Of a stretch of 36,948 nucleotides of DNA, positions 1 through 36,948 are shown one piece after another. Every line of letters begins with the position of its first letter. Position 1 is the first letter of the stretch. Source of the stretch: a virus; IMG/VR virus record IMGVR_UViG_3300050017_000221, positions 1 to 36,948 of that record; one strand, 5' to 3'. The translations under genes were made by a program, and so were the position numbers. The notes beneath the pieces were generated by a model, which did no database searches, had not been told where the DNA came from, and saw nothing but the letters and a program-made list of their open reading frames with translations.

Positions 1-87
1 GAGCTCGGGTTGATGGCCTCCGATACGTTGGAGGCGGGCCTCCGCGCCGGCACCTCGGCGGCCGCCCGCCGGGGGTATGGGGTGTAG
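1..87 (+). CDS. Possible 3' end of a truncated upstream gene
   Basis: Frame 1 is open from the first base to a TAG at 85-87 and would encode a 28-residue alanine/arginine-rich C-terminus. There is no start inside the window, so this could be the tail of a gene lying to the left or a chance open frame in GC-rich DNA. No family is recognisable. The rest of 88-242 shows no convincing gene; it contains a small inverted repeat around 210-238 (GCCTC and GAGGC arms around a TAG-rich core) just past the stop of the leftward gene. Confidence 0.2.
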   Translation, partial: ELGLMASDTLEAGLRAGTSAAARRGYGV

Positions 88-242
88 CCGCTCGCCGCGA
101 AACCGCGCGGGACCGTGCATGGGTGTAGTTTGATATGGCGCAGATTTGAGGGGGGGGTATGGCGAGCCGGGGGGATAGCGGCGCGGTCGCGGTCGTCGGC
201 GCGCGGGAGCCTCCAGTTAGCATCTAGCTAGAGGCTGTGCCG

Positions 243-1904
243 TCAGGCCGCGTCGAGGAAACTGGTCTGGATGGCAGCCTCGCGGAGAGCGACCTCGATC
301 CGCCGCAGGTCGGTCTGCATGACCGCGAGCAAATCGGCCAGGATGCCGGCGCGGTGTGGGTTCGTCTTGCGAACCGCGACGATCTGGTTCTCGTGGATGC
401 CCGAGCGGAGTAGGGCGCTGATCCGATCGACGTTGGATTCGAAGGCGCTTGCCTGCTGCCTTTCCAGCTCGGTCGGGCCGGGTGGGGCGTCAGGCATCAG
501 GTCAAATTGAGCCTCCGCCTGCACGAGCGCGAGCGACGTTGCCCGGAGGTCCTGGTACTTTTTGCACCCGCCCGTGCGGATCGCCTCGAAGAGAACACGT
601 TGCCCGCGAGGGCCTAGCCGGGTCAGTTCGAAAGCCTCGGAGGGCGTCAGGTTGCCGCTCGCCAGAAGGCCCTGGTAGTCCGGCTCCAGCTTGAGCAGCA
701 CGGTGCGCTCGGTTATCCGGTGCGCCGCCTTGCCGATCCGGGCGCCGAGTTCCTCCGGCGTCCAGCCGCTTTCATCCATCAGGCCTTGGTAGGAGCGCGC
801 CTGTTCAAGCGGGGTGACATCCTGCCGCTGATCGTTCTCGACAATCTGGCGGACGCGGGTGTCGGTCAGGTTGACGGCTTCCTCGGTGACGTAGGCCCGG
901 ATCGTCGCGGCCCGGTTGATCTGGTGCGCGCGCCAGCGGCGTTCGCCGAACGTGATCCGGTAGCGGTCGGGTCCGACCGGCCGCACCTCGATCGGTTGCA
1001 ACAGGCCGTCGTGCCGGATAGTCCTGGCCAGCTCCCGCAGCGCAATCGGCTCGAAGACCTTCCGCGGCTGCTCTGGATCCGGCTCCACCTGATCCATCGG
1101 GATGTCGCGGATGTCGCGCTCGGGCGCCGGTGGAAGGGGTTCCGCGGTGCCGGCCTTGGTCGCGAAGATGATCCGCGCGGCGACGCCGGTACCGCTCGCG
1201 CGGAAGGTGTCGGCCGGCAGCTTGTTGGCGTCCGCCTTGATTTCCTTGAGCCAAGCCCGGAAGGCAACCGCCTTGCTGTCCTCGCGGAAGAAAGGCCCCT
1301 CCGAGCAGATCGCGATCAGCCGGCGCCCTGGCTTCACCATTTCCCAGGCCAGCCGGATATGGGCCATGTCCTGGCCGTTGGCGAAGGGCGGGTTCATCAC
1401 GACCGCGTCGTAAGGGGCGCTCTCGTACGCCTCGAAAGCCTGCTGGTGCACCTTGAGGTCGCCGCCGAGGCGGCGCAGTTCCCCGGCGTTGGTCGGGTCG
1501 ATTTCCACCGCGTCGACCATGCAGCCCTTGGCCTGTAGCTCGGTGACGATGCGGCCGAGGCCCGCGCTCGGCTCGAGTACCCGCTCGCCCGGCGCGAGGC
1601 CGGCGAGATCGACCATCCAGTGCGCCAGCTCGCGGGGGGTCTCGAAAAACCCCAGCTCCTTCTTGGCGTCGGTGACCGTGCCGCTTTCGACCGCGGAGCC
1701 GATCAGCTCGCGAGGGTCGAACGGAAATTCGTGCGTCCGGTGCTTCGTGCTCCATTTGCCGCGCGCGGCTTTGAGCACCTTGGCGACCCGCAGATAGGTT
1801 ACGCGGTCGAGCTCGTCGGGAAGCGTGAGAGTGTTCCCGGCGAAGACGCTGCGTGCCAGGATTGGCAGCACGTCATCCGGGATTTTCATTTTGGCGGCGG
1901 ACAT
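243..1904 (-). CDS. Adenine-type DNA methyltransferase fused to a ParB-like domain
   Basis: This 553-residue protein joins two enzymatic modules. Residues about 80-250 look like an N6-adenine methyltransferase: a SAM-binding motif I (VLEPSAGLGRI, 109-119), an acidic strand-2 motif (VEIDP, 133-137) and the catalytic NPPF (171-174). Residues about 265-430 look like a ParB/Srx domain: a DPEQPRKVF start (276-284), the GERRWRA box (320-326) and an ENDQRQDVTPLEQA segment (356-369), followed by a KorB-like helical region. A GGAG lies 6 bases before the ATG. It is the last gene of the leftward arm. The likely role is DNA modification that protects phage DNA, with ParB supplying DNA or nucleotide binding; this is inferred, as ParB domains in phages also occur in other modification systems. 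No target-recognition domain is visible. Confidence 0.8.
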   Translation of the reverse strand: MSAAKMKIPDDVLPILARSVFAGNTLTLPDELDRVTYLRVAKVLKAARGKWSTKHRTHEFPFDPRELIGSAVESGTVTDAKKELGFFETPRELAHWMVDLAGLAPGERVLEPSAGLGRIVTELQAKGCMVDAVEIDPTNAGELRRLGGDLKVHQQAFEAYESAPYDAVVMNPPFANGQDMAHIRLAWEMVKPGRRLIAICSEGPFFREDSKAVAFRAWLKEIKADANKLPADTFRASGTGVAARIIFATKAGTAEPLPPAPERDIRDIPMDQVEPDPEQPRKVFEPIALRELARTIRHDGLLQPIEVRPVGPDRYRITFGERRWRAHQINRAATIRAYVTEEAVNLTDTRVRQIVENDQRQDVTPLEQARSYQGLMDESGWTPEELGARIGKAAHRITERTVLLKLEPDYQGLLASGNLTPSEAFELTRLGPRGQRVLFEAIRTGGCKKYQDLRATSLALVQAEAQFDLMPDAPPGPTELERQQASAFESNVDRISALLRSGIHENQIVAVRKTNPHRAGILADLLAVMQTDLRRIEVALREAAIQTSFLDAA

Positions 1905-1934
1905 GGCTGGCTCCGTGGTAGGGGGTCGGGGCGG

Positions 1935-2150
1935 CTAGGTGACAAGGCCCATGATCGGCAGTTCCTCGGCGCCGTAGACGTGCTGGGCGCCGCAGCAGTC
2001 GCACCGATAGTTGCGAGCGTCTGGCTCGCACTCCTCCTGCATGGCGCCGCAGGCGAGGCAAAAGCCGCACTGGAGGCCGCTCGCTTCCTGGATCTGTTCG
2101 AGGGTGAAGGTGCGGCGCTTCAAGGGCCGTGGGCGGGTGGTCGTGCTCAT
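1935..2150 (-). CDS. Small zinc-ribbon protein
   Basis: A 71-residue protein with a basic N-terminus and a cysteine cluster: CGFCLACG at 28-35 and CDCCG at 50-54, giving two CxxC knuckles (C31/C34 and C50/C53) spaced like a zinc ribbon. I chose the ATG at 2148-2150 because AAGGA precedes it at good spacing; an upstream in-frame start at 2204 would add 18 residues without an obvious ribosome site. Such ribbons commonly bind nucleic acid or act as small adaptors, but nothing here specifies the partner. It lies 30 bp upstream of the methyltransferase/ParB gene on the same strand and is probably cotranscribed with it. Confidence 0.6.
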   Translation of the reverse strand: MSTTTRPRPLKRRTFTLEQIQEASGLQCGFCLACGAMQEECEPDARNYRCDCCGAQHVYGAEELPIMGLVT

Positions 2151-2229
2151 TTGGGGATTCCTTGGATACCCGAGTAACTTACTACTAGACCGGGCGAGAG
2201 TCACGATCTAGTTGCAGCACAGCAACATA

Positions 2230-2289
2230 TTAAGACCCGCCCACCGGTATAAATTCCCTCGCGGTGAAGATCTTGCGCAGCGGTGTCAT
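2230..2289 (-). CDS. Possible 19-residue coupled peptide
   Basis: The ATG overlaps the TGA of the upstream gene (ATGA at 2286-2289) and an AGGAG lies 6 bases before it, so ribosomes finishing the upstream gene could restart here. The product would be MTPLRKIFTAREFIPVGGS. No family is recognised and the peptide is short enough to be chance. The signals at the start are better than the length would suggest. Confidence 0.3.
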   Translation of the reverse strand: MTPLRKIFTAREFIPVGGS

Positions 2290-2528
2290 GGCTGGCTCCT
2301 GTTCGTGGGGTAGAGTTCTCGCAGCGCGGCGATCCCGGCCGCGGTCGTGGCTTCCGGATCGCGACCGAGACCGCGGTAGAACCGCGGGTGAACCCGGCAC
2401 GCGTGCGCGAGGCGGATTGTGTCGCGGTGCGGCCCGAGCCAGCGGAAGGTGTTGGCGAGGCTGAGGGCGCGCGGCCAGTCGCCGGCGCGCATCAGGTCGA
2501 TCAGCCGCTGGGTTTTGGTCGTGGGCAT
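2286..2528 (-). CDS. Small conserved-type phage protein, function unknown
   Basis: An 80-residue, probably helical protein. A GGAGG sits 7 bases before its ATG, an unusually good ribosome site for this window. It contains a pattern (RLIDLMRAGDWPRALSLA, then a conserved GLGRDP and GIAALRELY) that I associate with short hypothetical proteins in alphaproteobacterial phages and prophages; this is from memory and unverified. No catalytic motif, signal peptide or membrane segment is visible. It sits between two tiny genes in the leftward arm and is probably part of one transcript. Confidence 0.6.
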   Translation of the reverse strand: MPTTKTQRLIDLMRAGDWPRALSLANTFRWLGPHRDTIRLAHACRVHPRFYRGLGRDPEATTAAGIAALRELYPTNRSQP

Positions 2529-2558
2529 GTCACGCCTCCAGCGGGCGGGCGGTGTGTG

Positions 2559-2726
2559 TCACCGTCGATTGCCGGCCGGGGCCTTCGTCGCCGCAATCAA
2601 TTTGTCGCGGAGCCCGCGCAGCGTTTCCGCGTGGAGCGGGTCGGGCATTAGCTGGAAAACCGCGCAAATAGCGAAGATCGCCGCCCCGGCTTCCGCTGCG
2701 GTGATCTCGATGTTCGGTGCGTCCAT
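2559..2726 (-). CDS. Small hypothetical protein
   Basis: A 55-residue open frame from the ATG at 2724-2726 to a TGA at 2559-2561. The N-terminal third is alanine-rich and hydrophobic (about residues 8-27), followed by a helical segment containing LRGLRDKLIAATKAP. It fills the gap between two leftward genes, with about 30 bp to the next gene downstream. The ribosome site is poor (purine-rich AAAGAAA about 7 bases upstream). No family is recognised. Confidence 0.4.
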   Translation of the reverse strand: MDAPNIEITAAEAGAAIFAICAVFQLMPDPLHAETLRGLRDKLIAATKAPAGNRR

Positions 2727-2751
2727 TTGGCGTTTCTTTCGTGGTAGGGAA

Positions 2752-3189
2752 TTATGCGGTGGGGTTCGCCGCGAATGGGATTTTGCGGCCGTGGGACGTG
2801 CCGCCCTTGAAGCGAAGCGGCAGGTTAAGGTCGATGGCGCCGCGTAGGGTGACGCTGTAGAGCGACTTGCTGGTGTTGGGGACGATCCAGCCCTTGTTGG
2901 TCGCCCACTTGATGGCGGAGGGGGGGACGGTCCCGAGCATTTCGTTCGGCTCGACTGCGACCCGGTTGCGGAGGGTCGAGGCCAGTTGCTCGAAGGTCCA
3001 GGAGAGCAGCTCGCTCTTCTGCCAAACCCGAACGATGTTGCCGCAGTCGTCCTCGACGGTTTCGGGCTTAACGATCAGCGCCTTTGCGGTGATGATGCTG
3101 GCGCGGGTGTTCATGCCGGTCCGCCTCTCGTATTTCGCCCGCTCCGCCAGGGTTGCCGGGGAGGGTTTGCGCCGAGTGCGGGTTGCCAT
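2752..3189 (-). CDS. Basic hypothetical protein of the leftward arm
   Basis: A 145-residue protein with a very basic N-terminus (MATRTRRKPSPATLAERAKY) and a globular remainder with a WTFEQLASTLRNR helix and a C-terminal GGTSHGRKIPF segment. The frame is open to an ATG at 3225 (157 residues), but a candidate promoter has its -10 at 3225-3230, which would put the transcript start inside that extension; I therefore prefer the ATG at 3187-3189. The charge suggests nucleic-acid binding, but no helix-turn-helix is convincing and no family is recognised. Confidence 0.5.
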   Translation of the reverse strand: MATRTRRKPSPATLAERAKYERRTGMNTRASIITAKALIVKPETVEDDCGNIVRVWQKSELLSWTFEQLASTLRNRVAVEPNEMLGTVPPSAIKWATNKGWIVPNTSKSLYSVTLRGAIDLNLPLRFKGGTSHGRKIPFAANPTA

Positions 3190-3224
3190 CTGAGTGACTT
3201 TCGAGAGGGGAAGGAAGAGAGTCA

Positions 3225-3253
3225 TCTATACACAAGTTACGTTCCGGTAACAA
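3225..3253 (-). promoter_or_regulatory. Candidate sigma-70-type promoter with internal inverted repeat
   Basis: On the minus strand TTGTTA (3248-3253) is followed after exactly 17 bases by TATAGA (3225-3230). The spacer holds an inverted repeat, GTTAC (3236-3240) and GTAAC (3247-3251), which could be an operator. The region is AT-rich relative to its surroundings. It would drive the gene at 2752-3189 and those beyond it. Confidence 0.4.
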
Positions 3254-3340
3254 CAATAATCGACAGAGCAGACAAAGTATTACCGTCGGCTCTACTGTAT
3301 TAGTCCGAGGGCCGGAAATTAAAGAGCGCCCGGCGGCGCG

Positions 3341-3424
3341 TTACCGTCGATGCGGCGAGCAGTAGTGCACCGGGGAGTACCCCTTTCCGGGCGGGTGCAG
3401 ATCCCGTAGCCGCTCCAGATTCAG
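3341..3424 (-). CDS. Possible 27-residue peptide downstream of the DUF488-like gene
   Basis: Immediately after the DUF488-like stop, another frame reads NLERLRDLHPPGKGYSPVHY then CSPHRR to a TAA at 3341-3343. The composition looks like real protein (balanced, with clustered aromatic and histidine residues), but the only start at the junction is a CTG overlapping the stop as CTGA (3421-3424); no ATG, GTG or TTG is available. It could be a coupled gene with an unusual start, a remnant C-terminus, or chance. The remainder of 3226-3340 holds only the promoter-like elements described separately. Confidence 0.2.
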   Translation of the reverse strand: MNLERLRDLHPPGKGYSPVHYCSPHRR

Positions 3425-4029
3425 GCCGGCGCCCGAAAGTGGCGTCGGAGCGTGTCGATCCCGGTGGAAAACTCCCGGTCGCTGGCGGCGATGATCGCCC
3501 GGCCGGGCCGGTCAGGGTCCGCGCGGGCGACGCGGAGGGCCTCGCCGGCGATCTCGGCGGTCCAGCCGATGAAGGGTGTGACGTCGGGGATTTCCGGCAC
3601 CGCTATGGCGCGGCGTAGCTCCCACGGCATCAGCGGATGCTCGTGCTGCGGCAGCGACTCAAATCCGAACTCCGGGACGACGATGCCGAGGGCCTCGGCG
3701 AGCCATTCCGCCGCGATGGCGCGGTGACACCAGTCGCCCTCCTTGCCGGCCCGTTCGTAGCAGAGGAGGACCGGGATGCGACCGTTGCCGAGAGCCAGAA
3801 GGTCATCGGCAACCTGCCGCGGATCCAGCGGGCCGAGAATCTCGGCTCGGTAGCGGCGGTTGTACTCCGGCACGGCGACCGAATTGAACCACGGTCCCGG
3901 AGCGAGCGCCCGATAGATGCGGTAGCCGGCCTGGAGCCGGCGCGGCGTGCCCCGCGATATGCCGACCCGCTGGTGGTCATCGGGCAGCGGCTGAAACCAG
4001 CTCGATGTCTTGATGATGGGTGGGGGCAT
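3421..4029 (-). CDS. DUF488-like protein
   Basis: A 202-residue protein that resembles the DUF488 family: the opening IIKTSSWFQPLP, the central GPWFNSV with a later LDPRQVADDL, and above all VLLCYE followed by DWCHRAIAAEWL, where the Cys/His pair is the family hallmark. DUF488 proteins have no settled biochemical function. The ATG at 4027-4029 overlaps the stop of an upstream open frame (TGATG); a GTG one codon earlier is also possible. Its presence among DNA-modification genes on a phage arm suggests an accessory or anti-defence role, but that is inference. Confidence 0.65.
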   Translation of the reverse strand: MPPPIIKTSSWFQPLPDDHQRVGISRGTPRRLQAGYRIYRALAPGPWFNSVAVPEYNRRYRAEILGPLDPRQVADDLLALGNGRIPVLLCYERAGKEGDWCHRAIAAEWLAEALGIVVPEFGFESLPQHEHPLMPWELRRAIAVPEIPDVTPFIGWTAEIAGEALRVARADPDRPGRAIIAASDREFSTGIDTLRRHFRAPA

Positions 4030-4181
4030 CACTCGGTCTCCGGAAAAGGCATTTGCTCGACCAGGGCGATCAGGCCGGCCGTTTTGCTGTTGGCGAACTC
4101 CGGCCTGGTGTTGTGCAGAAGGGTGTAGAGCCAGCCGGCTTGATCGTCGGTCAGATTGAGCGGAAGTGATAGAGTCGCCGT
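4029..4181 (-). CDS. Probable small gene with a non-canonical start
   Basis: A convincing protein-like frame (TATLSLPLNLTDDQAGWLYT, then LLHNTRPEFANSK and a LIALVEQMPFPETE ending) runs leftward into the DUF488-like gene and ends in a TGATG overlap with it. The frame is open from 4265, but between the candidate promoter and the coding-looking part there is no ATG, GTG or TTG. The best placed codon is an ACG at 4179-4181, preceded by AAAGGA at about 9 bases. The overlap with the next start and the sensible composition argue for a real gene; the missing start argues for decay or an unusual initiation codon. Function unknown. Confidence 0.4.
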   Translation of the reverse strand, partial: TATLSLPLNLTDDQAGWLYTLLHNTRPEFANSKTAGLIALVEQMPFPETE

Positions 4182-4221
4182 GACGCCGGTTCCTTTGTCG
4201 AAGAGATTTCTAGAGAGTCCA

Positions 4222-4251
4222 GTTATAGCACAAGGTGCCGACTGATGACAG
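4222..4251 (-). promoter_or_regulatory. Candidate leftward promoter
   Basis: On the minus strand CTGTCA (4246-4251) and TATAAC (4222-4227) are separated by 18 bases, a reasonable sigma-70-like pair in an AT-rich patch between the two divergent arms. It would start transcription of the leftward accessory genes at about position 4215. Confidence 0.45.
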
Positions 4252-4278
4252 TAAAAATCGAAGTCCTACACTATAGAT

Positions 4279-4307
4279 TTGACGATGCGGCTGCGGCCGG
4301 TCATAGT
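4279..4307 (+). promoter_or_regulatory. Candidate rightward promoter
   Basis: TTGACG (4279-4284) and CATAGT (4302-4307) are 17 bases apart, with five and four matches to the sigma-70 consensus. It faces the rightward operon that opens with the Mom-like gene at 4401, leaving a leader of roughly 85 bases. Confidence 0.45.
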
Positions 4308-4335
4308 GCCGGCGTTTCTGTGGTAGGAAACCGAA

Positions 4336-4384
4336 GGGACGCCATCTGGGGCAGCCCGCTATGCCCGCCCGCCGGTGGCGTCCC
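4336..4384 (+). repeat. Long-range inverted repeat in the rightward leader
   Basis: GGGACGCCA at 4336-4344 is perfectly complementary to TGGCGTCCC at 4376-4384, with a 31-base GC-rich loop. It lies in the leader between the candidate promoter and the ATG at 4401, which itself lacks a clear Shine-Dalgarno sequence. It could be a protein-binding site or an RNA structure controlling translation. The rest of 4033-4400 contains the two promoters, the small upstream frame on the minus strand and no other gene. Confidence 0.35.
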
Positions 4385-4400
4385 GGACGGTTCCTGAGCG

Positions 4401-5726
4401 ATGTTTTTCGGAGCCGTGCCGCGGGCGGCGCTCCAACAGGTTACCCGCGTCGTCCCCTTCGCGGAGTGGGGGGACGTGTTCGTGGGCTGCTCGGGCTCAT
4501 TTCGGTTTGACCGATCTGTTCATGACGTCCACCCGACCGTCCGCGTCCATTCCAACGATGTCTCGCTGCTATCCTGCTCGATCGGCGCGCTGGCGGCCGG
4601 CACCCCGTTTCCGCTGAAATTTACCGGGCGCCTCGCCTTCATTGAGGAAGCGGTGGCGGGCCAGCCCTTCGTGGCCCGGGTCGCCGCGGTCCAGATCGCG
4701 CAGGAGATGGCGAAGTATCGCGGCCGTAACGGCTTCGCCGTGGCGCATTTCGCGCACTACCAGGAGCGGTTCCCGGACTTCCTCGCGGCGGCGATCGCCC
4801 ACACCGAGAAGGTGGTGGGCGCCCTGACCATCGCCAGCTTCCATGCCGGCGACTTCCGCGACCAGGCGGTGCGCGCCCTGGAGGCCGGCGGCGGGATCGC
4901 GGCGTTCCCGCCAACCTACAAGGGCGACTATGAGAGGCTCTACCGGTTCGTCCAGCAGAACGTCGAATGGACCGAGCCGGCCTACCGGCTGTGGGACCCG
5001 GCCGGGATCGAGGACTGGATTGACGAACTGAGGCAGATGCGCGTGCGCTACTGCGTTCTGGTGGAGCACGAGCTGGCCCGCCACAAGCCCTCGACGGCAT
5101 ATTTCGGCGGCATCAAGCCGGTTTTCACCTATAGCGACCAAGCCGCGTCCTCGGTCCGGCGGCTGCCCCGCAAGGCGCAGGCATTCGGTTATACGAAGGT
5201 CGATGCGGCGGCGCTGACGCCGCGAACCTGTGTCCAGATCGTGCGCGCGAGCGGCGCGCAGATGAATTTCCTCAAGGACGTCTATCTCAAAAAGGAAATC
5301 CAGCACACGACGGACATGGCGAACTTCCTAGTGATGCTGGACGGCAACCTGGCCGGCGGCTTCATCTTCGTCCGCAACAAATTCGGTCGCGGCGGCATCT
5401 ACATGCTCTGCGACTTCTCGTTGTCGCCGCTGAGTCGGGTGTCGAAGCTGATTATCATGCTGGCGACCTCGATGACGGTGATGGCAGAGGTCGAGGTCGC
5501 GCTCGTTGCCCGGATCGATTCAGTCTACACGACGGCCTATACGACCAAGCCGGTTTCGATGAAATACCGCGGCATTTTCGAGCTTATCAAGCGCGATCCT
5601 GGAAGACTCTTTTATGGCAGCAAAGTCCGAGACCAAACCCCCGCCGGTATCTACGCCGATTGGTTCCAACGGTTCGTTGCAAACGCGCGTCATAAGAGCC
5701 CCCCTCGCCTCGCTCAAGCTGCTTGA
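4401..5726 (+). CDS. Mom-like antirestriction / adenine-modification protein
   Basis: A 441-residue protein that I recognise as the type usually annotated as a putative antirestriction adenine methyltransferase. The N-terminal part has GDVFVGCSGSF (24-34) and HSNDVSLLS (50-58); the C-terminal part, from about residue 295, resembles the Mom/GNAT fold (MANFLVMLDG, then YMLCDFSLSP and KPVSMKYRGIFELI near 382-395). Mu Mom converts adenine to a carbamoylmethyl form to block restriction; the exact chemistry here is not shown by sequence. An in-frame TGA two codons upstream fixes the ATG at 4401 as the first start, although no ribosome site is evident. It is the first gene of the rightward operon and overlaps the next gene by 113 bases. 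Confidence 0.65.
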   Translation: MFFGAVPRAALQQVTRVVPFAEWGDVFVGCSGSFRFDRSVHDVHPTVRVHSNDVSLLSCSIGALAAGTPFPLKFTGRLAFIEEAVAGQPFVARVAAVQIAQEMAKYRGRNGFAVAHFAHYQERFPDFLAAAIAHTEKVVGALTIASFHAGDFRDQAVRALEAGGGIAAFPPTYKGDYERLYRFVQQNVEWTEPAYRLWDPAGIEDWIDELRQMRVRYCVLVEHELARHKPSTAYFGGIKPVFTYSDQAASSVRRLPRKAQAFGYTKVDAAALTPRTCVQIVRASGAQMNFLKDVYLKKEIQHTTDMANFLVMLDGNLAGGFIFVRNKFGRGGIYMLCDFSLSPLSRVSKLIIMLATSMTVMAEVEVALVARIDSVYTTAYTTKPVSMKYRGIFELIKRDPGRLFYGSKVRDQTPAGIYADWFQRFVANARHKSPPRLAQAA

Positions 5727-6390
5727 GAAAAATGCCCGGTATATGAAGGGCGAGCAGTTCGCCCTGCTGGTCAAGAACATCACGCGTGACGGTTGCCTGA
5801 CCAGCTTCCCACTGGTCGCCACGGTGGACGGCGCGCTGACGGTGGTCTCCGGGAACAACCGGGTGGCGGCCGGGATCAAGGCCGGGATCATCGAGCACGA
5901 TCTGATCGAGATCACGTCGCCGCTGACCCGAGAGCAGTTCGTCGCCCTGCAGCTCAGTCACAACGCCCTGGTCGGCGAGGATGATCCGAACATCCTCAAG
6001 GCGCTCTATGACGAATTGCCCTTCGAGTGGAAATTGTACTCGGGCCTGAGCGACGACGCATTCAAGATCGAGGACCTCGACCTGACCGCGTTGCAGGTCC
6101 ATGCGCCATTTTACCAGGAGCTGCACATTTCGTTCCTGCCAGGCGACCGGGAGGTTTTCCTCGCCTGGCTCGAAAGCATCGGCAAGTCGAAAGCGGCCGC
6201 AGAGCGCATGGTCGGCATCTACGCCGACTTCGGCCAGTTCTTTGACATGCTGCTCGCCGTGAAAAGCGCCAGCGGCGTTCACAACACCGCGGTCGCACTG
6301 CGGCTGATGGCGGAGAAGGCCGGCCTGGCGTTGCAGGCCGAGGAAGCCGCGCGCGCCGCGGCGGGTGAGGGCAGCGATGCGGGGAGCTAA
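5614..6390 (+). CDS. ParB-like domain protein
   Basis: A 258-residue protein with a ParB/Srx-type N-terminal domain: RAPLASLKLLEKNARYM (28-44), a MKGEQFALLVKNI helix and the SGNNRVAAG box (79-87), which corresponds to the GERRxxA motif. The rest is helical and ends in an alanine-rich tail. The start is fixed by GGAAGA 8 bases before the ATG, inside the preceding gene, so the two genes overlap by 113 bases in different frames. ParB-like proteins paired with modification enzymes just before terminase genes are common in phages; the likely role is to assist or target modification. It does not look like a partition protein since no ParA or centromere is visible. Confidence 0.65.
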   Translation: MAAKSETKPPPVSTPIGSNGSLQTRVIRAPLASLKLLEKNARYMKGEQFALLVKNITRDGCLTSFPLVATVDGALTVVSGNNRVAAGIKAGIIEHDLIEITSPLTREQFVALQLSHNALVGEDDPNILKALYDELPFEWKLYSGLSDDAFKIEDLDLTALQVHAPFYQELHISFLPGDREVFLAWLESIGKSKAAAERMVGIYADFGQFFDMLLAVKSASGVHNTAVALRLMAEKAGLALQAEEAARAAAGEGSDAGS

Positions 6391-6841
6391 GCCGACCGCG
6401 ACCATCCTCAAGGTCATCGCCGGCAACCCGGGAAGGCGCCCGCTCAACGAGCACGAGGCGAAACCGACGATCGTCGTCCCTGATCCGCCGGCGCTGCTGG
6501 AGGGGGAGGCGCTGGCCGAGTGGCATCGGGTCACGCCGCTGCTGGCGGAGGTGGGCCTGATCGCCAAGCTCGATCGAGCCATCATCACCGGCTACTGCCA
6601 AGCCTGGGCGCGGTGGATCGAGTGCGAAACGGCGCTCAGAACGACGGGCCTGATCGTGAAGGCCGCCAACGGCTTTCCGATGTACTCGCCTTATCTCACG
6701 GCGTCGAACAAGGCGCTCGACCAGGTGCGCCAGATGTCCGAGCAGATCGGCCTGTCTGGTTCTGCCCGGTCGAGGATCAAGGCGGGTGCGGCGCCGGGGG
6801 AGTTCGACCCGGCCGAAGACTTCTTGCGTGGCAGGGCGTAA
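6377..6841 (+). CDS. terS: Terminase small subunit, P27 type
   Basis: A 154-residue protein with the P27-family layout: a GAKPTATILKVIAGNPGRRP start, the EGEALAEWHRVTPLL segment, a helical middle (YCQAWARWIECETAL) and a C-terminal ASNKALDQVRQMSEQIGL segment. It recognises packaging DNA and hands it to the large subunit. I chose the ATG at 6377 because GAGGG lies 5 bases upstream; a GTG at 6365 is also in frame. It overlaps the previous gene by 14 bases and the large subunit by 14 bases, consistent with a coupled packaging operon. Confidence 0.85.
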   Translation: MRGAKPTATILKVIAGNPGRRPLNEHEAKPTIVVPDPPALLEGEALAEWHRVTPLLAEVGLIAKLDRAIITGYCQAWARWIECETALRTTGLIVKAANGFPMYSPYLTASNKALDQVRQMSEQIGLSGSARSRIKAGAAPGEFDPAEDFLRGRA

Positions 6842-8522
6842 GCGACCGGCGAAACCGCAGGACCCCGTCGAGGCGTACGCGAGGGCGGTTGTCGGCAACG
6901 AGCTGGTCACCGGCCGGCTGGTTCAACTCGCCTGCGAGCGCCACCTGCGCGACCTGGTTGATGGGCCGGCGCGGGGCCTGCGCTGGGATCCGTCGACCGC
7001 GCAGCGCGCGATCGACTTCTTTCCCGCCGTGCTGCGGCACAGCAAAGGCAAGTGGGCCAAGCAGCCAATCGTGCTGCTCGATTGGGAAGAGTTCTGCGTC
7101 GGGTCGGTGTTCGGCTGGAAGCTGGGCAACATCAGGCGATTCCGGACGGCGTTCGTCAGCACCGGGCGCAAGAACGGCAAATCGACGCTCGAAGCCGGCA
7201 TCGGCCTCAAAGGTCTGATTGACGAAAACGAGCCCGGCGCGGAGATCTATTCGGCGGCGACGACGCGCGACCAGGCGCGGATCGTCTACACCGAAGCGGA
7301 GCGCATGCGGGCAGGATCGCCCGCGTTGCGCCGGCGGATCCAGAAGACCACCAACAATCTCGGGGTGGTTTCGACGGCTTCGTGGTTCCGGCCACTGTCG
7401 GCCGACACCTCGAAGATGGACGGCCTTAACGTGTTCATCGCCCTGGTCGACGAGCTGCACGAACACCCCAACGGCGAGGTGATCGAGAAGCTCGACACCG
7501 GCATGGGCGCGCGCGAGCAGCCGCTGATGTGGGAGACGACGACGGCCGGCGTGAACCGCCTGTCGATCTGTTACCAGCACTGGGATTTTTCGACCAAGGT
7601 TCTCGAAGGCGTCATCCCGGCCATCATCGCCGATCGGTGGTTCGCCTATATCGCCACGGCCGACGTCGGCGACGATTGGCAGGATGAGCTGGCCTGGCGG
7701 AAGGCCAACCCCTCGCTCGGGGCCGTCCTCAAGATCGAGGACCTCCGCGCAGAGGTTGCGCTCGCCCAGCAGATGCCGGCCCGACAGAACGCTATCCGGC
7801 GCCTGCGGCTGAATGAGTGGACCCAGCAGTTAGTGCGCTGGATCCCGCTGGACGTGTGGACGCGCGGCGCCGACGCGATCGATCCCGAGGCGCTGCGCGG
7901 GCGCAGATGCTTCGCCGCGCTCGACCTGGCGCGGATCAACGACCTGTCGTCCCTGGCGCTGCTCTTCCCCCCGGCCGAGCCCGGCGAACGCTGGAAAGTG
8001 CTCTGGCGCCATTGGTGTCCGGGGGATGACATCGAGATGCGGTCGAAGCGCGATCGCGCCCCCTATGAGGTGTGGCGCGACCAGGGGCACCTGATCGCGA
8101 CCGAGGGCAACACCACCGATTTCAAGTTTGTCGAGAAGGCGATCCTCGACCTCGCCGCGGTCTACGACATCGTGGAGCTGGCGTTCGACCGCACGTTCGC
8201 CGGCGAGATCATCCGCAACCTGGCGGACGAAGGCATGACGCTGGTCGAGTTTGGCCAGGGCTTCCTCAGCATGGGGCCGGCCGCGGCCGAGTTCATGCGC
8301 AAGCTGCTGGCGGGCGAGTTGCAGCACGGCGGCGATCCGGTGGCCGACTGGTGCGCCTCGAACGTCTCGGTGCGCACCGATCCGGCGGGCAACGTCAAGC
8401 CGGACAAGGAACGATCCATCGAGCGCATCGACCCGATCGTGGCCGTGATTATGGCGGTCGGGCGGTCGCAGGCGGAACAAAACGGCCTCTATGGCGACGG
8501 CCGCGGGCTGCTGGTTGTCTGA
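6828..8522 (+). CDS. terL: Terminase large subunit
   Basis: A 564-residue DNA-packaging motor. The ATPase has a Walker A (STGRKNGKST, 111-120) and Walker B ending in DE (FIALVDE, 203-209), followed by a coupling TTTAG motif (237-241). The RNase-H-like nuclease has its acidic residues at D366 (AALDLA), D454 (AFDRT) and D535 (ERIDPIVA). All key residues are present, so it should be functional. The frame is open further upstream, but homology begins near the GTG at 6828, which overlaps the small-subunit stop by 14 bases. In HK97-type modules the next gene should be the portal; here the next genes are on the opposite strand. Confidence 0.93.
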   Translation: MAGRKRPAKPQDPVEAYARAVVGNELVTGRLVQLACERHLRDLVDGPARGLRWDPSTAQRAIDFFPAVLRHSKGKWAKQPIVLLDWEEFCVGSVFGWKLGNIRRFRTAFVSTGRKNGKSTLEAGIGLKGLIDENEPGAEIYSAATTRDQARIVYTEAERMRAGSPALRRRIQKTTNNLGVVSTASWFRPLSADTSKMDGLNVFIALVDELHEHPNGEVIEKLDTGMGAREQPLMWETTTAGVNRLSICYQHWDFSTKVLEGVIPAIIADRWFAYIATADVGDDWQDELAWRKANPSLGAVLKIEDLRAEVALAQQMPARQNAIRRLRLNEWTQQLVRWIPLDVWTRGADAIDPEALRGRRCFAALDLARINDLSSLALLFPPAEPGERWKVLWRHWCPGDDIEMRSKRDRAPYEVWRDQGHLIATEGNTTDFKFVEKAILDLAAVYDIVELAFDRTFAGEIIRNLADEGMTLVEFGQGFLSMGPAAAEFMRKLLAGELQHGGDPVADWCASNVSVRTDPAGNVKPDKERSIERIDPIVAVIMAVGRSQAEQNGLYGDGRGLLVV

Positions 8523-8524
8523 GG

Positions 8525-8737
8525 TCAGGCCGCGACCGACCGGAGCCGCGCCGGCGGCGGGTGTTGGCGGTGAAATTCGGCGAGCCCGGCCAGCCACTGA
8601 TCCACGTCGGCGGGGGCTTCCCCGCCAACACGCATCCAGCGGCGCACGGTGCCCTCGTCCCAGCCTAGCCGATCGGCTAGGCCACGTTGGGTCCAGCCGA
8701 TCGCCTGAAGTGACTCGCGGCGTTCGGTGGGGCTCAT
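8525..8737 (-). CDS. Small helix-turn-helix regulator
   Basis: A 70-residue protein dominated by a helix-turn-helix (WTQRGLADRLGWDEGTVRRW, 15-34), close to XRE-type units but without a dimerisation or sensor domain. It is the last gene of a three-gene leftward cassette; its ATG overlaps the stop of the gene before it (ATGA, 8734-8737). The cassette promoter carries two palindromes, so this protein is the best candidate for the autoregulator binding them. It ends 2 bp after the terminase stop, tail to tail. Confidence 0.7.
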   Translation of the reverse strand: MSPTERRESLQAIGWTQRGLADRLGWDEGTVRRWMRVGGEAPADVDQWLAGLAEFHRQHPPPARLRSVAA

Positions 8738-8967
8738 CCACCGATCAGCTTGATAAATCCGGCGCCGGCGGCGAACAGTGCCGCGCCGGCACCGAGCAAC
8801 GTGGCCGCGACGGTCCAGGGCAAAAACGCCCGGTCGCGGCCCAATTTCAGCGCCTCGGCATCGAGCTTGCGCTGCTCCGATACAAACTTGCGCGTTTCTT
8901 CCTGCGCCCGGTCGATCCGAGCGATTTGCTCGCGGAGGTCGAGCTGGGGAATCGGGATGTCGCTCAT
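8734..8967 (-). CDS. One-helix membrane protein with coiled N-terminus
   Basis: A 77-residue protein: a charged helical N-terminus (about 8-45, Q/E/R/K-rich, likely coiled coil) and a hydrophobic segment from about 50 to 74 (FLPWTVAATLLGAGAALFAA). The topology resembles small phage membrane proteins of the XhlA kind or superinfection-exclusion proteins, but there is no decisive motif. It is translationally coupled to the HTH gene by an ATGA overlap and starts 3 bp after the gene before it. Confidence 0.55.
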   Translation of the reverse strand: MSDIPIPQLDLREQIARIDRAQEETRKFVSEQRKLDAEALKLGRDRAFLPWTVAATLLGAGAALFAAGAGFIKLIGG

Positions 8968-8970
8968 CGA

Positions 8971-9171
8971 TCAGGCCTCCCGCCCCAGGTAGTCAATGGC
9001 GTCGCCCTCGGTAGCGAAAGCGCGCTGTGCGATGGCGTCTGTCCAGGGGCTGGCGAGATAGTCGGTGCGGCCACCCGGTGTCGGGCAAAAAACCATTCCG
9101 CAGTGGTGCGTACCACGATAGATCGATGCGGTAGCGTCGATTTCGTGGCGGATGGTGGTGATCTCGTTCAT
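8971..9171 (-). CDS. Small hypothetical protein, first gene of the inverted cassette
   Basis: A 66-residue protein from the ATG at 9169-9171, which has GAGGAG 8 bases upstream. An open frame extends to 9300 but would run through the promoter and both palindromes, so the short form is preferred. The sequence has an HHCGMVFCPTPGG stretch and ends in AFATEGDAIDYLGREA, which looks like a small alpha/beta fold. No family is recognised. Confidence 0.55.
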   Translation of the reverse strand: MNEITTIRHEIDATASIYRGTHHCGMVFCPTPGGRTDYLASPWTDAIAQRAFATEGDAIDYLGREA

Positions 9172-9214
9172 CGGGCATCTCCTCGATCTGCCGGGGTCAA
9201 TTCCCTCGGCCATG

Positions 9215-9229
9215 TCCGCATTATGCGGA
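9215..9229. promoter_or_regulatory. Operator-like perfect palindrome 1
   Basis: TCCGCAT-T-ATGCGGA is a perfect 7-1-7 palindrome. It covers the -10 element of the leftward promoter, so a protein bound here would block transcription. Its arms share the TCCGCA/TGCGGA core with a second palindrome centred 42 bp away, which is four helical turns. Confidence 0.65.
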
Positions 9230-9248
9230 ATTCTGCCCGGACTGTCAA
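9220..9248 (-). promoter_or_regulatory. Promoter of the inverted cassette
   Basis: On the minus strand a perfect TTGACA (-35, 9243-9248) is followed after 17 bases by CATAAT (-10, 9220-9225), the best promoter match seen in the window. It would drive the three leftward genes ending at 8525. Confidence 0.7.
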
Positions 9249-9256
9249 CAGTTATT

Positions 9257-9271
9257 TCCGCAATTTGCGGA
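9257..9271. promoter_or_regulatory. Operator-like perfect palindrome 2
   Basis: TCCGCAA-T-TTGCGGA is a perfect 7-1-7 palindrome lying just upstream of the leftward -35 and 28 bp before the ATG of the prohead protease. It could help repress the cassette by cooperative binding or affect the rightward head operon. Confidence 0.65.
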
Positions 9272-9298
9272 CTAATATAGACCGGAGCCCGCTCTCGC

Positions 9299-10477
9299 AT
9301 GACGAATCTGATCAGCGTCGACCAGTTCCGGAAGGAGCTGCGGGAGAAGCGCGTCCCGTCGGGCGGTGTCTATCGGGTCGGCACCGAGCCTCCGGAGCTG
9401 ACCTCCCAGGAGCGGACGCTGCGGTTTTGCTTCTCCGACGACGCCGTTGACCTGATGGGCGACACGATCGCCGCCGCCGGCTGGGACCTCGCGAATTTCC
9501 TGCGGAATCCGGTCGCGCTGTGGGCACACGACAGCTCGGCGCCGCCGATCGGCAGCGCAAGCAACGTCGGCGTCGAGGGCAACCGGCTGCTGGGCGATAT
9601 CGCGTTCGCCCCGCTGGAAACCTACGCTTTCGCCGACACGATCTACCGGCTGTTGCTCGGCAAGTTCCTCCGCGCGGTGAGTGTCGGCTTTCTGCCGACC
9701 AAGCACCTGTTCGTGCAGGACGACCCCGCCCGCCCGTGGGGAATCGATTTCCTGGAGCAGAGCCTGCTGGAGATCAGCGTCTGCCCGGTACCGGCAAATC
9801 CGAACGCTCTGGCCGAGGCCCGGCGCAAAGGCATCGACACCCGCCCAGTGATGGAGTGGGCCGAGCGCACGCTCGATGGCGGCGGCAAGGTGATCCTGCC
9901 GCGCAAGGAATTGGAACGCTTACGCATTGCAGCAAAGGAACCGCCGATGACAGCCACCCGCACGCCTCGCTCGGGGTCGCCTCCGGGCGCCCGCAGCGGC
10001 GGCGCGAGCGAAGTTGATCCGACCACCGGCGGCGCACTGGTCGCCTCCTGCGGCCGCAAGTCCGAAGACGAGTGCGGCATGACCGATCCCTCGGAGTGCG
10101 CGATCCACGCCGGCGTCGACCCCAACGCGGTTGACGACGACAAACGATTCGCCGCCGCGCTGCGCCGGCTGATCGGGCACGGCAAGGCCGGTACCGCCGA
10201 ATATCCGGGCAACGACGATCTGCCGCTGGCGCACGAGGACGCGATCCGCGTTGCGCACAAATGCCTGCGCACGTCGAAGGCTTTCATGGCCGAGGCGGCA
10301 AACCAGCACACCAAGGCGCTGAGTCTGTTGGATGGCGTGGTGGATGCGCTGGACACCGCTCCCGATACCGACCCCGACGCGGCACCGCCTACCGACCCCG
10401 ACGCGCCGCCGCCGGCCGACAAGGCGGCGCAGCTCCGACGCGCCGCTGCGCTGCGCGCCAAACACCCCACGGCCTGA
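9299..10477 (+). CDS. HK97-type prohead protease with extended C-terminus
   Basis: A 392-residue protein. Residues about 35-195 match the HK97 prohead protease family: the GDTIAAAGWDLANFLRNPV segment, LWAHD (His in the catalytic set) and LRAVSVGFLPTK carrying the catalytic serine. It cleaves capsid scaffold segments during head maturation. The family core is about 160-200 residues, so the remaining 190 are an extension: a low-complexity linker, an EVDPTTGGALV stretch at 238-248, a short cysteine-containing segment (CGRKSEDECG), a helical part, and a D/P-rich tail. The extension could serve as scaffold. A GGAG lies 11 bases before the ATG. Confidence 0.85.
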   Translation: MTNLISVDQFRKELREKRVPSGGVYRVGTEPPELTSQERTLRFCFSDDAVDLMGDTIAAAGWDLANFLRNPVALWAHDSSAPPIGSASNVGVEGNRLLGDIAFAPLETYAFADTIYRLLLGKFLRAVSVGFLPTKHLFVQDDPARPWGIDFLEQSLLEISVCPVPANPNALAEARRKGIDTRPVMEWAERTLDGGGKVILPRKELERLRIAAKEPPMTATRTPRSGSPPGARSGGASEVDPTTGGALVASCGRKSEDECGMTDPSECAIHAGVDPNAVDDDKRFAAALRRLIGHGKAGTAEYPGNDDLPLAHEDAIRVAHKCLRTSKAFMAEAANQHTKALSLLDGVVDALDTAPDTDPDAAPPTDPDAPPPADKAAQLRRAAALRAKHPTA

Positions 10478-10496
10478 CCCCGGAACGAGTCCGGGG
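10478..10496 (+). terminator. Hairpin between protease and capsid genes
   Basis: CCCCGGA and TCCGGGG form a perfect 7-bp stem around a 5-base loop directly after the protease stop. No T-run follows at once, so it is more likely an attenuating or mRNA-processing hairpin than a full terminator. Confidence 0.35.
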
Positions 10497-10538
10497 CGCG
10501 CGCCGGGACGCCCCGTTTTCAATGGAAACAATTACACA

Positions 10539-11909
10539 ATGAGCACACTGCTGTCGCTCCGCCGCGCCCTGGGCGCAGCGGTTGATGCGCTGCCGGCCCT
10601 CGCCGGCACGCCCGATTTCGCGGCCAAGGAGCTGGAGGTCGGGCAGTTGGAGCAACATATCGGCGAGCTCGAGCGCGCCGAGAAGTTCGCTGCCAAGCTG
10701 GCCCGCCCGGTCGGCGGCGTCCCGGGCACCGACAACGTGCTGGAGATCAATCCCTCCCAGCGCACCCTGTCGCAGATCCGCGGGATGGACCCGCGCGCCG
10801 GGAGGCTGCGCGGCTTCGATGATTATCTGAGCCTGGCGCGGAAGGGCCTGGATTTCACCCCGAACGCCGGCGCGCAGTTCCGCGGCTTCGGCGAGCAGCT
10901 CCAGGGCGTTTTCAAGCACTACATGAGCAAGGGGTCCGACACGGACCGGCGCCTGGTGCGGGCGCCGACCGGGGCCGGCGAGGTCGATCCGACCGGCGGC
11001 GGCTTCCTGGTGCAGGTCGATTTCGCTGCCGCAATATTTATGTTGGCCCACGATATGGGGGAGATCCTCAGCCGGGTGAACAAGCTGCCGATCAGCGCCA
11101 ACGCGAACGGCATCAAAATTCCGGGCGTGGACGAGTCGAGCCGGGCGACCGGGTCCCGTTGGGGCGGCGTGGCGTCGAATTGGGTCGGCGAAGGCACGGC
11201 GGTCACCCCGTCGAAGCCGAAGTTCCGCACCGTCGAGTTCGACCTGAAAAAGCTCATGTCGGTGATGTACACCACCGACGAGCTGTTGCAGGATTCAACC
11301 GCGCTGACCTCGATCGCCTCGCAGGCGTTCTCGGAAGAAGTCATGTTCATGACCGAGGACGCGATCTACGAGGGCACCGGCGCCGGCATGCCGCTGGGGT
11401 TCATGAAAAGCCCCTGTCTGATTACCATTCCGAAGGTGACCGGGCAGGCCGAGGCAACGATCGTCAAAGAGAACATCGACCAGATGTGGGCGCGCTGCTG
11501 GGCGCGGTCGATCAAGAACGCGGCTTGGTTCATCAACCAAGACTGCATGCCGCAGCTCATGGCGATGAACCAGGCGGTCGGCACCGGCGGCCAGCTCGTC
11601 TACCTCGGCCCCGGCGGTTTGTCGGCAACGCCGTACTCGACCCTGTATGGCCGCGAGGTGGTGTGGACGGAGTACAGCTCCACCCTGGGTACGCCGGGCG
11701 ATATCGTCCTCGCGGACCTGAGCCAGTACATGCTGGTGGACAAGAACGGCGTGCAGGCCGCGACCAGCATGCACGTCGCGTTCCTGACCGACGAGATGGT
11801 GTTCCGGATCACCTATCGAGTCGACGGCAAGCCGATGTGGTCCGTGCCGCTGACCCCGTTCAAGGGCACCAACACCAAGTCGCCGTTCATCGCGCTGGCG
11901 CAACGCTGA
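10539..11909 (+). CDS. HK97-type major capsid protein
   Basis: A 456-residue major capsid protein. The first 65 residues form a helical, coiled-coil-like delta segment (KELEVGQLEQHIGELERAEK) that is probably removed by the protease. The mature fold follows: EVDPTGGGFLVQVDFAAAI (148-166), the E-loop region with SRWGGVASNWVGEG, then KKLMSVMYTTDELLQD, the P-domain helix near QAFSEEVMFMTEDAIYEGTG and the GMPLGFMKSP segment typical of this family. The ATG at 10539 follows GGAAA by about 12 bases; the frame is open further upstream but that part overlaps the protease and is arginine-rich noise. Highly confident. Confidence 0.92.
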   Translation: MSTLLSLRRALGAAVDALPALAGTPDFAAKELEVGQLEQHIGELERAEKFAAKLARPVGGVPGTDNVLEINPSQRTLSQIRGMDPRAGRLRGFDDYLSLARKGLDFTPNAGAQFRGFGEQLQGVFKHYMSKGSDTDRRLVRAPTGAGEVDPTGGGFLVQVDFAAAIFMLAHDMGEILSRVNKLPISANANGIKIPGVDESSRATGSRWGGVASNWVGEGTAVTPSKPKFRTVEFDLKKLMSVMYTTDELLQDSTALTSIASQAFSEEVMFMTEDAIYEGTGAGMPLGFMKSPCLITIPKVTGQAEATIVKENIDQMWARCWARSIKNAAWFINQDCMPQLMAMNQAVGTGGQLVYLGPGGLSATPYSTLYGREVVWTEYSSTLGTPGDIVLADLSQYMLVDKNGVQAATSMHVAFLTDEMVFRITYRVDGKPMWSVPLTPFKGTNTKSPFIALAQR

Positions 11910-11962
11910 TACCCCCGCGGAGCCGTCGGGCTCGGTCCGCCCGGCGGCGACCGCTGGACCCC

Positions 11963-11999
11963 TGCAAATTTGCACGACGGCGCGGTTCCCCACCGCGCC
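11963..11999 (+). repeat. Palindrome and hairpin after the capsid gene
   Basis: A perfect 12-bp palindrome, TGCAAATTTGCA (11963-11974), is followed by an 8-bp hairpin GGCGCGGT/ACCGCGCC with a TCCCC loop (11979-11999). They occupy the 165-bp gap between the capsid gene and the next head gene. No T-run follows. They may tune the level of capsid mRNA or bind a protein. Confidence 0.4.
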
Positions 12000-12074
12000 G
12001 GCTGCACGGGCCATCGGCCCGGGCGCAGCTCTTTCACATCGCCGCTCTGGGGGGCGGCAGGGAGATTTCAGACG

Positions 12075-12557
12075 ATGGCTCGGCAATTCTCGATGCCCTA
12101 CCAGATCCCGCCGGTTGCCCTGCTCGCGCCGGCGGCTGACTCGGCCGGGCGCACCAGCACCTTCCGCGACCTGGCAAATGCGCTCAAAGCCTACATCGTT
12201 TGCCATGTGAATCAGGGCAACGCCGCACAGGTCACCCTGTCGGTCCTGCAGGCTCAGGACGTGCTGGGCACCGGGTCGAAAGCGGCCGGCGTGGTACCGA
12301 TCTGGCTGACCGCGGCAACCGCCACCAGCGACGCGCTCGCGGTCCAGACGGCGGCGGCGACCTTCCAGACTTCGGCGACGGTGGCGGACAAGATCGTCAT
12401 CTTCGAGATCACGCCCGAGGCGTGCCTCGACATGGTGAACGGATTCCACACCATCGCGATCGAGACCAGTTCCTCGAATGCCGCGAACATCACTGAGGCA
12501 GAACTGTTCATCCTCGGGTCGTACCAGGGCGCGTCGGAGCCTTCGTCCTACGTCTAG
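12075..12557 (+). CDS. Head-associated structural protein, unknown
   Basis: A 160-residue protein starting at the ATG at 12075, preceded by GGGAG at 10 bases. It is rich in Ala, Thr, Val and Ser and looks beta-rich (AQVTLSVLQAQDVLG, DKIVIFEITPEACLDMVNGF). It follows the capsid gene and precedes two other beta-rich proteins, so a head decoration or accessory capsid role is likely by position; no family is recognised. Confidence 0.65.
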   Translation: MARQFSMPYQIPPVALLAPAADSAGRTSTFRDLANALKAYIVCHVNQGNAAQVTLSVLQAQDVLGTGSKAAGVVPIWLTAATATSDALAVQTAAATFQTSATVADKIVIFEITPEACLDMVNGFHTIAIETSSSNAANITEAELFILGSYQGASEPSSYV

Positions 12558-12570
12558 ACCGCATCGCGCT

Positions 12571-12603
12571 CGCCCGGGCCGCGTGCCCGGGCGGCGCGTT
12601 TTT
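12571..12603 (+). terminator. Probable intrinsic terminator or attenuator
   Basis: CGCCCGGGC and GCCCGGGCG make a perfect 9-bp GC stem with a 5-base loop, followed after five GC bases by TTTTT. The T-run is slightly displaced, so it may terminate only part of the transcripts and lower expression of the genes after the capsid block. Confidence 0.55.
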
Positions 12604-12641
12604 GGTGGCGCACCTCCGGTGCGGTCGATCAGGAGATTTGC

Positions 12642-13382
12642 ATGACAACGACGTCGAGATTCCATTCCGGCGTGCTCGGCTTTTCCGACACCGTCACATT
12701 CGAGTCTGTGTTGCCGGCCGCACCTATCGTCTTCTATGAGGACTTTCTCGGTCAGGCGTATGTCGCGGTTCCGGCGGCCGGCTCCGCCGTCGATGGCTGC
12801 CCGTTTGTCGCGAAGATCGTAGGCTCCGGGCCTCCGACGCTCGCTGGCGTCGCCAATGCCATCGGCGGACAGGTCGCGTGCGCCTTGGCCGCGACCAGCG
12901 AGAAAGAGGACGCGATCCTCTACTGGGGCGACAACCTCGCCCTCGACTGCACCAAGGGCCTTCTCTTCGAGACCCGCGGGCTGCTTTCGGTGACGCCGAC
13001 CGGCGTCGCGCGCGCCGATTGGGGCGTCGCTTCAGTGTGGATCGACGGACCGGCGAACAACACCTGCTTTGCGATGTTCAGCGCGCAGGCGAGCGGCGCG
13101 GTGCTGGTGACCGCGTTCGATGGCGTGACGACAACCTCGATCGCCAGCGGCGTGACGGTCGGCACCACCGACTGGCACATCTACCGGATTGACCTCAGCA
13201 ACCTTGCCGACGTTGCGTTCTACATCGACGGCGTTCGGGTGAATGCGGACAACACGATCAGCTTCGCCGCGACCGGGACCCTGGCCGTCCTGCAGCCCTA
13301 CCTCGGTTGCTACAAGGCGAGCGGCACCGGGGTCGGCACGCTAACCACCGATTACGTGCGCACCTGGATGAACCGGCAGTAG
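12642..13382 (+). CDS. LamG/concanavalin-like head-region protein
   Basis: A 246-residue beta-rich protein. The DFLGQ start, the central KGLLFETRGLLSV strand, the WHIYRIDLS segment and the FYIDGVRV turn followed by LQPYLGCYK are the pattern of jelly-roll LamG-type folds. AGGAGA precedes the ATG at 5-6 bases. Because it sits among head genes, the simplest reading is a capsid decoration protein that may bind carbohydrate or other surfaces; a fibre component is also possible. No catalytic motif is visible. Confidence 0.6.
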   Translation: MTTTSRFHSGVLGFSDTVTFESVLPAAPIVFYEDFLGQAYVAVPAAGSAVDGCPFVAKIVGSGPPTLAGVANAIGGQVACALAATSEKEDAILYWGDNLALDCTKGLLFETRGLLSVTPTGVARADWGVASVWIDGPANNTCFAMFSAQASGAVLVTAFDGVTTTSIASGVTVGTTDWHIYRIDLSNLADVAFYIDGVRVNADNTISFAATGTLAVLQPYLGCYKASGTGVGTLTTDYVRTWMNRQ

Positions 13383-13387
13383 CCGAT

Positions 13388-13414
13388 GGGCCTCGGGCGA
13401 CGCGCCCGAGGCCC
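13388..13414 (+). terminator. Strong GC hairpin after the LamG-like gene
   Basis: GGGCCTCGGGCG and CGCCCGAGGCCC form a perfect 12-bp stem with a 3-base loop, 5 bp after the stop codon. Only scattered Ts follow (TTT, then TTTT), so termination may be partial. Confidence 0.5.
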
Positions 13415-13452
13415 CCGCGGTTTCGCTCTTTTGCACTGGGCAAGGTGTTAGC

Positions 13453-13818
13453 ATGCTCTCAGCAGCCATTACGCTCAACCCGGCGACGATCGCGCTGGGC
13501 GCTGCGCTGTCCGGTCCCGTCCCGCTTGGCGCATTGACGCTGGTCGGGATCTCGATGCCTGCGGTTTGGACCGCGGCCCCGCTCACGTTTCAGATCTCGC
13601 CCGACGGTGGCACGACCTGGCAGGAGCTGTACGACGGCGCGGGCAACGAGGTGACGATCGAGGCCGGCGCGGGGCAGTACGTCATTCCGCTCAATGTGCC
13701 CTCGTATCTTTGGCGGGGAATCAACATGGTGCAGGTTCGCAGCGGCACATCCGGCACGCCGGTCAATCAGGCCGCGGCGGCAATCGTCAACCTCGTGACA
13801 CGATCGGAAATGCTGTGA
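13453..13818 (+). CDS. Small beta-rich structural protein
   Basis: A 121-residue protein with AAGGTG about 6 bases before its ATG. It has short beta repeats and a TFQISPDGGTTWQELYD segment and a SYLWRGINMVQVRSG segment reminiscent of phage decoration or fibre-binding proteins. Position between head genes suggests a capsid accessory. No named family is recognised. Confidence 0.6.
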   Translation: MLSAAITLNPATIALGAALSGPVPLGALTLVGISMPAVWTAAPLTFQISPDGGTTWQELYDGAGNEVTIEAGAGQYVIPLNVPSYLWRGINMVQVRSGTSGTPVNQAAAAIVNLVTRSEML

Positions 13819-14042
13819 TTGCTCCCCATGCCTTTCTGCACGCCGGGCCGGCCGTCCTGCGCCTGGCCCGCGCCGCGCCGCCGGCGTCAGGGGCGCCGGT
13901 CCGCGGGAGCCGCGCCCTGCTGGTGAGGTGCCGTGCGGTGCTGGCGACGGCGCACGCCGACCAGGCGGAGGATCTCGCGGGCGAGTCCCGCGGTCGCGTC
14001 CTGGCGCGGCTGATCTCCGACATCAACGCGGCCCTGCGATGA
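13815..14042 (+). CDS. Small helical hypothetical protein
   Basis: A 75-residue frame starting with a GTG that overlaps the previous stop (GTGA, 13815-13818) and ending at a TGA at 14040-14042. GGAAA lies about 6 bases upstream. The product is rich in Ala and Arg and predicted helical, with a DQAEDLAGESRGRVLARLI segment. The coupling and the lack of any alternative gene in this 287-bp gap support it; the function is unknown. Confidence 0.45.
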   Translation: MIAPHAFLHAGPAVLRLARAAPPASGAPVRGSRALLVRCRAVLATAHADQAEDLAGESRGRVLARLISDINAALR

Positions 14043-14105
14043 TCGGCAAGGGCTACCTGACGCGCGACATGCCGTCGCCCGGACGCAAAGTCGAGAGGGC
14101 GAGCG

Positions 14106-14747
14106 ATGCGCACCACGCTGGCGGTGACAACCGAGCCGACCGCGGAGCCGGTGTCGATCGAGCTGTTCAAGCAGCACTGCCGGATCGACAGCAACGCGGA
14201 CGACGCCCTGTTGCCGGGCTACCTGACGGCGGCGCGGGTGATGGCGGAGGGCTACCTTAGCCGCGCGCTGCTGCCGCAGACCTTGCTGTGGACGCTGCGG
14301 CCGGAACGCATGCTCGACCGCGACCAGGGCCGGTTGCGCGGCGTGCTGGAGCTGCCGCGCGCGCCGGTCCAGTCGATCGCTGCGGTGACCATCCTGGACT
14401 GGGTGGGGAACGCCACGACGATCGCGGCGGCGACGCTGCCGATCGTGCCGCCGGCGCCGATCATCGGCTACGTGGCGGACCTGCAGCTTGATCCCGCGAC
14501 GCTGCTGATCGGGCCGGAGACGGTGCTGAGCGGCGGCTCTGCGCTGCGCAACACCAGGATCCAGCACGTCCAGGTGTCGATGGTCGCGGGCTATGCCAAC
14601 GCGGCCGCGGTCCCGTGGCCGACCGCTGTGGCGATCATGATGACGGCGGCGTTCCTCTACGAGCACCGGGGCGACGCCGGCGGCACGATGCCCGAGGTCG
14701 CGACGTGGCTGCTCGACCGCACCCGGCTGCAATTCCTCGGCGCGTAG
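14106..14747 (+). CDS. Head-tail connector protein, gp6/phiE125 gp8 type
   Basis: A 213-residue protein with the usual connector opening: EPVSIELFKQHCRID followed by DDALLPGYLTAARVMAEGYL, then a beta insert and a C-terminal helical segment (VAIMMTAAFLYEHRG) that matches gp6-like adaptors. It should form a ring below the portal and link the head to the tail. GAGAGGG precedes the ATG. The family usually lies a few genes after the capsid, as here. Confidence 0.75.
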   Translation: MRTTLAVTTEPTAEPVSIELFKQHCRIDSNADDALLPGYLTAARVMAEGYLSRALLPQTLLWTLRPERMLDRDQGRLRGVLELPRAPVQSIAAVTILDWVGNATTIAAATLPIVPPAPIIGYVADLQLDPATLLIGPETVLSGGSALRNTRIQHVQVSMVAGYANAAAVPWPTAVAIMMTAAFLYEHRGDAGGTMPEVATWLLDRTRLQFLGA

Positions 14748-14759
14748 GGAGGGCCCCCC

Positions 14760-15179
14760 GTGAAAATCCAGCATTACGACTCGATTCCGCACACACCGGC
14801 GCTGCGCCTGGCGGTCCGCTGCTGGCACGATCTGCTGGAGGCCGGCCACATCAGCGACGGCGGCTGCGCGGTCGGCTGGGACCATAAGGCGATCGTCGCC
14901 TTTGCCGATGACGGCACGCCGATCGGCGTCCTCACCTGGGTTGACCAGGGGTGGGCCAACGAGGTTGCCGCCCTGCTCGGCTATGTTGTGGCGGCGCACC
15001 GCATGAAGGGCGTCCAGACCGCGATGTGGAACGCGCTGGTCGAGAAGGCGATCGAGCTGAAACGACCGGTGATCAGCGCCAGCATCGCACTCGACAATTT
15101 TGCGTCGCGCGCGGCGATGGCCGCGAATGGCGGTGAGGAAACCAGCGTCAACGCGCGATTCCGCGTGCCAACCGCGTGA
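14760..15179 (+). CDS. GNAT-like acetyltransferase, accessory gene
   Basis: A 139-residue protein that looks like a small GNAT: an IVAFADDGTPIGVLTW beta pair, EVAALLGYVVAAHRMKGVQT (strand 4 and the start of the acetyl-CoA pocket), and a final SIALDNFASRAAMAANGG helix typical of GNAT C-termini. The canonical Q/RxxGxG/A loop is not perfect, so activity is uncertain. GTG start with GGGAGGG 6 bases upstream. Its place between connector and closure genes marks it as an inserted accessory gene. Confidence 0.55.
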   Translation: MKIQHYDSIPHTPALRLAVRCWHDLLEAGHISDGGCAVGWDHKAIVAFADDGTPIGVLTWVDQGWANEVAALLGYVVAAHRMKGVQTAMWNALVEKAIELKRPVISASIALDNFASRAAMAANGGEETSVNARFRVPTA

Positions 15180-15577
15180 TGTCGGACAGGCCTGTACCGA
15201 ACCTCGGGCCGGACCCGAACGCGGTCCGGATCGGCGCGCTGCGCTGGTTGGTCGTGCTGGCGACCCGCGAACAGGCGCCGGACCCGGACAGCCCGGGCTT
15301 CCTGGAAACCCTGGCGGAGATGCAGCCGGTGCGGGCGGACGTGCAGCCGATCGGGACGGTGACCTTCTACGCGGCCGAGCAGGTCGATACCCCGTTGACC
15401 CACCGCATCGTCATTCGCTGGCTCGATTGGGTCGATACGACATGCGTCGTGTTCCGCACCACAACCCGGCCCGACAAAAGCAAAATGGTCGAACGGTTCC
15501 GGGTGCGCCGGACGATGGCGATCGACGGCCGCCAGCGGTTCCTGCGCATGGATTGCGAGCTGGAAAAGAGGACATGA
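15179..15577 (+). CDS. Head closure / head-tail adaptor protein
   Basis: A 132-residue protein with the layout of phage head-closure proteins: a short N-terminus, IGALRWLVVLATREQAPD, a VQPIGTVTFY strand, HRIVIRWLDWVD and a final RRTMAIDGRQRFLRMDCEL strand pair. It would plug the connector and accept the tail. The ATG overlaps the previous stop (TGATG). The family is short and divergent, so the call rests on both pattern and position. Confidence 0.6.
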   Translation: MSDRPVPNLGPDPNAVRIGALRWLVVLATREQAPDPDSPGFLETLAEMQPVRADVQPIGTVTFYAAEQVDTPLTHRIVIRWLDWVDTTCVVFRTTTRPDKSKMVERFRVRRTMAIDGRQRFLRMDCELEKRT

Positions 15578-15584
15578 CGGCCTG

Positions 15585-16133
15585 ATGGCTTCCTCCGGTC
15601 ATGACAACGTCGGTCTGCGGATCACAGTCCCGCCAGGCTGGACGATCGTCGCGGGCAAGCAGCAGCTCAGCAAGGTCATGGGGGCCGCTGCTACCGAGGT
15701 TGCGGCCAAAGCGCGGGCGATGATCCGCGCCGGCGCCCGGAAACGGGCATCGCAGCCGGGCCAGCCGCCGCACAGCGTCACCGGCGCACTCGCGCGGTCA
15801 ATTCGGGGCCACGCGTGGCGGGATGGTGAGGGCGCAACGATCCGCGCCTCCGAGTACTACGCCTATTTTCTCTCGCTCGGCGCGAAGGGCGGCGGCGGCG
15901 ACACCTCGCGGTGGGAAAACTTTACTGTTAGTCTTGAGAAACGAAGCCGCAAATACGGGTACATTCTCGGGCAGCGGAGTCGCATGAAGCGTAGCGCGGT
16001 CTCGCGGACGCGCGTCCTGTTGCCACGCCCGTTCCTCGGGCCGGCGCTCGACCAGGTCATCGCGAGCGGCCTGGCCGACCGGGTGCGCGACGCGGTGATG
16101 AGCGGCCTGAAATTCCAACGAGGCAAGAAATGA
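15585..16133 (+). CDS. HK97 gp10-like tail-joining protein
   Basis: A 182-residue protein resembling the HK97 gp10 family: a helix of AAATEVAAKARAMIR type, SQPGQPPHSVTGALARSI, an EYYAYFLSLGAKG segment and RPFLGPALDQVIASGL near the end. These small proteins sit between the connector and tail terminator and help joining. It lies 7 bp after the closure gene, and its stop overlaps the next start (ATGA). Confidence 0.7.
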   Translation: MASSGHDNVGLRITVPPGWTIVAGKQQLSKVMGAAATEVAAKARAMIRAGARKRASQPGQPPHSVTGALARSIRGHAWRDGEGATIRASEYYAYFLSLGAKGGGGDTSRWENFTVSLEKRSRKYGYILGQRSRMKRSAVSRTRVLLPRPFLGPALDQVIASGLADRVRDAVMSGLKFQRGKK

Positions 16134-16390
16134 CGGCGCTGGCGGTCAGACCTGGTCTGGTTCCGATGCCGCGCGCAGCGGGCCGGCGCATCCATCCGGC
16201 GGTAGATCTCCTGGCGCGCGTCGAGCGCATGTTCGGGGCAGACCAGAAGGTGGCCCTGGATCGCGCGATGCTGATCGTCCAGCGGCTGATCGAATGCGGC
16301 CACGTCGCCGGCGTCATGGACGGCGCGGTGCCGCGGGCACTGCCGGCCGAGCCCGCCTCGGAAACCGCGCCCGCACACCCGCCTGGCTGA
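16130..16390 (+). CDS. Small hypothetical protein in the head-tail joining operon
   Basis: An 86-residue helical protein; its ATG overlaps the previous stop (ATGA, 16130-16133), with AGGCAAGAA upstream. The middle contains AVDLLARVERMFGADQK and a second helix MLIVQRLIECGHVAG; the tail is Pro/Ala-rich. No family is recognised. Tight coupling on both sides (TGATG at 16388-16392) shows it is a real gene of this operon. Confidence 0.6.
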   Translation: MTALAVRPGLVPMPRAAGRRIHPAVDLLARVERMFGADQKVALDRAMLIVQRLIECGHVAGVMDGAVPRALPAEPASETAPAHPPG

Positions 16391-17010
16391 TGGACATCTC
16401 GCTGGTGATCGCGCAGCTCCGGGCATACTGCCCGGCGCTGGGGCGCCGCATTGGCGGCGCGGCCGACTTCGACAAGGGCATCGAGACGGTCGTCGCGATC
16501 AAGGACCCCGTCACCGGAAAATTCGCCTACCCGGTCGCCGTGGTGATCCCGCTGGAGGATGAGGCGGCCAGCAACGACCTGATGGACGGCGTCGTCCAGG
16601 TGGTCACCGAGACCGTCGGCATCATTGTCGAGTTCGACGCGACGGCGGACCGGCGCGGGCAGGCCGCGGTCAGCCAGGTCGAGGCGATGAAGTACGCGCT
16701 TTTCGGCGCGGTGCTGAATTGGCTGATCGACCCGAACCGCGGCGCGCGCGGCCTGTATTACGCCGGCGGCGAGCTGCTGGATTTCGACCGCGCCCGGCTG
16801 TTCTGGATGTTCCGGTTCAGCTTCGACGCCACGATCACCGACGCGGACGGCTTCGTGGCGAGCGGCGATCCGCTGACCAGCGTCATCGAGACAATTCAGC
16901 CCGACGATCCGATCAAGCTCGCAGCGCCGATCGTCGCCGAGCAAGCGGTCGGCGGCACGGTCGCTGTCTGGGGCGGCTTCGCTTGGGATGATGGAGACGT
17001 TTGGGAATGA
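16390..17010 (+). CDS. Probable tail terminator protein, gp37 type
   Basis: A 206-residue protein starting with MDISLVIAQLRAYCPALGRR, followed by a beta-rich core (YPVAVVIPLEDEA, VVTETVGIIVEFDA) and a late WMFRFSFDATITD strand. This resembles Mu gp37-like and related tail terminator proteins that cap the tail tube; assignment is by pattern and position, immediately before the fibre block and the tail genes. Overlaps both neighbours (TGATG before, ATGA after). Confidence 0.6.
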   Translation: MDISLVIAQLRAYCPALGRRIGGAADFDKGIETVVAIKDPVTGKFAYPVAVVIPLEDEAASNDLMDGVVQVVTETVGIIVEFDATADRRGQAAVSQVEAMKYALFGAVLNWLIDPNRGARGLYYAGGELLDFDRARLFWMFRFSFDATITDADGFVASGDPLTSVIETIQPDDPIKLAAPIVAEQAVGGTVAVWGGFAWDDGDVWE

Positions 17011-18965
17011 CGATCGCGACCGGCGACGAAGCACTCGCGGCCGATGTCGCGACCGTGCAGGCGAACGCGGCCTCCGCTCTCATAGCGGCAGGAACGGCGC
17101 TGGCGAACTCGGCCACCGCGCTTTCGAATTCCGTCGCGGCGCAGGGCTCGGCTGCTGCTGCTGCCGAGCTTGCGGCTGTCGCGCTGTCGGTGCCGGCGCT
17201 GGACGTGGTTTCATCGGTGACATCGACCGACACCGTGCCGATCGGCCAAGGGGGCAGCACCGTCGCGGTGACCCTCCAGACGCTGCTCAACCCGGAGACG
17301 ATCGACCTGCTGGCGACGGCCAATCCAGCCTCCGATACCGACACCTTCCCGAGCGGCCAGGGCAGCAACGTGCTGCTGCGGCAGACCCTTGCCGGGGTTT
17401 GGTCGCTGATAGCGTCGCACCTTCCCGACTATCACCAGCCCGTGGTGGAGCTGACCGCAAACACCAACCTCGACGGCTCGACGCACAACAACCGGCTGTT
17501 GATCTGTAGCCAAGGCGTGACGATCACGCCGACCGGCACGATGGGGAGCGGCTTCGTCTGCGACGTGGTGAACGTGAGCGGGTCGAATGTGACCCTCGGG
17601 GCCGGGATCACCACCAGCAACGCGGGGAATGTCCTGCCGACCGGCGAATCCGCGCGGATCTGGTCGGCAACCTATAGCGGCGGCACGGTGAATTTCGCCG
17701 CGCTGTCGGCCGGCAGCGGCGGCGCCGCGCCAGCCACGCCGGGCCAGGTCACCGCGCTTGCCGCCTCCGGCGCCACATCCTCGACCGTGACGCTGTCCTG
17801 GACGGCGCCGGGCAGCGGCGGAACGCCCACCGCCTACACGGTGAACTACGCGGTGCACCCGGTCGGCAGTTGGAGTTCGGCGACGACCAGCGCCAGCGGA
17901 TCTCCGTTCACGGTGACCGGCCTTTCGGCCTTGACTTCGTATGACTTCGAGGTGATCGCGACCAACAGCGGCGGCAGCGGCACGGCGTCATCGACGGCCA
18001 CGGCATCGACGGGCGCGGCCAGCGCGGCGCCCGGTGCACCGACCAACCTGGCGGCGAGCACCGCCACCAGCAGCACGATGGCGCTGACCTGGAGCCTGCC
18101 GGGGAGCGGCGGCACGATTTCTGGCTTCTCCGCCTATTACAAGCTGCACTCGGGGAGCACCTGGTCGCTGGCGACGGCCGGCCTGGCCTCGACCGCGACC
18201 AGCTACACGGTGACCGGTCTCGCGTCCGGCACCTCCTACGATTTCTATGTGGCGGCGAACTCGGCCGGCAACGGCAGCACGGCATCGAGCACGGTGACCG
18301 CATCGACCACCTCGATCGCGGGTCCGAACGCGGTGACCGCGCTCGCCGCTGGCACTGTGACCAACTTCACCGTGCCGCTGTCGTGGACGGCGCCGGCGAT
18401 CGACGGTTCGCACGGCGCCGCCGCAACCTACACGATCCAGTATCGCATCGACGGCTCTTCGAATTGGGCGACCGCGGCGAGCGGGATTGCGACCGCCTAC
18501 TACACCGTGGCGGGCCTGATCGCCGGGCTGGAGTACCAGTTCAACGTGTTCGGGGTGAACGCGGCTGGCAGCGGTTCGGGCACGACCGCGACCGGCACGC
18601 CGGGGCCGGCGCTGGGCACCTTCACCTATTGGGGCACGGGTGGCTATCCGAGCGCCTCCGTGACGCACGGCACGACGGGGGCGATCGCCACCTTCACGAC
18701 GAGTTCCTCGGTTTCAACCGCGAGCTTCGGCTGGTCGGCGACTCAGGTCGATCCGCCGGCGACGTTGGAGGCGATGACGTTCCTCAACGGGAACCCCCTG
18801 GTCTACGGGTCCTACTCGGCGAACATGCCGGCGTCGGCCGGCACCTGGTACGGCTGGATGATCTTCTATGACGGCAGCGGCGACGCGGTGTTCGCCGTGA
18901 TCGCGACGACCGGTCAGACGATGCAGAACAGCACGCCGATCACGGCCGCCGTCACCGCGACATGA
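17007..18965 (+). CDS. Fibronectin type III fibre-like protein
   Basis: A 652-residue surface protein. The first 60 residues are an Ala-rich helical segment and residues about 70-240 are beta-rich. Three FN3 domains follow (roughly 245-335, 338-425 and 428-525), each with the typical TVTLSW, YTVNY-like and LTSYDFEV strands. The final 120 residues (TYWGTGGYP, then AGTWYGWMIFYDGSG, and an ITAAVTAT end) form a separate beta domain related to the C-termini of two later proteins. ATGA overlap and GGAGA support the start at 17007. FN3 domains on virions probably bind host surfaces weakly. No transmembrane or catalytic motif. Confidence 0.7.
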   Translation: MTIATGDEALAADVATVQANAASALIAAGTALANSATALSNSVAAQGSAAAAAELAAVALSVPALDVVSSVTSTDTVPIGQGGSTVAVTLQTLLNPETIDLLATANPASDTDTFPSGQGSNVLLRQTLAGVWSLIASHLPDYHQPVVELTANTNLDGSTHNNRLLICSQGVTITPTGTMGSGFVCDVVNVSGSNVTLGAGITTSNAGNVLPTGESARIWSATYSGGTVNFAALSAGSGGAAPATPGQVTALAASGATSSTVTLSWTAPGSGGTPTAYTVNYAVHPVGSWSSATTSASGSPFTVTGLSALTSYDFEVIATNSGGSGTASSTATASTGAASAAPGAPTNLAASTATSSTMALTWSLPGSGGTISGFSAYYKLHSGSTWSLATAGLASTATSYTVTGLASGTSYDFYVAANSAGNGSTASSTVTASTTSIAGPNAVTALAAGTVTNFTVPLSWTAPAIDGSHGAAATYTIQYRIDGSSNWATAASGIATAYYTVAGLIAGLEYQFNVFGVNAAGSGSGTTATGTPGPALGTFTYWGTGGYPSASVTHGTTGAIATFTTSSSVSTASFGWSATQVDPPATLEAMTFLNGNPLVYGSYSANMPASAGTWYGWMIFYDGSGDAVFAVIATTGQTMQNSTPITAAVTAT

Positions 18966-21043
18966 GCGTTTTCCAGGCCACGCCGGGCAGGTCGCAGGGC
19001 CTCGGCGCGGGCCAGGTATTGCTGGCTAGCCCGCTGTCCAGCGGCGTTGCGCCACCGCCTCCCCCGGTCCTCTCGGCGACGCCGGGCAGCATCACGGGGC
19101 TGTCTGGATGGTGGGATGGCGGTGCAGGCGCCAACATGATGAACGCGGCCGGCGTGCCCCTTGCGAGCCTGTCGGGCGGCTCCGTGGCTTCCCTGACCGA
19201 CCTGTCCGGGTCGAGCCGCGCGATGGTGCCGACCATCCCGGTGCAGGGTGCGCCGCGCATCAACGTCCTGCTGGGCGGGGCGGGCCTCCCCACCGCGATG
19301 GCCGCCGGCGCGGGCCTGGCGCCGTTGCTCGATCCGCGCGTCGGGTTCGCTGTGAACGGTCTTTCGATGGGATCGGGCAGCTCCTGGACCCGATATCTGG
19401 TCTGGACCCGCCCGAACCTGCGCGCTGCAACGATCTATGACGCCGATCCGGTGGCGCTGCTGACCATCGCCTCGACCGTGGTGCTGGCGCTGGACAGCGT
19501 CGTCGCCGGACGCCTCGTGCTGTTTCCCGGCGCGTCGCAGTCGGTGCTGTCGGTCACGATGGCGCGCCGGCACACGCACAACGTCATCCTGCGCTACACC
19601 GCCGGCACGGGAGTCGATGCGTGGCTGGATGGCGTCAAGGTGGCGAGCGCTGTCGCGAATCCTCTGCCGAGCAGCAATGCCGGAACCCTCACCTTCCTGT
19701 CCGACACGACTTCAACCGGGTCGGCGCAATGCTGGTTCAATGAGGCGGCGACCTGGGAACGGGCGTTGTCGTCGGCCGAGGTGACCACGCTGATTACCGC
19801 CTCGGCGCGGTGGCTGTGCGGCGCGCGGCGCGGCGTGAACGTCCTGGTGATCGGACAGAGCAACGCGGTCAATTCGCTGTCGGATGGCGCTTGGAACCTG
19901 TGCGCGCAGGGCCTCGCCTGGCACCTGGGCGCGGCCAGCTACGGCGTGATCGGCAACCAAGGCAGCTCGGCCTACACCGCGATCGGCGGCCACGGCATCT
20001 ACAACGTCCGCCAGCCGCCCGGCACCGGCGGGATCTACATCGGCGGCACCTTTCTGGCGGACCCTGGCGACGGCTCCAACCCGGGCGGCTGGAGCCTCGG
20101 CGCGGACGGCCTGGCGGTCGAGGCGTATCTCGCCGAATGGTCCGCCGCTGACCTGGCCGACATCGCGGCGATCGTGTGGCCGTGGTTCGAAACCGACAGC
20201 ACGCGCGAATACAGCGAGGGTGCGTTCTGGCAGGCCGGCGCACAGAACTTCCTCGCCCTGGTGCGGGCGATGCTCGGCCGCACGGCCGCGTCGCTGCCGC
20301 TGGCCTGGTGGGACCCGATCGCGTTCTGGACGAACCCCGGCATCCTGATGATCCGCAACGAGATGCCGGCGACGTCGTTGCTTTCCGCACAGAACGCGGT
20401 CCGCGCGATGCCTCTGACGGCGGACAGCAACCCGCGCGGCGCGACCTGGGACGCGAACACCGGCCTGATTACCGTGGCCGGCGACAACAATCACCTGGAC
20501 GCGACCGACAACCTGCGGCTGGGCCAGGTCGCGGCCGGGCCTATGGCGCGGGCCGTCCTGGCATCGAGCGGCGGCGACAGCATCACCGCGATACCGTCGG
20601 GCGTGCCGAGCGTCGGGCCGGCGATCACGCATGCCTACCGGCAGAGCAACACGGTGGTCATCGTCACCGTGGCGCACAACGCCGGCACCGACCTGATCGT
20701 GCCGCTGCAGGCGGTGAACGGGGCCGGCTGGGCGGTGATGGACGGCGGCAATGAGGCGAGCCCGGGGACCGTCCGAACCGCGACGGCGTGCGCGCGCGTG
20801 GACGCGACGCACCTGCAGGTGACGCTTGGATCCGCGCTGACCTCGGCCAGCTCGGGATGCCTGCTGTTCTACCCCTACGGCAACACCTGGATTTTTCGCG
20901 GCAACGCGGTGACCGACAATTCGGCGACGGTGGCGCGGCCGGCCGGTTGGGACATCGGCGCGGACCTGGGCAGCGGCTGGGATTGGAACCTGCCCGTGCA
21001 GGCGACCGACACGCCGATCCAGCTCAGCGATAGCTCGACGTGA
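18962..21043 (+). CDS. LamG-like and SGNH-esterase fibre protein
   Basis: A 693-residue two-domain protein. Residues about 42-285 form a LamG/concanavalin-like domain (LSGWWDGGAG start, WFNEAATWERALSSAEVTTL end). Residues about 290-535 look like an SGNH hydrolase: VIGQSN with nucleophile S300, glycine-rich loops around 327-345, and a late DNNHLD with D508 and H511. The last 155 residues are a beta-rich tail. The likely job is deacetylation of host surface polysaccharide during adsorption; the substrate is not evident. It is coupled to the FN3 gene by an ATGA overlap. Such enzymes usually lie with the distal tail genes, not before the sheath. Confidence 0.7.
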   Translation: MSVFQATPGRSQGLGAGQVLLASPLSSGVAPPPPPVLSATPGSITGLSGWWDGGAGANMMNAAGVPLASLSGGSVASLTDLSGSSRAMVPTIPVQGAPRINVLLGGAGLPTAMAAGAGLAPLLDPRVGFAVNGLSMGSGSSWTRYLVWTRPNLRAATIYDADPVALLTIASTVVLALDSVVAGRLVLFPGASQSVLSVTMARRHTHNVILRYTAGTGVDAWLDGVKVASAVANPLPSSNAGTLTFLSDTTSTGSAQCWFNEAATWERALSSAEVTTLITASARWLCGARRGVNVLVIGQSNAVNSLSDGAWNLCAQGLAWHLGAASYGVIGNQGSSAYTAIGGHGIYNVRQPPGTGGIYIGGTFLADPGDGSNPGGWSLGADGLAVEAYLAEWSAADLADIAAIVWPWFETDSTREYSEGAFWQAGAQNFLALVRAMLGRTAASLPLAWWDPIAFWTNPGILMIRNEMPATSLLSAQNAVRAMPLTADSNPRGATWDANTGLITVAGDNNHLDATDNLRLGQVAAGPMARAVLASSGGDSITAIPSGVPSVGPAITHAYRQSNTVVIVTVAHNAGTDLIVPLQAVNGAGWAVMDGGNEASPGTVRTATACARVDATHLQVTLGSALTSASSGCLLFYPYGNTWIFRGNAVTDNSATVARPAGWDIGADLGSGWDWNLPVQATDTPIQLSDSST

Positions 21044-21060
21044 GGGGAGGGGAGGGAAGC

Positions 21061-21306
21061 ATGCCCGACGAAATTACGATGGTGCGCGAGCGCGTCGCGG
21101 TGGTCGAGACGTTGGTGCAGACCCTCGCTCGTTCGACGGAGAAACTGGTCAGCGCGGTTGAAACGCTGGCCGAGCTGGTGAACCAGCAGCGAGGCCAAGC
21201 CCAGGTCATGTCGAGGTTCGACTCGGCCATGATCGCGACCGGCGCCGGCCTGGCCGGCTCGATCATCACGATGTTGATCAACGTGCTTTTGCACCACTCG
21301 CCGTAG
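21061..21306 (+). CDS. Small membrane protein, XhlA/holin-like topology
   Basis: An 81-residue protein with an amphipathic coiled N-terminus (ITMVRERVAVVETLVQTLAR and a second heptad stretch to about 48) and one hydrophobic segment near the C-terminus (about 58-78). This is the topology of hemolysin XhlA-like proteins that accompany phage lysis, but no endolysin gene is adjacent. GGAGGGAAG precedes the ATG. It could take part in lysis or in membrane anchoring of an accessory function. Confidence 0.5.
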   Translation: MPDEITMVRERVAVVETLVQTLARSTEKLVSAVETLAELVNQQRGQAQVMSRFDSAMIATGAGLAGSIITMLINVLLHHSP

Positions 21307-21384
21307 GCGCCGGCGCCGGGCGCAATCCCGAATCAGTCCGCGCGGCCGAGCGCCCGCGGCCGGTTCTTACATTCCGAGGTAACA

Positions 21385-21855
21385 ATGTTCGTCAAACCGG
21401 GACACCGGCAGGATGATCCTGCCGTTCCCTTGATCGTGCGCGGCCCGAACAAGCGGCTGTTGTCGCCGCAGGGCGAGAACGTGTCCGAGACAACCTTCTG
21501 GCACCGCCGCGTGCGCGATGGCGACGTGGTGCTGGCCGAACCGCCAGCCCCGCCTGCGCCCGCGCCTCGGCTGGCCGCGGCCGTCGTCGTGGTTCCACCG
21601 GTGGTCGATCCGGTCGCCGCGCGTGCCGCTGCCGACGCCTTCGTATGGCAGCCGCCGGCAGCCGCCGGCCAGCTCGAGCACGTCGCGGGCGAACCGCTTC
21701 GGCTGACCGCGGCCGAATGGGCGCGGCTGCCGGCGCTCGATCCGCCATCCGGTCCGGCCGTCGAAGGCTTCGCCGTCGCCGCGGCCGAGCACGAGCGCGA
21801 CCCGGCGGCGCCGCTTCTCACCCGTGACGAATACCTGGCGGAGATCAAGCCATGA
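21385..21855 (+). CDS. DUF2635 protein of the Mu-like tail module
   Basis: A 156-residue protein. The N-terminal 55 residues match DUF2635: MFVKPGHRQDDPAVPLIV, a short GENVSETTFWHRRVRDGDV segment. This small protein lies right before the sheath gene in Mu-like phages. The remaining 100 residues are a Pro/Ala-rich extension ending in LLTRDEYLAEIKP; family members are usually only 50-80 residues, so this is a long version. GAGGTAACA precedes the ATG; the stop overlaps the sheath start (ATGA). Confidence 0.7.
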   Translation: MFVKPGHRQDDPAVPLIVRGPNKRLLSPQGENVSETTFWHRRVRDGDVVLAEPPAPPAPAPRLAAAVVVVPPVVDPVAARAAADAFVWQPPAAAGQLEHVAGEPLRLTAAEWARLPALDPPSGPAVEGFAVAAAEHERDPAAPLLTRDEYLAEIKP

Positions 21856-23351
21856 GCGCGGCCCTCGGCTTCGAATACTTCCCCTCGACCATGTGGCGCC
21901 CGTCCGGCGTCAATGCCGAGTTCAACGCCAGCCAGGCCAACACCGCGACGCAATTCCAGCGGGCGTTGATTGTCGGGCAGATCACCAGCTCCGGAACCGC
22001 GACCCCGAATATCGCGGTCCAGGCGTATAGCCAGGCACAGGTAAACGGCCTGTGCGGCGTCAACTCCATGCTGGCGCTGAAGTACGCCAGCTATCGCCTG
22101 ATGGACCCCTATGGGGAGGCGTGGCTCGGCCCGGTGGCCGATGCGAGCGGCGGCACGAAAGCAGCCGGCAGCATCAGCTTCACCGGCCCGGCGACCGCGG
22201 CCGGCACGCTGGCGCTGTACCTGATGGGCGTGTCGATCCCGGTGGCGGTGAACGCCGGCGACGCGGCGACCGTCATGGCGACCAACACCGTCGCCGCGAT
22301 CACCGCCGCGACCGGGGTTTCGTGCACCGCGGCCATTGACGGAACGAACGCCTACGAGGTCGATCTGACCGCGCTGCACAAGGGCCTCGCACAGAACGAC
22401 ATCGACATCCGGTTCAACTATCACGGCGCGCAGAATGGCGAGGTCACGCCGGCGGGCGTCGGCATCACCATCGTGGCCTTCACCGGCGGCGCGACCAACC
22501 CAACCCTGACCACGCTGCAGGCCAACCTCGGCGTGCAGCTCTTCGATTACATCGACCTGCCGTACACCGACACCACCAGCCTCAACTCCTTCCAGGCGTT
22601 CCTGTCGGATGCCTCCGGCCGCTGGTCGGCGGAGCAGATGCAATATGGGCACGTCTTCGCGGCCTACCGGGGGACACTCTCCAACCGAACCAGCTTCGGC
22701 ACCGGGCGCAACGACCAGCACGCGAGCATCCTGGGCTTCTACGACAGCCCGACGCCGGCGTGGCTGGAGGCGTCGGATTGGTGCGCGGCGCACGTCGTCA
22801 GGTTGCGGGTCAACCCGGCGCAGGGCGTCGCGACCCAGCAGCTCAACCTGCTGCCGCCGCCGATCGCCTCGCAGGACACGCCCGGCGAGCGCAACACGTT
22901 GCTGTTCGACGGAATGAGCACCTTCACGGTCAGCGCGGCGGGGGTGTGCCAGATCGACCGCTCGATCACCACGTACCAAAGCAACGCGAGCGGCCAGCCG
23001 GACAACTCGTGGCTGAACACCAATCTCATGTTCCAGGCGATGTATGCGGCTCGTTACATTGCCGCACAGGTCACCAGCCAGTTCATCGTGCCCGGCAAAA
23101 TCCTGGTGAGCAACGGCACGCTGATCGCGCCGGGGTCGCCGGCCACCACGCCGAACGCGATGCTGGCGGCCGTCGTCGCGGTCTACGCCTACCTGGCCAG
23201 CATCTTCATCGTGCAAAACCCGTTGAAGTTCGCACAGAACGCCTACCCCACGCCGGGCACCAAGGGTCAGGTGCTGATGTATCTGCCGATCGACTTCTCC
23301 GACCAGGTCATCAACGTCGGCATCCTGATCCAATTCCAGCAGAGCACATAA
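21852..23351 (+). CDS. Contractile tail sheath protein, Mu gpL type
   Basis: A 499-residue protein, close to the length of Mu gpL. It begins with the LGFEYFPSTMWRPSGVNAEF region (N-terminal arm), has insert domains with the AGSISFTGPATAAGTLALY segment, and a C-terminal region with ARYIAAQVTSQFI and a VINVGILIQFQQST end typical of sheath C-terminal arms that interlock neighbours. It should form the contractile cylinder, which identifies the particle as a myovirus. Strong gene with codon use like its neighbours. Confidence 0.88.
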   Translation: MSAALGFEYFPSTMWRPSGVNAEFNASQANTATQFQRALIVGQITSSGTATPNIAVQAYSQAQVNGLCGVNSMLALKYASYRLMDPYGEAWLGPVADASGGTKAAGSISFTGPATAAGTLALYLMGVSIPVAVNAGDAATVMATNTVAAITAATGVSCTAAIDGTNAYEVDLTALHKGLAQNDIDIRFNYHGAQNGEVTPAGVGITIVAFTGGATNPTLTTLQANLGVQLFDYIDLPYTDTTSLNSFQAFLSDASGRWSAEQMQYGHVFAAYRGTLSNRTSFGTGRNDQHASILGFYDSPTPAWLEASDWCAAHVVRLRVNPAQGVATQQLNLLPPPIASQDTPGERNTLLFDGMSTFTVSAAGVCQIDRSITTYQSNASGQPDNSWLNTNLMFQAMYAARYIAAQVTSQFIVPGKILVSNGTLIAPGSPATTPNAMLAAVVAVYAYLASIFIVQNPLKFAQNAYPTPGTKGQVLMYLPIDFSDQVINVGILIQFQQST

Positions 23352-23361
23352 GGAGCGATTC

Positions 23362-23772
23362 ATGTCAGCCACTTTGGCACCGAGCACGCCGACCAACCGG
23401 CGGCTCTCCGGGATTACCGCGGCGAGCGTGAACGGCAGCGCGATCTCGGTCGTTGAGTTTGCGTGGGACCCGGCGAACGTCGAGAACACGACGGTCAGCA
23501 GCCTGTCCGGCGTTGACGGCTACGATCAGAAGCCGGTCGCGCCCTATATGTCCGGCAAGTTCCGCGACACTGCCGCGAACAGCGTCACGTCGTTCACCGG
23601 GATGTCGAACGCGACCGTGGTGTTCCTGCTCGCCAACGGCAAGCAGATCGTCGGGCACGGCCTCTGGTATGTCGGGCGGCCGAACGTGAATGGCGCCGAC
23701 GCCGGGTTCGATTTCCGTTTCGAGGGCGTCGCCGGGACGATCCTTGAAATTCCGCCGGGAGCCAGCTCATGA
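23362..23772 (+). CDS. Tail tube protein
   Basis: A 136-residue protein directly after the sheath gene, where Mu places its tube protein gpM. It contains the tube-like pattern VEFAWDPANVENTTVSSLSG, GYDQKPVAPYMSGKFRD and a FDFRFEGVAGTILEI end. The length fits a single tube beta barrel (Mu gpM about 118). GGAGCGATTC precedes the ATG. Overlaps the next gene by ATGA. Confidence 0.8.
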   Translation: MSATLAPSTPTNRRLSGITAASVNGSAISVVEFAWDPANVENTTVSSLSGVDGYDQKPVAPYMSGKFRDTAANSVTSFTGMSNATVVFLLANGKQIVGHGLWYVGRPNVNGADAGFDFRFEGVAGTILEIPPGASS

Positions 23773-24197
23773 CGGCGTGGAAGGAGCCGCCGGCGTCGGT
23801 GACCTGGACGCTGCGCAACAAGGACAAGCCGGGGCAGGCGATCATGCACGGCGGCCTGGCGTACACCACCGTCACTGTCGGCGCGCCGACCAGCGAGGAC
23901 GTGTTGAAGGCCACCGCGGTGCAAGGCACATCCGGCCTGGAGAGCACCCTGCGCATGATCTCGGCGGCTTCGGTCGAGCAGGTGCCGTACGAGGTGATCC
24001 GGAGGCAGCCGCAATGGCTCAACCTGCAGATCTCCGATTACATGGATGAATTCGCGGGGGTGCCCGCCCCCGACCCTTTGGAGGCGTGGCGGACCGCCCG
24101 CCGGGAAGCGCGCGCGGCGGAAGCGAAAGCCGAAGCGGCGCCCGAGGCAGCGAAGGCGGCGGAGCCTGGGGCGACGGCGGAAGCGGTTCCTTCCTGA
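23769..24197 (+). CDS. Tail assembly chaperone, upstream frame
   Basis: A 142-residue protein between the tube and tape-measure genes, the standard place for tail assembly chaperones. The N-terminal 90 residues are a compact alpha/beta fold (SVTWTLRNKDKPGQA, TVTVGAPTSEDVLK, MISAASVEQVPYEVI); the last 45 are an Ala/Glu-rich linker. A second open frame, shifted by -1, overlaps its end and continues to the tape-measure start, the arrangement in which many phages use programmed frameshifting to make a longer chaperone. Confidence 0.65.
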   Translation: MTAWKEPPASVTWTLRNKDKPGQAIMHGGLAYTTVTVGAPTSEDVLKATAVQGTSGLESTLRMISAASVEQVPYEVIRRQPQWLNLQISDYMDEFAGVPAPDPLEAWRTARREARAAEAKAEAAPEAAKAAEPGATAEAVPS

Positions 24198-24355
24198 TCT
24201 GGCTCGGCCAGTCCGGCGAGCTGGAGATTCTGGCCGCCCGCGTCGGTCGTTTCTATGGCGAAGGGTTGCGCTGGGCACTGGCGTTGAAGGTGCCGGCGCT
24301 GATGCGCTGGGCCAGCCTGATTCCGGGTGTGATGGAGCGCGAACGTGGCGGGTAA
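24086..24355 (+). CDS. Possible frameshift extension of the tail assembly chaperone
   Basis: This frame lies -1 relative to the upstream chaperone and overlaps its last 112 bases. Its coding-looking part begins near the end of the overlap: LIWLGQSGELEILAARVGRF, then ALALKVPALMRWASLIPGV, a pattern I associate with the C-terminal part of Mu-like chaperones. There is no ATG before residue about 80, so translation by frameshifting is more plausible than independent initiation (the first GTG is at 24086). I see no canonical X-XXY-YYZ heptamer in the overlap, so the shift site is unresolved. It overlaps the tape-measure start by 11 bases. Confidence 0.5.
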   Translation: MADRPPGSARGGSESRSGARGSEGGGAWGDGGSGSFLIWLGQSGELEILAARVGRFYGEGLRWALALKVPALMRWASLIPGVMERERGG

Positions 24356-26069
24356 GTCGGCCGGGTTCGCAATCGGCATCGGCATCCAGGATGGCGCGAG
24401 CGCCGGCCTCGATGCGATCAACAAACGCATCGCGGCGTTGAACGCTCCGGCGGAGCGGTTCAACAAGAGCCTGGCGAAGTTCGGCGAGGTCACCGGGATC
24501 AACCGGGCGGCTGAGGGGATGGCAACGCTCGGCGATCGCGTGCTCGGCGCGGCGCGGGCGGCGGAACGCCTGGCCGGCCCGATGGCGGGAATTACCGGGG
24601 CAGCCAGCCTCGCCGGGGTCATGGAGCTGAGCCGGAAGTGGGCTGATGCCGGGAACTCGATCAGCAAAACCGCCGATGCGTTGAACATGCCGGTCCATAC
24701 GCTGAGCCGGCTGCAAAAAGCCAACCTGCTGGCGGGCGGTTCGACCGAGGCGCTGAATAAAAGCATGGGGGGGCTGACGGACACGATCCACGCGGCGTTC
24801 TACAACCACGACGCCAACGCGCAGATGTATATGAATTCGGTCTTCGGTCCTAACGAGGCGTGGAGGGATAAAGAGGGCCATATTGCGAAGGCGGAGGACT
24901 TGCTCGGCAGGTTGGCGGACAAGGCGGCCACCTATGCCGACAGGTCTACGGCCGGGCGCGCGCTGTCCGTTGTTGGCGTGGATACCGACCTGCTGCCGCT
25001 GCTGGAGAAGGGCCAGAAAGGACTGGACGAATTTCTCCAGCGGGCGGATCGGACCGGCGCCGCGCTGACCGACGGGATGGCGGCGGACGGCGTAAAAATG
25101 AAGTCGGCCTGGGTCGAGATGGGTCTGGCGATCGAGGGCGTCGAAAATCGCATGGTCGATCACTGGTCCGGCACCGCGACCAAAATGCTGAACATCACCT
25201 CGCAGTGGATCGAGAAACATAACGCGCTTCTTGAGGGCCTCGCGACGGTCACATTTACCGCTGCGGCTGGCTGGGTCGTGAAGAAGGCGCTGAGGTACGT
25301 ACCCGCGCTGCTGCGCCTGCCACTCGAAGCCGCCTTCGGCGAGGAGGCGCTCTATTACGGAACGCGAATCACCGGGCTGAATGAGGGCGCGGACGCCGAG
25401 CTCGACCGACTTCGCCGGGAACGCGGGATGCCGACCGGGCCGCAGGGTCAGGTGATCGGGAACTCGCCGGGCGAAGGCCCTCCCGCGTCAGATCGGCAGT
25501 CCCCCCCTGGAGGCACGCTGACGCCTTTGAAGCAGGCGCTGCTCGACACCATTGCAGCGCCGGAATCGCACGGGCTCTACAACGTCAAGAACGGCGGCGC
25601 ATTGTTTGCCGGCTATGGCAGCTTCCCCGACTATGTGGGTCGCGGCGGCACGAGCACGGCCTCGGGAAAGTATCAGTTCACCAGCGATACGTGGAAGGAA
25701 GCCGCCGCGGCACTCGGCCTGACGGACTTTTCACCGGCCAGCCAGGACAAGGCCGCGTGGTGGCTCGCCAACCGGACCTATACCCAGAACGCGCACCGCA
25801 ACCTCGGGGCGGACCTGCTCGAAGGCGGCCATGAGGCCGGTATCGCTGGGGCGCTGCGCGGCCGGTGGCCGAGCCTACCGGGCGGCAGCCAGGCGCAGGA
25901 GACGCAAGGCCAGTTCAACCAGCTTCTGGCCGGCAACCTCGGCCGCGTCCAGGTCGATGTGCACCTGCACGGCGCGCCAGCCGGCACGACGGCGACCGCG
26001 ACCGCGTCGGGAGCGGCCGTCGCCACCGCGCCGCGCGTCGATACCGGCATGGCGTTCGCCGGACGATGA
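24345..26069 (+). CDS. Tape measure protein with lysozyme-like (GH104) domain
   Basis: A 574-residue tape measure. Residues 1-300 are helical with repeated Ala/Leu patterns typical of tail tape measures; a hydrophobic patch is near 300-325. Residues about 398-515 resemble lambda R-type lytic transglycosylases: AAPESHG with the catalytic glutamate E407, ASGKYQFTSDTW, and GLTDFSPASQDKAAWWL. The C-terminus is Ala/Thr-rich. The enzyme could open the peptidoglycan during DNA entry. GTG start at 24345, with GGAG 7 bases upstream. The length is modest for a myovirus tape measure, implying a short tail. Confidence 0.82.
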   Translation: MAGKSAGFAIGIGIQDGASAGLDAINKRIAALNAPAERFNKSLAKFGEVTGINRAAEGMATLGDRVLGAARAAERLAGPMAGITGAASLAGVMELSRKWADAGNSISKTADALNMPVHTLSRLQKANLLAGGSTEALNKSMGGLTDTIHAAFYNHDANAQMYMNSVFGPNEAWRDKEGHIAKAEDLLGRLADKAATYADRSTAGRALSVVGVDTDLLPLLEKGQKGLDEFLQRADRTGAALTDGMAADGVKMKSAWVEMGLAIEGVENRMVDHWSGTATKMLNITSQWIEKHNALLEGLATVTFTAAAGWVVKKALRYVPALLRLPLEAAFGEEALYYGTRITGLNEGADAELDRLRRERGMPTGPQGQVIGNSPGEGPPASDRQSPPGGTLTPLKQALLDTIAAPESHGLYNVKNGGALFAGYGSFPDYVGRGGTSTASGKYQFTSDTWKEAAAALGLTDFSPASQDKAAWWLANRTYTQNAHRNLGADLLEGGHEAGIAGALRGRWPSLPGGSQAQETQGQFNQLLAGNLGRVQVDVHLHGAPAGTTATATASGAAVATAPRVDTGMAFAGR

Positions 26070-28753
26070 GTGGGTTCGCCAACGTCACCGGGCTCGCGCC
26101 GCCGACCAGCGCGGCCGGCTTCATGGGCCTGCTGCAGGCCGCATCGTTTCGCGGGGTGCCGTTCAAGGTCATCGGCGCACAGGTCAAGAAGGGCCGGCGC
26201 TGGGCGATCCACGAGTACCCGTTCCGGGATGGCGGCTGGCCGGAAGACATGGGCCGCTCGCTGCGGACCTACTCGTTTTCCGGCTACCTGATCGGCGACG
26301 CCGCGCCGGTGATGCAGCTCCTGCTCGACAATGCCGCCGAGGCAAAAGGGTCGGGGCTGCTGATCCACCCCACCCTCGGCGCGGTAAAGGTCGCGCTGCT
26401 GTCCTGCGGCACCGCCGTCCACTTCGAAAAAATGCGGCTGATCCAGGTCGCGCTGGAATTCATCGAAGACGGCGGGAGCATCCTCCCCGCCACGATCATC
26501 GCCACCGCGATCGAGGTGCTGGCGGCGGCGGACAGCGCGCTGACGGCCGCCGGGACCGACCTGGGCGGCACGGCGATTCCGGCCTCGATGGCGGGACCGG
26601 CGGTGACCGGCGAGGGCCAGACCGTGGTGGCGAGTTTCGGCGTCGCGGCTACCGCCGCCGGCGCCAACCCGACGGCGATCGTCGGCATGGCGACCGCGCT
26701 GCCGCCGCCGGACGCCAACACGACATACGGCCGCTATGGCGCGGGCTCGGCGACGGTGATGCTGCCGATCGGCACCACGGTTGCCACGCTGCAGGCGCAG
26801 CTCGCCAATCAGCGCGCCGCGCTGGCCCAGGCGGTCACCGGTGGCGCCACGGCCGCGGGGACGTATTCAGCCAGCACCGACATGATCGACGCCCTGGCGG
26901 CGCTGGTAGAGGCCGTGCGGGCCGGCATCACGGATCCCGCCGACCAGGTGCAGGTGCTGCTGGCGCTCGCCGGCTTCACCTTCACGGACAGCGCCGGCGG
27001 CAGCGTCGGCGTCGGCGCGGCGATGGCGGCGATGCGCGACGCGATGGCGGCGGCTTGCCGGCGGGCCGTGCTGGTCAGCCTGGCGCGCGCCTCGGCGTCG
27101 TATCAGCCGGTCAGCTACAACGACGCGGCGGCGCTGCGCGTGGTGCTTGCCGCCGCGCTCGATGGCGAGATCACCGCCGCCGGCGATGCCGGCGAGGACG
27201 CGAGCTATCTTGCGTTGAAGGCGCTGCGCGCCGCGGTGGTGCAGGACCTGACGGTGCGCGGCGCGAGCCTGCCGAGCGTGGTGACGGTGCGCATGCAGCT
27301 TCCGCTGCCGTCGCTGGCGCTGGCCCAGTACCTCTATTGCGATGCGAGCCGTGCGGATGAGATCGCGGCGGAATCCGGCGCGATTCATCCGGCGTTCTGC
27401 CCGGTGACCTTCCAGGCGCTGGCGTCGGGCACCGGGCCGACGGTCAATCCGGCCTATGCGACGGCGCCGAATCCGGGCGGCGGCGTGCTGATCGCGCCCG
27501 TGCCGAATGTCGGGGTCTACCATCTGGCCTATCCCGACGCGCCGCTGGACCTGGCGGTGGTCAGCACGACGGGGTCAACCGCGGTGCTGTCGTGGTCGGC
27601 GGCGACGGCGGGCGGCCTGGCGGCAAACTACATCGTGCAGGTCAGCCCGAGCGGCGAAGGCATCTGGTCGACCGCCGGCACGGTGCCCTCCGCCGCGACC
27701 GGATATGTCGTCACCGGGCTGGCGAGCATCACCGCCTACGATTTCCAGGTGCTGGCGAGCAACGCCGCCGGCGTCGGGTCAGCCTCGGCGATCGCCACCG
27801 GCACGACGATCGCGAACGCGCCGAACGCGCCGACCAGCCTCGCGGCTTCCGCCGGCTCGCCGGCCTATAGCGCGGTCGCGCTGTCCTGGACCGCTTCGGC
27901 CACGGATGGAACGCACGACGCGGCGGGGAGCTACACGGTCAGCTACCGGTTGAACAACACCGGATCGTGGACCGTCGCGCACAGCGGCGTCACCGGCACC
28001 GGCGCCACGGTGTCGGGCCTATCGCATGACTCGCTGTATGGCTTCGCGGTCGATGCGGTGAACAGCGGCGGCACCGACGCCTCGCCGGCGACGACGACGC
28101 TGACCACCGACTATGCCCCGCCGAACGCGCCCTCGGGTGTGGCCGTCGCGCCGGTGCCGGACGGCACCACCAGCAAGCTGTCGGTCACCTGGACGGCGTC
28201 GGCGATCGACGGCACGCATGACGCGGCGACGGGCTACAACCTGCGCTACAGCGTGCATTCGGCCGGTTCCTGGACAACCGTTTCCAGCGTGAGCAGCGGC
28301 GCGGCGATCACCGGGCTGTCGGCGGGCACGTCCTACGACGTGGAGGTCGAGGGCACCAATGGATCCACGACATCGCCGTCATCGTGGTCGGCGGCCACGA
28401 CGGCAAGCACGTACAGCCTGGCCGTCACATTTGGAAACCTGGCTCCCACCACGCCCGTTTCCCATTCTGGCTCTTGGCCCAGCGGCGGACTGAATTTGGT
28501 TTCGGGCACCACTCCGCCGGGCGGAACGGTCGGTTATTTCGCCTATTCCGCATCCACGGCACCGGTGCCGACTTCCGGGTTGATAGGCCCGGTTTCCGGC
28601 GGGACCGGCGGCGGCAGCTATGGTGCCGACGGGTTCGGCGAGTATCTGAGCCCACCTGCGACGGCCGGAACCTGGTACGTTTTCGGCATCCTGCAAAATG
28701 GTTCGGGAACGACTATCGGCGCCCTGGTTTCATCCGCCATCACCGTCACATAG
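26066..28753 (+). CDS. gpN-like DNA circularisation/baseplate protein fused to FN3 domains
   Basis: An 895-residue fusion. Residues 1-450 resemble Mu gpN (FMGLLQAASFRGVPFKVIGA, HEYPFRDGGWPEDMG, YSFSGYLIGD, and RADEIAAESGAIHPAF), the DNA circularisation N-type protein of about 490 residues located after the tape measure. Residues about 488-785 form three FN3 domains, each with conserved W and YNLRYS-like strands, and residues about 788-895 form a beta cap (GYFAYSAST, then ADGFGEYL and AGTWYVFGI). The fusion is unusual: gpN homologues normally end after the first part. ATGA overlap with the tape measure. The appended part probably displays a binding surface near the baseplate. Confidence 0.8.
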   Translation: MSGFANVTGLAPPTSAAGFMGLLQAASFRGVPFKVIGAQVKKGRRWAIHEYPFRDGGWPEDMGRSLRTYSFSGYLIGDAAPVMQLLLDNAAEAKGSGLLIHPTLGAVKVALLSCGTAVHFEKMRLIQVALEFIEDGGSILPATIIATAIEVLAAADSALTAAGTDLGGTAIPASMAGPAVTGEGQTVVASFGVAATAAGANPTAIVGMATALPPPDANTTYGRYGAGSATVMLPIGTTVATLQAQLANQRAALAQAVTGGATAAGTYSASTDMIDALAALVEAVRAGITDPADQVQVLLALAGFTFTDSAGGSVGVGAAMAAMRDAMAAACRRAVLVSLARASASYQPVSYNDAAALRVVLAAALDGEITAAGDAGEDASYLALKALRAAVVQDLTVRGASLPSVVTVRMQLPLPSLALAQYLYCDASRADEIAAESGAIHPAFCPVTFQALASGTGPTVNPAYATAPNPGGGVLIAPVPNVGVYHLAYPDAPLDLAVVSTTGSTAVLSWSAATAGGLAANYIVQVSPSGEGIWSTAGTVPSAATGYVVTGLASITAYDFQVLASNAAGVGSASAIATGTTIANAPNAPTSLAASAGSPAYSAVALSWTASATDGTHDAAGSYTVSYRLNNTGSWTVAHSGVTGTGATVSGLSHDSLYGFAVDAVNSGGTDASPATTTLTTDYAPPNAPSGVAVAPVPDGTTSKLSVTWTASAIDGTHDAATGYNLRYSVHSAGSWTTVSSVSSGAAITGLSAGTSYDVEVEGTNGSTTSPSSWSAATTASTYSLAVTFGNLAPTTPVSHSGSWPSGGLNLVSGTTPPGGTVGYFAYSASTAPVPTSGLIGPVSGGTGGGSYGADGFGEYLSPPATAGTWYVFGILQNGSGTTIGALVSSAITVT

Positions 28754-28777
28754 CGGCCGAGCCGCCGAGGAAATTCC

Positions 28778-29422
28778 ATGGAAGGCATCGTTTCAACCTC
28801 TCCCCCGACGCTTCTGGTCGGGGCAACCGATTTTGGCAGCCTCACGCCAAGCGGCGGCCTGCGCTCGCAGCAGCAGGACGGGGCGGGCAACGACGTCAGT
28901 GCGGCCCATCCGTTCCCGGTTGGCGCTCCGCTGTCGCCGCTGGTCACCGGACCGAGTTCGACCCTGACGCGGCCGGCGAACACCACGGCCTATGCGCAAA
29001 ACGAACTGATCGCCAGCAGCACCACGGCCGGATCGGTGGTCGTGCCGTCGTTCGCGATCGCCAACGCGGGCGGCGCCGCCGCCATCCCGGAGATCATCCT
29101 GACGACCAACGTCACGACCGGGTGGGGTGCCGTGGTTGCGGCCGTACGATTCTGGTCGGCCGCGCCGACCTATACCAACGGCGACGGTGGGGCCTATGCG
29201 GTAGCGACCGGGGCGGCGGGTTACCTCGGCTCGATGAATGTCACGTTGGCCCAGTTCGGCGACGGCGCCGCCGGCGTCGGCACCCCGGCGGCCGGCAGCG
29301 CGTTATGGGTGAAGCTGGCGTCCGGCTCTGCCGTCTATTGGGACCTGCAGTATACGTCGAGCGGGTCGCTGACCCCGACCAGCGGACAGACCTTCACACT
29401 GACTCCCGTGGTCAGCAACTGA
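28778..29422 (+). CDS. Hypothetical beta-rich virion protein
   Basis: A 214-residue protein with GAGGAAA 5-6 bases before its ATG. It is Ala/Thr/Ser-rich with short beta repeats (NTTAYAQNELIASSTTAGSV, ATGAAGYLGSMNVTLAQF). No named family is recognised, but the composition is that of phage structural proteins. It lies between the gpN-FN3 fusion and a small FN3 protein, with TGATG coupling to the latter, and is probably part of the same surface assembly. Confidence 0.55.
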   Translation: MEGIVSTSPPTLLVGATDFGSLTPSGGLRSQQQDGAGNDVSAAHPFPVGAPLSPLVTGPSSTLTRPANTTAYAQNELIASSTTAGSVVVPSFAIANAGGAAAIPEIILTTNVTTGWGAVVAAVRFWSAAPTYTNGDGGAYAVATGAAGYLGSMNVTLAQFGDGAAGVGTPAAGSALWVKLASGSAVYWDLQYTSSGSLTPTSGQTFTLTPVVSN

Positions 29423-30123
29423 TGCCGCACCTGCGGAACCTGCTGCTGGGGCATCTTTCCGCCGGCGCTGCCCCCTTGGCCGCGCCAAACGCTCCGGCGA
29501 TCGGCAGCGTCGCGCCGGTCGGCGACGGCACGACGACGAAACTGGCGGTGACCTGGGCAGCGTCGGCGGTCGATAGCGCACACGGAGCAGCGTCCGGCTA
29601 CAACCTGCAATACAGCGTGCATGCGGCGAACTCTTGGACGTTGGTCACCGGCGTCGCGTCCGGCGTGGTGCTGACCGGGCTGACCGCCGCCACGTCCTAC
29701 GACGTGCAGGTGCAGGGCACCAACGCATCGCCCAGCTCGCCCGGGGCGTGGTCGGCCAGCACGACGGCAAGCACCTATACGCTCGCCGTGGCGTTCGGCA
29801 CCTGGGCGCCAACGGGTCCCGTGGTTCATGGCGGGACGTGGCCTGGCACCGGCGGCGGATTGATGGTGTTTTCGAGCACTGCACCGCCCGCTGGGGCGAA
29901 CGGTTATTTTGCCTATGCCCCGACGGCCGCGCCCGTGCCGACCAGTGGATTGCTTGGTCCGGTTGCCGCCGGCACGGCCGGCGGCACCTATGGAGCGGAC
30001 GGGTTCGGAGAATACCTGTCTGCACCGGCCACCGCCGGAACGTGGTATATCTTCGGCATCATTCAAACCAGCGGCGGGGTCACGATCGGCGCCCTCGTAT
30101 CAGCCGCGATCACTGTCACCTGA
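29422..30123 (+). CDS. FN3 protein paralogous to the gpN C-terminus
   Basis: A 233-residue protein consisting of a short hydrophobic N-terminus, one FN3 domain (about 20-120) and a beta cap (about 125-233). The cap matches the last 108 residues of the gpN fusion closely: both contain YGADGFGEYL, AGTWY-FGI and a GALVS-AITVT end. The FN3 domain also resembles the third FN3 domain of that protein (SGYNLQYSVHA against TGYNLRYSVHS). This is an internal duplication. Start fixed by a TGATG overlap. Function: probable virion surface domain. Confidence 0.65.
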   Translation: MPHLRNLLLGHLSAGAAPLAAPNAPAIGSVAPVGDGTTTKLAVTWAASAVDSAHGAASGYNLQYSVHAANSWTLVTGVASGVVLTGLTAATSYDVQVQGTNASPSSPGAWSASTTASTYTLAVAFGTWAPTGPVVHGGTWPGTGGGLMVFSSTAPPAGANGYFAYAPTAAPVPTSGLLGPVAAGTAGGTYGADGFGEYLSAPATAGTWYIFGIIQTSGGVTIGALVSAAITVT

Positions 30124-30421
30124 CCGGGGCGTCCTCGGTCAGCTCGGCGTGGCGCAGTTTGACGTAGATCCGCGTCATCGCCCGGTGAGTGGCGGCCGCA
30201 TAGTCGTGGTGGCCGGCGCAGTCGAGCAGCACCGCGAACGCGCGGATTTCCAATTCGCGGAGCGGGATCGAGCCGGCGTCGGCGTGGCGCAGCTTGGTCC
30301 GGATCTCCCGGAAGACGGCCGCCCTCGGGTCGGTCGGGCCGATCTCGATGGCACAGTCGAGAAGCTCCGCCGAGACCTTGGTCTCGTAGGCCGTGAAGGG
30401 CACGTCGGCGGCGCGGGTCAT
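30116..30421 (-). CDS. Hypothetical leftward accessory protein
   Basis: A 101-residue helical protein with charged and leucine-rich stretches (AAVFREIRTKLRHADAG, IRAFAVLLDCAGHHDY). Its stop overlaps the end of the rightward FN3 gene by 8 bases, tail to tail. It follows the 33-residue membrane peptide by 4 bp, so all three leftward genes here probably share a transcript. No family recognised. Confidence 0.5.
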   Translation of the reverse strand: MTRAADVPFTAYETKVSAELLDCAIEIGPTDPRAAVFREIRTKLRHADAGSIPLRELEIRAFAVLLDCAGHHDYAAATHRAMTRIYVKLRHAELTEDAPVR

Positions 30422-30425
30422 CGGA

Positions 30426-30527
30426 TCAGATGCCGGCGCAGGCGGCGCGGATGGTCAGGTAGACAACGATCGCGCCCAGGCCCGGCGCGAGGGCGAGGAC
30501 GAAGCGGAAGATGCGATAGCCGATCAT
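30426..30527 (-). CDS. 33-residue single-helix membrane peptide
   Basis: The product MIGYRIFRFVLALAPGLGAI followed by VVYLTIRAACAGI is almost entirely one hydrophobic helix with two N-terminal arginines. The ATG overlaps the stop of the upstream gene (ATGA, 30524-30527) and GGAGA lies 6 bases upstream, strong initiation signals for so short a gene. Toxin-like, lysis-related or exclusion peptides can look like this, but the sequence does not say which. Confidence 0.5.
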   Translation of the reverse strand: MIGYRIFRFVLALAPGLGAIVVYLTIRAACAGI

Positions 30528-30739
30528 CGGATTTCTCCAGTTGGGATGAAGCTGCTGGCGGTTTGCACGGTCATCGCGTGGCGCACGCGGTCCTGAGTCT
30601 GGCGTTTGATGACCAGGCGCAGCCACGCGCGCGCGATGAAGGCTGTGTGTTCGTCGGGGCTGTCGAGGTCCTCGATGACGTGCTGCAACCAGAGGGGTTT
30701 TTCCGGGTTCAGTGCGACGGGGGGAGTGATTTCCGACAT
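30524..30739 (-). CDS. Small hypothetical protein, first gene of the leftward trio
   Basis: A 71-residue protein with WLQHVIEDLDSPDEHTAFIA and an R/K-rich helix LRLVIKRQTQDRVRHAM. It is translationally coupled to the membrane peptide downstream. No family is recognised. The 80-bp AT-rich gap upstream (30740-30820) separates it from the rightward ribbon-helix-helix gene and probably holds divergent promoters, but no promoter there is strong enough to call. Confidence 0.5.
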   Translation of the reverse strand: MSEITPPVALNPEKPLWLQHVIEDLDSPDEHTAFIARAWLRLVIKRQTQDRVRHAMTVQTASSFIPTGEIR

Positions 30740-30820
30740 GGCTAACTATTGCACATAAGCAACGACGGGACAAGAAGTATTTTACTGACAAACCGGATTT
30801 GTTCGTGCTAGGCCGTGCGC

Positions 30821-31021
30821 ATGGCCAGACCGAAAACCGCACCGAACCGCAAGCAGCTCTGTCTCGATGACGACGTGGCGGCGGCGGTGGAGGAATTCCG
30901 CTTCGAGCAGCGCCTGCCATCCGAGTCGGCGGCGCTGCGCGAGCTGGTCACGCTCGGCCTGGCCGCGCATCGGGCCAGCCCGAAACGGCCGGTCGGGCGC
31001 AAGGCGCGCGCTACCAACTAA
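30821..31021 (+). CDS. Small ribbon-helix-helix-like protein
   Basis: A 66-residue basic protein. The core KQLCLDDDVAAAVEEFRFEQ and SESAALRELVTLGLAAH is close to the strand-helix-helix pattern of CopG/Arc-type regulators. I prefer the ATG at 30821; a GTG two codons upstream is in frame. It lies divergent to the leftward trio and may regulate it. Alternatives are small DNA-binding accessory proteins. Confidence 0.6.
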   Translation: MARPKTAPNRKQLCLDDDVAAAVEEFRFEQRLPSESAALRELVTLGLAAHRASPKRPVGRKARATN

Positions 31022-31107
31022 GCTGACCGGGCAGCAGGCCCGATAGGGGACGGTCGCGGCGCGAACCACGCGCCGGCGGCGCCCGAGCGATTCGCATATT
31101 CACGTAG

Positions 31108-32307
31108 ATGGCGGGCAGCAATCCGATGGCAGCATTCCTCGCGTCGGGCGTGGATGACGTAACGATTCAGACGGGGTCGCAGCAATTCCAGGGCTGGCAG
31201 ACGGTCAGCATCACGCGATCTTGCGAGACGATACCGAATTCCTGGGCGCTCACCGCGAGCGCCGAATTCTTGCAGGGCGCCGCTTTGGCGGGCACGAGGC
31301 CGGGGCAGTCGTGCCTGATCTATATCGGGTCCGACCTGGTCATCACCGGATGGATCGACCGGCGCACGATCCCGATCGACGCGCATAATCACCAGGTCAC
31401 GATCGCCGGGCGTGGGAAAACGCGGAACCTCGTAGACTGCTCGGCCAACTTCGCCAAGCCGCCGGATGTCAAGGGCGGTTCGCTGATCGCTCCGAACACG
31501 CTCACCCTGGCTCAGACGCTTTGCAACGCGTACGGGATCACGGCATTGTCGGCGGTGGCTGACCTGGGGGTGCCGATCCTCGGGGGTTTCAGCAGCCTCG
31601 GCGACACGTCGTACCAAATCATCGAGAGCGTCGCCCGCTATGCCGGCTATCTGGTCTACGAGGACGAATTCGGGCGCCTGGTGCTGGATCGCGTCGGCAC
31701 GCTCTCGCATGCCTCCGGGTTTACGCTGCCAGGCAACATCGAGGCAATCAGCGCGGAGCGGTCGGTCGATGGGCGGTTCTCGGAATACCTGGTCGTCTGG
31801 TCCGGCGTCGACCAGACGTCCGACCTCGCCGACCTTGCCAACCGCCGGGCAGTCAATGACGCGGACAAGGCCCTCGGCGAATATCGCCTGAAGATCATCG
31901 TCTCGGAGCAGGTTGCCCCGGCGCCGGGCGCGGCGTTGTCCACCGTCCAAAACGACGTCATCGCCAAGCAGCGTGCCAATTGGGAGTGCGCGCGACGCAT
32001 CGGCCGTAGCCAGGCCGCGTCGATCACCTGCGACTCCTGGCGCGACAGCAAGGGTGCGCTGTGGACGCCGAACCGGCTGGCGCCGATCGAGGCGCCGGAG
32101 GCCGACATCGTGGACGCGAAATGGGTCATCGGCACGGTGACCTTCCGCAAGGATATGTCGGGCACGCACGCCGACGCGGTGCTGATGCCGCAGGATGCGT
32201 TCACGCCCGACCCGAACCCGCTGAACCTGTTCGACGCCGAGCTCGCCCTTTCGCCGCAGACCTCGCAGGCCCCGGCGCCGCCATCAACCAATCCGCCGCC
32301 CAACTGA
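31108..32307 (+). CDS. Baseplate hub protein, Mu gpP (gp44) type
   Basis: A 399-residue protein with the gp44/gpP pattern: VDDVTIQTGSQQFQGWQTVS at the N-terminus, SCLIYIGSDLVITGWID, a central YQIIESVARYAGYLVYEDE segment and a late WVIGTVTFRKDMSGT. It should form the trimeric hub between the tail tube and spike. The last 40 residues are Pro-rich. An internal ATG at 31126 is an alternative start, since neither has a good ribosome site. It opens the baseplate operon that continues to 36321. Confidence 0.8.
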   Translation: MAGSNPMAAFLASGVDDVTIQTGSQQFQGWQTVSITRSCETIPNSWALTASAEFLQGAALAGTRPGQSCLIYIGSDLVITGWIDRRTIPIDAHNHQVTIAGRGKTRNLVDCSANFAKPPDVKGGSLIAPNTLTLAQTLCNAYGITALSAVADLGVPILGGFSSLGDTSYQIIESVARYAGYLVYEDEFGRLVLDRVGTLSHASGFTLPGNIEAISAERSVDGRFSEYLVVWSGVDQTSDLADLANRRAVNDADKALGEYRLKIIVSEQVAPAPGAALSTVQNDVIAKQRANWECARRIGRSQAASITCDSWRDSKGALWTPNRLAPIEAPEADIVDAKWVIGTVTFRKDMSGTHADAVLMPQDAFTPDPNPLNLFDAELALSPQTSQAPAPPSTNPPPN

Positions 32308-32323
32308 CCGGAGGCCGCGCCTG

Positions 32324-32878
32324 ATGTCCGCGATGCTGGAGGCGAGGGTCGCCGCGCTGGAACGGTTGGTCGATACGTTGGCGCGGCGCCGCGGTTCGCC
32401 CTTCGCCCTCGGTCGGTCGACTCTCGTCGTCAACGACCTTGGCCCGGTGCAGACCGTGCAGGTCCAGCTCGACGCGATCTCGGCGGCCGACAACGTGCCG
32501 CTACTCTACGGATTTGGCGTCACCGGCTCTCCGCCGATTTCGACGGACATGCACCTGGCGTTTCTCGACGGCGACCGGTCGAAGGCGCTGGTGATCGCGA
32601 GCGGACACCAGACCTATCGGCTGCGCGGCCTGGGGGTTGGCGACTCCGCGCTCTACGACATCCGCGGCGCCAATTTCTGGCTGACGGAGACCGGCCCGGC
32701 GGTGAATTGCGCCGGTAAGCCCATGACGGTGAACGGCGACCTTCACGTCACCGGCGCGGTGATCGCCGGCTACGGCGGGGCCGACCAGGTCGGCGTGCAG
32801 ACGCACAAGCACGCCCAGGGCGACGACAGCCACGGCGACACCGAGGTCCCGACCAACGCACCAACGGCGGGCACCTGA
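32324..32878 (+). CDS. Baseplate spike protein, gp45/gpV type
   Basis: A 184-residue protein: an OB-fold-like N-terminus (FALGRSTLVVNDLGPVQTVQ), a stretch of short beta repeats (AKPMTVNG-like NCAGKPMTVNGDLHVTG) and a C-terminal THKHAQGDDSHGD. The HxH motif is the metal-binding tip of contractile-tail spikes, where an iron ion is held by histidines in a trimer. Length is close to Mu gp45 (197). Overlaps the gp46 start (TGATG). Confidence 0.85.
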   Translation: MSAMLEARVAALERLVDTLARRRGSPFALGRSTLVVNDLGPVQTVQVQLDAISAADNVPLLYGFGVTGSPPISTDMHLAFLDGDRSKALVIASGHQTYRLRGLGVGDSALYDIRGANFWLTETGPAVNCAGKPMTVNGDLHVTGAVIAGYGGADQVGVQTHKHAQGDDSHGDTEVPTNAPTAGT

Positions 32879-33342
32879 TGGGCGACATCCGCATAGTCTG
32901 GGACCCGTCCACGGGAACGGGCGATCTCAACATGCTCGGCGCCGGGCTGGAGTTGGGGCACGACCTCGAAACAGCGGTGCTGATCTCGCTGTTCACCGAC
33001 GCGCAGGTCGATCCCGGCGACATTGTGTTCGACGCCGATCCGCATGGTTGCTGGATCGACACCTATGCGGCGCTGGAAGACCCGGCGCTGACCGCGATCC
33101 CGGATGACCGGATCGGGTCGAAGATCTACCAGGTGTTCAACATGCCGCGCACCCAGGCGACGCTCAATTGGCTGCGCGACCAGATCATCAAGAGCCTGGG
33201 CTGGATGATTACCGACGGGGTCGCGTCGGCAGTCGAGGCGGCCGCGTTTTTCACCAGCTCGGGCGGCGTCGGCGCGAGCGTGAGCATCACGGCCAATGGT
33301 GTCGCGAATGTCTACAGCTACGCCTGGTCGCAGGAAACCTGA
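32878..33342 (+). CDS. Baseplate protein, gp46 family
   Basis: A 154-residue protein of the GP46 family: DLETAVLISLFTDAQVD, a CWIDTYAA segment, GSKIYQVFNMPRTQATL and a helical ITDGVASAVEAAAFF stretch. In Mu gp46 (about 145 residues) it lies between the spike and the wedge protein, as here. It is a component of the baseplate inner ring. Confidence 0.85.
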   Translation: MGDIRIVWDPSTGTGDLNMLGAGLELGHDLETAVLISLFTDAQVDPGDIVFDADPHGCWIDTYAALEDPALTAIPDDRIGSKIYQVFNMPRTQATLNWLRDQIIKSLGWMITDGVASAVEAAAFFTSSGGVGASVSITANGVANVYSYAWSQET

Positions 33343-33345
33343 TCC

Positions 33346-34473
33346 GTGCCATTTCCAAGGCCGACCCTCACCTCGCTGCGCAGCGGGGCGATGCAGGACA
33401 TCACCGCATCGGATTTGCCCAACGCAGACGGCTTCCTGCGCCGGGCCGTGCTGCGCGTGCTCGCCTGGGTGCAGGCCGGCCTGGCGAACCTGCATTACGG
33501 CTACCTCGACTGGATTTCGCGGCAATCGACCCCGTTCACATCGACCGACGAATATCTCGAAGGCTGGGCCGCGCTGGCGCCGACACCCGTCTTGCGCGAG
33601 GCGCCGGATTTTGCGTCAGGCCCGGCGGCCTGGACCGGCGCGGTGGTGAACACGCCGCTGCTGGTCGGAACGATGTGCTCGCGCGGCGACGGCACGCAGT
33701 ATGTCACCGCGGCCGCCGCGACGGTCGGAGAGGGCGGCACGGTCTCGGTGACGGTGATTGCCGTGGTCGCGGGGTCGAACGGCAACACCGACAGCGGCAC
33801 ACCGCTGACGCTCGGCACCGTGATCGCCGGCATCCCCTCCATCGGCGCGGCGACGGCGGCGATCACCGGCGGCACGGACCTCGAGCTGGACGGGCCGCTG
33901 GGGACCCGCATGCTGGAGAGCTATGGCGCCCCGCCGCACGGCGGCAACAGCGCCGACTATGTGACCTGGTCGCTGCAGGTGCCCGGCGTCACCCGCGCAT
34001 GGTCCACGAACAGCGCCGGGCTGGGCACCGTCTCGGTCTTCTTCATGATGGACGCGGCCGAGAGCGCCTATGGCGGATTTCCGCAGGGCTCGAACGGCGT
34101 GGCGACGCTGGAGGTCCGCGACACACCTGCGACCGGCGATCAGCTCAACTTGGCGAATTACCTCTACCCGCTGCGGCCCGTGACGCCGATCGTCTATGCC
34201 GTCGCGCCGCAGGCCACGACGCAGGCGTTCACGACCGCGGGGCTGTCGGGGATCTCGGGCGCGCAGCAGACGCAGGTCTCGGCGGCACTCGCCGCGCTGT
34301 TGCAGCAAAAGGACAGCCCGCTGGCGAACACCTCGATCGAGCAGAGCGATTGCTCCGACGCGATCACCGCCATTGGCGGGCTGCCGTCGTTCGCGATCAC
34401 CACGCCGTCGTCATGGCCGATCACGTCGGCCGCCGGCCATATTTTCACCCTCGGAACGGTAACGTGTGACTGA
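33346..34473 (+). CDS. Baseplate wedge protein, J/gp47 type
   Basis: A 375-residue protein, near the length of Mu gp47. It begins MPFPRPTLTSLRSGAMQDIT and has the YLDWISRQSTPFTSTDEYLE and GWAALAPTPVL segments that mark baseplate J-like proteins, a beta-rich middle (VSVTVIAVVAGSNGNTDSGT) and a cap helix near VSAALAALLQQKD. GTG start with GGAAAC about 9 bases upstream. It builds the baseplate wedges that trigger sheath contraction. Confidence 0.88.
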   Translation: MPFPRPTLTSLRSGAMQDITASDLPNADGFLRRAVLRVLAWVQAGLANLHYGYLDWISRQSTPFTSTDEYLEGWAALAPTPVLREAPDFASGPAAWTGAVVNTPLLVGTMCSRGDGTQYVTAAAATVGEGGTVSVTVIAVVAGSNGNTDSGTPLTLGTVIAGIPSIGAATAAITGGTDLELDGPLGTRMLESYGAPPHGGNSADYVTWSLQVPGVTRAWSTNSAGLGTVSVFFMMDAAESAYGGFPQGSNGVATLEVRDTPATGDQLNLANYLYPLRPVTPIVYAVAPQATTQAFTTAGLSGISGAQQTQVSAALAALLQQKDSPLANTSIEQSDCSDAITAIGGLPSFAITTPSSWPITSAAGHIFTLGTVTCD

Positions 34474-35069
34474 TGCCGGCGCCCCCCGCCTTCGGCGATG
34501 CCGACTATCAGCAGGCCATGCTGCGGCTGCTGCCCTCGGGCCGCGTCTGGCGCCGCGATCCGTCGTCCATGCTGGCCCGGGTGCTGCTGGCGCTGGCGCC
34601 GACCTATACCCGCAGCACCGCGGCTGCGGCGCAGGTGCTGATCGACGCGAGCCCGGCCACGACGGTCAACCTGCTGGCCGAGTGGGAGTCGTCACTTTCG
34701 TTGCCCGATCCTTTCACGCCGGCGAACCCGTCGATCGAGCAGCGCCAGGCGGCGGTGCGGGCGAAGTGGGGCGCGCGTGGCGCCCTGACGATCGCCTATT
34801 TCGTGGCGCTCGCGGCCAACCTCGGTTTCACCATTACGATCACGGAGTTCCGGCCGTTCTCGGTGGATATGGGCGTCGATGAGCCGATGTGCGAGCCGGA
34901 ATGGGCGTTCGTCTGGCAGGTGAACGCGCCGCAGGTCACGACATTCTATTTTTCGGTCGAGCTGTCCGGCGTGGACGATCCGCTGGAAACCTACGACGCC
35001 GGCGAGCTGGTCGGCCGGATCACGAACGATGCGCCAGCCGAAACGATGGTGCTTTTCGCCTTCTCCTGA
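34473..35069 (+). CDS. Tail protein, gp48/YmfQ (DUF2313) type
   Basis: A 198-residue protein with the YmfQ pattern: DADYQQAMLRLLPSGRVWRR at the start, the RSTAAAAQVLIDASPATTVN helix, LLAEWESSLSLPDP, and EQRQAAVRAKWGARG. It is the last Mu-like baseplate component, linking wedges to fibres. TGATG overlap with the wedge gene. Confidence 0.85.
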   Translation: MPAPPAFGDADYQQAMLRLLPSGRVWRRDPSSMLARVLLALAPTYTRSTAAAAQVLIDASPATTVNLLAEWESSLSLPDPFTPANPSIEQRQAAVRAKWGARGALTIAYFVALAANLGFTITITEFRPFSVDMGVDEPMCEPEWAFVWQVNAPQVTTFYFSVELSGVDDPLETYDAGELVGRITNDAPAETMVLFAFS

Positions 35070-35095
35070 CTTCGCTTCTTTGATCGGGGAATTTC

Positions 35096-35935
35096 ATGCA
35101 ACGGATCACTGATCCGAGTGCCGTCGCGTCGCTGCCGGCTCCGCCGGCGCTGACCGGAACGACGGGGTATTTCGGACCTGGCGTGCCGGGCGTCTCGGTA
35201 TCGACCCGCTTCCGATATTGGGTCGCCTGCATGTGGCAGGAAGAGCTGATGGCGATCCTGGCCGCGGCGAGCGTCACCGCGGACACAACCGGGACCGTGT
35301 TCAACCAGGTCGTGACCTCGATCCAGATACTGATCGGGGCGGTGCCGCACGGCGTGCAGGCCGTCAGTTCGACCGGGAACTTCACCGTGCCGGCCGGGGT
35401 GACGGCGGTTGATGTCGAGCTGTGGGGCGGCGGCTCCGGTTCCTGGGCCTCGGTCAGCGGCAGCCCGGGAGGTGGCGGATCGGGCGGAGGCTATGCGCGA
35501 AAGCGGGTCACCGGGCTGACGCCCCTCGGCACGGTCGCGGTGACGGTCGGCGCGGCGGGCGCGGGCGGTACCACGGGGCCGCTGGCGCCGACCGCCGGCG
35601 GCACGACAAGCTTCGGCAGCTATTGTAGCGCGAGCGGCGGGTCCATCAACGGCAACGACACCACCAGCGTTCCGCCGTTTGGCAACAAAGGGGGCGTCGG
35701 GTCGGGCGGCGATCTCAATCTATATGGCAGCGATGGCGGCAACGCCACCGGGTATTACGGGGGCATGGGCGGCGGCGCCGCGCACGGCAGCGGAATCAAC
35801 ACCACGGCGAACGGCGTCGGCATCGCCGGTTATGCGCCGGGCGGCGGCGCATCCGGGGCCGGGACCGGATCGGGCGGCACCACGCCGGAAAATGGCGCGG
35901 CCGGCGCGGCCGGCCTGTGCATCGTGAGGTGGTAG
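35096..35935 (+). CDS. Tail fibre with glycine-rich receptor-binding domain
   Basis: A 279-residue tail fibre or tail-tip protein. The N-terminal 85 residues look like an attachment domain. From about residue 90 (SSTGNFTVPAGVTAVDVELW) the protein becomes glycine-rich (GGGGSGGGYARK, GNKGGVGSGG, YGGMGGGAAHGSG), with polyglycine stretches typical of phage adhesin tips that form PGII sandwich bundles. GGGGAA precedes the ATG. It is the best candidate for the main host-receptor binder. Confidence 0.75.
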   Translation: MQRITDPSAVASLPAPPALTGTTGYFGPGVPGVSVSTRFRYWVACMWQEELMAILAAASVTADTTGTVFNQVVTSIQILIGAVPHGVQAVSSTGNFTVPAGVTAVDVELWGGGSGSWASVSGSPGGGGSGGGYARKRVTGLTPLGTVAVTVGAAGAGGTTGPLAPTAGGTTSFGSYCSASGGSINGNDTTSVPPFGNKGGVGSGGDLNLYGSDGGNATGYYGGMGGGAAHGSGINTTANGVGIAGYAPGGGASGAGTGSGGTTPENGAAGAAGLCIVRW

Positions 35936-35937
35936 CG

Positions 35938-36321
35938 ATGGAAGGGACCTTGCGCGGGGTGCCGATCAGCGTCCAGCCGATCTTTCTTGCACCGAAACTG
36001 CCGACCGGCGTCCGGATTTGCCGGGTGCCGATCAACCCGCTCGATGCACAGTTGCTGTCGGAGCTGTCGCTTGTCGCGGCGCCGTCCGGCAGCGGGGAGC
36101 TGGTGATCTCGGGGCTGGCGTACGCCAATGAGATCGTGACTTTCACGGCGGCCGGCGGCCAGCCGACGCGCTGCTACACCCTGCTGCTGACCGCCACGCG
36201 GTCGGACAGCCAGGTCGCCGATTACCTGCTCAAGATCCAGATTGATGCCGTGCTGGTCACCGACCAGCCGCAGTCCGCGCCCTCGGCCGGTTTCGGAACC
36301 GCGCTGACCTGGGCAGCGTGA
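35938..36321 (+). CDS. Possible fibre-tail adaptor protein
   Basis: A 127-residue protein with GAGGTGG before its ATG, the last gene of the structural operon. The pattern SGELVISGLAYANEIVTFTA and a late beta strand rich in LLLTATRSDSQVADYLLKIQ resembles small beta proteins often annotated as phage fibre-tail adaptor; that link is from memory. It could hold the fibre onto the tail or assist its folding. A 14-codon frame overlaps its stop (TGATG at 36319) but is too short to call. Confidence 0.5.
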   Translation: MEGTLRGVPISVQPIFLAPKLPTGVRICRVPINPLDAQLLSELSLVAAPSGSGELVISGLAYANEIVTFTAAGGQPTRCYTLLLTATRSDSQVADYLLKIQIDAVLVTDQPQSAPSAGFGTALTWAA

Positions 36322-36421
36322 TGACAGCCCGCAAACGAGGGGCGAAATCCAAATCGAGGTGGTGAAAATGACTCATGCGGGATCACCGAAAACCTGATCC
36401 GGCGGGATTCAAGATTGTCGA

Positions 36422-36462
36422 GCGGGCACCGGGGGTCACTCCCTCCGGTGCCCGCTTTTTTT
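36422..36462 (+). terminator. Strong intrinsic terminator at the end of the phage operon
   Basis: GCGGGCACCGG (36422-36432) and CCGGTGCCCGC (36445-36455) form a perfect 11-bp stem with a 12-base loop, followed directly by seven Ts. This is the clearest terminator in the window. The rest of 36322-36555 holds no convincing gene. Confidence 0.9.
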
Positions 36463-36555
36463 GTGTCCGGGGCGTGCCGCTGCGTGGGCCGGGAAAGGTC
36501 GCAGCGGCGCCTTGGCGTTCCGTGATACCGTCCGGCGCCGCAGGAGGCGGCGCAC

Positions 36556-36948
36556 ATGCCAAGGAAATTGCTCATCATTGACGACGTGGCCGCCCTGGTC
36601 AGGTCGATCACGGCCGTTGCCGAACGCGCAGGCTACCAGGTCAGGAGCCTTCCCAGCGGCGCACTCTCGACCGAGACCTTCCTGGATTTCGCGCCGCATA
36701 TCGTGTTGCTGGACCTGATCATGCCCGAGCGCGACGGGATCGATGTCTTGCACCAAATCCTGCTGGCCGACGCCAACGCCAGGGTTGTGCTGATGTCGGG
36801 TTACGACAACGGGTTCCTTCGCCTGGGCGCGGCGGTTGCGACGTTTCATGGCAGCGAACGGGTCAGCACCCTGAAGAAGCCGTTCCGCAACGCCGAGCTG
36901 CTCGCCCTGCTGCAACTGACAGACGCGGAGCTGGCGCCGGCCGGCTGA
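36556..36948 (+). CDS. Single-domain response regulator
   Basis: A 130-residue CheY-like receiver: the acidic pair D9/D10 (LLIIDD), phosphoacceptor D53 (VLLDLIMPERDG), S81 (VLMSGYD) and K108 (LKKPF). All phosphorylation residues are present; no output domain is attached. GGAGG lies 8 bases before the ATG. It lies past the phage terminator and its stop coincides with the window end, so it is probably a host gene at the right edge of the element, although a phage-carried accessory cannot be ruled out. Confidence 0.85.
   Translation: MPRKLLIIDDVAALVRSITAVAERAGYQVRSLPSGALSTETFLDFAPHIVLLDLIMPERDGIDVLHQILLADANARVVLMSGYDNGFLRLGAAVATFHGSERVSTLKKPFRNAELLALLQLTDAELAPAG

Follow-up and report, generated by a model that had tools for sequence, protein, structure and literature searches.

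Where does a phage with an HK97-type head keep its portal gene, if not beside the terminase? In phages of this type, the placement of the portal between the terminase and the protease is one of the more stable features of gene order, and annotators take it as a guide to complete versus defective genomes. The stretch of DNA analyzed here (referred to as the window) is the entire IMG/VR record IMGVR_UViG_3300050017_000221, 36,948 bp in length. From its sequence it had been proposed that the portal was lost and the element is defective, that the portal lies outside the window, or that its job is done by an unrecognized protein. The record is classed as 'linear' and may be a fragment, so a portal missing from the window may still be present in the phage.

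The window lacks a portal gene

The packaging genes of the window and the genes at the junction between the large terminase (TerL) and the protease are listed below.

4401-5726, plus strand: DAM-like and GNAT phage protein, which opens the DAM-GNAT/ParB/TerS/TerL cassette (PF22555, 3.5e-44; PF22559, 5e-38)
5614-6390, plus strand: ParB-like nuclease-domain protein (phrog_7405, 2.7e-55; phrog_620)
6365-6841, plus strand: TerS (phrog_83, 2e-43; PF05119)
6786-8522, plus strand: TerL, HK97-like (phrog_9, 3.6e-158; PF20441, PF03354)
8525-8737, minus strand: cargo gene 1, small helix-turn-helix protein, 70 aa (phrog_4779, 8.9e-8)
8734-8967, minus strand: cargo gene 2, small putative membrane protein, 77 aa (phrog_6330, 1.7e-6)
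8971-9300, minus strand: cargo gene 3, 109 aa, no family (PHROG and Pfam without assignment)
9299-10477, plus strand: prohead protease, S78 family (phrog_80, phrog_3244; PF04586)

No PF04860 portal lies between TerL and the protease. In line with the original prediction, this interval holds just three leftward open reading frames (8525-9300). The prediction that no portal is found elsewhere in the window was also borne out: the PF04860 profile had zero matches across the entire 36,948-bp record, scanning the window's plausible genes against PHROG and Pfam returned no true portal, and the portal of related phages (see below), used as a tblastn query against the window, gave nothing significant (best E value, 0.58).

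The head and tail genes that bear on this question are as follows.

10539-11909, plus strand: major capsid protein, HK97-fold (PF05065, 5.5e-39; phrog_10)
14106-14747, plus strand: head-tail adaptor, gp6-like (phrog_442, 3.3e-23; PF05135)
15176-15577, plus strand: head completion/closure protein (PF05521, 4.7e-8)
15585-16133, plus strand: neck/tail-completion protein, HK97 gp10-like (phrog_5, phrog_879)
16294-17010, plus strand: tail terminator, mislabeled 'portal protein' in PHROG (phrog_209, 5.6e-23; PF23840 Phage_tail_terminator, 3.7e-18)
18962-21043, plus strand: 693-aa protein, the sole unassigned one of portal size or above (no Pfam family, marginal PHROG matches only)

The S78 protease thus stands beside an HK97-fold capsid protein (PF04586, PF05065), and the sheath, tube, hub and baseplate are of Mu type (phrog_165, PF10618, PF07157, PF21683, PF04865, PF10076). 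Fibronectin type III repeats were seen in the 17001-18965 product, between the tail terminator and the sheath, and fused to the C terminus of the DNA_circ_N baseplate hub (26068-28753). A GNAT acetyltransferase gene (14760-15179) is inserted between the head-tail adaptor and the head closure gene, as in some relatives only. At the right edge, a CheY-like response regulator (36556-36948) had no counterpart in the fetched relatives and is either host flank or an accessory gene.

Candidate portals within the window were considered individually. The 4401-5726 product is of portal size (441 aa) and is encoded upstream of TerS, and was rejected on account of its DAM-like and GNAT domains. The 16294-17010 product (238 aa) bears the phrog_209 label and was rejected on the basis of its PF23840 match and its tail-terminator position. 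The phrog_209 'portal protein' appears to be a tail-terminator family, and automatic annotation would falsely call a portal in the window.

The TerL-protease junction is portal-less across a clade

Relatives were gathered by scanning IMG/VR and GTDB with TerL and the protease, which yielded approximately 40 contigs whose TerL is 74 to 100% identical to that of the window. The protease follows TerL after a gap of 15 to 91 bp, with nothing between, in 28 of these contigs (15 to 41 bp in most relatives), and a further 6 hold other sequence of 135 to 968 bp at this point, giving 34 related contigs with a portal-less junction. Only six carry a portal between TerL and the protease, one of them divergent. 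A portal remnant in the gap of the window was rejected, as tblastn of the clade portal against 8521-9300 gave chance-level matches only (E values of at least 0.13). Contrary to the implied premise, the 777-bp gap is not a leftover portal site but an insertion; most relatives have a junction of 15 to 41 bp there. A portal-less junction is the ordinary state of the clade, and the three small genes of the window are one of several cargo insertions.

The junction has the look of a small cargo hotspot, with differing inserts of 0.6 to 1.0 kb in five relatives (L019, L025, L031, L038, and L125). L107, L109, and G023 have minus-strand homologues of cargo gene 2.

Relatives carry the portal to the left of a methyltransferase-ParB gene

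PF04860 and the portal of one relative, G011, served as queries against the relatives. The landmark for their comparison is a methyltransferase-ParB fusion gene near the left edge of the window, beyond whose left side relatives carry an HNH gene and the portal.

1-242, no strand: left contig edge, intergenic; its counterpart in relatives lies between the portal and methyltransferase-ParB (blastn, alignment)
108-125, plus strand: conserved 18-mer CGGGACCGTGCATGGGTG, once per genome, between the portal and methyltransferase-ParB
243-1904, minus strand: methyltransferase + ParB fusion (Pfam ParB_N and HTH_ParB; PHROG methyltransferase and ParB matches; synteny)

All five relatives that reach more than about 3.5 kb to the left of methyltransferase-ParB have a PF04860 portal there (G024, G011, L110, L105, and G013, the last with a partial copy at the contig end), so that the inspection of close relatives called for by the original prediction placed the portal elsewhere in the genome. 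The upstream portal is intact in four of the five, and an HNH gene precedes it in four of the five. The spacing between the portal end and methyltransferase-ParB ranges from 1.3 kb (L105) through 1.8 kb (G011) and 2.5 kb (G024) to 3.8 kb (G013) and 3.9 kb (L110). Two contigs that extend 2.3 kb (L005) and 1.7 kb (L012) to the left of methyltransferase-ParB end without a portal, which fits the spacing of 1.3 to 3.9 kb and is no test of it. The portal copy of G013 (L100 1-640) is truncated and frame-disrupted by small gaps relative to G011, reflecting either pseudogene decay or a contig-end error.

The portal-less junction and the upstream portal occur together in one contig only in G024 and G013. 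G024 is a prophage on a 69,556-bp contig of an Acetobacteraceae metagenome-assembled genome. Its left part encodes, in one contig, tRNA-Phe, an integrase, a VapE-like gene, HNH, the portal, an ATPase-domain gene, and the leftward methyltransferase-ParB, and its right part encodes DAM-GNAT, a ParB-like gene, TerS, TerL, the protease, the capsid, connectors, and the tail. The portal (25560-26894; 444 aa; PF04860, 9.1e-80) is intact and lies 9.8 kb upstream of TerL (36668-38416), and the protease begins 15 bp after TerL, at 38432. A search for att repeats of at least 14 bp shared by the integrase side and the right flank of G024 detected none; the right flank probably ends before attR.

One relative, L035, has a divergent portal (5228-6331) of about 32% identity despite a TerL that is 76% identical, which indicates that its portal has been replaced. 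L186 gave a portal match similar to that of L035.

The left edge of the window is collinear with the portal-bearing relatives

Positions 1 to 242 of the window align by blastn, at 73 to 80% identity, to the intergenic stretch between the portal and methyltransferase-ParB in G011, L105, L110, G013, and L107, and to its counterpart in L005 and L012, whose contigs stop before any portal. Because the window ends 242 bp past methyltransferase-ParB, its own portal would be expected approximately 1 to 4 kb beyond the left edge. The three contigs that are 100% identical to the window (L001 to L003) extend no further left, an exact-match scan of viral contigs with the left end of the window gave zero hits and so no extending contig, and scans with methyltransferase-ParB for more spanning contigs yielded no new close ones.

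The intergenic stretch holds a conserved element (64-177) with its core at 108-125, where the 18-mer is near-identical though the neighboring proteins are only 60 to 70% identical. Allowing up to 2 mismatches, CGGGACCGTGCATGGGTG was found in 3.1 Mb of fetched loci in the contigs of this group only, always in the same place, against an estimated 0.13 or so chance matches. It was absent from the portal-between relatives L033, L034, and G023, and is co-distributed with the relocated portal. An Rfam search gave no match, and the conserved intergenic stretch folded less stably than its shuffles. That the 18-mer is a cos- or pac-like site is a guess.

The relocated portals form one clade under purifying selection

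In the portal tree, the relocated portals and four of unknown context form one clade (support values, 88/93 for the whole and 99/97 for its core), and this clade is nested within the portals that occupy the usual site. The contigs with a portal-less junction likewise cluster in the TerL tree, except L030, which is consistent with a recombinant. Pairwise dN/dS values of the relocated portals are 0.04 to 0.21; they are therefore under purifying selection.

Several gene orders coexist among the relatives. L112, L115, and L079 have HNH-TerS-TerL-portal-protease; L033 and L034 retain the portal after TerL and have HNH on the left side of methyltransferase-ParB; G023 has TerL-HNH-portal-protease. 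In G024, the HNH-portal pair is far upstream and TerL adjoins the protease, and G011 agrees up to TerL. These arrangements look like preserved steps of a rearrangement, and the gene order of the clade appears to arise from a single relocation. Presumably, either HNH and the portal moved as a pair or the portal joined an HNH gene already upstream, and both routes fit the data.

Interpretation and alternative explanations

Collectively, these findings make it very probable that the window belongs to an HK97-type packaging module in which HNH and the portal stand apart from TerS-TerL and the protease, and in which they are here cut off by the contig end. The window would be a piece of a phage that is probably temperate, has a contractile tail and an HK97-type head, and is related to Acetobacteraceae prophages. 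In this clade, the portal and, next to it, an HNH gene for a packaging-type nuclease are situated on the left side of methyltransferase-ParB, some 10 kb upstream of TerL. After the portal come 1.3 to 3.9 kb of sequence, then methyltransferase-ParB, and then the DAM-GNAT/ParB/TerS/TerL/protease run. The three leftward genes of the window are a small piece of cargo, placed in a junction that takes various inserts. Since a leftward gene block separates the portal from the head genes, it would be made from a separate transcription unit. The portals of the relatives are full-length PF04860 proteins and nothing suggests an unusual portal; we infer that the relocated portal works as usual, with TerL docking onto a dodecamer of the PF04860 protein that would sit at the head vertex.

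The first explanation offered originally was that the portal was lost and the element is defective; in a defective prophage of this kind, the three leftward genes would have replaced the portal. The lack of a portal in 36.9 kb and the occupation of its canonical site by leftward genes speak for it, but the same junction is common to 34 related contigs and so is not a lesion of this element, the upstream portals of the relatives are intact and under selection, the window's head and tail genes, as far as examined, are conserved and have open frames, and the identical contigs L001 to L003, three in number, derive from other metagenomes. The missing portal at this site is thus not private to the window, nor do the examined head genes show decay, and this explanation is very unlikely. 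Loss of the portal sequence during contig building is conceivable for a metagenome contig; four separate records (the window and L001 to L003) are, however, identical across the junction, which excludes a private assembly error, and dozens of relatives have TerL-protease gaps of 15 to 91 bp, leaving such an artefact next to no probability.

That an unrecognized protein of the window forms the portal would have to be argued mainly from the 693-aa protein, since some proteins lack a family and its AlphaFold model is too poor to serve as a test (pLDDT, 31.5; uninformative). All other window proteins above 300 aa are assigned, however, the 693-aa protein and its neighbors have homologues in G024, which carries a normal PF04860 portal, and the distant relatives L057 and L059 pass from the tail terminator to the sheath without it. 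An unrecognized portal is accordingly not needed and is highly improbable. The remaining option, a portal outside the window, is strongly supported by the relatives and by the collinearity of the left edge, the window's own portal not having been sighted directly; the phage of the window probably carries it to the left of methyltransferase-ParB. Rather doubtful is an elaboration in which HNH-portal left the terminase and protease possibly together with a new cos-like packaging site, marked by the 18-mer between the portal and methyltransferase-ParB, so that portal and terminase would lie at opposite ends of the packaged linear genome.

An ordinary portal in an unusual place is strongly supported by these comparisons and would constitute a new gene-order variant of the HK97-type module. 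That a whole clade breaks the portal-between order urges caution against labeling such contigs portal-less. The clade also offers a natural case for asking whether the portal must share an operon and order with the protease and capsid for correct procapsid assembly.

Comparison with known systems

No report of an HK97-type phage with a relocated portal came up in a literature search, which was limited in coverage and is thus no proof of absence. The window and its relatives resemble the HK97-type module (HNH-TerS-TerL-portal-protease-capsid) in TerS, TerL, the S78 protease, the capsid, the gp6- and gp10-like connectors and their usual order, and the portal of the relatives is likewise PF04860. 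They differ in that HNH-portal is split off about 10 kb upstream of TerL and that TerL abuts the protease. Because the usual gene order is not kept, the window is a variant of this module and not a standard member.

In the packaging region of Skunavirus, HrdP is an HNH protein encoded between TerL and the portal and is assigned to DNA packaging (PMC12724721). The HNH gene directly precedes the portal there as in this clade, and the relative G023 also has TerL-HNH-portal, whereas the HNH-portal pair of the window's clade is upstream, away from TerL. The tail resembles that of Mu, with homologues of the sheath, tube, tape measure, DNA_circ_N hub, gpP/gp44, gp46, gp47 (baseplate J), and gp48. Unlike in Mu, the head is HK97-type with an S78 protease and a phrog_9 terminase, and G024, a prophage beside tRNA-Phe with a tyrosine recombinase, is not a transposing phage. 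Portal and terminase genes are also non-adjacent in T7-like and phi29-like phages, which have other head and portal families and in which the separation is ancestral; in the clade of the window, by contrast, the separation of portal and terminase arose within an HK97-type lineage.
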